A DNA stretch of 53,050 nucleotides from Salinimicrobium sp. TH3 (GTDB lineage: Bacteria; Bacteroidota; Bacteroidia; Flavobacteriales; Flavobacteriaceae): positions 1 through 53,050 of the forward strand of contig NZ_JAPONB010000015.1 in assembly GCF_026676115.1 (NCBI RefSeq). Direction: 5' to 3'. How positions within the stretch are numbered: the first letter of the stretch is position 1; each line of letters starts with the position of its first letter. The position numbers and the translations under genes are program-made. This document shows positions 1 to 53,050 of the stretch, piece by piece. The notes beneath the pieces are model-generated. The model saw only the letters and a list, made by a program, of their open reading frames with translations. It was not told where the DNA came from and made no database searches.

Positions 1-96
1 TCTCTTTATTCACCGGGAAATATTTATCCGCAAAGAAACTTATTTTTCACTTTAGACCCAACTTTTGAGATTGATCCGCATTGCTTTAGGTCCACC

Positions 97-135
97 CCTT
101 CAGGATCACCGACCGCAGGGAGGTAATCCTGAAGG
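97..135. repeat. 10-bp inverted repeat downstream of surE
   Basis: The arms CCTTCAGGAT (97-106) and ATCCTGAAGG (126-135) are perfectly complementary, with a 19-base loop that can pair further (ACC with GGT). It lies about 60 bases past the surE stop. There is no T-run on either side, so it is not a classical intrinsic terminator; an RNA 3'-end structure or a protein site is possible. Positions 1-96 show no convincing gene. Confidence 0.5.
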
Positions 136-197
136 TAGAAGTGGGAATTCAAAAATACGAGGCAACCTTAGAATTTTTTTCCGTAGCCAAACCGGCT

Positions 198-932
198 TTA
201 TTTCGATATGCCATTCTTTTCCTCGTAAACCTTTTTATCTGTTAGATCGAGGATCATAGGGGTAATACTTGTTCTGCCTTGCTTTACCGCCCACCGGTCT
301 GTTCCATCTTCTACATCTTCAATAGGGAAAACAGTGAACCAGTAGTGTTCGCGGCCCATGGGGTCTTCCTGCTGAATTACTTTACCATCATAGTGCCGTA
401 CAGACTGGCAGGTCCAGGTTATTTCTCCACTGGGATTTCTCGGGAAATTGATATTGAGAAGTTCCATGCTCGATTCGTGCATTACTTCTTTTAAAGAATC
501 TACAACGAATGGTTCCAGAGCATTAAAATCGGGCTCATTCTGGCCGACTGAAACGCTAAGGGCAATTCCCCGTATTCCAAAAAGTACAGCCTGTCTTGCA
601 GCCGAGAGGGTTCCTGAATGCCAGGCTGAATTTCCAAGGTTGGATCCAATATTAATTCCTGAAAGCACTATGTCAATATCATCAAATAAATGGGCGCCAA
701 GGGCTACACAATCGGCAGGTGTGCCGCTTACTCTGAATGCTTCTATTCCTTCAAAATGAATAGGCGATTTTTTATAAGTGATGGGTTTAGCCGAAGTGAT
801 GGCCTGTCCCATGGAAGACTGTTCCACATCTGGTGCCATTACAATCACTTCCCCATATTTTGAGGCGCATTTTGCGAGGCAGGAAAGTCCGGGACTATAT
901 ATTCCGTCGTCGTTGGTTACAAGAATTTTCAT
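198..932 (-). CDS. surE: 5'/3'-nucleotidase SurE
   Basis: This 244-residue protein is the usual size for SurE, a cytoplasmic metal-dependent phosphatase that removes phosphate from nucleoside 5'- and 3'-monophosphates. The N-terminus MKILVTNDDG carries the paired metal-binding aspartates (D8, D9). The family motifs APDVEQSS, SGTPADCV and LSGINIGSNLG follow in the expected order. The start is fixed by the catalytic motif, which begins within ten residues of the ATG. The gene diverges from the lipid kinase at 1067. The intergenic sequence has a 7/8 match to the Bacteroidota -7 element (AAGTTTTG, minus strand) but with a 20-base spacer to TTG, so the promoter call is weak. I see nothing abnormal in the gene. 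Confidence 0.95.
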   Translation of the reverse strand: MKILVTNDDGIYSPGLSCLAKCASKYGEVIVMAPDVEQSSMGQAITSAKPITYKKSPIHFEGIEAFRVSGTPADCVALGAHLFDDIDIVLSGINIGSNLGNSAWHSGTLSAARQAVLFGIRGIALSVSVGQNEPDFNALEPFVVDSLKEVMHESSMELLNINFPRNPSGEITWTCQSVRHYDGKVIQQEDPMGREHYWFTVFPIEDVEDGTDRWAVKQGRTSITPMILDLTDKKVYEEKNGISK

Positions 933-1066
933 GTCAAAAGTTTTGTTTCAGGTTATAAGTTTAAAATACAAAACTTTGAGATAAGATAAAATGCTACAAT
1001 TATAAGTCTGTGTTAAGGAGTTCGTTAAACTACCTTCTGCATATTATATTTGAAGAAACCACTATT

Positions 1067-1975
1067 ATGAAACAAGCTGTTCTCATTCATAATCCTACAG
1101 CAGGATCTGGTGAACATTCCAAAGAGAGGCTGGTCAAAAAGATTGAGACGGCCGGTTATGAGGTTGAGTATTTTTCCACAGATATTCCGGGTTGGGAACG
1201 GTTCATCCAGTATAAAGCGGAAGTCATTTTTCTTGCCGGAGGTGATGGTACCGTACAAAAGCTTGCTGCAGAATTGCTCAAAGCAGGAGATCCTGTGCAG
1301 AAGGTTCCTGTTCAAATATTGCCTATGGGAACGGCAAATAATATTGCCTCTACTCTTGGGTTAAATACTTCCGTAGAAAAACTTGTTAAGCTTCAGAAGT
1401 GGGAAAGTTTTGATGCGGGAGAGGTGGAATGGACAGGGGATTCTAATTTTTTTATTGAAGGTATTGGCTTCGGAATTTTTCCCAGATTGGTGAAGGTCAT
1501 GAAAGAAAGGAAAAAGGAGGAAGGTGAACCGGAAGGTCCAGAAGTAGAACTTAAACAGTCCTTGCAGCAATTGCTTCAAATTGTAAGGAACTACGAAGCT
1601 TGTGAAGCAATAATTATTACTGATGGAGAAGAAATTACCGGGAAATTTCTTCTTATAGAATTAATGAACATCAGGTTCATTGGACCTAATTTCGATCTTG
1701 CACCCACTTCCAGAATCAATGATGGAAAACTTGAATTGGTGGCGATTCCTGAAGAAGCCCGGGAAAACCTGGAGAACTATATTCAGGACCTGTTGAACGA
1801 TAATAGAAAAGCTTCACTGGAAGATTTCACCTTGTTAAGGAAGATAAGTATGGGGCGCTTAAAATGGTTTGGAGGGGATATGCATATTGATGATGAGAGA
1901 ATTGAAAATTACCAGGGGGAAGAAGTCAAATTTAAGATCAATGAGGCCGCGTTCAATTTTAGGGTTAGAAGTTGA
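1067..1975 (+). CDS. YegS/BmrU-type diacylglycerol/lipid kinase
   Basis: This 302-residue protein has a diacylglycerol-kinase catalytic domain. The N-terminus has the IHNPTAGSG phosphate-binding strand, and the hallmark nucleotide motif AGGDGT is near residue 60, followed by the MGTANNIA segment. Such enzymes phosphorylate diacylglycerol or related lipids with ATP at the inner face of the membrane. I chose the ATG at 1067 because it starts the conserved domain directly; an in-frame ATG at 1010 would add 19 residues without homology. A TATATTTG sequence at 1045-1052 resembles a -7 element but would leave a leader of only a few bases. The exact lipid substrate cannot be told from the sequence. 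Confidence 0.88.
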   Translation: MKQAVLIHNPTAGSGEHSKERLVKKIETAGYEVEYFSTDIPGWERFIQYKAEVIFLAGGDGTVQKLAAELLKAGDPVQKVPVQILPMGTANNIASTLGLNTSVEKLVKLQKWESFDAGEVEWTGDSNFFIEGIGFGIFPRLVKVMKERKKEEGEPEGPEVELKQSLQQLLQIVRNYEACEAIIITDGEEITGKFLLIELMNIRFIGPNFDLAPTSRINDGKLELVAIPEEARENLENYIQDLLNDNRKASLEDFTLLRKISMGRLKWFGGDMHIDDERIENYQGEEVKFKINEAAFNFRVRS

Positions 1976-1976
1976 T

Positions 1977-2000
1977 TTGGGGAATTTCCCCCATTTTTTA
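1977..2000 (+). terminator. Intrinsic terminator after lipid kinase
   Basis: A short G/C hairpin (GGGGA, three-base loop, TCCCC) starts two bases after the lipid-kinase stop codon and is followed by CATTTTTT. It separates the kinase from the cytochrome c gene. Confidence 0.65.
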
Positions 2001-2071
2001 CCAGATTAACTTTCTTGTTTATAACGAGTTACTTTTTTGATGACATTTGTTAATTCAAAACAATTCTCATT

Positions 2072-2722
2072 ATGAAAAGAACTAATTCAAATCAATCTTA
2101 CATCCGGCTTTTGATGGGAATAGCCGGTTGGTTCCTGCCGGGGCTTTTAGCGTTATTGTCTTTATTTCTTCTCGGCTGCCAGAACAAGAATTACGCAAAG
2201 GTTCCTGAAGAACCCGCGATTGTTGAAGTTACCCCAGAGCAAAAGATCGAAAGAGGAAAATATCTGGTCACGACGATTGGATGTGCAGACTGCCATTCTC
2301 CGAAACAACCTGGAGCTCGTGGTCCTGAAGAATTAAAAGGATTGGAATTATCCGGATTTCAGCAGGGGCAGGAGCTTCCTGCAGTTGATATGGCCAGTCT
2401 TCCACCGGGCTTCATGGTCTTTAATGGAGACCTCACGGCAGGTATAGGGCCATGGGGAACTTCCTTTGCAGCAAACATAACTTCAGATGAAACAGGGATA
2501 GGCAACTGGACAGAAGAACAGTTCAAAACGGCAATGCGCAAGGGAAAATTCAAAGGACTTGAAAATGGAAGAGATCTTTTGCCTCCTATGCCGTGGTTCA
2601 ACTTCGCTCATCTCACCGATGAAGATCTCGAGGCAATGTTTGCTTATCTAAAGAGTACCAGGCCGGTGGAGAATGTGGTTCCGGCACCAATACCACCAGC
2701 CCCTACAGTAGCCATGAAATAA
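2072..2722 (+). CDS. Lipoprotein cytochrome c, mono-heme
   Basis: This 216-residue protein has a long hydrophobic N-terminus ending in the lipobox LLGC (C36), so it should be a lipid-anchored periplasmic or outer-membrane-facing protein. One heme-attachment motif CADCH occurs at residues 71-75. The downstream PPMPWFNF segment carries the likely distal heme Met, as in class I cytochromes c related to alcohol- and sugar-dehydrogenase cytochrome subunits. Only one CxxCH is present, so it binds a single heme. It stands alone between a terminator on the left and the convergent nuo operon on the right, so its redox partner is not evident. The C-terminal tail is Pro-rich. Confidence 0.85.
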   Translation: MKRTNSNQSYIRLLMGIAGWFLPGLLALLSLFLLGCQNKNYAKVPEEPAIVEVTPEQKIERGKYLVTTIGCADCHSPKQPGARGPEELKGLELSGFQQGQELPAVDMASLPPGFMVFNGDLTAGIGPWGTSFAANITSDETGIGNWTEEQFKTAMRKGKFKGLENGRDLLPPMPWFNFAHLTDEDLEAMFAYLKSTRPVENVVPAPIPPAPTVAMK

Positions 2723-2753
2723 GAGTTGTAAAAATGTCATTTTTGGAAGGTAT

Positions 2754-2780
2754 AAAAAAGGCCCTGCAATTTGCAGGGCC
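2754..2780 (-). terminator. Terminator of the kor-nuo operon
   Basis: A strong hairpin (GGCCCTGC at 2760-2767, five-base loop, GCAGGGCC at 2773-2780) is followed on the minus strand by TTTTTTAT. It lies about 45 bases past the last minus-strand gene. On the plus strand there is no clear T-run, so it may help the cytochrome gene only weakly. Confidence 0.8.
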
Positions 2781-2826
2781 CCAACCGTTTCCGGCCAACC
2801 TAAACTTAAACAAAAATCAAAAGGAC

Positions 2827-3144
2827 CTATTTCCAGTATTGCGGTTTGGTATCTTCGGTAAGCTGGTTCCAGTAGCCCGGTGTTACCTTATGACCATCAA
2901 AGGTTTTTAGTTTTCTTTCATATACAGCAACTACAGGATTAAAAGTAATATCTGTGACTCCTACCGTAAATAATTGTGGATCTTCGGGAGTTTTCCTCTT
3001 TTCTTCCTCTACCAGCACCTCAAATCCGTTGTGCTCGAGAAGTCGGGTGAGAAACTCCTTGCGGTCTTCATCAATTTTCTTCTCAATGAAGCTTACTCTT
3101 GTTTCTCCAATGCTTCCGAAGCTATGTTTGCCATCTAATGCCAT
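2827..3144 (-). CDS. Conserved-looking small protein, last gene of the nuo operon
   Basis: I do not recognise this 105-residue protein. It begins MALDGKHSFGSIGETRVSF, has a charged helix around residues 20-50 (KKIDEDRKEFLTRLL), a beta-rich middle and an aromatic C-terminus ending QYWK. No signal peptide, membrane helix or cysteine is visible, so it should be a soluble cytoplasmic protein. It starts six bases after the nuoN stop, on the same strand and before the operon terminator, so it is almost certainly co-transcribed with complex I. That placement suggests an assembly or accessory factor for the complex, but this is inference from position only. Confidence 0.75.
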   Translation of the reverse strand: MALDGKHSFGSIGETRVSFIEKKIDEDRKEFLTRLLEHNGFEVLVEEEKRKTPEDPQLFTVGVTDITFNPVVAVYERKLKTFDGHKVTPGYWNQLTEDTKPQYWK

Positions 3145-3150
3145 AAGTTT

Positions 3151-4578
3151 TTAATTTAAACCTGCACTTAATTGATATATGTAGTCGTACAACGGACTGT
3201 ATAAGCCAAGAACCACAATTCCGATAACGGTGATCAAAAGCCCCAGTTTCATGTACAATTTATTCTCAAAAAATGGAATTGGAGCTTCCCCTTTTCGAAC
3301 AAACATTGCTCTTATCACCAACAAGTAATAGTATAGCGAAATGGTCACGTTCACCACAGCCAGAAAGACCAGCAGGTAATAACCTTCGCTGGCTGCTGCC
3401 GTAAAGAGGAAGAACTTTCCGAAGAAACCTGCCACCGGCGGAATTCCCGCTAAAGAGAAAAGGGCCAGCATCATCACCAGGCTTAGCTTTGGATTCGTAC
3501 GGTACAAACCTTCGTAATCTTTCATGTTCTCTTTTCCGGTTTGCGTGGAAATAGCCTGCACCACTCCAAAAGCTGCCAAATTCGAGAAGATGTATATTGT
3601 AACAAAATAGACCACTGTAGCTGTTCCTAACTGGCTACCGGTCATAAGACCCAGCAAAATAAAACCTGCCTGGGCAATAGAGGAGTAGGCGAGGAAACGC
3701 TTCATATTCTCTTGGCGTAAGGCAAAGATGTTCCCAATAAACATTGTGGCCACTGCCAGCACATAAAGCATAGGCTCCCAAATGTGCATCAAAGGTTTGA
3801 GTACAGTGAATAACAGGATCATAAGAATAAATGCAGCAGCACCTTTTGAAATTACCGAAAGGTAAGAGGCAATGCCGATTGGAGCTCCCTCATAAACATC
3901 GGCAGTCCAAAAATGGAAAGGCACGAGGGAAATCTTAAACGCCAGTCCGGCAAAGAACAATAAAAACCCGAGAAGTGTAAGATTTTCTGCAGTCAGGGTG
4001 ATTAATATATCCTCAAAATAGATAGAACCATTTGTAGCATAAAGCATGGTGATCCCAAACAGCGAAACGCCTGAAGCCAAAGCTGCCGAAAGTATGAACT
4101 TAATTCCCGCCTCGCCCGATTCTCTTTTGATGATCTCGAAAGCAGCAAGTGCAGCGACCGGAAGGGTGGAAAGTTCCATTCCTATAAAGAACATAAGAAA
4201 ATCTCCGGCAGAGATCATAAAATACATTCCCAGAAGGGAGGCGAACAACAGGATGAAAAATTCTGTGCCCCTTTCCTGGCTTAGCATATTCTTTTCCAGC
4301 CATTCCGCCGACTGAAGTAAAAGGGTGAAAACGCCAATATTTAAAATGCCTTTGAAAAAGTGGATCATGTCATTACTCCTGAACATTCCTCCAAACAGAA
4401 AACTTTCCGCTAGCGGCAGGAAACCTACAGCAGTGTGAATTCCGAAGAAAAGCAAAGCCAGGTGGAGAATACTACTCTTTTTATGATCGGGGATGGCGAT
4501 CTCGGCAATGATAAGCAGCAGGATAATCGCCAGTAGGGAGATCTCGTGCCGCATTAGTAAAAAACTACTCAGTTCCAT
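3151..4578 (-). CDS. nuoN: NADH-quinone oxidoreductase-type subunit N
   Basis: This 475-residue polytopic membrane protein is one of the three antiporter-like subunits of respiratory complex I, which carry proton translocation in the membrane arm. The family core is clear: the LVPFHFWTADVYEGAP segment, the KGAAAFILMILL helix with its conserved Lys, and LAYSSIAQAGFILLG. Hydrophobic segments run through the whole length, consistent with the usual 14 helices. It is the last core nuo gene and lies 16 bases after nuoM. The length is normal for the subunit. Confidence 0.95.
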   Translation of the reverse strand: MELSSFLLMRHEISLLAIILLLIIAEIAIPDHKKSSILHLALLFFGIHTAVGFLPLAESFLFGGMFRSNDMIHFFKGILNIGVFTLLLQSAEWLEKNMLSQERGTEFFILLFASLLGMYFMISAGDFLMFFIGMELSTLPVAALAAFEIIKRESGEAGIKFILSAALASGVSLFGITMLYATNGSIYFEDILITLTAENLTLLGFLLFFAGLAFKISLVPFHFWTADVYEGAPIGIASYLSVISKGAAAFILMILLFTVLKPLMHIWEPMLYVLAVATMFIGNIFALRQENMKRFLAYSSIAQAGFILLGLMTGSQLGTATVVYFVTIYIFSNLAAFGVVQAISTQTGKENMKDYEGLYRTNPKLSLVMMLALFSLAGIPPVAGFFGKFFLFTAAASEGYYLLVFLAVVNVTISLYYYLLVIRAMFVRKGEAPIPFFENKLYMKLGLLITVIGIVVLGLYSPLYDYIYQLSAGLN

Positions 4579-4594
4579 TTTCTATTCTTTTAAT

Positions 4595-6082
4595 TTATAG
4601 CACTCCCTGAATAAAAGGCTGAAGGCTTTCCATGATCAGGTTACTTATCCACAAAGGAGCGATTCCAATTCCTACAATGGGGATCAACAATAGCATAATT
4701 CCGGTTTTCTCATACCAGGTGGTTCTTTCCAGATTGTTATAAGCTTCATTCTTCACCGGTCCCATGAGCATTATTCCTACCACCCGCAGTACATATACCG
4801 CAGTTACGACTATTGCTGAAATAGAGACAATGGTGGCTACCCTGTAGAACATGCTGTCCTGCTGAAATGCACCCATAAAGATGTTCATCTCAGCGACGAA
4901 TCCGCTGAAGCCGGGTAGACCCAGTAAAGCCATTCCCGCAATTACATATACCACCGAAATAAAAGGAATCACCTTTAGCAGACCACCAAGTTTTGTGATA
5001 TCCCGGGTGTGGGTTCTGCCGTAGATCATCCCGATCAAAGCAAAGAAAAGAGCCGTCATGAATCCGTGAGACAGGGATTGTAAAATGGCACCATTCCATG
5101 CTGTTTTGTTTAGCATGAGCAGCGCAAAGGTCACCATCCCAAGGTGGCTGACAGATGCATAGGCGTTAATATATTTTAGATCGGTTTGACGCAGGGCAGC
5201 AAAGGCCCCATAGATCACTCCGGTAGCCGAAAGTATGATAAAGAACCAGCTCCACTCTAATGCTCCGGCAGGAAGCAGGAACATAGCTACTCTGAAAATT
5301 CCGTAGCCTCCAAGCTTCATTAAAACTCCGGCGTGTAGCATGGAAACTGCAGTAGGCGCAGAAGCATGTCCGTCAGGTGACCAAGTATGGAATGGAAATA
5401 AGGCTCCTAAAATGGCAAATCCTATGAAGGTTAATGGGAAGAACAGCTTCTGGGCTTCAAAAGGAATATTCACCTTGGCGATCTCGAGGATATTGAAAGT
5501 TAGCGCTCCTCCATCGGCATTTGAGTTGAAGTAGATGCCCAGAATTCCCACCATCAAAACTGCGGAAGCTCCCATTAACATCAGGGTGAGCTTCATGGCC
5601 GAATACTCTTTGTTTCCGGAACCCCAAATCCCGATAAGCAGGTACATTGGGATCACGGCGATTTCATAGAAAACGAACATGGTAAAGAGATCTATGGAAA
5701 TAAAGAACCCGTAGACTCCGGTAGCCAGCACGATAAGGGAAATAAAGAACTCCTTTGGCAACTCTTCCATCTTCCAGGAGATGAAGACACCGGCGAGAAC
5801 AATGATGGAAGTAAGCAGGATCAATGAAACCGAGATCCCGTCCACTCCAATATTATAATGGATGTTGAATTGTTCGAACCACACAAGGTCGCGGGTGAAG
5901 AGCATAACCACGTCATTGACTGCCCTTTCCCTGAAGTAGGCGAACAAAAGATTTATTGCCATTCCCAGCTGGACTAAACCGCCAATCATGGAAATGATCC
6001 TTGCCTGTTTAAGATCTTTCGTAAACACCAGCGCCAGGATCACCAGTACCGGAACAACGATAAATAGAGTTAGAATATCCAT
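4595..6082 (-). CDS. nuoM: NADH-quinone oxidoreductase-type subunit M
   Basis: This 495-residue antiporter-like membrane subunit of complex I shows the diagnostic LFPFHTWSPDGHASAPTAVSMLHAGVLMKLGGYG block, with the conserved His and Lys of the proton channel. YINAYASVSHLGMV and MALLGLPGFSGFVAEM follow. An N-terminal acidic residue within FYEIAVIPMYLLIG matches the key helix-5 Glu of this family. It starts six bases after nuoL, so translation is probably coupled. Length and motif order are normal. Confidence 0.96.
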   Translation of the reverse strand: MDILTLFIVVPVLVILALVFTKDLKQARIISMIGGLVQLGMAINLLFAYFRERAVNDVVMLFTRDLVWFEQFNIHYNIGVDGISVSLILLTSIIVLAGVFISWKMEELPKEFFISLIVLATGVYGFFISIDLFTMFVFYEIAVIPMYLLIGIWGSGNKEYSAMKLTLMLMGASAVLMVGILGIYFNSNADGGALTFNILEIAKVNIPFEAQKLFFPLTFIGFAILGALFPFHTWSPDGHASAPTAVSMLHAGVLMKLGGYGIFRVAMFLLPAGALEWSWFFIILSATGVIYGAFAALRQTDLKYINAYASVSHLGMVTFALLMLNKTAWNGAILQSLSHGFMTALFFALIGMIYGRTHTRDITKLGGLLKVIPFISVVYVIAGMALLGLPGFSGFVAEMNIFMGAFQQDSMFYRVATIVSISAIVVTAVYVLRVVGIMLMGPVKNEAYNNLERTTWYEKTGIMLLLIPIVGIGIAPLWISNLIMESLQPFIQGVL

Positions 6083-6088
6083 AGCACC

Positions 6089-8008
6089 TTAATTGTTAAA
6101 TATATAAATGAAGACCAGGATGAGTACCACCAGGCCTCCCATGAAACCAAAGGCATAATCCTGAACTTTTCCCGATTGCAAGCCTTTTATTTTCCGGGAA
6201 ATCACAACCGTTTGGTTACCTATACCCTCCATGGTGCCGTCAATGATTTTTTTGTCAAACTTCGCAATCGGCGCCGCGACATTTTTGAAGAAAATATTTC
6301 TGGCTACAAAGAGGTAGATTTCATCAAAATAGAATTTATGGGAGGTCCATTTGTATAGAGATCCAAATGCCGTTGCAAATCGGAAAGCCAGGTCGTTCTC
6401 TTTTTTGTAAAAGATCCAGGCAAGGAAGATTCCTAATGCTCCCACCGCCACAGCTATTGCTGCAAGGGGTAAATTTAAATGGGCTTCAAAACCCACTTTA
6501 TCTGCGGTCACCAGTTCACTGAAGGGAACAAAACCTGCTGTTAATGTCAGCACTGCCAGCACGATAAGAGGAATGGTCATGGAAGCGGGAGATTCGTGCG
6601 GAGTATGTTTATACTGTTTGTCCTTGCTCCAGAAGATTCCGAAGTAAAGCCTGAACATGTAAAATGCAGTCAATCCTGCCACAAATACACCCACTCCATA
6701 AATGAACTGGCTGTTGCTGTAAGCGGCAACAAGGATCTCATCCTTACTCCAGAACCCGGCCAGCGGCGGCACACCGGCAATTGCCAGAGCTGCGATTAGG
6801 AAGGTGATGTTGGTAACTGGCATGTATTTTCTAAGTCCGCCCATATCCTGTAGCAAATTACTGTGTACCGCGTGGATCACAGATCCTGCTCCCAGGAATA
6901 ATAAGGCTTTGAACATCGCGTGAGTGAAGAGGTGGAACATGGAAGCCATATAACCCACACCCTCGTGTCCATCGAATCCTGAAACTCCCAGGGCCATCAT
7001 CATATAACCTAATTGGGACATGGTTGAGAAGGCGAGTACTCTTTTAATATCGGTTTGAGTAATGGCAATAATAGCTGCAAATAATGCTGAAAATGCTCCG
7101 ACGTAGGTAACGATCTGTAGCGCAAAACCATCTTCAACCATATAGAACATGGGGAAGAGACGGGCAACGAGATAAACACCGGCTACAACCATGGTTGCGG
7201 CGTGAATTAAAGCCGAGACAGGGGTAGGTCCTTCCATCGCATCCGGCAACCAGATATGTAGCGGGAACATAGCCGATTTCCCCGCACCTCCCATAAAAAT
7301 GAGGATGAGGGCCCAGGTGATCACCGAAAGACCCATAAACGAAGAGGAGGCCCAGGTAAGGATCGCCGGTCCCTGTGGATCATTCAATAATTGAAAATCA
7401 AATGTATTGGTATAGAAGCCGATGATAAAGATCCCGATCAAAAATCCGAAGTCGGCAAAACGGGTAACTATAAAGGCTTTTTTGGCAGCTGCAATTGCCG
7501 AAGTCTTTGTGTAGTAGTAGCCTATGAGCAGGAAGGAAGAAACCCCCACCAGCTCCCAGAAAATGTAGATCTGAAAGAGATTTGTGGCAAGGACTAATCC
7601 ATACATTGAAAAAGTGAATAAAGACAAGTAGGCGAAGAAACGGGTATATCCTTCGTCACCTTTCATGTAACCTCTACTGTAGATGTGCACCATCAGGGAG
7701 ACGGTGGAGACAACGATAAGCATCATTACCGAAATAGGATCCACAAGTACTCCCATATCTATATGCAGCGTATCTGTAAAATTGATCCAAACCGTTTTTT
7801 CAATAAAGGTTTGGAAGACGCCATTCACTTTTCCTGCAACAAAGAAGTACTGCCATGCAGTGTAGTAGGAGAGGAAGGTTGAAATGGCAAGTCCCGCAAC
7901 ACCTATAACGCCCGATGCTGCCGGTTTGATCTTATGGCTGAAGATCCCAAGGACCAGGAAGACAGCCAGGGGAATCGCAGGAATTAAAAGAAGGTTGATA
8001 AGGTTCAT
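6089..8008 (-). CDS. nuoL: NADH-quinone oxidoreductase-type subunit L
   Basis: At 639 residues this is the largest antiporter-like subunit of complex I, at the distal end of the membrane arm. The conserved blocks FFAYLSLFTFSMYGLV, FWELVGVSSFLLIGYY, FPLHIWLPDAMEGPTPVSAL and LAFSTMSQLGYMM are present. The C-terminal part, after about residue 500, holds the segment that forms the lateral amphipathic helix and the final membrane anchor (GFMGGLVVLILVFIYIF). It is 12 bases downstream of nuoK. No sign of truncation. Confidence 0.96.
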   Translation of the reverse strand: MNLINLLLIPAIPLAVFLVLGIFSHKIKPAASGVIGVAGLAISTFLSYYTAWQYFFVAGKVNGVFQTFIEKTVWINFTDTLHIDMGVLVDPISVMMLIVVSTVSLMVHIYSRGYMKGDEGYTRFFAYLSLFTFSMYGLVLATNLFQIYIFWELVGVSSFLLIGYYYTKTSAIAAAKKAFIVTRFADFGFLIGIFIIGFYTNTFDFQLLNDPQGPAILTWASSSFMGLSVITWALILIFMGGAGKSAMFPLHIWLPDAMEGPTPVSALIHAATMVVAGVYLVARLFPMFYMVEDGFALQIVTYVGAFSALFAAIIAITQTDIKRVLAFSTMSQLGYMMMALGVSGFDGHEGVGYMASMFHLFTHAMFKALLFLGAGSVIHAVHSNLLQDMGGLRKYMPVTNITFLIAALAIAGVPPLAGFWSKDEILVAAYSNSQFIYGVGVFVAGLTAFYMFRLYFGIFWSKDKQYKHTPHESPASMTIPLIVLAVLTLTAGFVPFSELVTADKVGFEAHLNLPLAAIAVAVGALGIFLAWIFYKKENDLAFRFATAFGSLYKWTSHKFYFDEIYLFVARNIFFKNVAAPIAKFDKKIIDGTMEGIGNQTVVISRKIKGLQSGKVQDYAFGFMGGLVVLILVFIYIFNN

Positions 8009-8020
8009 TTCTTTTACGGA

Positions 8021-8359
8021 TTAATGCTTCATGGTTTCAGTTTCGCTAACTTCTACAGAGCCTGTTCGCCTGTAAATGTTGATAATGATCGCCACCGCCA
8101 GGGCAGTTTCGGCTGCAGCTACGGCTATGATGAAGATCGAATACACCATTCCCTGCAGGAGCTCGGGATAGAGGTATTTATTGATCACCACAAAATTTAT
8201 GACCGAAGAATTCAGAATGAGTTCCACCGAGATGAGGATGGAGATGAGGTTCTTTCGGGTAATAAAACCGTACACTCCTATAAAGAACAGGATAGAAGTG
8301 AGGGTGAGGATTTCGTTTATGCTTACGCCCGGGATCATAGATTTTATATTTATCGGCAA
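8021..8359 (-). CDS. nuoK: NADH-quinone oxidoreductase-type subunit K
   Basis: This 112-residue protein has three membrane helices and the conserved membrane-embedded glutamates of NuoK: the SVELILNSSVINFV motif and the AAAETALAVAII motif. Both are part of the proton path next to subunits J and A. The family is usually about 100 residues; an internal ATG seven codons downstream (MIPGVSINEIL) would give that length, so the start is slightly uncertain. It lies 39 bases after nuoJ, the widest gap inside this part of the operon. Confidence 0.94.
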   Translation of the reverse strand: MPINIKSMIPGVSINEILTLTSILFFIGVYGFITRKNLISILISVELILNSSVINFVVINKYLYPELLQGMVYSIFIIAVAAAETALAVAIIINIYRRTGSVEVSETETMKH

Positions 8360-8398
8360 CTGCCGGATGTTTTCAAATTCAGGTTCAAAAATGTCTTT

Positions 8399-9001
8399 TT
8401 AGACACCTATTTCTTCTTCAGGAACTTTTTTTTCCTTGATTTCTTTAGAGATGTTTTGAAGAATCTTTTCAGGATCCACTTTTTCCAGGGGTGGCTGCTT
8501 GATCTGTTTTCCGCCTTTGGCGATCACTATTGCTCCTATCATTGCTGAAAGCAGCAGTACACTAATAACTTCAAACGGAAGAATAAATCCTTGTTTTTCG
8601 AAGCTGAGAAGCGCTCTGCCGATTTCAGCAGTCGTGGTAGTGGTAGTCACTCCTGCTGCTTCAAAAGGATGAGCATAGATCGTGGCCAGGAAAACACTTA
8701 AACCCAGCAGGCAAAGCAAGGACGAGATCGCCCGGCGTGATTTTTTTGCCACCTCCAGTTCCATTTCAATATGATGAATAAGGAGTACTGAAAAGATAAT
8801 AAGTACTACGACACCTCCCGCGTAAACAGTTAGCTGAATGGCAGCCAGGAAGTTGTAATCCATTTGGAAATATAAACCGGCAGCCCCTATAAGTACAAAA
8901 AGGAGATACACTACCGACCGAAGCATCTTTCGGCTACTCACCGCGGCAACGGCCGAAGCCACCATTATTATTGCAAGGATGTAAAAAATTACTTTTTCCA
9001 T
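8399..9001 (-). CDS. nuoJ: NADH-quinone oxidoreductase-type subunit J
   Basis: This 200-residue membrane protein matches NuoJ, with five predicted helices. The third carries the YAGGVVVLIIFSVLL motif, whose pi-bulge links quinone-site changes to ion movement in the membrane arm. The C-terminal 40 residues are charged (Lys/Glu-rich) and follow the AMIGAIVIAKGG segment. The gene sits three bases after nuoI and ahead of nuoK in the canonical order. An Arg- and Lys-bearing loop between helices 3 and 4 faces the cytoplasm. Confidence 0.93.
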   Translation of the reverse strand: MEKVIFYILAIIMVASAVAAVSSRKMLRSVVYLLFVLIGAAGLYFQMDYNFLAAIQLTVYAGGVVVLIIFSVLLIHHIEMELEVAKKSRRAISSLLCLLGLSVFLATIYAHPFEAAGVTTTTTTAEIGRALLSFEKQGFILPFEVISVLLLSAMIGAIVIAKGGKQIKQPPLEKVDPEKILQNISKEIKEKKVPEEEIGV

Positions 9002-9004
9002 GGC

Positions 9005-9481
9005 TTATTCTTCTACACCGGCTCTAACCTTTGAACCGGGTTTATTTAATATTCTCGTAAGCTGAGTCCTGTCATAAACAGAGTTCTCAAAGTTTTGCGC
9101 CCACTTTATGGCATCAGAAGGACAGGCATCTACACAAAGTCCGCATTGAGTGCACATTCCAAAGTGGTAAATATGTTTATCTATAGCTTTTTTCTTTTTC
9201 CCGGTCTCCGGATCAATAACGCGGTCCCAAATGATCTCTATACTTCCGTTAGGGCAGGCCAGTTCACATTTCTGACAACCGGTACAGCTGTGTTCGTTGT
9301 TCTCATCATGTGGCATGACCACTTCCCCGCGAAAACGTTCAAACATCTTCAGCGTATCGCGGTTGTCGGGGTATTGTTGCGTAATTGCACCTTTTCGGGC
9401 ATTCAGGAAATATTTTCCGGTGACCCTCATTCCTGTGAGAAGAGTTCTAATCCCGTGATATATGTTTGAGAAATAACCCAT
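9005..9481 (-). CDS. nuoI: NADH-quinone oxidoreductase-type subunit I, 2[4Fe-4S]
   Basis: This 158-residue peripheral subunit carries two [4Fe-4S] clusters (N6a, N6b) that pass electrons toward the quinone site. Both cysteine motifs are intact: CTGCQKCELACP and CTQCGLCVDACP, each in Cx2Cx2Cx3CP form. The N-terminal segment GIRTLLTGMRVTGKYF is the usual amphipathic helix that docks it to the membrane arm. With no nuoEFG in the locus, NuoI and NuoB are the only iron-sulfur subunits of the complex here, so an external donor must deliver electrons near this subunit. That last point is inference. Confidence 0.96.
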   Translation of the reverse strand: MGYFSNIYHGIRTLLTGMRVTGKYFLNARKGAITQQYPDNRDTLKMFERFRGEVVMPHDENNEHSCTGCQKCELACPNGSIEIIWDRVIDPETGKKKKAIDKHIYHFGMCTQCGLCVDACPSDAIKWAQNFENSVYDRTQLTRILNKPGSKVRAGVEE

Positions 9482-9486
9482 AGCAA

Positions 9487-10521
9487 TTAGATTTGAATGG
9501 TAAGGTTAAGCCATACTATTACGGCCATTAGCACCAGGTTCACCAGGTTGATGGGGAGCAGATATTTCCACTCAAGGGTTAACAACTGATCAACTCTTAA
9601 CCTCGGAAATGTCCAGCGAAACCACATCATTAAGAACACCAGCACAAACGTTTTTGCAAGGAACCAGAAGAGACCCATCCATGGGAGGGATTCGGTTATC
9701 CCGAAAGGAGATAACCAGCCTCCGAAAAAGATTGTGGTGGCGATGGCGGCAATGATGAACATATTGATAAATTCTGCCAGGAAGAAGTAAGCGAACTTCA
9801 TCCCGGAATACTCGGTGTGATACCCTGCCCCAAGTTCAGATTCGGCTTCAACCATATCGAATGGGGCACGGTTAGTTTCGGCTGTACCTGCGATCATATA
9901 GATCATAAAGGCAATGATGGCAGGAATATGTCCCTGGACGATCAACCAGCCGCTTTTTTGGACCTCGATGATCTCAGAAAGCTGCAGGCTACCGGTTAGG
10001 ATCACCATGGTAAGCAGGGAAAGCCCAACAGAAAGTTCATAACTCACGGTTTGTACTCCGCTGCGCATAGCGCCAATCAAAGCAAATTTGTTGTTGCTGC
10101 TCCAGCCTCCCAAAAGGATACCAATCACGCCAATAGAGGAAATGGCGATTAAAAAGAAGATTCCGATGTTGATGTCAAAAGCCTGGAGATCTTTGGTGAA
10201 TGGAAAAACAGCCAGAGCCATTAGGGAGGTGACGATAACGAAGTAAGGCGCGAGGTTATAGAGGAATTTATCGGCTTTTACAGTTCCGGTAAGTTCCTTA
10301 GAGACCAGTTTTAAAGCATCGGCAATAGTCTGGAATAAACCCAGGTAACCAACCCGGTTCGGACCGATTCGAAGCTGAAACCATGCAGCTACCTTTCTTT
10401 CGAGCAATACAAGGAATAACCCCAGCACTGCGAAGACAGTGAGATAGATCAGTGCGATCATAGCCATGTTCAACACCTCTGTACTTATTAACCAATTAAT
10501 TATGTTAGAAATGCTGTTCAT
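9487..10521 (-). CDS. nuoH: NADH-quinone oxidoreductase-type subunit H
   Basis: NuoH is the eight-helix membrane subunit that forms much of the quinone-binding cavity. Diagnostic blocks are LLERKVAAWFQLRIGPNRVGYLGLFQTIADALKL, NRAPFDMVEAESELGAGYHTEYSG and the acidic-basic loops around them. I place the start at the ATG at 10521 (MNSISNIINW), giving 344 residues. An upstream ATG at 10557 would overlap nuoD by 26 bases and add a non-homologous stretch. The chosen start leaves a 10-base gap after nuoD. In ordinary complex I operons nuoE, nuoF and nuoG lie between nuoD and nuoH; here nothing does. Confidence 0.93.
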   Translation of the reverse strand: MNSISNIINWLISTEVLNMAMIALIYLTVFAVLGLFLVLLERKVAAWFQLRIGPNRVGYLGLFQTIADALKLVSKELTGTVKADKFLYNLAPYFVIVTSLMALAVFPFTKDLQAFDINIGIFFLIAISSIGVIGILLGGWSSNNKFALIGAMRSGVQTVSYELSVGLSLLTMVILTGSLQLSEIIEVQKSGWLIVQGHIPAIIAFMIYMIAGTAETNRAPFDMVEAESELGAGYHTEYSGMKFAYFFLAEFINMFIIAAIATTIFFGGWLSPFGITESLPWMGLFWFLAKTFVLVFLMMWFRWTFPRLRVDQLLTLEWKYLLPINLVNLVLMAVIVWLNLTIQI

Positions 10522-10531
10522 TTTTTTCAGG

Positions 10532-11668
10532 TTAACGATCAATATCAGGTACAACAATATCTATAGTGGCCATGGTGGCGACCAGGTCTCCAATCTTCCC
10601 GCCCACTGCAATATGGTTGAGGAGGGAAAGGTTGGATAGTCCGGGAGAGCGGAATTTCACCCGGTACGGATTCTTTGTTCCGGCACTTATAATATAAACC
10701 CCGAATTCCCCTCTGGCGGTCTCGACTTTTTGATAGAAATCTCCTTTTGGCAATTTTATCACCGCATTGGTTGCAACCTTGAAATCGCCTTCGGGTATGT
10801 TGTCAATTAATTGTTCAATAATGGCCAGGGATTCCCACATCTCGGCGATCCTCACCTTATATCTTGCAAAAGAATCCCCTGTGGTATCAAGAGCTTCAGT
10901 AAATGTTATTTTATCAAGAGCGCTGTAGGGATGATATTTTCTTACGTCGCAGGAATAGCCCGATGCTCTTGCTACAGGGCCTGAGGCACCAAAATTGATT
11001 GCATCTTCTTTAGATAGAATACCTACTCCTTTTGTCCTTTTTTGAAAGATAATGTTGCCGGTGAGGAGCCGGTCGTATTCAGGAAGTTTGGACCTGAAAT
11101 GAGGTATAAATTCCTTGACCCTTTTTACAAAATTGGGATGTATGTCCTGCATTAGTCCTCCGGGAACGTTGTAGTTCATAGTTAAACGGGCACCACAGGT
11201 CTCCTCAAAAATATCATTGATCATTTCGCGGTCTCTAAAACCGTAGAAGTAGGTAGTGAGAGCACCAACGTCCATACCCATAACTCCCCACCACAAGGTG
11301 TGTGAAGCAATGCGGGTTAGCTCTCCCAGGATGGTGCGAATGACCTTTACCCTTTCAGGAACTTCGAGTTCCAAGGCGTTTTCAACACAAAGACAAACTG
11401 CTTCATTGTTTATATGAGAAGACAGGTAATCAAGTCGGTCTGTAAGATGTACGATCTGCTGGTAGCTGTTGTTCTCGCACATTTTCTCAATTGAGCGGTG
11501 GATGTAGCCGAGATCGGGCTCCACTTTTTTAATGATCTCCCCGTCAATGGTGAGCAGCAGTCGCAATACTCCGTGGGTCGCAGGGTGCTGCGGCCCCATG
11601 TTGATGAAATATTCTTCGGACTTGAAGTTCGATTTTGATGTCGTGGGTTCTTTTATAGCTGTTTCCAT
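10532..11668 (-). CDS. nuoD: NADH-quinone oxidoreductase-type subunit D
   Basis: This 378-residue soluble subunit is related to the large subunit of NiFe hydrogenases and shapes the quinone headgroup site together with NuoB. The family blocks are NMGPQHPATHGVLRLL near the N-terminus, GYIHRSIEKMCENNSYQQ, and the C-terminal KFRSPGLSNLSLLNHI with the final IDIVVPDIDR. The His of the PQHPATHG motif is the quinone-interacting residue. NuoC is encoded separately five bases upstream, so there is no NuoCD fusion of the Escherichia type. Confidence 0.96.
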   Translation of the reverse strand: METAIKEPTTSKSNFKSEEYFINMGPQHPATHGVLRLLLTIDGEIIKKVEPDLGYIHRSIEKMCENNSYQQIVHLTDRLDYLSSHINNEAVCLCVENALELEVPERVKVIRTILGELTRIASHTLWWGVMGMDVGALTTYFYGFRDREMINDIFEETCGARLTMNYNVPGGLMQDIHPNFVKRVKEFIPHFRSKLPEYDRLLTGNIIFQKRTKGVGILSKEDAINFGASGPVARASGYSCDVRKYHPYSALDKITFTEALDTTGDSFARYKVRIAEMWESLAIIEQLIDNIPEGDFKVATNAVIKLPKGDFYQKVETARGEFGVYIISAGTKNPYRVKFRSPGLSNLSLLNHIAVGGKIGDLVATMATIDIVVPDIDR

Positions 11669-11673
11669 AATTC

Positions 11674-12156
11674 CTATTTTACAACCATGTTCAGTTCATC
11701 CACATAATCCTTTCGCAGTGGGTAACCTTCCCAGTCTTCAGTGAGAAACAGCCTTTTCAAATTGGGATGTTTGCTGAATTTTATTCCGAAGAAATCGAAG
11801 ACCTCCCGCTCGTGATAATTGGCAGTGGCCCAAATATCCTGTACACTGCCTAAAACAGGATTTTCCCGATCCTCTGTCTGTACTTTTACTACCAGCATGT
11901 GCCTGTGAACTGTGGACTCAAGGTGGTATACCACTCCTAATTCTTTACCGTAATCCACCCCGGTGAGACAAAAGAGGTAATCAAAATGGGTTTCAGGGTT
12001 GTTTTTTAGCAGTTGCATGAGTTCGTGCAGCTGTTCCGGCTGTGTGCTGAGGTTCAGGAACTGGCTACCTTCTTCAGAGAATTGGGGCTGAGGAAATTCG
12101 GGATCTGGGAACCAGCTTAAAATGGTTTTTTGTAGTACGTCGTTGGTCATGGCCAT
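11674..12156 (-). CDS. nuoC: NADH-quinone oxidoreductase-type subunit C
   Basis: This 160-residue subunit is the 30-kDa family protein of the peripheral arm. The core signature is YHEREVFDFFGIKFSKHPNLKRLFL followed by EGYPLRKDY, which contacts NuoD. The start is either the ATG at 12156 or the second ATG two codons later (MTNDVLQKTI). It follows nuoB by six bases and precedes nuoD by five, a tight operon arrangement. The size is short but normal for organisms in which nuoC and nuoD are unfused. Confidence 0.93.
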   Translation of the reverse strand: MAMTNDVLQKTILSWFPDPEFPQPQFSEEGSQFLNLSTQPEQLHELMQLLKNNPETHFDYLFCLTGVDYGKELGVVYHLESTVHRHMLVVKVQTEDRENPVLGSVQDIWATANYHEREVFDFFGIKFSKHPNLKRLFLTEDWEGYPLRKDYVDELNMVVK

Positions 12157-12162
12157 TACTAT

Positions 12163-12744
12163 TTAATTTCCTTCATCAAAACCGTCGATGGGATTCGGTT
12201 TTTCCTGTCTTTTTTCCTTCAGAATCTTTTGCTGCAGCATGATCATTCCGTCGAGTAAAGCTTCGGGTCTTGGAGGACATCCGGGAACATAAACATCCAC
12301 CGGGATCACGTGATCTGCTCCCTTTACGACCGAATAAGAGTTGTAAAAGAAAGGACCTCCGCTAATGGCGCAGGCACCCATGGCAATTACATATTTTGGC
12401 TCGGCCATCTGGTCATACAAACGCCGTAGTACCGGAGCCATTTTTGTGGTGATAGTTCCCGCGATAATAATAAGGTCGGCTTGCCTGGGGGACGGGCGTG
12501 CAACTTCAAAACCAAAGCGGGAGTAATCATGGCGGGCAGCGCCTGTTTGCATCATTTCTATGGCACAACAACTGGTACCGAAATACAGCGACCATAAGGA
12601 ATTGGCCCGGCCCCAGTTAATAACCTTATCAAGAGAGGTGACCAGGATATTTCCGCCGTTTCCTGCAGGAATTACGTCTCCGGGAAAATCTGCCGGAATT
12701 TCGCCTTTTTGGGCAGCCTGTTCTTTATTGTTTACTATTCCCAT
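12163..12744 (-). CDS. nuoB: NADH-quinone oxidoreductase-type subunit B
   Basis: NuoB holds cluster N2, the last iron-sulfur cluster before quinone. The tandem cysteines of TSCCAIEMM, the cysteine of GACAISGG and that of [11 protein letters not shown] are the four ligands. I choose the ATG at 12744 (MGIVNNKEQ, 193 residues) because AAAAAGGAG lies just upstream on the minus strand, one of the few clear Shine-Dalgarno sites in the window. A longer frame starting at 12855 would overlap nuoA heavily. With this start the gene overlaps the nuoA stop by 10 bases, so translation is probably coupled. Confidence 0.94.
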
Positions 12745-13085
12745 TTTAATGCTCCTTTTTTCCATGCATATGCTAATCCCAATCCCAGGATGAAGAGGAA
12801 GATGAGGATCTCTACAAGTGCTATACTTCCCATTTCTCCGAAAACTACCGCCCATGGCACCAAAAAGGCAACTTCCACGTCAAAAATCAGAAAGAGAATG
12901 GCAAAGAGGTAGTAGCCTACTTTAAACTGAACCCAGGTGGGTCCTATAGTGGTCATTCCACTTTCATAGGGTTCTCTCTTGGCAGGGTTGTCAGATTTTG
13001 GAGAAATGAGGTTGGAGAGAAAGTTAGCGCCGGCGACCAATACGATCCCCGCGATAAGAAAAACGATGATTGCTTCTGAACCCAT
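12735..13085 (-). CDS. nuoA: NADH-quinone oxidoreductase-type subunit A
   Basis: This 116-residue protein has three membrane helices and the family signature [24 protein letters not shown] in the first loop, then [16 protein letters not shown]. The acidic residues in the latter helix belong to the link between the quinone site and the membrane arm. It is the first nuo gene, 74 bases after korB. That gap holds a hairpin and a small palindrome but no convincing promoter, so read-through from korA-korB is plausible. Confidence 0.95.
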
Positions 13086-13103
13086 TATGATACAGGTTTA
13101 TTT

Positions 13104-13118
13104 GTTAATAAAATTAAC
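13104..13118. repeat. Short palindrome upstream of nuoA
   Basis: GTTAAT-AAA-ATTAAC is a perfect inverted repeat about 20 bases before the nuoA start codon. It is AT-rich and short, so chance is possible; it could be a regulator site. Confidence 0.3.
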
Positions 13119-13134
13119 GTTTCAGTTGCAGGTA

Positions 13135-13156
13135 AGAACTGATGAAGATCAGTTCT
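13135..13156 (-). terminator. Hairpin between korB and nuoA
   Basis: A perfect 9-bp stem (AGAACTGAT / ATCAGTTCT) with a four-base loop lies immediately after the korB stop codon. No T-run follows on the minus strand, so it may act as an RNA-stability or processing element that sets korAB and nuo expression apart rather than as a full terminator. Confidence 0.5.
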
Positions 13157-13159
13157 ACG

Positions 13160-14173
13160 CTACTTTACTTCATAAGTTTCTCCCGAAAAGAACAGGTCAT
13201 CTGTCTGTTTAAATTTTGACTTTGACTTTATCTGCGCTGTGAGCGCATCTTCTCTCTCTTCAAGGGTAACATCGTCATAACTTCTAATAATTCCGGTTAC
13301 TAAAGGATATTCCAATCTCACCAGCATTTGGTGCATGGTAGGATCTTTTTCTTTGGCGTCGTGAACCAGGATGTCTTCTTCAGTTACTCCATTTTCACCT
13401 ATTGTCACTACCTCCAGCTTCAGCTTATTTAGCATCAACCCTTTGTTGCGCTCTTTTCCGAAGATCATTGGCTTTCCGTGCTCCACGAACAACTGCTTAT
13501 CTTCTCTTACTGACTTGTCTGTGTACTTTACGTAACACCCGTCATTGAAGATCACGCAGTTTTGAAGAACTTCTACAAGAGAGGTGCCTTTGAACTTTTC
13601 AGCCTCAATAAAGATATCAGTCATTTCTTTTGGGGCATTTCCCCCAATCCGGGCAAAGAACCTTGCCTGTGCACCTATGGCCAGTTCTCCCGGCGAGAAT
13701 GGTGGCTGAGTGTTTCCAAAAGGAGAAGATTTGGTTTTTTGACCTACCAGCGAGGTAGGGGAGAATTGTCCTTTTGTAAGTCCGTAGATCTCGTTGTTGA
13801 ACAGGATAATGTTGAGATTGATGTTCCTTCGGAGTACATGGATAAAGTGATTTCCACCTATTGCCATGCTGTCACCATCGCCGGTGATCACCCATACGCT
13901 GAGGTTTGGATTCGCTAATTTCACTCCCGATGCAATTGCCGGAGCCCTTCCGTGAATTCCATGCATTCCATAGGTTCCCATATAATAAGGGAAGCGGGAA
14001 GAGCAGCCAATTCCGGAGATGAATACCACATCCTCCTTTTTGACACCCATTTCGGGCAGGGCTTTTTGAACAGACCTCAGAATAACATAGTCGTCACAGC
14101 CGGGACACCATCTTACCTCCTGGTCATTTGCAAAATCCTTATACGTGTACTTATTTGCAGTTACTGTTTCCAT
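13160..14173 (-). CDS. korB: 2-oxoacid:ferredoxin oxidoreductase, beta subunit
   Basis: This 337-residue protein is the thiamine-diphosphate and [4Fe-4S]-carrying beta subunit of a 2-oxoglutarate-type ferredoxin oxidoreductase. The WCPGCDDYV motif (C23, C26), GIGCSSRF and a later NCVIF cysteine are the likely cluster ligands. The TPP/Mg motif is GDGDSMAIGGNH followed by NNEIYGLTKGQ. With korA it should convert a 2-oxoacid (most likely 2-oxoglutarate) plus CoA to acyl-CoA, CO2 and reduced ferredoxin. It starts one base after the korA stop, so the two are tightly coupled. The substrate is inferred from family resemblance. Confidence 0.92.
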   Translation of the reverse strand: METVTANKYTYKDFANDQEVRWCPGCDDYVILRSVQKALPEMGVKKEDVVFISGIGCSSRFPYYMGTYGMHGIHGRAPAIASGVKLANPNLSVWVITGDGDSMAIGGNHFIHVLRRNINLNIILFNNEIYGLTKGQFSPTSLVGQKTKSSPFGNTQPPFSPGELAIGAQARFFARIGGNAPKEMTDIFIEAEKFKGTSLVEVLQNCVIFNDGCYVKYTDKSVREDKQLFVEHGKPMIFGKERNKGLMLNKLKLEVVTIGENGVTEEDILVHDAKEKDPTMHQMLVRLEYPLVTGIIRSYDDVTLEEREDALTAQIKSKSKFKQTDDLFFSGETYEVK

Positions 14174-14174
14174 G

Positions 14175-16031
14175 TTATTCTACAATTTGTTTGAATTTCT
14201 CTAAAAGCTCATTATTGGCAAATGGAAGTCCCTGGACCTTATTGTGTTGAAGGAATTCCCTGCTGAAGTTCATCCTGAGAATGTTGGCGAATTGACCATT
14301 GTTCAATTCACACACCACTATTTTTTTGAACTTTTTAAACACCTCTTCGGTGTTTCGCGGAAGCGGATTGATATAGTTAAAATGAGCGAATCCAATATTT
14401 CTGGAACCTGCGTCATAAAGTTGTTTGGCAGCAGTGTGAAGAGAACCATATGTACCACCCCATCCCACTATAAGCAGATCACCTTCTGAAGCAAATTCGG
14501 GAATGAGATCAGGAATGAAACTCTGTACCCTTTTCACTTTTTCGGCCCTTACCTGCGTCATTACTTCATGGTTTTCGGGCACGTGGGAAACGTTTCCGGT
14601 CTTTTGGTCTTTTTCAAGGCCTCCCACGCGATGTTCAAATCCGGGGGTGCCGGGAACAGCCCAATCTCTTGCAAGGGTTATTTCGTCCCTGTTGTACGGA
14701 TGCCAGTTTTCTTTTACCTCTGTAACTTTTCTGGTTTTGATCTCGGGCAGATCTTCTACTTTTCTAATCCTCCATGGAGCTGAACCGTTAGCGATATAAC
14801 CGTCTGTCAATAGTACTACCGGAGTCATATGCTCCAGGGCCAGTTTGGCTGCCTGATATGCGTAGGTAAAACAGTTCGCCGGAGTACTTGCTGCGATCAC
14901 GATCACAGGGCTTTCCCCGTTACGACCGTACATCGCCTGTAGCAGGTCAGATTGTTCGGTTTTAGTCGGTAAACCTGTTGATGGTCCTCCACGCTGCACG
15001 TTTACTACAACCAGCGGTAACTCGATCATCATCGCAAGTCCTAATGCTTCTCCTTTAAGTGCAAGCCCCGGCCCTGAAGTAGTTGTAATGGCAAGGTCCC
15101 CCGCAAAAGAAGCTCCGATCGCAGAGGTGATTCCTGCTATTTCATCTTCTGCCTGGAAAGCCTTCACTCCAAAATGCTTGTGTTTTACGAGTTCATGCAG
15201 GATATCTGTCGCCGGAGTAATAGGATAGGAACCTAAAAATAGTTCCAATCCGGATTTTTCAGCTGCGGCCAGGAATCCCCATGCTGTGGCTGTATTTCCC
15301 ATAATGATCCTGTATGTGCCACTCTGCATCTTTGCAGGAGATACACTATAGGAGTTAGGGATTAGCTCGATAGTTTCAGCATAGAAATAACCGGCATTAA
15401 GAACTTTAGTATTTGCCTCAATAAGATGAGGTTTTGTTTTAAACTTCTTGTTGAAGAATTCTATAGTATGTTCAGGAGAACGGCTGTAAAGCCAGTAAAC
15501 CATTCCGAGAGCAAACATATTTTTGCTGCGGGTGATCATCTTTTGATCAAGACCTTCAATGTTTTTTAACGCTTCTTTGGTCAAAGAAGACATTGGCACC
15601 TGGATCACCCTGTAATTGGAGAGACTTCCGTCTTCCAGAGGATTAGTGGCGTATTGCGCCTTCTCCAGGTTCTTTTTTGTAAAGGAATCTGCATCTACAA
15701 TAATCGTCTGCCCCGGTTTTACCGCATAAAGGTTTGTCTTAAGGCCTGCAGGGTTCATCGCTACCAGCAGGTCTACATTGTCACCCGGTGTGCTGATCTC
15801 CACACTACCAATGTGGACCTGGAATCCTGAAACCCCATAGAGACTACCCTGAGGAGCCCGTATTTCAGAAGGGTAATTAGGGAAAGTTGCCACGTCATTG
15901 CCAAACATGGCCGAGGTATCAGAAAATTGAGTTCCCGTGAGCTGCATTCCGTCACCGGAATCTCCCACAAAGCGGATCACTACGGCCTCCAGAGCTTCAG
16001 CTTCGGATCTGGGTTTTTCTGCTGCTATCAT
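14175..16031 (-). CDS. korA: 2-oxoacid:ferredoxin oxidoreductase, fused gamma-alpha subunit
   Basis: This 618-residue subunit fuses two domains. The N-terminal gamma domain (about residues 10-200) contains the GDSGDGMQLTGTQ nucleotide/CoA-binding motif. The alpha domain (about 240-618) carries the pyrimidine-binding core, with GSYPITPATDILHEL, FQAEDEIAGITSAIGASFAG, TTTSGPGLALKGEALGLA and NVQRGGPSTGLPTKTEQ. This two-subunit layout is typical of Kor enzymes in aerobic Bacteroidota. The gene diverges from the ferredoxin-nifJ operon. Its predicted promoter has the -7 element TACATTTG (minus strand, 16091-16084), and the upstream copy of a duplicated inverted repeat covers its -33 region. Confidence 0.93.
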   Translation of the reverse strand: MIAAEKPRSEAEALEAVVIRFVGDSGDGMQLTGTQFSDTSAMFGNDVATFPNYPSEIRAPQGSLYGVSGFQVHIGSVEISTPGDNVDLLVAMNPAGLKTNLYAVKPGQTIIVDADSFTKKNLEKAQYATNPLEDGSLSNYRVIQVPMSSLTKEALKNIEGLDQKMITRSKNMFALGMVYWLYSRSPEHTIEFFNKKFKTKPHLIEANTKVLNAGYFYAETIELIPNSYSVSPAKMQSGTYRIIMGNTATAWGFLAAAEKSGLELFLGSYPITPATDILHELVKHKHFGVKAFQAEDEIAGITSAIGASFAGDLAITTTSGPGLALKGEALGLAMMIELPLVVVNVQRGGPSTGLPTKTEQSDLLQAMYGRNGESPVIVIAASTPANCFTYAYQAAKLALEHMTPVVLLTDGYIANGSAPWRIRKVEDLPEIKTRKVTEVKENWHPYNRDEITLARDWAVPGTPGFEHRVGGLEKDQKTGNVSHVPENHEVMTQVRAEKVKRVQSFIPDLIPEFASEGDLLIVGWGGTYGSLHTAAKQLYDAGSRNIGFAHFNYINPLPRNTEEVFKKFKKIVVCELNNGQFANILRMNFSREFLQHNKVQGLPFANNELLEKFKQIVE

Positions 16032-16083
16032 ACATTTTAGTTTAGAGACCTTCCGGATAGACCAAAAGGTGCAGATGTTGTTT

Positions 16084-16113
16084 CAAATGTATTTTTATTC
16101 GGCAGCAGGAAAT
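16084..16113 (-). promoter_or_regulatory. Predicted korA promoter
   Basis: On the minus strand TACATTTG (16091-16084) is a perfect match to the Bacteroidota -7 element TAnnTTTG. TTT lies 18 bases upstream where TTG is expected. Transcription would start near 16077, leaving a leader of about 45 bases. Confidence 0.6.
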
Positions 16114-16130
16114 ATGATGCAGGTCATATT
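16111..16130. promoter_or_regulatory. Operator copy 1 (AATATGA-N6-TCATATT)
   Basis: This is a perfect inverted repeat with 7-base arms and a 6-base spacer, overlapping the -33 region of the korA promoter. The same arm-spacer-arm pattern recurs at 16174-16193. The two centres are 63 bases apart, about six helical turns. Confidence 0.65.
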
Positions 16131-16149
16131 GTTTTTAAAATGAGCTTAT

Positions 16150-16164
16150 TAAGAATAATTCTTA
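16150..16164. repeat. 15-base palindrome between the two operators
   Basis: TAAGAATAATTCTTA is perfectly palindromic around its central A. It sits between the two operator copies and just upstream of the -33 region of the ferredoxin promoter. It differs in sequence from the operators, so it may bind a second regulator or be a chance AT-rich palindrome. Confidence 0.4.
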
Positions 16165-16165
16165 G

Positions 16166-16195
16166 TTAAATAAAATATGACGACCGTCATGTTTG
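16166..16195 (+). promoter_or_regulatory. Predicted ferredoxin-nifJ promoter
   Basis: TTA (16166-16168), exactly 19 bases, then CATGTTTG (16188-16195) fits TTG-N19-TAnnTTTG with one change in each element. The start point would be near 16203, with about 55 bases of leader before the ferredoxin ATG. Confidence 0.5.
16174..16193. promoter_or_regulatory. Operator copy 2 (AATATGA-N6-TCATGTT)
   Basis: The second copy of the 20-base inverted repeat differs from copy 1 by one base in the right arm. Its core ATGACG-AC-CGTCAT is itself palindromic. It overlaps the predicted -7 element of the ferredoxin-nifJ promoter, which suits a repressor. Confidence 0.65.
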
Positions 16196-16256
16196 AGCAG
16201 GTAAAGCCACAATACTTTTATTGGGAAAATCAAGTAATAATTTAAAATCTTTAGTT

Positions 16257-16607
16257 ATGGCTCTTTTTATAACAGACGAATGTATCAACTGCGACGCATG
16301 TATTTCGGAATGTCCGAATAATGCTATTTACGAACCAGATCAGGAATGGTCATTGGCAGATGAAACTGCACTGGAAGGAATTGTAACCACTCCCCGTGGT
16401 GAAGAAATGGATGCAAATGAACAACAGGAAGCATTATCTGATGAATTCTACTTTATTGTAGCCGATAAATGTACCGAGTGTAAAGGCTTCCATGATAATC
16501 CGCAGTGTGTTTCTGTGTGTCCGGTAGACTGTATTCACCCAAGGGAAGACATGGAAGAGAGTGAAGAGCAATTGTTAGAGAAAAAAGTGTGGCTTCATGG
16601 AGCTTAA
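16257..16607 (+). CDS. 2[4Fe-4S] ferredoxin, Alvin type with long insert
   Basis: This 116-residue ferredoxin has a first cluster motif CINCDACISECP (Cx2Cx2Cx3CP) and a second with the expanded Cx2Cx8Cx3C spacing (CTECKGFHDNPQCVSVCP) known from Allochromatium vinosum-type ferredoxins. About 50 mostly acidic residues separate the motifs, more than in typical Alvin ferredoxins. I chose the ATG at 16257 because the cluster domain begins right there; an upstream ATG at 16221 adds 12 unrelated residues. It lies 26 bases before nifJ and diverges from korA, so it is the obvious electron acceptor for both oxidoreductases and a candidate donor to the Nuo complex. Confidence 0.92.
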   Translation: MALFITDECINCDACISECPNNAIYEPDQEWSLADETALEGIVTTPRGEEMDANEQQEALSDEFYFIVADKCTECKGFHDNPQCVSVCPVDCIHPREDMEESEEQLLEKKVWLHGA

Positions 16608-16633
16608 TAAGTGAACCAACAACCGGAAATATC

Positions 16634-19600
16634 ATGGTGAAAAACTTTCCAAAGCTCATTTGTGATGCCAACGAAGCTGTGGCCCGTGTAGCACATAAAA
16701 CGAATGAAGTATGTGCCATTTATCCTATCACCCCGGCTTCTCCTATGGGAGAGCATGTGGATGTGTATAGTTCAAAAGGCAAAAAGAACATTTGGAATAA
16801 TGTTCCAAAGATCGTAGAAATGCAGAGTGAAGGTGGCGCTGCGGGTGCTGTTCATGGCTCACTTCAAGCCGGAGCGCTTACTACAACGTTTACGGCCTCG
16901 CAGGGATTACTTTTAATGATCCCGAACATGTATAAGATAGCAGGGGAATTGCTGCCCAATGTGATACATGTCGCTGCGCGTACAATTGCAACTCATGCAC
17001 TTTCAATTTTCGGTGATCATTCAGATGTTATGGCAGCCCGGCAAACGGGCTTTTCTATGCTCTTTGGTGGCTCGGTACAGGAAGCTCAGGATTTTGCTCT
17101 TATTTCACAAGTAGCTACTTTAAGATCAAGAGTTCCTTTTCTGAATATTTTTGACGGTTTTAGAACCTCTCATGAAATCTCTAAAATCGACGGAATTCCG
17201 GATGAGATCATTAAGGCAATGATGCCCGAGGATAAGATCATGGAGCACAAAAAGCGCTCTCTTGATCCCGATAGCCCCGTAATTCGTGGAACTTCCCAGA
17301 ATCCCGACGTATTCTTCCAGGCACGCGAAGCGGCTAATCTTTATTATCAACGTGTACCGGAGATCGTGCAGGAGATCATGGACGAGTTCTATATGCATAC
17401 GGGTCGCAGGTATAACCTTTTTGATTATGAAGGACATCCCGAAGCCGAACGTGTGGTGGTGATCATGGGCTCGGGAGAAGGTGCCGTAAGAGAAACTGTA
17501 GATACCCTGCTGAATTCAGATGAAAAAGTTGGGGTCTTGATCGTACGACTCTACAGACCCTTCTCTATCAAGGATTTTATTGCCAAGGTGCCAAAAACTG
17601 TAAAAAAGATCGCTGTTCTTGACAGGACTAAAGAACCCGGAAGTACCGGAGATCCTCTTTACCTGGATGTAGTAGCAGCTTTTGCTGAAACCGGAGGCAA
17701 TATTCCGAAAGTAGTTGGCGGTCGCTATGGATTGTCTTCCAAGGAATTTAATCCTGCCATGGTAAAAGGTATTTTTGATGAGCTGCAAAAACCTCAGCCA
17801 AAGAACCATTTTACTATTGGAATCAATGATGACGTCTCCTTTAGCAGCTTACTTTACAACCCCGTCTTCAAGACTAAAAAGTCCACATTTAACTGTATGT
17901 TCTACGGTTTGGGATCTGACGGTACAGTGGGTGCGAATAAAAACTCCATTAAGATCATTGGGGAGACCACAGATAATTATGTGCAGGGATATTTTGTTTA
18001 CGACTCCAAAAAAGCGGGATCACAAACAGTTTCCCACCTGCGATTTGGTCCGCAGCCTATTTTCTCCAGTTACCTTATTAACACTGCTGATTTTATAGCC
18101 TGTCACCAGTTCAATTTCGTTGAAAAGTATGACCTGCTGAAAAAGATAAAAAAAGGAGGAACTTTTCTTCTGAATTCCCCTTTCTCCAACGAAGAGGTTT
18201 GGGATATGCTTCCCAAGAAAATGCAGGAGGATATTGTAGAGAAGGAACTGAAATTTTATGTGGTAGATGCTACAAAAGTGGCTTTTGAAGCCAAACTAGG
18301 AAAACGCACCAACACTGTACTGCAAACCTGTTTCTTTGCGATATCGGGAGTTCTTCCTGAAGACGAAGCTATTCAGAAGATCAAGGATGCGATTGTAAAA
18401 TCCTACTCTCATAAAGGAGAAAAGATCGTACAGATGAACTTCAATGCAGTGGATAAGTCCCTGGAGTTCCTGCAAAAAGTAGAATATCCTAAGTTGGTTA
18501 CCAGCAATAAACATCTTAAGCCAATGATGACCGGCGAAGCCGATCCTTTTGTGAAGGATGTGCTCGGTAAGATTCTGGCAGGCCAGGGAGACGAACTTCC
18601 TGTGAGTGCGTTCCCAATTGACGGTACTTTTCCTACAGGTACTACTCAGTACGAAAAACGAGGAATTGCCGATTTCGTACCGGTATGGGATGGCGCCGAT
18701 CTTTGTACCCAGTGTAACAAATGTGTGGCTATTTGTCCTCATGCTGCCATCAGGGCCAAAGTAGTTCCTACCGAAGATCTTGCTGGTGCTCCTGCAAGCC
18801 TCACTGCAGTTCCGGCTAAGGGGAGACCTTTCTCCGGAACGGATTCCTACATTCTCCAGGTATCCCCTGAAGATTGTACGGGCTGTGATCTTTGTGTGGC
18901 GGTTTGTCCTGCAGAGAGTAAGGAAGTGGAGAATTTCAAGGCCATCAATATGCGTAGCAAACTGGATGTTGCCGAAGCAGAGAACAAAAACTGGGATTAT
19001 TTTACCGGCCTTCCTTACTACGATCGTACCGAACTGCAGATCACTAACGTAAAAGGATCTCAGTTCCTTGAGCCGTTGTTCGAATTTTCGGGCGCCTGTT
19101 CGGGATGTGGTGAAACACCTTATATCAAGATGTTGACCCAGCTTTATGGCGACAGCATCATGATCGCAAATGCAACGGGCTGTTCCTCTATCTACGGCGG
19201 AAATCTTCCTACCACGCCATATAAAAAGAACAATTTCGGAAGAGGTCCGGCATGGGCTAACTCCCTTTTCGAAGACAACGCTGAATTCGGACTGGGAATG
19301 CGACTTGCCCTTACCAAGAAGCAGGAGATCGCCGTGGATCTATTGAAGGAGCTTGAGCCGGTGATAGGTTCCGAGCTGGTTAACGCAATCCTGGATAATC
19401 CGGAAACAAATGAGGTTCAGAAGAAGCAGAAACATGCCGACATTGCTGAATTGAAGAATATCCTGTCTACTGTAGGTTCACCTGAAGCTCTTAAGCTAAA
19501 TCAGTTAACGGAATACCTGCGGAAAAAGGCAGTATGGATCCTGGGCGGAGACGGCTGGGCTTACGATATAGGGTACGGAGGTGTGGACCACGTGCTGGCC

Positions 19601-20161
19601 TCGGGAGAAGATATCAATATCCTCGTTATGGATACAGAAGTCTATTCAAATACCGGCGGACAGATGTCTAAAGCCACCCCTCTGGGAGCGAGTGCCAAGT
19701 TTGCAGTTTCAGGTAAAAAGACATCTAAGAAGAGTCTGGCGCTACAGGCCGTGTCTTACCAGAACGTTTATGTAGCACAGGTAGCTATTGGAGCCAAGGA
19801 CATGCAAACCCTCAAGGCATTCGAGGAGGCTACTGCTTACCCCGGTCCTTCGATCATCATTGCCTACTCACATTGCGGGGAGCACGGCTATGATCTTAAG
19901 CATGGGCCGCGGCAGCAGGAAAAAGCTGTGGAGACCGGTTACTGGCCACTTTTCAGGTTTGATCCAGCAAAAGATAAGGGCAAGCGCTTTAAACTTGACT
20001 CTAAGCCTCCGCAGGCACCTCTAAAAGACTTCATGTACAACGAAACCCGTTTTACCAGGGTCGCCAAGGAAAATGCTGAAATTGGGGCTGCCTTGTTAAA
20101 GCAGGCACAGGAAGAAGTGGATTCCAAATGGGAAAGGCTGGAGCTGTATCGTGATATGTAA
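16634..20161 (+). CDS. nifJ: Pyruvate:ferredoxin (flavodoxin) oxidoreductase
   Basis: This single-chain enzyme of 1,175 residues is full length for the family and makes acetyl-CoA, CO2 and reduced ferredoxin from pyruvate. Domains in order are: pyrimidine-binding (IYPITPASPMGEHVD near the start), a CoA/transketolase-like domain II, the gamma domain with YGLGSDGTVGANKNSIKI, a two-cluster ferredoxin domain (CTQCNKCVAICP and CTGCDLCVAVCP), and the TPP domain with CSGCGETPY, GDGWAYDIGYGG and NTGGQMSKATP. The start is the ATG at 16634, since MVKNFPKLICDANEAVA is the conserved N-terminus. The Cys of SHCGEHGYD near the C-terminus is a cluster ligand in the family. It is the second gene of the ferredoxin operon. 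Confidence 0.95.
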   Translation: MVKNFPKLICDANEAVARVAHKTNEVCAIYPITPASPMGEHVDVYSSKGKKNIWNNVPKIVEMQSEGGAAGAVHGSLQAGALTTTFTASQGLLLMIPNMYKIAGELLPNVIHVAARTIATHALSIFGDHSDVMAARQTGFSMLFGGSVQEAQDFALISQVATLRSRVPFLNIFDGFRTSHEISKIDGIPDEIIKAMMPEDKIMEHKKRSLDPDSPVIRGTSQNPDVFFQAREAANLYYQRVPEIVQEIMDEFYMHTGRRYNLFDYEGHPEAERVVVIMGSGEGAVRETVDTLLNSDEKVGVLIVRLYRPFSIKDFIAKVPKTVKKIAVLDRTKEPGSTGDPLYLDVVAAFAETGGNIPKVVGGRYGLSSKEFNPAMVKGIFDELQKPQPKNHFTIGINDDVSFSSLLYNPVFKTKKSTFNCMFYGLGSDGTVGANKNSIKIIGETTDNYVQGYFVYDSKKAGSQTVSHLRFGPQPIFSSYLINTADFIACHQFNFVEKYDLLKKIKKGGTFLLNSPFSNEEVWDMLPKKMQEDIVEKELKFYVVDATKVAFEAKLGKRTNTVLQTCFFAISGVLPEDEAIQKIKDAIVKSYSHKGEKIVQMNFNAVDKSLEFLQKVEYPKLVTSNKHLKPMMTGEADPFVKDVLGKILAGQGDELPVSAFPIDGTFPTGTTQYEKRGIADFVPVWDGADLCTQCNKCVAICPHAAIRAKVVPTEDLAGAPASLTAVPAKGRPFSGTDSYILQVSPEDCTGCDLCVAVCPAESKEVENFKAINMRSKLDVAEAENKNWDYFTGLPYYDRTELQITNVKGSQFLEPLFEFSGACSGCGETPYIKMLTQLYGDSIMIANATGCSSIYGGNLPTTPYKKNNFGRGPAWANSLFEDNAEFGLGMRLALTKKQEIAVDLLKELEPVIGSELVNAILDNPETNEVQKKQKHADIAELKNILSTVGSPEALKLNQLTEYLRKKAVWILGGDGWAYDIGYGGVDHVLASGEDINILVMDTEVYSNTGGQMSKATPLGASAKFAVSGKKTSKKSLALQAVSYQNVYVAQVAIGAKDMQTLKAFEEATAYPGPSIIIAYSHCGEHGYDLKHGPRQQEKAVETGYWPLFRFDPAKDKGKRFKLDSKPPQAPLKDFMYNETRFTRVAKENAEIGAALLKQAQEEVDSKWERLELYRDM

Positions 20162-20173
20162 ATCTTTAAAAAT

Positions 20174-20210
20174 GGCTTTTTCGGCAGGTGTTTTTTCTGC
20201 CGAAAAAGCC
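20174..20210. repeat. 14-bp hairpin between nifJ and the next gene
   Basis: GGCTTTTTCGGCAG (20174-20187) pairs perfectly with CTGCCGAAAAAGCC (20197-20210) across a 9-base T-rich loop. It begins 13 bases after the nifJ stop. No T-run follows the stem, so a partial terminator or mRNA-stabilising structure that separates nifJ from the downstream small gene is more likely than a complete stop. Confidence 0.6.
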
Positions 20211-20235
20211 TCAATTAAAACTAAATAGAACTAGT

Positions 20236-20613
20236 ATGGAAAGCAAAGCACCGGCTCTCTTTGATGAAGCTGTTAAGAAGCTTCGGGAAGCCAATGAAGA
20301 ACTTTGCAAGCCCGAGGAGGATGTTGTATCCTACCTGGTTTGCAAGAACTCCCAGTACGCCATCGAAAATTTTATGATAGGGTATCTGCTGACTAATAAC
20401 CTTGAACTTTCGGGGAATGAAAATATTAACACGTTGTATAAAAAATGTGTCGCAATAGATGAAAAGTTCCGGGAAATCGACCTAAGGGATTTTTCCTGCA
20501 AAGGGTATAGACCCGATACCCGTTCTTGCAGTGATACTGCAAAAGTGAGCAAGTGTTTTGAGATTGCCGATAAAATGGACACTTTTCTGCGGCGGGAGAA
20601 GGTGCTTCAGTAA
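20236..20613 (+). CDS. Small Cys-rich protein downstream of nifJ
   Basis: I do not recognise this 125-residue protein. It is predicted all-helical, with no signal peptide or membrane segment, and has six cysteines (in ELCKP, LVCKN, KKCVA, FSCKG, RSCSD and SKCFE), four of them in the last half. The start at 20236 (MESKAPALFDEA) is preferred to an in-frame ATG at 20188 that lies inside the hairpin after nifJ. It is flanked by that hairpin and by a good terminator, so it could be expressed with nifJ at a reduced level. A role in ferredoxin or oxidoreductase maintenance is guesswork from position. A HEPN-like helical fold is an alternative I cannot test. Confidence 0.75.
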   Translation: MESKAPALFDEAVKKLREANEELCKPEEDVVSYLVCKNSQYAIENFMIGYLLTNNLELSGNENINTLYKKCVAIDEKFREIDLRDFSCKGYRPDTRSCSDTAKVSKCFEIADKMDTFLRREKVLQ

Positions 20614-20640
20614 AAGGTTGAAAATTGATTCAAAAATTTG

Positions 20641-20671
20641 AACCCTGTCCATACGGCAGGGTTTTTCATTC
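20641..20671 (+). terminator. Terminator of the ferredoxin-nifJ operon
   Basis: AACCCTG (20641-20647) pairs with CAGGGTT (20657-20663), and the stem runs into TTTTTCATTCTTTC. It lies 27 bases past the small Cys-rich gene. Confidence 0.8.
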
Positions 20672-20802
20672 TTTCTTTTTATTTCACCTGTCCTAATCGA
20701 AAGTCAATTGGGAGAAATGTGCTTACTATTTTAACAAGTATGAGAGAAATCATATTTTTTTATTCATGGAATAGGTTTTTTTGTTCCCGAAAACTTTTTT
20801 AA

Positions 20803-22074
20803 ATGAAAACAATTTACCTTCTCTTCGTTCTTCTTTTTTCTTCAACCTCATTTGCTCAAACCTTTGAAGCCGATCTTCAGGTGCGGCCCAGGTTTGAATT
20901 CAGGAATGGTTATAAAACACTTTTACCGGAAAATGCAGATCCTGCTTCTCAAACTTCTCAACGTACCCGTCTTATCCTTGGTTACGGGGATGAATCCCTA
21001 AAAGTGAAATTCTCTGGTCAAAGTATTAGTGTTTGGGGAGATTCTCCTACCATGCGATTGGAAGATAACAATGCCTTTTCCCTTTTTGAGGCTTATGGGC
21101 AGTATCAAACCAGTCCAAACTTTCTGTTCCGCGTGGGGAGACAGGTACTTTCTTACGACAACCAGAGAATCCTTGGTGAAGTAAATTGGGCTCAGCAGGG
21201 GCAAAGTCATGATGCGGCTCTTATATCCTGGAAGCCTGCTGCAAACCACCGGCTCGATGTGGCTGCGGCATATAACGCCGAAGCGGAGACTTTAATTGAG
21301 GCACCATACCTTGTAAATTCCTATCAAAATCTGCAAATGGCCTGGTACCACATGGATGTCAATAATGTTGGATTTAGTTTCCTTTTGATGAATACAGGAT
21401 ATGAATTTGATACTGTATCACAAGAAAGGGAAGTTGATTATATCCAAACCTTTGGTGCTTTTCACAACTTTGTTTCCGGCGATTTCTCCGGAAATGTGGG
21501 AGCTTACGGGCAGGCCGGTAGCCGAAATAACCGGGATGTTTCTGCCTGGTACACTGGTTTAAATCTTAACTACAAGCTTTCTTTAGCATGGAAAGCAGGA
21601 TTGGGAGCCGAATATTTTTCGGGGACAGATATGGATGATACTTCGGGAGAGATTAAATCCTTCACTCCACTTTTTGGAACAAATCACGGTTTTAACGGGC
21701 ATATGGATTATTTCTATGTGGGCAACCACCAGAACTCTGTTGGACTCTTAGATATCTATGGTAAATTCTCTTATACCACCTCAAAATTTGATTTTTCTAT
21801 AATGCCTCATGTGTTCTCATCTTCCGCCAATATTGTTGATGCGGCCGGAAATGAACAGGACAATTACCTGGGAACAGAAATAGACCTGGCAGCCGGTTAC
21901 AAATTCCGGAAGGATCTTCAGGTCAATTTTGGCTATTCGCAGATGTTCGGAAGTGAATCCCTTGAGATCCTGAAAGGAGGATATAAAGACGCAACTCAAA
22001 ACTGGGCCTGGGTGATGCTTAGCTTTAGCCCTAAGTTGTTTAGCTATACCAAACCTGAGGTCACTGCACTCTAA
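20803..22074 (+). CDS. Outer-membrane porin, alginate-export-like
   Basis: This 423-residue protein has a cleavable signal peptide (about residues 1-18, ending SFAQ). The long body of alternating short beta segments is rich in Gly, Asn, Tyr and Phe, as in 16- to 18-strand porins. The N-terminal segment with LQVRPRFEFRNGY, FSGQSISVWGD and FRVGRQVLSYDNQRILGEVNW resembles the alginate-export/porin family of Bacteroidota. It likely forms a channel for small solutes; the substrate is not evident. It precedes the PUL but has its own leader and is separated from the regulator by about 180 bases, so membership in the PUL is doubtful. Confidence 0.7.
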   Translation: MKTIYLLFVLLFSSTSFAQTFEADLQVRPRFEFRNGYKTLLPENADPASQTSQRTRLILGYGDESLKVKFSGQSISVWGDSPTMRLEDNNAFSLFEAYGQYQTSPNFLFRVGRQVLSYDNQRILGEVNWAQQGQSHDAALISWKPAANHRLDVAAAYNAEAETLIEAPYLVNSYQNLQMAWYHMDVNNVGFSFLLMNTGYEFDTVSQEREVDYIQTFGAFHNFVSGDFSGNVGAYGQAGSRNNRDVSAWYTGLNLNYKLSLAWKAGLGAEYFSGTDMDDTSGEIKSFTPLFGTNHGFNGHMDYFYVGNHQNSVGLLDIYGKFSYTTSKFDFSIMPHVFSSSANIVDAAGNEQDNYLGTEIDLAAGYKFRKDLQVNFGYSQMFGSESLEILKGGYKDATQNWAWVMLSFSPKLFSYTKPEVTAL

Positions 22075-22139
22075 TACGGGCACTAGAAGTTACGAAACTG
22101 AGTATTTTTGAGTAGCGGATTAAAGTTGGACGTTAGAAG

Positions 22140-22169
22140 TTGATTGGCATTTAAAAACATTTAAATTTG
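22140..22169 (+). promoter_or_regulatory. Consensus Bacteroidota promoter of the SusR-like gene
   Basis: TTG (22140-22142), exactly 19 bases, then TAAATTTG (22162-22169) is a complete match to TTG-N19-TAnnTTTG. Transcription would start near 22176, about 78 bases before the regulator's ATG. Confidence 0.7.
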
Positions 22170-22253
22170 TCTATCTTGCGGCTCCAGATGACTTCTGGTT
22201 AATCTTCAATAGCACAGGCTATTATCGATAATTGTAAAGCTGCAAAAGAATTA

Positions 22254-23942
22254 ATGTTCAAGAGTATTCAAAGCCTTCGCTTTCTTTTCTTCCTACTTCT
22301 TTTCCTTATTTCGGGTTTATCAAAGACCTGGGGGCAGGAGGAAGCTCTATTGAAGGAATTGGAAGCTTTTATTAAAATGGCGCCGCAATATGATGCTCAA
22401 AAATGGCAAAAAATAGGCAGCTTCCGCAGGCAATTAGATTCGGCACCACATGAGGATCTAAGGCTTAGACACCATCTTAATCAGGAACTGCTGAATGAAT
22501 ACCGGGTCTTTAAACAGGACTCGGCATTTTATTATGGTTTAAGGACCCGGGAACTGGCAGAAAAGCTGCAGGATAAAGACTTGATTGCCACAGCTGTGAT
22601 CAATCTTGCCGAGATAAGTGTTTCAGCAGGAATGTATAAGGAAGCACTGGAATATCTTTCCCTAATAGAACCCGAAGGACTTCCGGAGAATCTTAGATCC
22701 CTGTATTACGGTTTAATGGGACGCTGTTATAGCGAAATGGCCGAATACAGTAATTTAAAGCAATTTTCAGAAAAATATAACCGTCTTGCCAGAGAGTATA
22801 GAGAAAAAGCACTTGCGCTCACAGACGAGGGAACTTTTTTTAATGATTTTCTTCAGAGTTATATCCAGTTTAAGGAAGGTAATCTTGAGCAAGCGCGAAA
22901 CGACTTTTTAAAGTTACTGGGACGGGAGCTAAATTCCCGGGAACTGGCACTAACAAGTTTTATTCTGGGGGAGATCTATGTCGAGATGGGCGAAAAACAA
23001 AAAGCCATACCCCACCTTGCAGTGGCCGCAATGGCCGATATTGAAACTTCTGCAAAGGAGAACCTGGCCGTGATAAGACTTTCCGAAATCATGTTTGAAA
23101 AAGGAAATACCAGGCTGGCTTCTGTATTTATTCATAAAGCTAATGAAGATGCTTCTTTTTATGGTGCGCAGCAAAGAAAGATCCGGGTGGGTGCAATTCT
23201 TCCCCTAATTGAAGAAGAAATAATTGACCGAATTGAAAAGCAGAGGTCTCGCCTGTTAACGCAGAATATAGTCATGAGCTTTTTGTTGATCTTTGTGGTC
23301 ATACTTGCGGGGGTAATATTTCTTCAGGTAAGAAAACTGAAACGGGCAAGGAAGGTGATTGAAGAGGCTCATGAAAATTTAAAGATTATAAACCGTGAGC
23401 TTACCGCCGTCAATGAAAAAATAAATTTGAATAACCTTGAATTGAACAGGGTGAATCATTTACTCCTGGAGGCAAATAAGATAAAGGAAGAATATATTGG
23501 ATTTTTCTTCACCCAGGATGCAGATATTTTTGAAAAATTCAGGGACTTCAAATCCCGTGTAGAGGTCACTGCCGAAGAGGGGAAACTCGACAAGGTAAAG
23601 TACTTATTAAGTACGTACGATCTTAAAAAGGAAAAGGAAAAACTGCTTCGTAATTTTGATGAAGCCTTTATTAAGCTCTTCCCTAATTTTATTGAAGAAT
23701 TCAATTCGCTTTTGAGGCCCGAGGAACAGATCTATATAAAAAAGGGCAAAATATTGAATAAAGAACTCAGGATTTTTGCTCTTATAAGGTTGGGAATCAC
23801 CCACAATGAAATCATTGCCCAGATCCTTGGATACTCTGTGAATTCCATTTATGCCTACAAGACCAAATTAAGAAATAAATCCTGGCTTGATAAGAAGGAT
23901 TTTGACCAGAAATTATTCGAAAACACTACGCTAAAGTTATAA
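22254..23942 (+). CDS. SusR-like membrane-bound PUL regulator
   Basis: This 562-residue protein has an N-terminal signal or membrane segment (1-27). An all-helical TPR-type sensor region follows to about residue 330, one membrane helix at about 340-360 (IVMSFLLIFVVILAGVIFL), a coiled coil (about 362-410), and a C-terminal helix-turn-helix of LuxR-like form (LRIFALIRLGITHNEIIAQILGYSVNSIYAYK). This architecture matches SusR, which senses oligosaccharide in the periplasm and activates its PUL from the inner membrane. Its position directly upstream of susC on the same strand supports control of the dextran locus. The promoter at 22140-22169 is consensus, so the regulator itself is probably made constitutively. 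Confidence 0.85.
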   Translation: MFKSIQSLRFLFFLLLFLISGLSKTWGQEEALLKELEAFIKMAPQYDAQKWQKIGSFRRQLDSAPHEDLRLRHHLNQELLNEYRVFKQDSAFYYGLRTRELAEKLQDKDLIATAVINLAEISVSAGMYKEALEYLSLIEPEGLPENLRSLYYGLMGRCYSEMAEYSNLKQFSEKYNRLAREYREKALALTDEGTFFNDFLQSYIQFKEGNLEQARNDFLKLLGRELNSRELALTSFILGEIYVEMGEKQKAIPHLAVAAMADIETSAKENLAVIRLSEIMFEKGNTRLASVFIHKANEDASFYGAQQRKIRVGAILPLIEEEIIDRIEKQRSRLLTQNIVMSFLLIFVVILAGVIFLQVRKLKRARKVIEEAHENLKIINRELTAVNEKINLNNLELNRVNHLLLEANKIKEEYIGFFFTQDADIFEKFRDFKSRVEVTAEEGKLDKVKYLLSTYDLKKEKEKLLRNFDEAFIKLFPNFIEEFNSLLRPEEQIYIKKGKILNKELRIFALIRLGITHNEIIAQILGYSVNSIYAYKTKLRNKSWLDKKDFDQKLFENTTLKL

Positions 23943-24007
23943 AATAGTCGATATTTCTTTAATATTTTCTATATAAAACCACGCATCATTTTTTGTGCAA
24001 GTATCTT

Positions 24008-24031
24008 AATTACAGTTTATTAACTGTAATT
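24008..24031. promoter_or_regulatory. Perfect inverted repeat upstream of susC
   Basis: Arms AATTACAGTT (24008-24017) and AACTGTAATT (24022-24031) flank a 4-base spacer. The repeat lies about 130 bases before the susC ATG, in the only sizeable gap between the SusR-like regulator and its presumed target. It is a candidate operator for that regulator, or the stem of a leader hairpin. Confidence 0.5.
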
Positions 24032-24060
24032 CTCTCATCTTTATTTCTATATGCTTTTCA

Positions 24061-24083
24061 AAAAAGGTCATAGGAGCCTTTTT
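24061..24083 (+). terminator. Terminator-like hairpin in the susC leader
   Basis: AAAAAGG (24061-24067) pairs with CCTTTTT (24077-24083) around a 9-base loop, and the T-run is part of the stem. It could terminate read-through from the regulator gene, or act as an attenuator if transcription starts upstream at the inverted repeat. Confidence 0.4.
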
Positions 24084-24158
24084 ATTTAGGAAGTTTGGAG
24101 TGTTCATTAATCCACCCGGTTTCCGGTTGGCAATGTTTGTTTATCAAAAAAAATATAA

Positions 24159-27100
24159 ATGCAGAACAAAACGCTATTAAATTCTGGTAAAAAAATGAAG
24201 GAGGGCCTCATGCTGCTTTTCTTCTTTATCGGTATTATGTTAACAGCCCAGGAAGTTAATGCCCAGGTAAAAGTACAGGGGCAGGTTCTTGATGACACCG
24301 GCCTTCCGCTTCCCGGAGCAACCATCATTGAAACAGGGACTACCAATGGAGTGGTCACAGATTTTGATGGAAATTTCACCATAGAGGTTCCCTCTATATC
24401 TTCTATGCTCACCATAAGTTATATGGGCTATGAAACGAAAACGATTGAAGCAGCGGCAGACTTTATGACGGTCACATTAAATACTGATGCAGCTGCTCTT
24501 GATGAGGTGGTGGTTATAGGTTACGGTCAATCGCGACAGAGAGATCTTACCGGGTCTGTATCCGCAATCGATTTAGATGATATTGAATCCCAACCCGCTT
24601 CCAACATTGGAGAAGCGTTACAGGGGCGTGCTGCCGGGGTTCAGGTTATCACTTCAGGACAACCGGGTAACAATCCTGTGATAAGAATTCGGGGGATTGG
24701 AACTATTGGTAATAATGATCCACTTATTGTTGTAGACGGAGTACCTCTTAATGGAGGGCTCAATCAGGTAAACATGCAGGATGTGGCTTCCATGCAGATC
24801 TTAAAAGATGCATCGGCTACTGCTATATATGGATCACGCGGAGCTAACGGGGTTGTGATCATTACTACTAAAAGAGGAAAAGCCGGAGTTGGGCAATTAA
24901 CCCTGGATATATTTTCGGGAATACAGGAGCCAACCGACATGATCAATGTTCTAAATGCGCAACAATTTGCACTGCTTAGTAACGAGATGCTCGCCGCAGG
25001 TGGATTTACAACAAATCCCGATTTTGCCGATCCTATTGCTCTTGGAGAAGGGACAGATTGGCTTGATGCCCTTTTTACCACAGGCCATCAAAACAACGTG
25101 ACCCTCGCATACAGTAATGGGAATGAAGACTCTAATGTATATACTTCCCTTAACTTTTTTGATCAGTCGGGAGTGATTATCAATAATAATTATCGCAGGT
25201 ACATCTTTCAGTTGAACAGTGATACAGATGTTAATGATCGACTACGCTTTGGGAACTCCCTTAAAGTGAACCACGATATCAAGGAGCAGGGGGAAATGAA
25301 CATTAACGGAGCCATACTTTCCCTTCCTACCCAACCTATCTATCGTGAAAACGGAGACTTTTCCGGTCCCATTGGTCAGCCTATCTATTCAGGAGACGTT
25401 GAAAACCCAATAGGTAAAGCGACTATAGTTGAACAAACTACTAAAGGTTATAACCTTCAAGGGAATGTTTTCGGGGAACTGGATCTTTTCAGGAATTTTA
25501 CTTTCAAATCCCTTTTTGGAGCAGAAGCGAATTTCTGGTATGAAAGAACGTGGAGCCCGGCTTACAGCTGGGATACCGATATTGCACCAAACGCATATTT
25601 ATTTGAATCCTCAAACCGGAGCGTAACTATTCTTTGGGATAACACTTTAACTTACAACAAAGAATTTGACAATGGTTCTTCGGTTACAGCGGTGGTGGGA
25701 ACCAGTGCCCAGGAGAATGAGTTCAAATACCTTAGTGGCTCTGTACAGAATTTCCCAAGTGAATCTACTCAGCAGATCAATAACGGAATTGAATTGCCAA
25801 CGGTTAACGGAACAGGATCTGAATGGGCGATCTTTTCATACTTCGCCAGGGTGCAGCTCGATTACCTCGACAAGTATTACTTAACCGGAACAGTTAGACG
25901 AGACGGCTCTTCTCGATTTGGTGCCGGCAATAAGTACGGAACCTTCCCTTCAGCTTCGGCTGCATGGAGAATTTCAGATGAGGATTTCCTTAGAGAATCG
26001 AATACCATTAATGAGCTAAAACTTAGACTTGGATATGGGGTGACAGGAAACCAGGAGATTGGGAACTACGCCTTTGCTTCTGCTTACAACACCAATGTTT
26101 ATAACTTCAACGGGAATTTTGTAACTGCTGCCGTTCCAACTACTTTACCTAATACAAATGTGCAGTGGGAATCACAGAAACAGTACAATATTGGTCTTGA
26201 TGCAACTCTTTTCGACAGGGCTGTAGATTTCAAGATCGATCTGTATCGTAAGGATACCGAAGATATGTTGGTGCCTCAATCTGTGCCAGTGACTTCGGGT
26301 TACTCTGATATCTATGTACCTTATATTAATGCAGGAGCAATTAGAAACCAGGGTGTGGAAGCCATAGTTACTACCTATAACTATGCAAGAGAGGATTTTA
26401 GCTGGAGTACAGATTACGTATTCACCTACAATGATAACGAGGTGATCAATATCAACAGTGATACCCCTCTTACTACAGGTGGAATTGGACTGAATTATAA
26501 CCTGGCACGCATCCAGCCGGGATATCCAATCAACGTTTTCTACGGATTTGTTCAGGAGGGAATTTTCCAGACGCAGACCGAAGTTGATAATGCGGCAGTA
26601 CAATCTCCGGGAACGAATCCCGCGACCAGTACAGCACCGGGAGATATAAGGTTTAAGGATCTCAATAACGACGGTAGAATCACAGATGATGATCGTACTT
26701 TTATTGGTAATCCAAACCCCGATTTTACTTTCTCTCTTAACAACACCCTGAGGTATAAAAACTTTGACCTTAGCATCTTCTTCCAGGGAGTCTACGGGAA
26801 TGATATTTTTAACGCGAACAGACTTTACACCGAAAGCATGTCGGTTACCACAAACCAATCAGTAGCTGTACTGGACAGATGGAGAGGTCCGGGAACGAGT
26901 AATGATATGCCAAGAGCAGTGTTTGGTGACCCTAACAACAACACCCGTCCTTCTACGCGTTATATAGAAGATGGTTCTTACCTGAGGCTCAGAAATGTGA
27001 ACCTTGGATATAATTTACCTGTAGAGAAATTCGGAGATGATATTTTTAGTTCAGCTAAAGTTTATCTCGCCGGGCAGAACCTGTTTACGATCACAGACTA

Positions 27101-27197
27101 TTCAGGATTTGATCCTGAAGTAGGACCTAATGGAATTGACAATAACATATATCCTGTGACCCGCAACTTCACAGTAGGAATTAATCTAGGATTTTAA
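24159..27197 (+). CDS. susC: SusC/RagA-type TonB-dependent glycan transporter
   Basis: This 1,012-residue outer-membrane transporter has a signal peptide ending at A35. A carboxypeptidase-regulatory-like beta-sandwich follows (about 36-118: [35 protein letters not shown]), then a TonB box (DEVVVIGYG near 117), the plug ([51 protein letters not shown]) and a C-terminal 22-strand barrel ending in GINLGF. It imports oligosaccharides captured by its SusD partner using TonB energy. With GH66, GH31 and GH97 downstream, isomalto-oligosaccharides from dextran are the likely cargo. susD follows after nine bases. Confidence 0.95.
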   Translation: [1012 protein letters not shown]

Positions 27198-27206
27198 AAA
27201 ATAGCG

Positions 27207-28682
27207 ATGAAACACTTTAAAATATACATCATGTCCCTGGTTGCCCTGCTCCTTATGAGCTGTAGCGACGACTTTCTTGACAGGCAACCGCTGGATACCA
27301 TAAACACGGAGAATTATCCCACCACCGCCGAAGAGTTGGTGACTGTGGTGAATGGAGCTTACCAGCCATTACAATGGCCAAAGCTCTACAATTTAAGGAT
27401 GTGGAGTACAGATATCATGGCCGGTAACAGTATTGTTGGTGCCGGGGGAGGATCTGACGGGATCGAGACCCAGGATATGGCCAACTTTGTAACCAATACA
27501 GATAACGCCGGAGTACTTGATCTATGGAGAGGCCCATGGCCGGGGATCCTTATGTCAAACATCGTTCTCGATGCAGCTCCACAAATGGACATTGATGAAG
27601 ACATAAGGAAAAGAAGCATGGGAGAAGCACATTTTCTAAGAGCCCATTACTATTTCATTCTTGCAAGATTCTTTGGGGATGTGCCTTTGATCACCGAGCC
27701 GCAAAGCTCAGACAGTGATCTATTCCCTCCACGTGATCCTGTTGCTCAGGTTTATGAGCTCATTATTAGTGATCTTAATGCTGCTGCAGAACTTTTACCT
27801 CCTAAATCTTCTTACGGTTCAGAAAATAAAGGAAGAGTATCAAAAGGAGCTGCCTATGGTTTGCTGGCGAAGGTGCATCTTACTCTTGGAAATTATCAGG
27901 AAGTAGTGCAATACGCTAACGAAGTTGAGAGCCTGGGATACGCCCTGAATGAGAATTACGCCGATAATTTCTCCATTACAAATGAGAACTCTGTAGAATC
28001 CCTTTTTGAAGTGCAATACGCTTCTAATGGCGGATATGATTTCTGGAGCAATGAAAACCAGGCTTCATGGGCAAGTCCTTTTATGGGGCCCAGAGGTGCC
28101 AATTTTGTTGCTGGTGGATTTGGATGGAATCAACCAACAGAAGAATTTGTCAACGCCTATGAACAAGGAGATGAGCGGAAGGATGCCACAGTACTTTATG
28201 AAGGAGGACCAGAATTTGACGGAAAAGAGTATGAAAGCCGTTTCTCCTTCACAGGTTATAACACCAGAAAGTTTTTAGTGCCCTTAAGCCAGGTTTCTGC
28301 TTATGACAACAGCCCAATGAACTTTCCAATTCTAAGATTTGCAGATGTGTTGCTTATGAAAGCTGAAGCTTTAAATGAATTGGGACAAACAGAACTTGCC
28401 GAAGATTACCTGAACATGGTACGTAACCGTGCAGGGCTTGATGATATTGAAAATCTTAGCCAGGCCGATTTTAGAAATGCAGTTTTACATGAGCGTAGAA
28501 TCGAACTCGCTTTTGAAGGCCAAAGATGGTTTGACCTTATACGTGTTAATGATGGCGAATATGGTCTTAACTTCCTTAGATCCATTGGGAGGAACAATGC
28601 TTCACAAAAGCACTTGTTATTTCCTATCCCTCAAATAGAATTAGACAGGAACCCGAACCTGGTTCAAAACCCCGGTTACTAA
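27207..28682 (+). CDS. susD: SusD/RagB-type glycan-binding lipoprotein
   Basis: This 491-residue lipoprotein (lipobox LLMSC, C19) is of the RagB/SusD family, which forms the hinged lid on SusC and binds the glycan. The N-terminal CSDDFLDRQPLDTINTENYP motif and the TPR-like helices (GEAHFLRAHYYFILARFFGDVPLI) are typical, as is the C-terminal ERRIELAFEGQRWFDLIR block with the final HLLFPIPQIELDRNP. It overlaps nothing and sits between susC (nine-base gap) and a SusE/F-like gene (three-base gap), so the three are one transcript. Ligand specificity cannot be read from the sequence. Confidence 0.95.
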   Translation: MKHFKIYIMSLVALLLMSCSDDFLDRQPLDTINTENYPTTAEELVTVVNGAYQPLQWPKLYNLRMWSTDIMAGNSIVGAGGGSDGIETQDMANFVTNTDNAGVLDLWRGPWPGILMSNIVLDAAPQMDIDEDIRKRSMGEAHFLRAHYYFILARFFGDVPLITEPQSSDSDLFPPRDPVAQVYELIISDLNAAAELLPPKSSYGSENKGRVSKGAAYGLLAKVHLTLGNYQEVVQYANEVESLGYALNENYADNFSITNENSVESLFEVQYASNGGYDFWSNENQASWASPFMGPRGANFVAGGFGWNQPTEEFVNAYEQGDERKDATVLYEGGPEFDGKEYESRFSFTGYNTRKFLVPLSQVSAYDNSPMNFPILRFADVLLMKAEALNELGQTELAEDYLNMVRNRAGLDDIENLSQADFRNAVLHERRIELAFEGQRWFDLIRVNDGEYGLNFLRSIGRNNASQKHLLFPIPQIELDRNPNLVQNPGY

Positions 28683-28685
28683 AAA

Positions 28686-30179
28686 ATGAGAAATATGAAT
28701 TCAATTTTAAACCTGAAGCGATTTTACGCAATCACGCTCGCCCTTGTCCTGGGAGTGATGAGCGGTTCCTGTGAAACTGATGAGCTGGAAGATCCTTCCA
28801 TTGAAAATGTTAATAATGAATTGGCACTAACAGTTTCTGAAGAAAACCTGGAACTGGAAGAACGTTTCATGGGAAATGAACTTGGTTTTACCTGGTCTAC
28901 AGGAACTAACCGGGGCACCGGGGCTGCCATTATGTATACCCTTGAAATAGATCTTGCAGGAAGTGATTTTTCAGATCCCTTAATTACCCTTGTGGAAGGT
29001 GAAAAGAATAGATATCTGGCTTCTATAGATCATGGAACCCTCAATCACAGACTGCTAAACAGCGGACTTGATGCCGGAAAGGTTTACGATCTGGAAGCAC
29101 GATTAACTGCAGAAGTTGCAGATCCTGCTGTGGAAGATCAGGTGTCAAAAAAGGCATTTTCGGTTGCTACTTATAAACCAGTATCAAGCAAGTTGTTCAT
29201 TGTAGGGGATGCAAGCCCAAACGGATGGGATATCTCTAATGCTACTAAACTGACTGCAGCTAATCAACGTGGGGTTTTTATATATGAAGGAAAACTTACT
29301 GAAGGAAATTTCAAATTTGCAGTAAGTCAGGATGATTGTTTCTGCCAGGATTTTTACACGAAAGATGCCGATGATGATAATAAGATAGTGTACAATGAAG
29401 GTGGTAGCGGAGAAGATATTCAATGGGCAGTTACAGAAGAAGGTAACTACAGGCTGAGAGTGGATCTGCTAAACAAAACAATAGAAATTACGCCTGTAGA
29501 AGACGCACCTTTCGACCGACTCTGGATCGTAGGGGATGCTACTAAAAGCGGATGGGATATCAACAATCCTGCAGCCTTCGAGCGAAGTGAAGAGGACCCA
29601 TTCGTATTCACTTATGAAGGAAATTTCAACCCTGGTAGCTTTAAGATCCTTGCAGGAGAAACTGGAGATTTCTGCGGAGAGTGGTACAGACCATTAGAAA
29701 ATGGACAGGCGCCTGTTGATGGTTCTGTAGAGCAAAGAGCAGGCTGTGAGCCCGACTACAACTGGACGGTGACCGAAGAAACTGCGGGTAGATACAGGGT
29801 TAGCCTGAACACCGGAAACAACACGATCAAATTCACTCCTGTGGATCTCTATATCGTGGGAGACGGTAGCCCAAGTGATTGGGATATCAATACACCTATG
29901 GCGCTTACATACGATAGTGGAGATTTTGTCTTTAACGGGGAATTGGGTGGTATCAATCCAACCGGAGAATTCAAATTTTCCAAATCTGTGGGAGACTGGT
30001 GTAATGGCGAATGGATCGTTAGTGCAGAGAATGGTCAGGCGGTAACCAATCCGGAACATATCACTGCGATAGGTTGTGTAGGTCCGGACAATAAATGGAA
30101 ACTGCAGGAAGGCGACGCCGGTAGTTATGAGATCAGGATCAATCTGGATACAGATAACATGACCATCACTAAACTCTAG
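28686..30179 (+). CDS. SusE/F-like surface glycan-binding lipoprotein, three binding modules
   Basis: This 497-residue lipoprotein (lipobox SGSC, C29) has an N-terminal SusE-type Ig-like domain (about 35-165). Three homologous beta-sandwich modules follow, opening with LFIVGDASPNGWD (about 168), LWIVGDATKSGWD (about 277) and LYIVGDGSPSDWD (about 386). Such modules in SusE/SusF bind alpha-glucan at the cell surface. Modules 2 and 3 carry a Cys-containing aromatic motif (GDFCGEW, GDWCNGEW) that also recurs in the genes at 32014 and 33472. It is the third gene of the susCD unit and likely concentrates the polymer for the GH66 enzyme next door. Confidence 0.88.
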   Translation: MRNMNSILNLKRFYAITLALVLGVMSGSCETDELEDPSIENVNNELALTVSEENLELEERFMGNELGFTWSTGTNRGTGAAIMYTLEIDLAGSDFSDPLITLVEGEKNRYLASIDHGTLNHRLLNSGLDAGKVYDLEARLTAEVADPAVEDQVSKKAFSVATYKPVSSKLFIVGDASPNGWDISNATKLTAANQRGVFIYEGKLTEGNFKFAVSQDDCFCQDFYTKDADDDNKIVYNEGGSGEDIQWAVTEEGNYRLRVDLLNKTIEITPVEDAPFDRLWIVGDATKSGWDINNPAAFERSEEDPFVFTYEGNFNPGSFKILAGETGDFCGEWYRPLENGQAPVDGSVEQRAGCEPDYNWTVTEETAGRYRVSLNTGNNTIKFTPVDLYIVGDGSPSDWDINTPMALTYDSGDFVFNGELGGINPTGEFKFSKSVGDWCNGEWIVSAENGQAVTNPEHITAIGCVGPDNKWKLQEGDAGSYEIRINLDTDNMTITKL

Positions 30180-30202
30180 GCCCTAAAAAAGAGATTTTTA
30201 AC

Positions 30203-30226
30203 ACCTCCTGTTTTCGGGCAGGAGGT
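30203..30226 (+). repeat. Hairpin between the SusE/F-like gene and GH66
   Basis: ACCTCCTG (30203-30210) pairs with CAGGAGGT (30219-30226) across an 8-base loop. No T-run follows. It lies 14 bases before the GH66 ATG and sequesters an AGGAGG stretch, so it may tune translation or 3' processing between susCDE and GH66. Confidence 0.5.
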
Positions 30227-30240
30227 TCAAAAATAAAAAC

Positions 30241-31995
30241 ATGAAAAAAAGTAAATTTTTGCTCCTCGCGCCACTGGCATTATTCATGGCGTTGGTGAGC
30301 TGTAATAATGACGATGACGCGCTGTTAAGCCCCATTGATGAAGGGGTGAACATGAGCTACAGCGAAGTTCTCAATTTTAAAAAGGACAAAGCAAAGTACA
30401 ACCCAGGTGAGGAAGTGAACTTCAGTGTGAACGGGACTCACCAGAACACTACAGTACGATACAAATACCTGGGCGAAGTAATAGAAGAGGCGCCACTTAC
30501 CGGCACTTCCTGGACCTGGGAACCTCCTTCCGAAGATTTTAGAGGCTACATGGTTGAACTTGTAAAAGAAACCGATGGAGAGGAAACGGTAATTGGAACA
30601 GTAGCTGTTGATGTATCTTCAGACTGGACAAAATTTCCCCGCTATGGTTTTCTATCACAGTTTGGTAATATTTCAGCTTCTCAAAGGGCAGATGTCCTTA
30701 ATAACCTGAAAGATTACCACATAAACGGGCTCCAGTATTATGACTGGCATTTTGAGCACCAAAGACCTCTGCCTCTTGATGAGAATGGTGCGCCGGCAGA
30801 GACCTGGAACGACCTTTTTAACCGGGAAATCTACCTGGGCACTGTAGAAGGATTTATTGAACAGGCACAGGAGCGTAATATGGCTTCCATGTTTTATAAT
30901 CTACTTTTTGGAGCCTGGAAAAAGGATGAAGTACAGCCCGTGCCTGTAGAGTGGTTAATGTATAACGACCGCAATCACAAGGATATTAATCGTCATATAC
31001 TTTCAGGGTTTGGAGACATTCAGCTAACGGATCCTGCTAATGATGAATGGCAGGAGCACATTTTTGGAGAGACAGCTACTGTCTATGAAAATCTGGAATT
31101 TGATGGCTGGCACCTTGATCAACTGGGAAACCGAGGTACGGTTTACAATTATGAAGGTTATAAGATTGACTTGGGAGAGGCTTATAAGGATTTTCTTATT
31201 TCTTTAGAGAATCGTTTCCCAGATAAGAAGCTGGTTCTTAATGCCGTTGACCAATACGAGCAGGAAGAGATCCTTGAAGCTCCGGTAGATTTTGCCTATT
31301 CAGAAATTTGGAGCAGGTATCAGTATCAGGATCTTGCACGGGTGATCCTCGAGAATTATGAATATTCCAATGGAGAGCTCAATACAGTACTGGCAGCATA
31401 TATGAACTATAACGCCCAGGATGGAAATTTCAATACTCCTGCTGTTCTGATGACCGATGCTGTGATCTTCGCTTTTGGAGGTGCACATCTTGAACTGGGT
31501 GAGCACATGTTATCCAGCGAATACTTCCCTAATGATAAACTGGATATGAGCGCCGATTTGCGTAACACCGTAAGAGAGTATTACGATTTTCACACCGCTT
31601 ATCAGAACCTTTTACGTGATGGCGGAAGCTTCAACTTCCCTGCAGTACAATCTCAGGATGTAGATGTGAAACTGAACAACTGGCCTCCGGTGGTTGGTCA
31701 GGCTGCTGTGGTCGGGAAACAACTGGAAAACAGCCAGGTACTCCACCTTTTAAACTACGACGGCGTTTCTACCCTGCAATGGCGGGATGATAGCAAAATT
31801 CAGAGAGAGCCTTTGGTTAAGGATAATTTTAGTATCACTGCAGAGGCAGGAAGAAATGTTTCTAAAGTGTGGTTTGCCTCTCCCGATATTAACGGAGGTG
31901 CTTCCCAGGAACTCGAATTTACTCAGAGTGGTAACCAGATCACGCTTGAAGTGCCTTACTTAAAATTCTGGAGCATGCTTGTGCTCGAATACTAA
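30241..31995 (+). CDS. GH66 dextranase-family lipoprotein
   Basis: This 584-residue lipoprotein (lipobox LVSC, C21, followed by Asn/Asp residues that suit surface export) belongs to glycoside hydrolase family 66, endo-dextranases and cycloisomaltooligosaccharide glucanotransferases. An N-terminal beta-sandwich (about 40-120) precedes the TIM barrel (FPRYGFLSQFGNI, GLQYYDWHFEHQRPLP). The nucleophile is D293 in WHLDQLGNRG and the acid/base is E355 in FAYSEIWSRY; their 62-residue separation is close to that of known members. A C-terminal beta domain ends at VLEY. It lacks the long insert typical of cyclising enzymes as far as I can judge, so plain endo-alpha-1,6 cleavage of dextran at the cell surface is favoured. 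Confidence 0.88.
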   Translation: MKKSKFLLLAPLALFMALVSCNNDDDALLSPIDEGVNMSYSEVLNFKKDKAKYNPGEEVNFSVNGTHQNTTVRYKYLGEVIEEAPLTGTSWTWEPPSEDFRGYMVELVKETDGEETVIGTVAVDVSSDWTKFPRYGFLSQFGNISASQRADVLNNLKDYHINGLQYYDWHFEHQRPLPLDENGAPAETWNDLFNREIYLGTVEGFIEQAQERNMASMFYNLLFGAWKKDEVQPVPVEWLMYNDRNHKDINRHILSGFGDIQLTDPANDEWQEHIFGETATVYENLEFDGWHLDQLGNRGTVYNYEGYKIDLGEAYKDFLISLENRFPDKKLVLNAVDQYEQEEILEAPVDFAYSEIWSRYQYQDLARVILENYEYSNGELNTVLAAYMNYNAQDGNFNTPAVLMTDAVIFAFGGAHLELGEHMLSSEYFPNDKLDMSADLRNTVREYYDFHTAYQNLLRDGGSFNFPAVQSQDVDVKLNNWPPVVGQAAVVGKQLENSQVLHLLNYDGVSTLQWRDDSKIQREPLVKDNFSITAEAGRNVSKVWFASPDINGGASQELEFTQSGNQITLEVPYLKFWSMLVLEY

Positions 31996-32013
31996 CCAGG
32001 AAAAAAGAACATT

Positions 32014-33288
32014 ATGAAAAATATCAAAGTTATATCGACTCTTTTCCTTTTCGTCCTCGGGCTTACGGCCTGTAGTTCTGATGATGATATCACGGAAGTC
32101 ACTCCCGAACCTACAGCCGACTTTACTTCTGAAGCGGTTCCCGATAATCCCCAGCTCATCAGTTTTACAAACCTTGGCACAGATGCCGAGGAATTCTTTT
32201 GGGATTTTGGAGATGAATCTGAAGGTTCAACTCAAAAGCACCCTACTCACCTGTATGAAAATGCAGGAATTTACACTGTTAGTCTGACTGCTACCACCGG
32301 AGAAGTTGAAAATACAGTTTCCCGGGACATAACTGTTGTGGGCACCCCTACGGCCGACTTCAGTTATGCAGCAGCTCAGGATAACAGCTTCACTATTAGC
32401 TTTACAAACTTAAGCCAGAACGTGGACAGCTATGAATGGGATTTTGGAGATGGAACCGGTGTTTCTTCCGAAGAAAACCCGACCTACACTTATACCGAAG
32501 CAGGGACATATCCTGTAACTCTTACTGTAACAGGTGCAGGAGGAACTGTAGAAACCACTCAACAGGTCGAAGTAAAAGATGCACAGCCTGCTTTTAATGC
32601 AATTTACATTGTAGGAGATGCTTCGGAAAGTGGCTGGAACATTGGTGCTCCTGTAGTTTTTGAACAGAGTTCGACCAATCCTTTTATTTTTACCTATAAC
32701 GGAGTTCTAAACACCGGTAACCTGAAGTTTTCCACCTTTACCGGTGAATGGTGTGACGGTCAATGGTTAAATGCTCCCGAAGCTGGAATTGCAACTACCG
32801 GAACTACAGGTTTTATAGTTACCAATGGCTGCGACGGGCCCGATAATCAATGGACGGTGACAGATGAAACCAGGGGTCGTTATAATATTACTATTGACCT
32901 TGAGCAGGAAAATGTAAATTTTGAAAAGCTCAATGCGCCTTATTCCGAACTATATGCAATAGGTGACGCCGCTCCAAATGGCTGGGTTCCTCAAAATCCT
33001 TCTGAGGCCTTTGTGCAGGATGCAGTTGATCCTTTCATTTTTACTTATGAAGCCCATTTGAGCCCCGGAGAGCTGAAGTTTTCAACTTTTAAAGGGGAAT
33101 GGTGTGATGGCGTCTGGATCAACGCGCCACAAGCTGATGCAGATATAGTTAATGCTTCTGAATATTATGTGAGAAATAGTTGTGATGACCCCGACAATAA
33201 GTGGAGGGTGACTTCAGAAACCGAAGGTGATTATCTGATTACAGTGGACTTTTACAATGAAACTATACATTTCGAAGCCAAAGAATAA
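32014..33288 (+). CDS. PKD plus SusE/F-type surface lipoprotein
   Basis: This 424-residue lipoprotein (lipobox LTAC, C20, then SSDDD) has two PKD domains (about 33-110 with FFWDFGDESEG, and 112-190 with YEWDFGDGTG). Two SusE/F-like modules start near residues 197 (IYIVGDASESGW) and 311 (LYAIGDAAPNGW). Both modules have the GEWCDGxW motif. PKD domains usually act as rigid spacers, so the binding modules would project from the surface. It follows GH66 by 18 bases and is a second, differently built glycan-binding protein in the same operon. No enzyme motif is seen. Confidence 0.85.
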   Translation: MKNIKVISTLFLFVLGLTACSSDDDITEVTPEPTADFTSEAVPDNPQLISFTNLGTDAEEFFWDFGDESEGSTQKHPTHLYENAGIYTVSLTATTGEVENTVSRDITVVGTPTADFSYAAAQDNSFTISFTNLSQNVDSYEWDFGDGTGVSSEENPTYTYTEAGTYPVTLTVTGAGGTVETTQQVEVKDAQPAFNAIYIVGDASESGWNIGAPVVFEQSSTNPFIFTYNGVLNTGNLKFSTFTGEWCDGQWLNAPEAGIATTGTTGFIVTNGCDGPDNQWTVTDETRGRYNITIDLEQENVNFEKLNAPYSELYAIGDAAPNGWVPQNPSEAFVQDAVDPFIFTYEAHLSPGELKFSTFKGEWCDGVWINAPQADADIVNASEYYVRNSCDDPDNKWRVTSETEGDYLITVDFYNETIHFEAKE

Positions 33289-33304
33289 TTAATTAAAAAA
33301 TATA

Positions 33305-33349
33305 ATTAGCCGTGGGCATTCCAGATAAAAAATGGAATGCCCGGCTAAT
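33305..33349 (+). repeat. Long hairpin before the giant gene
   Basis: ATTAGCC plus GGGCATTCCA (33305-33323, with a two-base bulge) pairs with TGGAATGCCC plus GGCTAAT (33333-33349), a 17-bp stem with a 9-base A-rich loop. No T-run follows. It is 17 bases past the PKD lipoprotein stop and about 120 bases before the giant gene, and may cap the upstream mRNA. Confidence 0.65.
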
Positions 33350-33471
33350 AATTGCCTGAATAATGCCTACAAAAACATTCAACTAAAGGTTTTGATAGCT
33401 TCCGCTGGACTATTCAAATAGGATTTTGCTATTGGATCTTTTCATATAACTAACCACCAATACCACACATT

Positions 33472-36400
33472 ATGAAGGAAAAACTACTCAAGATCTTATT
33501 TGTAATTCTTTGTATAAGCAGTATTCCTAGCCTGCAAGCCCAGTCATACGACTACCTTGCCCTGGTTGGAGATGCGACTTCTGCCGGCTACAACCCTTAC
33601 GGAACGATAGATACTAGAATGGAGGAGACCTCTCCTGGTGTTTGGAAATGGGAAGGTACTCTTAAAGGTGCCGGGGTATTTAAAATACATACCGCGCAAG
33701 GAGACTGGTGTGATGGTGAATGGTTAGGTCCTGTAAATCCTGGGGATGTCCTGCCTACCTCTCCAAACAACTATAATAGTTGGTCAGGATGTGATAAAGA
33801 TCTTAAATGGGATGTTCCGGCTGATGGATTTTATTCTATTACTGTGGATACCATTGCCGGGACGATAGTAAGTGAAGAATTACCCTATTATCCAAATCTC
33901 TACCTTATTGGTTCTGCGACAGTAAGCGACTGGAGTGCCGACCTTGCCAGGGAAATGACACAGGATCCTTCCAATCCTGCCATCTTCACCTGGGAAGGAA
34001 CTTTTGATCAGAATTATGAGTCAGGGTTCAGTGATGGTGAGTTCAAGATCCTTAGCGTGCGGAATTTGGAGTCAGGTTGGGATGAAATTAGAGCTACCTC
34101 GGCCAATGCAGATCCTTTAAGTTCCAATTCTTTTGTAGTGGAAGAAGGAGGAACCGGCAATGATTTTAAGTGGCAAATTACTGATGCTAATCGTGGCAGT
34201 TACCGTATCACATTAAACCTTGACACGCAGTCTATAAATTTTGAAAGACTTGATTATTATCCAAATCTTTATGTTTTTGGAGATGCGACAGCTAAAGGTT
34301 GGTATACAGAGTCAGAAGACCAGAAATTCACTCAGGATGAGACAAATCCTGAAGTGTTCAGTTATAGAGGAAATTTTGTTCTGGGAAGCTTTAAAATTCA
34401 CACATACGTCGGTGGTTTTAGTTGGGGGGATTACATTGTCCCCACCGCGGCAGACCAGGATATTTCAGCTACTGATTATGAGATAAACAGACAGGGACAG
34501 GGCAATGACTTTAACTGGTCAATTTCCGAGGCCGGAATTTATACAATTACCTTAAACCAGGCTGCCAATACCATAAACATGATTTTGGATACAGATGGTG
34601 ATGGCACAAAAGACAGTGAAGATGCTTTCCCTGAAGATCCTGAAGAAGATACCGACACAGATGGGGATGGTACAGGTAATAATGCAGACACAGATGATGA
34701 CGGAGACAAACAAACAGATGAAGATGAGTTTGCATGTGGCTCTGATCCTTTAGATCCCTCCTCTGTTTCAACTGATACAGATGCTGATAATATTCCAGAT
34801 TGTGTGGACACAGATGATGACGGGGATGGAGTAAACGATGAAGAAGATGTATTTCCTCTTGATAAAAATGAAACTACTGACACAGATAGTGATGGTACCG
34901 GTAATAATGCAGATACAGATGACGACGGCGATGGACAATCAGACGAACATGAGACCGCCTGTGGTTCCGACCTCTTAGACGTTTCTTCTGTTTCAATTGA
35001 CACTGACTCTGATAATATTCCCGATTGTGTGGACCCGGATGATGACGGGGATGGAGTAAACGATGAAGAGGATGCATTTCCTCTTGATAAGGATGAAACA
35101 ACCGATACAGATAGAGATGGAACAGGTAACATTGCTGATACTGATGATGATAATGACGGTCAGATCGATGAACATGAAACTTCATGTGGTTCAGATCCCT
35201 TAGATGCATCTTCAGTTTCTACTGATACTGACTCTGACGGAATACCCGATTGTGTAGATTCTAATGATGATACCGATACCGACTCCGATGGAATTCCTGA
35301 TGTGACAGATACCGACGACGATAACGACGGACAATCAGACGAACATGAGATCGCTTGTGGTTCAGATCCATTAGACGCTTCTTCCGTTTCTACTGACACT
35401 GATTCTGATAATATTCCTGATTGTGTGGACCCGGATGACGATGGGGATGGCGTGAATGACGAAGAAGATGCATTTCCTCTGAATCCTTCCGAAGATACAG
35501 ACACCGATAATGATGGAATAGGTAATAACGCAGATATAGATGACGACGGCGACGGGCAGTCAGACGAAGATGAGATCGCCTGTGATTCGGATACCTTAGA
35601 CCCTTCTTCCATTTCTACTGACACTGATTCTGATAATATTCCTGATTGTGTGGACCCGGATGACGATGGGGATGGCGTGAACGATGAAGAAGATGCATTC
35701 CCGCTTGATGCCACCGAAGATACCGATACAGATAACGATGGGATTGGGGACAACACCGATACAGATGATGATGGTGATGGGCAATCAGATGAAGATGAAC
35801 TTGCATGCGAGTCCGATCCTTTAGATGCTTCCTCTGTTGCAATTGATGCCGACAATGACGGAATCCCCGACTGTGTGGATTCCATTGATGATACTGATAC
35901 AGATTCTGATGGAATTCCCGATGTGACTGATGCAGATGATGATAATGACGGACAAACAGATGAAGATGAGAACTCCTGTGGTTCTGATCCTTTGAATTCG
36001 GCCTCGATCTCCATTGATACAGATTCCAATAACATCCCGAATTGTGTAGATACAGATGATGATGGAGATGGAGTAAACGATGAAGAAGATGCATTCCCGC
36101 TTGATGCAACGGAAAATACGGATACCGATAATGATGGAGTAGGAAACAATGCAGATACAGATGATGACGGTGATGGGCAATTTGATGAAGATGAGCTTTC
36201 CTGTGGTTCAGATCCTTTAAATTCAGCCTCCACCTCCACAGATACTGATTCTGATAACATCCCAAATTGTATGGACACAGATGACGATGGAGATGGAGTG
36301 AACGACGGGGAAGATGCCTTTCCTCTTGATGCAACGGAAATTGCTGATACCGATAATGATGGAATAGGTAATAATGCCGATTTCGATGATGACGGGGACG

Positions 36401-39400
36401 GGCAGACAGATGAAGATGAACTAGCCTGTGGATCAGATCCTTTAGATGCTTCATCAATGGCTACTGATACAGATGGCGACAGCACACCAGACTGTAAGGA
36501 AGAAACTCCCATTCAATATCTTGCTTTGGTTGGAGAAGCGACTTCAACAGGCTGGAACCCTTATGGAACCATAGACAGCAGAATGGAAGAGGCCTCTTCC
36601 GGAGTTTGGAAATGGGAAGGCTCCCTTAAAGGATCCGAAGTATTTAAGATTCATACTGTACAGGGAGATTGGTGTGATGGTCAATGGCTGGTTCCTGAAA
36701 ATGACGGGGATGTTCTATCTACCACTCCATACCCCTATGATGTCTCGTTTGGATGTGCACCCAATGATTACAAATGGGCTGTTCCTGCAGATGGAGTTTA
36801 TGCTATTACCGTTAACACCAATACCGGAACAATCGTAAGTAAGGAAATTTCTCATTATCCAAATCTATATATAATTGGTACCGCTACAGTGGGTGACTGG
36901 AATGCAGATCTTGCAAGGGAAATGACACAGGACCCATCAAATCCCGCCATCTTCACCTGGGAAGGGAACCTGGACCAGGATTTCGAGGAGGAATATAAGG
37001 ATGCCGAGTTCAAGATCCTTAGTGTTCGAACTTTTGAAAAAGGTTGGGATGAGATCAGGGCTAGTTCTGCCAATGCAGATCCTTTAAGTTCGAATTCTTT
37101 TGTAGTGGAAGAAGGCGGAACAGGAAATGATTATAAGTGGCAGATTACCGATGCTAATCGTGGAAGCTACAGAATCATTCTTAATCTGGAAACTAAGTCC
37201 ATAGATTTTGAAAGACTTGGTTACTACCCAAACCTGTATGTAGTTGGTGATGCTACAACTAAAGGTTGGAACCCGTGGTCTGAAAATCTGCAATTCACTC
37301 AGGACCAGACTAATCCTGAACTATTTAGCTTTAGAGGGAACTTTGTTCCGGGAAGCTTTAAAGTCCACACCTACGTTGGAGATTGGAATTGGGGAGATTG
37401 CATTGTGCCAACCGAAGCAGACCAGAATATTTCAGCCACCGATTACGAAATAAACCGTCAGGGCCAGGGCAATGACTATAAATGGACAATTTCTGAAGAG
37501 GGGATGTATACTATCACTTTAGACCAGGCTGCCAATACCATAAACATCATTCTTGATACAGATGGGGATGGCACTGAAGACAGCGAGGATGCTTTTCCTG
37601 AAGATCCTAATGAGGATACTGATACAGATGGGGATGGAATAGGTAATAATGCCGATCCTGATGATGACGAAGACGGTCAAATAGATGAACATGAGCTCAC
37701 ATGTGGTTCAGATCCATTGGATGCTTCTTCAATGGCTCCTGACCTTGATGGGGATAAAATACCTGATTGTGTAGATTCAAATGATGATACAGATACAGAT
37801 GAGGATGGATCTCCAGATGTTATTGATTCGGATGATGACGGTGACGGACAGTCAGATAAAGACGAACTTGCTTGTGGATCAGATCCTTTAGATACTACTT
37901 CATTGTCTGTTGATAAAGACGGTGATGCTATTCCTGATTGTGTGGACACAGATGATGATGGAGATGGAGTAGCGGATGAAGTAGATGCATTTCCTCTTAA
38001 TTCATCAGAAGATACAGATACCGATGAGGATGGAGTAGGAAACAATGCAGATACAGATGACGACGGAGACGGACAATCTGATGTAGATGAGCTTGCTTGT
38101 GGATCAGATCCTTTAGATGCTTCATCAATGGCAACTGATACAGATGGCGACAGCACACCAGATTGTAAAGAAGAATCTGCTTACGAGTATCTTTCTCTTG
38201 TGGGAGATGCGACCTCTGCACGCTGGACTCCTCAGGGGAAACCGGACACCAGAATGGAAATGATCTCTTCGGGAGTATGGCAGTGGGAGGGAACCCTTAA
38301 AGGTTCCGGATTATTTAAGATACATACTGTAGAAGGTGGCTGGTGTGATGGCCAATGGTTAGTTCCTGTAAATGACGGGGATGTTATGCCAACCACTTCA
38401 TATTCCTATGATGTTACCTATGGTTGTGAGCCTAATGATTATAAATGGAATGTACCGGCAGATGGATTTTATTCTATAACTGTAAATACCAATACAGGTA
38501 CGATCATAAGTAAGGAATTATCTTATCAGCCGAATTTATATATTATAGGTTCTGCCACAGTGAGTGACTGGAGTGCCGATCTTGCCAGGGAAATGACGCA
38601 GGATCCTCAAAACCCGGCCATCTTCACCTGGGAAGGAACGCTCAATCAGAATTATGACTCAGGATTTAATGATGGCGAATTCAAGATTCTTAGCGCACGT
38701 ACTTTTGAACCGGGGTGGGATGAAATCAGAGCTACTTCTGCCAATGCAGATCCTCTAAGCTCCACTTCTTTTGTAGTGGAAGAAGGCGGAACAGGGAATG
38801 ATTATAAGTGGCAAATCACCGATGGTAATCGTGGAAGCTACAGGATCACTCTTAACCTGGAAACTAAGTCTATAGACTTTGAAAGACTTGGTTACTATCC
38901 GAACCTGTATGTAGTTGGTGATGCTACAACTAAAGGTTGGAACCCATGGTCTGAAGACCTGAAATTCACTCAGGACGAGGCAAATCCTGAAGTATTTAGC
39001 TTTAGAGGGAACTTTGTTCCGGGAAGCTTTAAGATCCACACCTACGTTGGGGATTGGAATTGGGGAGATTACATAGTGGCAACCGAAGCAGATCAGGACA
39101 TTTCAGCCACCGATTATGAGATTAACCGACAGGGCCAGGGCAATGACTATAAATGGATAATTTCTGAAGAGGGGATGTATACCATCACTTTAGATCAGGC
39201 TTCAAACACAATCAATATTATTCATGATACAGATGGAGATGGGACTCCAGATAGCGAAGATGCTTTTCCTGAAGATCAGGAGGAAGATACCGATACAGAT
39301 GGTGACGGCGTAGGTAATAATGCTGATAAAGATGATGACGGCGACGGGCAATCAGATGAAGATGAAACTGCCTGTGGTTCAGATCCCCTGGACGCCGCTT

Positions 39401-40872
39401 CAACCGCTATCGATACAGATAAGGATCATACTCCCAACTGTGTGGATCCCGATGATAGTACAGATACAGATTCAGACGGTATTCCCGATGTGACCGATCC
39501 TGACGATGATAATGATGGAGTTCCGGATGCCGAAGATGCATTCCCTCTGGATGAAAATGAGGATACTGACACAGATAATGACGGAATAGGAAATAACGCC
39601 GATCCTGATGATGATAACGACGGAGTTTTAGATGAAGAAGATGCATTTCCTCTTGATGAGACTGAAACCGTGGATACAGACGAGGACGGGATAGGTGACA
39701 ACGCCGATACCGATGATGACGGAGACGGACAATCAGATGTACATGAGACTGCATGTGGTTCAGATCCTCTTGAGGCAGCTTCAACCGCTACCGACCCAGA
39801 TGCTGATAATATTCCAAACTGTGTAGATCTTGATGATGATGGAGATGGGGTGACAGATGATCAGGATGCCTTTCCTCTGGATCCTTCCGAGGATACAGAT
39901 ACCGACAATGACGGTGCCGGAAACAATGCCGATACCGATGATGACGGCGACGGGCAAACAGATGAACATGAAAATGCCTGCGGTTCAGATCCCCTGGATT
40001 CAGCCTCCACCTCTTCAGACTTTGATGGAGATAAGATTCCTGATTGTGTGGATGTGGATGATGATGGCGACGGAGTAGAGGATTCTCAGGACGACTGTGC
40101 TAGTTCAGATCCTGATAAGCCGGTAAACTTAGATGGTTGCAGCATTTTCTCTTTACCTGCCGATAATTTTACTGTTGAATCAACAAATACAAGTTGTTAT
40201 GGTGTGACAAATGGAAAAATTCGTGTCAGTGTTGCCGCACCGGGATACAACTACATGGTAAGCATTCCAGATCACGATCCTGTAGCATTGCCCGAAGGTT
40301 ATTCCCTTGATTATACCTTTACCGGACTAGCTCCCGGCGTATATCCGGTTTGCTTTACCATTGAAGGAGAGGAGGACTACCAACAGTGCTTCGAGGTGAA
40401 AATTGAGGAACCTGAAGCAGTCATGGCATCTACACAGATGAACTATAGCAAATCAAGTTTGAAAATTAATTTAGATGGTCCCGATAAGTTCTATCTCTCT
40501 ATCAATAATCAGGTACAGGTACTTACTGCCGGTACACACGATGTAGCTCTAAAGGCCGGAATGAACGAGATAAGCATAAAAGGGGAGCAGGAATGCCAGG
40601 GAGAGTATTTCGAAAGGATCTTTGTTTCAGAAGATGTGAGACTTTACCCTAATCCTACTTCAGGGCCCGTTCAAATGTACATCCCGGGACTCGACACCAA
40701 TGTTCAAATCAGTGTATTAAATTTTCACGGGGCACAGGTTTGGGCAGAGAAAGTATCTGTTAGTAATTCAAGAGTGGCAGAAATGAACCTTGGGAATCTC
40801 GAAGCAGGAACTTATATACTTAAGATTAAAGGTGAGAAAACTAATGAGACACTAAAAGTTATTATAAAATGA
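33472..40872 (+). CDS. Giant T9SS-secreted protein with nine SusE/F-like modules and TSP3-type repeats
   Basis: This 2,466-residue protein has a signal peptide (1-23). A block of three different beta-sandwich modules (A: LALVGDATSAGYNP; B: YLIGSATVSDWSADL; C: LYVFGDATAKGW) occupies about 26-372 and recurs at about 1014-1361 and 1568-1918. After each block comes a run of Asp-rich repeats of the DTDxDGxxDxxDxDDDxDG type, as in thrombospondin type 3 calcium-binding repeats: about 373-1011, 1362-1566 and 1919-2222. Periodic AFPLD and ACGSDPLD segments punctuate these runs. A small Ig-like domain follows, and a type A T9SS sorting domain (LYPNPTSG at about 2390, ending TLKVIIK). It should be exported by T9SS and fixed to or released from the cell surface, stiffened by Ca2+. 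Sugar binding is inferred from module homology to its neighbours. No catalytic domain is seen. Confidence 0.85.
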   Translation: MKEKLLKILFVILCISSIPSLQAQSYDYLALVGDATSAGYNPYGTIDTRMEETSPGVWKWEGTLKGAGVFKIHTAQGDWCDGEWLGPVNPGDVLPTSPNNYNSWSGCDKDLKWDVPADGFYSITVDTIAGTIVSEELPYYPNLYLIGSATVSDWSADLAREMTQDPSNPAIFTWEGTFDQNYESGFSDGEFKILSVRNLESGWDEIRATSANADPLSSNSFVVEEGGTGNDFKWQITDANRGSYRITLNLDTQSINFERLDYYPNLYVFGDATAKGWYTESEDQKFTQDETNPEVFSYRGNFVLGSFKIHTYVGGFSWGDYIVPTAADQDISATDYEINRQGQGNDFNWSISEAGIYTITLNQAANTINMILDTDGDGTKDSEDAFPEDPEEDTDTDGDGTGNNADTDDDGDKQTDEDEFACGSDPLDPSSVSTDTDADNIPDCVDTDDDGDGVNDEEDVFPLDKNETTDTDSDGTGNNADTDDDGDGQSDEHETACGSDLLDVSSVSIDTDSDNIPDCVDPDDDGDGVNDEEDAFPLDKDETTDTDRDGTGNIADTDDDNDGQIDEHETSCGSDPLDASSVSTDTDSDGIPDCVDSNDDTDTDSDGIPDVTDTDDDNDGQSDEHEIACGSDPLDASSVSTDTDSDNIPDCVDPDDDGDGVNDEEDAFPLNPSEDTDTDNDGIGNNADIDDDGDGQSDEDEIACDSDTLDPSSISTDTDSDNIPDCVDPDDDGDGVNDEEDAFPLDATEDTDTDNDGIGDNTDTDDDGDGQSDEDELACESDPLDASSVAIDADNDGIPDCVDSIDDTDTDSDGIPDVTDADDDNDGQTDEDENSCGSDPLNSASISIDTDSNNIPNCVDTDDDGDGVNDEEDAFPLDATENTDTDNDGVGNNADTDDDGDGQFDEDELSCGSDPLNSASTSTDTDSDNIPNCMDTDDDGDGVNDGEDAFPLDATEIADTDNDGIGNNADFDDDGDGQTDEDELACGSDPLDASSMATDTDGDSTPDCKEETPIQYLALVGEATSTGWNPYGTIDSRMEEASSGVWKWEGSLKGSEVFKIHTVQGDWCDGQWLVPENDGDVLSTTPYPYDVSFGCAPNDYKWAVPADGVYAITVNTNTGTIVSKEISHYPNLYIIGTATVGDWNADLAREMTQDPSNPAIFTWEGNLDQDFEEEYKDAEFKILSVRTFEKGWDEIRASSANADPLSSNSFVVEEGGTGNDYKWQITDANRGSYRIILNLETKSIDFERLGYYPNLYVVGDATTKGWNPWSENLQFTQDQTNPELFSFRGNFVPGSFKVHTYVGDWNWGDCIVPTEADQNISATDYEINRQGQGNDYKWTISEEGMYTITLDQAANTINIILDTDGDGTEDSEDAFPEDPNEDTDTDGDGIGNNADPDDDEDGQIDEHELTCGSDPLDASSMAPDLDGDKIPDCVDSNDDTDTDEDGSPDVIDSDDDGDGQSDKDELACGSDPLDTTSLSVDKDGDAIPDCVDTDDDGDGVADEVDAFPLNSSEDTDTDEDGVGNNADTDDDGDGQSDVDELACGSDPLDASSMATDTDGDSTPDCKEESAYEYLSLVGDATSARWTPQGKPDTRMEMISSGVWQWEGTLKGSGLFKIHTVEGGWCDGQWLVPVNDGDVMPTTSYSYDVTYGCEPNDYKWNVPADGFYSITVNTNTGTIISKELSYQPNLYIIGSATVSDWSADLAREMTQDPQNPAIFTWEGTLNQNYDSGFNDGEFKILSARTFEPGWDEIRATSANADPLSSTSFVVEEGGTGNDYKWQITDGNRGSYRITLNLETKSIDFERLGYYPNLYVVGDATTKGWNPWSEDLKFTQDEANPEVFSFRGNFVPGSFKIHTYVGDWNWGDYIVATEADQDISATDYEINRQGQGNDYKWIISEEGMYTITLDQASNTINIIHDTDGDGTPDSEDAFPEDQEEDTDTDGDGVGNNADKDDDGDGQSDEDETACGSDPLDAASTAIDTDKDHTPNCVDPDDSTDTDSDGIPDVTDPDDDNDGVPDAEDAFPLDENEDTDTDNDGIGNNADPDDDNDGVLDEEDAFPLDETETVDTDEDGIGDNADTDDDGDGQSDVHETACGSDPLEAASTATDPDADNIPNCVDLDDDGDGVTDDQDAFPLDPSEDTDTDNDGAGNNADTDDDGDGQTDEHENACGSDPLDSASTSSDFDGDKIPDCVDVDDDGDGVEDSQDDCASSDPDKPVNLDGCSIFSLPADNFTVESTNTSCYGVTNGKIRVSVAAPGYNYMVSIPDHDPVALPEGYSLDYTFTGLAPGVYPVCFTIEGEEDYQQCFEVKIEEPEAVMASTQMNYSKSSLKINLDGPDKFYLSINNQVQVLTAGTHDVALKAGMNEISIKGEQECQGEYFERIFVSEDVRLYPNPTSGPVQMYIPGLDTNVQISVLNFHGAQVWAEKVSVSNSRVAEMNLGNLEAGTYILKIKGEKTNETLKVIIK
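33541..34587 (+). repeat. Three-module block, copy 1
   Basis: This is the first of three about 1.05-kb direct repeats inside the giant gene, encoding modules A, B and C. It is the most diverged copy: its C module reads YVFGDATAKGWYT where copies 2 and 3 read YVVGDATTKGWNPW. Confidence 0.8.
34588..36504 (+). repeat. TSP3-type Asp-rich repeat region I
   Basis: About 1.9 kb of degenerate tandem repeats rich in GAT/GAC codons encode roughly 640 residues of calcium-binding type repeats. The base composition produces long but meaningless open frames on the other strand. Its last 90 bases nearly match the end of region II. Confidence 0.8.
36505..37554 (+). repeat. Three-module block, copy 2
   Basis: The second copy of the A-B-C block. 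Its protein and DNA are closest to copy 3, most clearly over the B-to-C junction (FERLGYYPNLYVVGDATTKG in both). Confidence 0.8.
37555..38175 (+). repeat. TSP3-type Asp-rich repeat region II
   Basis: The shortest of the three Asp-rich regions, about 205 residues. It ends with the same DGDSTPDCKEE sequence as region I. Confidence 0.8.
38176..39225 (+). repeat. Three-module block, copy 3
   Basis: The third copy of the A-B-C block. In its A module the motif is GGWCDGQW where the other copies have GDWCDG. Confidence 0.8.
39226..40140 (+). repeat. TSP3-type Asp-rich repeat region III
   Basis: About 305 residues of Asp-rich repeats leading to the C-terminal Ig-like and T9SS sorting domains. The final repeat ends in DDCASSDPDKPVNLDGC, a typical end-of-array form. 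Confidence 0.8.
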
Positions 40873-41579
40873 AAAACTTAAGAAATATTCTTGGTGTTCT
40901 TTTCCTTATTACGATTACAGCATGTGATAAGGAAGATGATAACATAATTGAAGAAGAAGCAAAGGTTCCGGGAGAAGTTCTCCTGATTGCACCACTCCAG
41001 AATGAAACCTGTGAAGAAGGTGTGGATGTTTCTGATGAGGTGAGTAAAATTACCTTTGAATGGAATACTGCTGAAAATTCGGAAATGTATGATCTAATTA
41101 TTACGGATCCTGAGAGCGGTGCTGAAGTAGCCTATTTTAAGAATCTCAATGTTACTTCAAGAAGCGTGGATCTTGTTAAAGACAGATCCTATACCTGGGA
41201 GGTGATTTCAAAAAATTCTGAAACTACTGAGACAGGTTCTAGCGAGTCCTGGAATTTTTACCTGGTTGGCGATCCCCAAAGTAATTACGCTCCTTTTCCT
41301 GCTGAAATAATTAAGCCCGCAAATTCTTCTTCTGTAGAATTAGCAGATGCTAAGTTGGTGCTGGAATGGCAGGGTGCAGATCCCGACGGGGACGAGTTGA
41401 CCTACACCATCTTTTTAGATAAAGTCGATGGAAAACAAGAGCCAACAGAAGATTTTCAAAATTTATCCGGTACGTCTCTTGAGGTCGAATTGGATGCCAA
41501 TGAGACCTACTTCTGGCGAGTTAAATCATTTGACGGGCAGAATAGTAGTTACAGCCCCGTAAATTATTTTAAAACCTAA
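40869..41579 (+). CDS. Two-domain fibronectin III-like lipoprotein coupled to the giant gene
   Basis: This 236-residue lipoprotein (lipobox ITAC, C19, then DKEDD) has two beta-sandwich domains of fibronectin III/SusE-like form, about 35-130 (KITFEWNTAENSEMYDLII, SYTWEVISKN) and 138-236 (LVLEWQGADPDGDELTYTIFLD, YFWRVKSFDG). No catalytic residue pattern is seen. Its ATG overlaps the giant gene's stop codon (ATGA), so the two are translationally coupled and should be made in fixed proportion. A surface partner or anchor of the giant protein, or another glycan-binding protein, is the natural guess. GH31 follows two bases later. Confidence 0.8.
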   Translation: MKNLRNILGVLFLITITACDKEDDNIIEEEAKVPGEVLLIAPLQNETCEEGVDVSDEVSKITFEWNTAENSEMYDLIITDPESGAEVAYFKNLNVTSRSVDLVKDRSYTWEVISKNSETTETGSSESWNFYLVGDPQSNYAPFPAEIIKPANSSSVELADAKLVLEWQGADPDGDELTYTIFLDKVDGKQEPTEDFQNLSGTSLEVELDANETYFWRVKSFDGQNSSYSPVNYFKT

Positions 41580-41581
41580 TT

Positions 41582-46253
<4,672 letters not shown>

Positions 46254-46275
46254 GCTGAAGAACATTTTTATAATT

Positions 46276-46311
46276 AACCGCCTGAAAATAGCATTTTCTG
46301 GCGGTTTTTTT
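46276..46311 (+). terminator. Terminator of the PUL operon
   Basis: AACCGCCTGAAAAT pairs with ATTTTCTGGCGGTT (one mismatch, 3-base loop), and TTTTTTAT follows. It lies 22 bases past the GH97 stop codon. Confidence 0.85.
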
Positions 46312-46440
46312 ATGTGCTTTTCTGAAGCTTCAACAAACCAGATCAAATTAAATATTCTAAAACCTTTGTTAGGATTTAGCTGAAACATCCCTATTCTTCT
46401 GAAGTTTTTGTACTTTAAATCGAAACTTAAAATATAAATT

Positions 46441-46785
46441 ATGAAAACCGCTTCTATATTAAAGAACCTGGAATATAATGATACAAAACCTGCTGTCCAC
46501 GTTTTAATGGATACCGATAGCAGTAAAGAGATACGAATAGCTATGAAAAAAGGACAGGTTATGAAAGAACATAAAACACCTTATCCTATTGTTGTAGAAT
46601 TATTTGAGGGAATAATAACGTTTGGAGTCAATGGAGAGGTACACAAAATAGAAAAAGGGGATATGTTATCTCTTGAAGGAAATATACCGCATGATCTTAA
46701 AGCTGAAGAAGACAGTATAGTTCGGTTGTCCCTGTCAAAATCAGATTCTGCCGAGAGGGTGAAAGGAGTAGCTGAAGGTTCTTAA
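46441..46785 (+). CDS. Small cupin-fold protein
   Basis: This 114-residue soluble protein is a single-domain cupin. The regularly spaced Gly, Glu and His of the fold are visible in MKKGQVMKEHKTPYPIVVELFEG and in EKGDMLSLEGNIPHDLKAEEDS. The His in KEH, the Glu in VELFEG and the His in IPHDL are possible metal ligands. Members of this group are often small stress- or metal-linked proteins with no assigned reaction, so I give none. It is monocistronic, between the PUL terminator and a bidirectional terminator shared with arsM. Confidence 0.75.
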   Translation: MKTASILKNLEYNDTKPAVHVLMDTDSSKEIRIAMKKGQVMKEHKTPYPIVVELFEGIITFGVNGEVHKIEKGDMLSLEGNIPHDLKAEEDSIVRLSLSKSDSAERVKGVAEGS

Positions 46786-46811
46786 TAATTCCTTCATGAT
46801 AACCTGTTTTG

Positions 46812-46861
46812 AAATAAAGTAGCTGCTTAAAATCTTGCGATTTTGAGCAGCTACTTTATTT
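46812..46861. terminator. Bidirectional terminator between cupin gene and arsM
   Basis: A stem of about 22 bp (one G-T pair) folds AAATAAAGTAGCTGCT and AAAATC against their complements around a tiny loop. A-rich and T-rich ends on both sides let it stop the cupin gene (plus) and arsM (minus). Confidence 0.85.
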
Positions 46862-46867
46862 TATATG

Positions 46868-47758
46868 CTAGCAACATCCGGAATCCGGGGTGCAACATGC
46901 TCCCTGTTCCTGTAAATTGGACATTATGAGTTTAGGTTTGTCTTTTTTTGCTCCGGGTTTTTCCGCATAAACTGTGACACTGAAAATTCCCGTTTTTCCC
47001 TTTTTAAATTCAGTTATTTCTTGTTCTGAAAGGTACTTTTCCAGAATGTCATCTGGGAGAGTGATAGTTTTTTCCTTCTGAAGAATAAGATTTTGAAAAC
47101 CTGCATGTTCAATGTACGTCAAGTAATCATCTTTTTGAATTGCTCCTGCCACACATCCTGCATACATCTCTGCGTCTTCGCGTAAAGCTTCGGGCAAATC
47201 CCCCACTAAAACAATATCTGAAATGCTGAAGTGTCCTCCGGGTTTAAGAACCCTAAAGATCTCGGCGATCACTTTCTGTTTATTTGGGACCAGGTTTAAT
47301 ACACAGTTGCTCACAATGACATCTGCACTATTGTCGTTTACAGGCATCTCATCAATATCTCCTTCCCGGAATTCCACATTGTTGAATCCAAGTTTTTCGG
47401 CATTCGCACGGGCTTTATTGATCATTGTGGGGGTAAAATCAATCCCTATCACTTTACCTTCAGCACCGGTTTCATGGCGGGCTACAAAGCAGTCATTACC
47501 GGCTCCCGATCCCAAATCTATAACGGTGTCACCTTTTTTAATTCCTGCATAGTGAGTAGGAAGGCCACAACCAAGACCAAGGTCGGCATCTTCCAGATAC
47601 CCTTCTGTGCCGGTGTAATCGTCCATCATTATATTATATACCTTGTTGGAAGGCGTAGTGGCACCGCAGCAGGAAGCAGCATTTTCTACTTTCCCCTGCT
47701 CCGCGATCTTAGAATACCGCTCTTTAACCGAATCTTTAAGTTCTTGTTCTGTTTTCAT
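46868..47758 (-). CDS. arsM: Arsenite methyltransferase
   Basis: This 296-residue enzyme transfers methyl groups from S-adenosylmethionine to arsenite. The SAM-binding motif VIDLGSGAGNDCF, GIDFTPTMINKARAN and SNCVLNLVPNK are typical of ArsM. The conserved arsenic-binding cysteines are in LGLGCGLPTHYAG, VSNCVLNL and MYAGCVAGA. Further Cys pairs occur near the N-terminus (SCCG) and at the very end (ACCTPDSGCC), as in other ArsM proteins. I use the ATG at 47758 (MKTEQELKDSV); an ATG at 47788 adds ten residues without homology. A 16-base near-palindrome upstream suggests ArsR control, but no arsR, arsB or arsC is in the window. Confidence 0.93.
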   Translation of the reverse strand: MKTEQELKDSVKERYSKIAEQGKVENAASCCGATTPSNKVYNIMMDDYTGTEGYLEDADLGLGCGLPTHYAGIKKGDTVIDLGSGAGNDCFVARHETGAEGKVIGIDFTPTMINKARANAEKLGFNNVEFREGDIDEMPVNDNSADVIVSNCVLNLVPNKQKVIAEIFRVLKPGGHFSISDIVLVGDLPEALREDAEMYAGCVAGAIQKDDYLTYIEHAGFQNLILQKEKTITLPDDILEKYLSEQEITEFKKGKTGIFSVTVYAEKPGAKKDKPKLIMSNLQEQGACCTPDSGCC

Positions 47759-47796
47759 CTTTGAAAGTTTGTGTAAAACAAATAACATTATTAATC

Positions 47797-47812
47797 ATTG
47801 TAATATTACGAT
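47797..47812. promoter_or_regulatory. ArsR-like palindrome upstream of arsM
   Basis: ATTGTAATATTACGAT is a 16-base near-perfect palindrome (one mismatched pair) centred about 46 bases before the arsM start codon. ArsR-family repressors bind palindromes of this size around AT-rich cores. This is a candidate only. Confidence 0.45.
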
Positions 47813-47955
47813 AATAAAATTACAGTAAAAAATGTCCGCTTGTTTTTCATTTAGATTTTTTTTTGCGTTTAAAGTAACCTTCTGTAGTGAGTTTTTTTAG
47901 AGTATTTTTTTAAATTTATTAGTGCTAAACTTCTGACGGTTCGTCTACTAAAAAA

Positions 47956-48954
47956 ATGGTTATGAAGTTATTTCTTAGCCTTGCGTTAATTCTGACTTTC
48001 CAAAATTGTGTTTCACAAAACCCATTTTCCGAAAGCAGATCAGGGTTCTTTCTTAAGGATACGCTCATTTCCATTGAAGCCAATCCTGCTGCCGGATTTT
48101 CACATGAATATTTACTCATGATCCCGAAAGGAACTACAAAAGCTAAAACACGCTTCCTGGTTGTTGAGCCAAATAATTCCGGTTTTACATCAGATTCTAT
48201 TGAATTACATCGGAAAGGGGCAATTTTTGTGGCCACAAAAAGATCCATAGGGAATATCGTTGCCACCGAACTTGATTTGCCGTTACTTGTACCGGTTTTT
48301 CCAAGGACGAGAAAGGAAAATCTGGTTTACACCCACGCCCTGGACAGGGATGCCATGCTTTCCCAAAATGAGGAGCTCGAACGCCTGGACTTGCAGTTGC
48401 TGGCGATGGTTAGCGATGCCAGGCGAAGATTACAGGATTTGGGAATTCCGGTAGAGGAAAAAGTAGTAATGACAGGATTCTCGGCATCCGGAAGTTTTGT
48501 CAACCGCTTTACATTTTTGCATCCTGGGAAAATTCAGGCCGTAGTTTCCGGTGGCTTGAATGGTATCCTCATGTTGCCAGTAAAGGAGATCAATAATTAT
48601 ACACTTAATTATCCTTTGGGGATCAATGACCTTCAGGAGATCTCGGGCAGCGAAATAGATATTGAAGTATATAAAAAGGTGCCGCAGTTCATTTTTATGG
48701 GAAAACTTGATGACAACGACGCAGTGCTTTATGACGATGCCTATAGCGAAGAAGAGCGTACGCTTGTATATGCGACTGTTGGGGAGCAAATGCAACCAGA
48801 GCGATGGGAGACCTGTCAAAAGATTTATAAAAACGAAGGCGTAAATGCAGAATTCCATACCTATGAAGAAGTAGGACATTGGTCTACCCCTAAGATCAAT
48901 GGGGAGGTGATTGAATTTATCAAAGAGCAGATTACCCAGGAAGGGGAGGAGTAA
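47956..48954 (+). CDS. Secreted alpha/beta-hydrolase-like lipoprotein
   Basis: This 332-residue protein has a lipobox-like N-terminus (LTFQNC) and an alpha/beta-hydrolase core. The nucleophile elbow is GFSASG (S176), with a likely acid in FMGKLDDND and a catalytic His in EVGHWST near the C-terminus. This triad order resembles the esterase and polyhydroxybutyrate-depolymerase-like group. Substrate unknown. An in-frame ATG two codons downstream (MKLFLSLAL) may be the real start. It diverges from arsM with 197 bases between and shows no functional link to it. Confidence 0.72.
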   Translation: MVMKLFLSLALILTFQNCVSQNPFSESRSGFFLKDTLISIEANPAAGFSHEYLLMIPKGTTKAKTRFLVVEPNNSGFTSDSIELHRKGAIFVATKRSIGNIVATELDLPLLVPVFPRTRKENLVYTHALDRDAMLSQNEELERLDLQLLAMVSDARRRLQDLGIPVEEKVVMTGFSASGSFVNRFTFLHPGKIQAVVSGGLNGILMLPVKEINNYTLNYPLGINDLQEISGSEIDIEVYKKVPQFIFMGKLDDNDAVLYDDAYSEEERTLVYATVGEQMQPERWETCQKIYKNEGVNAEFHTYEEVGHWSTPKINGEVIEFIKEQITQEGEE

Positions 48955-49074
48955 TAATATTCAGCAGATCCAGGTTGCGGGAGTTTAAAATATTCGGTTT
49001 CAAAAATGGCATTTTCTGCACCTATCCCTGGTTTAGTTTTCTACATTTCTTTTTCCTAAATAAAAGTTAATTAT

Positions 49075-49082
49075 TACATTTG
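49075..49082 (+). promoter_or_regulatory. Possible -7 element of the small secreted protein gene
   Basis: TACATTTG fits the Bacteroidota -7 consensus exactly, about 48 bases before the ATG at 49130. No TTG is found 19 bases upstream, so the call is weak. Confidence 0.35.
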
Positions 49083-49129
49083 GCCCGCTTCCCTAAGGCA
49101 ACTACATCAAAACCTAAACATCCAGAGTA

Positions 49130-49315
49130 ATGGAAAAAGTTATTGTTGCTGTCGTTACCGCAATTTTATGCTCTATTTTTAGTGCAAAAGCCCAGAAGAG
49201 CGATCTTGGATGCGGAGCCAGGGAGGGAGCTGACTCGGCTACCCCTTGGGATCGAGTTGAAATGGATGATCGTCCCTTAATAAACTACTGGTACAAACCA
49301 ACCCAATTGGGATAG
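49130..49315 (+). CDS. Tiny secreted protein, unknown function
   Basis: I do not recognise this 61-residue product. It has a good cleavable signal peptide (1-22, VAVVTAILCSIFSAKAQ), leaving a mature peptide of about 40 residues with one Cys (LGCGAREGADSATPWDRVEM) and a Trp/Tyr-rich end (INYWYKPTQLG). The signal peptide, a possible -7 element upstream and the compact reading frame argue that it is a real gene. It converges on the 58-residue minus-strand gene nine bases further on. Confidence 0.5.
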   Translation: MEKVIVAVVTAILCSIFSAKAQKSDLGCGAREGADSATPWDRVEMDDRPLINYWYKPTQLG

Positions 49316-49324
49316 TTTCCTGTT

Positions 49325-49501
49325 TTACAGATCCCTTTTCTTTAGTTCGGCTTTGGAAATGCCTTTTTCGAGGGCTTCTTCGCGGCTAAGATCGTGATCG
49401 GCATAGTATTCCGAAGCGTACTGCAGCGCCATTGATCTTATATCATCATCAAGGCTGTTAAGCCGCTTTTGAAACTTTTCAAAATCTTTGTAATCTTCCA
49501 T
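49325..49501 (-). CDS. 58-residue charged small protein
   Basis: On the minus strand an ATG at 49501 opens a 58-residue frame ending in TAA at 49325. The protein starts MEDYKDFEKFQKRLNSL and ends KGISKAELKKRDL. It is highly charged and helical, with no signal peptide or membrane segment. Composition and clean helix periodicity suggest a real small cytoplasmic protein. I do not know its function. It converges with the secreted protein gene at 49130. Confidence 0.6.
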   Translation of the reverse strand: MEDYKDFEKFQKRLNSLDDDIRSMALQYASEYYADHDLSREEALEKGISKAELKKRDL

Positions 49502-49897
49502 AATGTATTTTTCAATTGTAAGAAAAAATAGCCTCTTTAAGCAAACTTATTTCGAGGCGGGGGAATATTCTATTTAAGAACAGGAGAGACTAAAATTTAA
49601 GCAATTCCCGGGAGGTGACCAAAGATTAAAGCGTAGTTAACAGCTTCTAAAAGTAATCTATTGCAACAAGGGGCAAAAACCGATTCAGATCTTGAAATAC
49701 AACCGGCTAATACAGCTGGCTTGTAGTTAATGTACTGATATTTTTTGAGTCATTAATTAGATGAGACAGTTCAAATTATAAACAGCCAATAAGGTTAAAA
49801 GATCTTTCCTTGAAAATTATCTGGTCGAAAACCACCCATGGAATAGCAAGATTGGTGTGGAATCTAAATTTATTAGCAACCTTATAAATCTTTTACT
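49502..49897. other. 396-base intergenic stretch
   Basis: No coding frame, tRNA or strong hairpin is visible. It is AT-rich with scattered stops in all frames. A short GCCTC/GAGGC pair near 49530-49557 is too weak to call. Confidence 0.5.
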
Positions 49898-50518
49898 CTA
49901 TTTCTCTGAAGTCTCTCTTTCGAGCTCCCCCAGCAGTTCATCGACAGTTAGATTTAAATTCTCCTCTGTTGAATACAATCTGTAATTAATCTTTTTACCC
50001 GAGAGCTTTATTTGTCCATGCGAGTTAGAGATCTCCCGCCAGGTTTCGGGCACTCTTATTCTTAAGGCCTCATTGTTGTACAGGCTACTGTCCAAATGAA
50101 TTATATGATGAGATACAGATAACTCCTTTCCGAAAAGACCTGTTCTTTTAAAGTCAGTCAACGAATTCTCCTTTGAGTCAAAGAGTACTACGAAGTAACT
50201 TTTTTCGGTAGTCACATTTAAATCGGTCATGCTTACCGAATAGTAAAAGGAGATAGGTAGAATTAGCAATAGGATAAGTTCACCAACAAACAGTATTCTA
50301 TAGTTAATTTTTCTTACGATAAACCTTTCGATCCCATAAAGAACAAAAACAAACAGAGAAATTGGAATTGCAATTGCGGCAAGGAATGCAGAAGCTTGGG
50401 TTGTTGAAAATATTTCAATAACGGCCCAGAGGAATATGAAAAAAAATATACCGGCAAGAACAACTACCGGGGTTACCGGGAAGAGCATTTTCTTTAAAAG
50501 GTTCTTTATTCCGTCCAA
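49898..50518 (-). CDS. Three-helix membrane protein, unknown function
   Basis: I do not recognise this 206-residue protein. It has three membrane helices at about residues 12-37, 42-62 and 71-93. A soluble beta-rich domain of about 110 residues follows (KSYFVVLFDSKENSLTDFKR, SVSHHIIHLDSSLYNNEALRIRVPETW), ending in a Glu-rich tail. The soluble part probably faces the periplasm, or the cytoplasm if the N-terminus is outside. It is a single gene with more than 300 bases of non-coding DNA on each side. No enzyme signature is seen. Confidence 0.65.
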   Translation of the reverse strand: MDGIKNLLKKMLFPVTPVVVLAGIFFFIFLWAVIEIFSTTQASAFLAAIAIPISLFVFVLYGIERFIVRKINYRILFVGELILLLILPISFYYSVSMTDLNVTTEKSYFVVLFDSKENSLTDFKRTGLFGKELSVSHHIIHLDSSLYNNEALRIRVPETWREISNSHGQIKLSGKKINYRLYSTEENLNLTVDELLGELERETSEK

Positions 50519-50835
50519 AGCCTTATCTTAAAGGTGGGAGTTGCCCGGGAGTAATGCTTAAAAAAACCCTTCTTAAAGATAATTCTTTCCTCCCATTTAT
50601 CCTGTGTTCAAATTTGGAAATATACTCTGCTTATCTTGTTTTTTTATTGGTTAAAACCTCTTTTAATACGACCATAAGCAGAGATTTGTAAATACATCTT
50701 GACCTCATTCATTCGAGATGAACATCAAAGGCAGTTTTTTTTGAAAAACCTTCCTGGTTATCTGAAGAAATCAGGAAAGCAGGAATAAGTTGCTATGGTA
50801 CACCATTCTATCCTTAAACTAATTATTGATCCCTA
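50519..50835. other. 317-base intergenic stretch with an inverted repeat
   Basis: No gene is visible. It contains the inverted repeat CTCTGCTTAT (50625-50634) and ATAAGCAGAG (50674-50683), 39 bases apart. The stretch separates the three-helix membrane protein from the end of ggt. Confidence 0.45.
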
Positions 50836-52542
50836 CTAATATCCTGCCGCAGCGTCATCTCCCCGGGGATCGGCGCCTCCTTCCAGTTTTCCACTGGGAA
50901 GGACCAGAATAGCGTTAACTTTTCCTAATATGGTGAATTCTCCCACAGAGACCTCATATCCTTTAAATTGGAGAGAATCCAGGGTAGCTTCAGCAAAAGA
51001 ATCGGGTTCAAAAAGTACTTCGTCTGGTAACCATTGATGGTGAAACCTGGGTGCGCTCACAGCCTGTTGCATTCCCATTCTGTATTCAGCAACATTTAAA
51101 ATAGTCTGCATTACTGAGGTGATTATAGTGGATCCGCCCGGGGAACCCAGAACCATCCAAAGTTCACCTTCCTTTTCTACAATCGAAGGAGTCATTGAAC
51201 TCAACATTCTTTTCCCGGGCTCAATGGCATTGGCTTCACCTCCTATGAGTCCAAACATGTTGGGTACTCCGGGTTTGGCACTAAAGTCATCCATTTCGTT
51301 GTTCAGGAAAAAACCTAATTCCTCCATGTAAAGTTTTGAACCGTAAGCTCCATTAAGTGTGGTAGTCACCGAGACCGCATTTCCTTCGGAATCCACAATA
51401 GAGTAGTGAGTGGTTTCCATACTTTCATAACCGGGAATGTTGCCGTGACTAATGGCAGAGGAGGGAGTGGCACTGTCAAAGCTGAAGCTGTGCATACGAT
51501 CCTCCAGATATTCATCGGTGAGTAGTTTTTTCGTTGGAATATCCACAAAATCGGGGTCACCCAGATAGTGGCCGCGATCGGCATAAGCTCTTCTTTCGGC
51601 CTCGGTGATCACCTGGATCGACTTTACCGAATTATGGCCATATTCTTCCAGGGGATAGGGTTCGATCATTTTCATTATTTGGGCCATCACAATTCCACCG
51701 CTCGATGGGGGAGACATTGAGATGATCCTCAAGTCGTCGTAAGTGAAAGAAATAGGATCCCGCCATTGCGCCTCGTAAGCAGAAAGGTCTTCCAATGAAA
51801 TAATCCCCCCATTATCCTGAATGAAACTTACCATTTTTTCTGCAGTCTCTCCGGAATAAAATTCGTTCCTCCCCCTGGTTGCAAGCTTTACGAGAGTCGC
51901 TGCTAAAGCATGGTTTTTAAGAGTGTCCCCGGGTTCATGAGCTTTTGCAAATAAGACGTCCTCTCCGTTGGCTTTAATAATTGCACTTCTGTGTTTTTTA
52001 AGTGAGGCTGCCTGATTTGCGGTGACTACAAATCCTCGTTGTGCCAGAGCAATGACAGGAGCCAGGATCTTCTCCATGGACATACTGCCAAATTTTTCAT
52101 GGACAGCAAAAATACCGGCTACAGTTCCCGGAACACCCACTGCCAGGCCTCCAAACCTGCTTTTTACAGGATCTGCATTTCCCAAACTATCGAGGTACAT
52201 GTCAGGATGTGTCCCAAGCGGTGCCTTTTCCCGGTAATCAAGAGCGCCGGTTTCACCTGTGTTAAGCCTGTACACCATGAATCCCCCTCCACCAAGATTG
52301 CCGGCATATGGATAAACTACAGCCAGGGCCATCTCTGTAGCTACCATGGCATCAAATGCATTGCCTCCTTGTCTTAGGATCTCTAGCCCAATTTTTGAAG
52401 CTTCTTTTCTTGCCGATACCACCATGGCATGTTCTGCTACCAGCCCGCGTTCAGAAAGAGAGGGGTAGATTTTCGGTTCAGTAGGAATTTTGCAGGATTG
52501 CTGAAGAAGAATTAGAAGGAAAAAGACAATATATTTCTTCAT
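50836..52542 (-). CDS. ggt: Gamma-glutamyltransferase, lipoprotein form
   Basis: This 568-residue enzyme cleaves gamma-glutamyl bonds of glutathione and related peptides. It is made as a precursor that self-cleaves: the new N-terminal nucleophile is T377 in TTHYSIVDSEGNAVS, giving a large subunit of about 376 residues and a small one of about 190. The large-subunit motif GGNAFDAMVATEMALAVVYP and the small-subunit LGSPGGSTIITSV are typical. The N-terminus ends in a lipobox (LLQQSC, C17), so it is anchored in the periplasm or on the outer membrane rather than soluble as in Escherichia. It is a single gene. Confidence 0.94.
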   Translation of the reverse strand: MKKYIVFFLLILLQQSCKIPTEPKIYPSLSERGLVAEHAMVVSARKEASKIGLEILRQGGNAFDAMVATEMALAVVYPYAGNLGGGGFMVYRLNTGETGALDYREKAPLGTHPDMYLDSLGNADPVKSRFGGLAVGVPGTVAGIFAVHEKFGSMSMEKILAPVIALAQRGFVVTANQAASLKKHRSAIIKANGEDVLFAKAHEPGDTLKNHALAATLVKLATRGRNEFYSGETAEKMVSFIQDNGGIISLEDLSAYEAQWRDPISFTYDDLRIISMSPPSSGGIVMAQIMKMIEPYPLEEYGHNSVKSIQVITEAERRAYADRGHYLGDPDFVDIPTKKLLTDEYLEDRMHSFSFDSATPSSAISHGNIPGYESMETTHYSIVDSEGNAVSVTTTLNGAYGSKLYMEELGFFLNNEMDDFSAKPGVPNMFGLIGGEANAIEPGKRMLSSMTPSIVEKEGELWMVLGSPGGSTIITSVMQTILNVAEYRMGMQQAVSAPRFHHQWLPDEVLFEPDSFAEATLDSLQFKGYEVSVGEFTILGKVNAILVLPSGKLEGGADPRGDDAAAGY

Positions 52543-52747
52543 TTTTGGTCGGCTGTTTTTAGTGCAGAGGCTAAACTAAGGCAAAAAACCGATAGCTATT
52601 CAAAAAAAGATCTTAAACCCATATTGATATTAGTAAAATTATGGTTTTAGCGTTTTAAAAAATTCCTTTAGACCTCTGATTTCCTGTTATTTTACGACAG
52701 ACTTAAATTAGAAAAAAGAGAAAGGCCGGAAAAAGCTATATTTCCCT

Positions 52748-52777
52748 TTGAAAATTACAAATAAGCTGCTTAATTTG
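52748..52777 (+). promoter_or_regulatory. Promoter of tRNA-Pro
   Basis: TTG (52748-52750), exactly 19 bases, then TTAATTTG (52770-52777) matches TTG-N19-TAnnTTTG with one change. The start point would be within a few bases of the mature tRNA 5' end at 52789. Confidence 0.6.
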
Positions 52778-52788
52778 CACTCTCATTT

Positions 52789-52862
52789 CGGGATGTGGCG
52801 CAGTCCGGTAGCGTATACGTCTGGGGGGCGTAGGGTCGCAGGTTCAAATCCTGTCATCCCGA
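52789..52862 (+). tRNA. tRNA-Pro(GGG)
   Basis: The cloverleaf folds fully: acceptor CGGGATG with CATCCCG, D-arm GCGC/GCGT, anticodon stem TACGT/GCGTA with loop CTGGGGG (anticodon GGG after the invariant T), and a T-arm around GGTTCAAATCC. The C1-G72 pair and discriminator A fit tRNA-Pro. The 3' CCA is not encoded (CAA follows). Confidence 0.93.
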
Positions 52863-52869
52863 CAAGCAC

Positions 52870-52900
52870 AAAAGCGATGCGAGAGCATCGCTTTTCTTGT
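52870..52900 (+). terminator. Terminator after tRNA-Pro
   Basis: AAAAGCGATGC, loop GAGA, GCATCGCTTTT, then CTTGTTTT is a perfect 11-bp stem just past the tRNA. No gene is supported between here and the end of the window. Confidence 0.85.
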
Positions 52901-53050
52901 TTTAGGAGGTGCGCAAAATTTATTTTGCAGTACCGACGAAAACAAGAAAAGCTGACGGTGAAGCCGGCAGAGCTTTTGTATTTCCAGCGATGGATGTAAT
53001 GAGGATTCTTTAAATCCTGGACCCCTCGGGTAATATTCAAATTACAAGCA

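Follow-up and report, generated by a model that had tools for sequence, protein, structure and literature searches.

What would a protein of 2,466 residues contribute to a PUL for dextran, and what would keep such a protein on the cell if it were exported through the T9SS? Both questions are raised by one gene of Salinimicrobium sp. TH3, which lies in the 53,050-nucleotide stretch of contig NZ_JAPONB010000015.1 analyzed here as a whole (hereafter, the window). An earlier note, drawn from the sequence letters, had read the product as an extended surface fiber that captures dextran at a distance from the cell. Our preferred reading, to which we assign a probability of about 55%, is that this giant captures dextran multivalently and docks on a surface lipoprotein dedicated to it.

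Modules of the giant protein

The giant, a T9SS-type, multivalent, SGBPdex-like protein, is encoded on the forward strand at 33472 to 40872 by an intact frame that opens with ATG, holds no internal stop, and yields the 2,466 residues given in the earlier note. By inspection, residues 1 to 24 (33472 to 33543) form a Sec signal peptide, and the N terminus (FVILCISS..LQAQS) lacks a good lipobox, with Leu preceding Cys14. The rest of the protein contains three blocks, each built of modules A, B, and C. Block 1 lies at 33544 to 34587 (residues 25 to 372; A1, 33544 to 33888; B1, 33889 to 34257; C1, 34258 to 34587), block 2 at 36505 to 37554 (residues 1012 to 1361; A2, 36505 to 36855; B2, 36856 to 37224; C2, 37225 to 37554), and block 3 at 38176 to 39225 (residues 1569 to 1918; A3, 38176 to 38526; B3, 38527 to 38895; C3, 38896 to 39225). 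Pairwise identities among the blocks are 75.0, 77.0, and 80.6%, so the triplication seen in the earlier reading is far beyond chance, and DNA repeats in three copies were also found within the gene. Inside a block, the modules are themselves related, with 24 to 45% identity over all pairs of different type.

Each block is followed by an Asp-rich, TSP3-like run. These runs, put at about 640, 205, and 305 residues in the earlier note, measure 639 (34588 to 36504; residues 373 to 1011; nine C-x21-C pairs), 207 (37555 to 38175; residues 1362 to 1568; three pairs), and 305 (39226 to 40140; residues 1919 to 2223; three pairs). Asp makes up approximately 32% of the runs, which hold 15 C-x21-C pairs between them; DxDxDG matches 70 times in the whole protein, and PF18884 (TSP3_bac) scores 47.7 bits against a cut-off of 25, in 10 stretches. 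The DxDxDG motifs and C-x21-C pairs are suggestive, and only suggestive, of Ca2+ binding. In thrombospondins, TSP3 repeats are not stiff rods, which counts against reading the runs as stiff stalks. The protein ends in a C-terminal stem (40141 to 40635; residues 2224 to 2388), Ig/fn3-like by its predicted model, and a T9SS sorting domain (40642 to 40869), which TIGR04183 (38 bits; cut-off, 23) and PF18962 (43 bits; cut-off, 27) assign to type A. Pfam matches to Self-incomp_S1, Ehrlichia_rpt, and Cadherin-like on the giant were taken as chance. The strand opposite the gene carries frames of up to 450 amino acids, and one frame of that strand that was read is full of stops; we take the open reverse-strand frames as a by-product of the repetitive coding strand.

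SusF_SusE did not come up when the entire protein was scanned with Pfam, and the Asp-rich bias is the probable reason. When the blocks were sliced out, PF16411 (SusF_SusE) matched each of them in three stretches (E = 6.5e-19, 5.2e-22, and 1.8e-19 for blocks 1, 2, and 3), and the best match of block 3 among all PDB sequences was BT3088 (SGBPdex; E = 1.9e-16). A block profile aligned in one piece with the three C-terminal modules of SGBPdex at E = 4e-95, a value that is partly circular since SusE-like relatives are among the 21 sequences of the profile; the same profile gave E = 2e-11 against SusF and E = 0.008 against SusE. For the AlphaFold2 model of block 3 (pLDDT, 88.9), the top Foldseek matches in the PDB were SusF (4fe9; E = 7e-12) and SusE (4fch and 4fem), and the four matches below E = 0.001 were SusF, the two SusE entries, and the X25-2 domain of Ruminococcus Sca5. 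TM-scores were low (0.24 to 0.28 by query length), we think because the modules differ in arrangement. The assignment of the modules to the SusE/F type, which the earlier note had proposed to check by structure prediction, is thus borne out in sequence and in predicted fold. By our reading of the sequences, the "GW" position is aromatic in all nine modules (eight Trp and one Tyr), and the FK lysine is kept in nine of nine; Trp at the "GW" position is a ligand residue in SusF.

Each block is best read, from sequence and model together, as a copy of the SGBPdex binding triple, module for module: the three C-terminal modules of SGBPdex (BT3088; B. thetaiotaomicron PUL48; PDB 9sji, 9sje, and 9sm2) match each block in order, and the two PULs are of the same kind. 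SGBPdex carries one triple on a lipoprotein, whereas the giant carries three on a T9SS-type protein with TSP3 spacers. Unlike SGBPdex, the giant lacks the N-terminal SusE domain PF14292, which was absent from both the whole-protein and the block Pfam scans and is present in the adjacent SusE-like gene. With neither a lipobox nor PF14292, the giant may act like the SusE/F lipoproteins without being one. The available passages of PMC7618045 place SGBPdex in an outer-membrane utilisome, and those of PMC10936149 report that deletion of BT3088 in B. thetaiotaomicron causes a growth defect on dextran of >35 kDa and that SGBPs such as BT3088 become increasingly important for binding dextran of >70 kDa.

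The modules of the giant are of a known kind; what is new is the placement of SGBPdex modules on a T9SS-type protein. The earlier statement that the SusE/F proteins of standard PULs are all short lipoproteins has to be qualified: in a protein from another genus of the same family, a GH31 is fused to four SusE/F modules (counted from the sequence) and a type A sorting domain (L050:8107-12216). Like the giant, this protein places SusE/F modules on a T9SS-type scaffold, but it is an enzyme fusion with one module array and no TSP3 run seen in its sequence. A frame of 1,374 amino acids in genome G731 was ruled out as a further giant, being a GH31 with four SusE/F modules and a sorting domain.

The surrounding dextran PUL and the distribution of the giant

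The giant stands in a one-strand series of genes, all read forward: a SusC/RagA TonB-dependent transporter (24159 to 27197), a SusD-like protein (27207 to 28682), a SusE-like lipoprotein (28686 to 30179; PF14292 and PF16411, lipobox by inspection), a GH66 (30241 to 31995), a protein with a PKD and two SusE/F stretches, judged a lipoprotein by inspection (32014 to 33288), the giant, a small lipoprotein of 236 amino acids with a weak fn3 match (40869 to 41579; ATGA overlap with the giant), a GH31 (41582 to 44086), and a GH97 (44094 to 46253). Upstream of SusC, a TPR and DUF6377 protein (22254 to 23942, same strand) may be a regulator of this PUL. The GH66 closely resembles the endo-dextranase BT3087, with NF052487 scoring 711.7 bits, under the cut-off of 730. 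By its gene content (SusCD, SusE-like, GH66, and GH31), the locus is a dextran PUL of the FjDexUL or PUL48 type, in agreement with the substrate first proposed, and the SusE-like gene at 28686 to 30179 is this PUL's own counterpart of BT3088/SGBPdex.

For marine alpha-glucan PULs, the accessible part of PMC11093988 mentions SusE-like proteins and no such giant. The core gene set is common to FjDexUL of Flavobacterium johnsoniae (FjDusE, FjGH66, FjDex31A, and FjGH97A), whose FjDusE binds linear and branched dextran, but the eight FjDexUL genes listed in the available text of PMC10316084 include neither a giant nor such a small lipoprotein. GH65 is present in FjDexUL and was not among the PUL genes scanned here.

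Large multivalent exported proteins are often adhesins, and the giant could be mainly an adhesin as well, its nine glucan modules attaching the cell to a dextran-containing biofilm or to other cells, with Ca2+-dependent TSP3 runs, instead of supplying the importer. A model built for MtsC, a cohesion protein of myxobacteria, does hit the runs at 81.7 bits, below its cut-off of 350. We nevertheless consider an adhesin quite improbable, given that the gene is flanked by binding and enzyme genes within a dextran PUL and that its module triple is the same as that of the dextran-binding protein SGBPdex.

Few genomes carry such blocks. At E 1e-10, the block profile found matches in 6 genomes of a family sample of 397 and in 8 of a phylum sample of 395, and at E 1e-8 in 4 of 12 genomes of the genus, the genome of the window being included in each count; among all of these, only the window's genome has full-length blocks in a frame of more than 1,400 amino acids. 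One further giant, in the Salegentibacter sp. MAG LH_M81 (L022), emerged when contigs representing 84,980 species were scanned with patterns; the scan gave 59 pattern stretches and this single relative, and the patterns are strict enough that cases may be missed. The homologue has two blocks and TSP3 runs of 208 and 425 amino acids, is 1,598 amino acids long from its ATG, and occupies the same place in the same PUL. Its occurrence in an independent MAG indicates that the giant is not an assembly artifact of this genome. The blocks of the two giants are 75 to 81% identical in all combinations.

Three congeneric PULs (L047, L048, and L049) have neither the giant nor the small lipoprotein between their PKD and GH31 genes, and since congeneric PULs exist without it, the giant is accessory. 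In genome G400, the other PUL proteins are 93.9 to 99.6% identical to those of the window, and 89 nt lie between the PKD and GH31 genes; alignment with the window ends 5 nt past the PKD stop and did not reveal the insertion-site boundary of the giant-lipoprotein pair. This pair seems to be accessory, coming or going as a unit. Viral contigs gave 49 pattern matches and no relative of the giant, and plasmids gave one partial block match (58% of the block) and two partial lipoprotein matches (44%), and thus no sign of plasmid spread.

The stem and its small lipoprotein

The stem (residues 2224 to 2388) and the co-encoded lipoprotein, absent from the earlier note, recur as a general pair. In G400, a T9SS-type gene with ELWxxDGT repeats beside the PUL bears a diverged copy of the giant's stem, and it is overlapped by 4 nt by a gene for a 228-residue homologue of the small lipoprotein (26% identity). 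Profiles of three sequences each were built for the stem and for the lipoprotein and searched in 299 genomes of the family (E 1e-4); the stem profile matched 178 of them and the lipoprotein profile matched 221, the latter probably including other fn3 proteins. We sampled 70 stem loci among the matches listed (E ≤ 5.8e-25), namely 30 of the first 31, the next 20, and the last 20, one of which runs off its contig and leaves 69 testable. A lipoprotein gene lies directly downstream of the stem gene in 58 of these 69 loci sampled among the matches listed (by rank among them, 29/30 at the top, 18/20 next, and 11/19 testable at the end). The gap is -4 nt in 33 of the 58, and apart from a single case of 96 nt it never exceeds 21 nt. 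Read in the other direction, a stem gene precedes 46 of 50 lipoprotein genes (28/30 of the top and 18/20 of the last among the matches listed), and of the four genes without a stem gene before them, one opens its contig and another adjoins an N stretch; because many places are common to both, the two samples are not independent. Among the 11 of 69 stem genes without a lipoprotein directly downstream, two (L131 and L140) have one beside a neighboring stem gene, and the remaining nine have unrelated genes or none close by.

The window's genome has 13 sorting-domain genes, the giant included, and at E 1e-3 the other 12 show neither the stem nor a downstream lipoprotein. A class-wide sample of 295 genomes was searched with a profile of the stem plus the sorting domain. 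Both strong stem matches outside the family precede a lipoprotein gene (L190 and L191; gaps of -1 and 86 nt), and no downstream lipoprotein was found at E 0.01 for the other 17 loci outside the giant's own genome, in 8 of which the match is confined to the profile from column 133 onward. As far as gene order and sequence can tell, the stem and the small lipoprotein are apparently a recurring, widespread, and undescribed pair, and a search of openly licensed papers found, among the entries listed, no description of either the giant or the pair.

What precedes the stem varies. We scanned 26 upstream parts, namely the whole G400 head and up to 500 amino acids from each of 25 loci among the top 30 (that of the giant included), and found 13 with TSP_3, 7 with alpha-amylase, 4 with pectinesterase, and 3 with beta helix, besides single heads such as CBM6, CBM35, Big_1, P-domain, and others. 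Just before the stem there is a DxDxDG-type motif with a final GC, six columns of which are kept at ≥90%. With the TSP_3 heads, this motif makes TSP3 beside the stem look like part of a common display unit, whose TSP3 part the giant would have expanded. The model of the stem with the sorting domain (29 sequences; pLDDT, 90.5; pTM, 0.59) resembles fibronectin and other Ig-like chains. When the stem profile was searched against PDB sequences at E 1, it matched 11, nine in the sorting domain and two (E 0.45 to 0.47) taken as chance, and the stem part itself had no match to a solved structure beyond chance. CBM113/UKD (PMC13235733) was also considered for the stem and set aside; its PDB entry 9KVN, possibly outside the searched set, was not among the 11 matches.

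In profile scans, the lipoprotein had no named family beyond weak fn3-type matches and no match to PorP/SprF. Inspection of 29 N termini showed a Cys ending the hydrophobic stretch, followed mostly by Ser/Gly/Asp-rich residues. In the 236-residue protein of the window (..TACDKEDD), the DKEDD after the Cys fits, by its residues, C-X-K-(D/E)2, which the available text of PMC5080379 gives as the surface export signal of C. canimorsus. One homologue (L093) has a PelN-like pectate lyase region, a beta helix, behind its lipoprotein part.

Stem and lipoprotein also diverge together. Over 58 pairs from 51 genomes, pairwise distances correlate at r = 0.793 between stem and lipoprotein, 0.435 between sorting domain and lipoprotein, and 0.455 between stem and sorting domain; the bootstrap difference of correlations is 0.24 to 0.51. 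Stem windows of sorting-domain length correlate with the lipoprotein at r = 0.63 to 0.74, the stem-lipoprotein partial correlation given the sorting domain is 0.74, and a comparison of the two stem halves gives 0.514. Stem-lipoprotein values stay above those for the sorting domain and lipoprotein with BLOSUM similarity (0.808 versus 0.387), in that half of the comparisons whose sorting domains are more alike (0.825 versus 0.532), and in the 48 of 58 pairs left by length and duplicate filters (0.815 versus 0.514). Linkage alone is a poor account of this pattern, because on the DNA stem and lipoprotein are separated by the sorting domain. On the other side, the sorting domain is short and more diverged (mean identity, 27% against 36% for the stem), and this depresses its correlation. 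When partners were swapped within a genome, the true one was the better fit in 6 of 7 cases for the stem and equally in 6 of 7 for the sorting domain, and nearest neighbors agree with those of the lipoprotein for 26/58 stems versus 19/58 sorting domains. Co-inheritance therefore explains part of the signal, and these two tests weaken the covariation as proof of contact between stem and lipoprotein; we do not use it as such.

Possible retention or release of the giant

We infer the following course for the giant. It would enter the periplasm via Sec and cross the outer membrane via the T9SS by means of its type A sorting domain; SprA is found in this genome (TIGR04189; 2824.9 bits). Outside, it would display three SGBPdex triples, with nine glucan modules in all, on an arm that reaches above the SusCD importer and is either flexible or extended, with TSP3-like spacers between them that may bind Ca2+. 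Through the avidity of many sites per molecule, it could bind long or branched dextran and keep the captured polymer near the GH66 endo-dextranase and the SusCD importer, which would be most useful for high-molecular-weight dextran. The lipoprotein from the overlapping gene, placed on the outer face of the outer membrane, would recognize the C-terminal stem and, once the sorting domain has been dealt with, keep the giant attached to the cell.

The sorting domain by itself would also allow another fate, in which the giant is released to the medium as a soluble dextran-aggregating or priming protein and the lipoprotein has another task. According to the part of PMC12618676 available to us, type A cargo of F. 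johnsoniae uses the PorV shuttle and is either anchored statically or released. We think release unlikely for the giant, since the lipoprotein follows the stem in 58/69 loci among the matches listed and diverges with it, and since a released binder would presumably share captured dextran with neighboring cells.

Instead of anchoring cargo at the surface, the lipoprotein could be a periplasmic or translocation helper that acts on stem-bearing cargo as a chaperone or shuttle. An adjacent cognate partner gene for T9SS cargo, as found here, has a counterpart in type B cargo, the secretion of which needs co-encoded PorP/SprF shuttles (PMC12618676 and PMC10202324, both in the sections available), and gene pairing alone fits a shuttle. 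The two systems differ in that the giant's sorting domain is of type A and its partner is a lipoprotein with weak fn3, whereas the type B partner is a PorP/SprF barrel. Against a helper role, the same part of PMC12618676 describes type A as using PorV, with the type A domains of RemA and AmyB exporting sfGFP without a co-produced partner. The DKEDD N terminus of the window's lipoprotein fits a surface export signal, and the pectate-lyase-like beta helix of the L093 lipoprotein makes sense on the outside. A helper role is therefore doubtful in our view, and we retain the docking of the giant on a surface lipoprotein as the preferred reading.

Extended beyond this locus, the stem and lipoprotein may be a general system by which Flavobacteriaceae-like genomes retain type A T9SS cargo at the surface, a view that we hold tentatively and rate somewhat short of an even chance. 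A dedicated lipoprotein receptor on the outer face of the outer membrane would hold the stem, so that any head, whether amylase, pectinesterase, CBM, adhesin, or nine-module dextran catcher, could be displayed rather than released. The pair is the more novel part of these findings, more so than the giant. In the passages of a 2023 review available to us (PMC10202324), the attachment-or-release choice of T9SS effectors is an open question. If the general view is true, the pair would decide whether type A cargo stays or leaves; it could be a new T9SS retention route, and the lipoprotein gene is a direct, deletable candidate for that choice. Flavobacteriaceae play an important part in marine polysaccharide degradation. 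With several copies of one binding triple on a secreted scaffold, the giant would illustrate how avidity for very large polymers can arise in a PUL. Near-identical dextran PULs with and without it provide a natural presence/absence comparison.

Genes upstream of the PUL

Two adjacent, divergent genes, at window positions 14175-16031 on the minus strand and 16589-20161 on the plus strand, both match pyruvate ferredoxin/flavodoxin oxidoreductase. The pair is adjoined by minus-strand genes, the two scanned ones matching NADH dehydrogenase subunits, and an Alginate_exp-type outer-membrane protein (PF13372) is encoded at 20803-22074, a short distance upstream of the PUL.

Stem and partner lipoprotein

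Among the matches listed in the profile search, the giant T9SS-type protein was the sole match to the stem profile in its own genome. Downstream of the dextran PUL of G400, a congeneric genome that lacks the giant, a 1137-aa ELWxxDGT-repeat T9SS-type protein (L047:2124-6220) carries a stem of the giant's kind, together with an overlapping lipoprotein gene. The partner lipoprotein family also includes long forms: in one (L093:1480-3333, genome G133) the lipoprotein part is followed by a beta helix resembling the pectate lyase PelN, and others, in L055, L056, L059 and L153, are some 390-420 aa long as far as the retrieved sequence extends.

SusE/F modules in other proteins

In G731, of the same family, a single fusion (L050:8107-12216) joins a GH31 enzyme to a type A sorting domain and, by count from its sequence, four SusE/F modules; it is an alpha-glucan enzyme bearing a SusE/F array of its own. 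The PKD lipoprotein encoded directly before the giant (32014-33288) has 424 aa and two SusE/F modules, whereas its counterpart in the Salegentibacter MAG (L022:8121-9737) has 538 aa and, by inspection, three SusE/F-like modules. This gene therefore also varies in module number.
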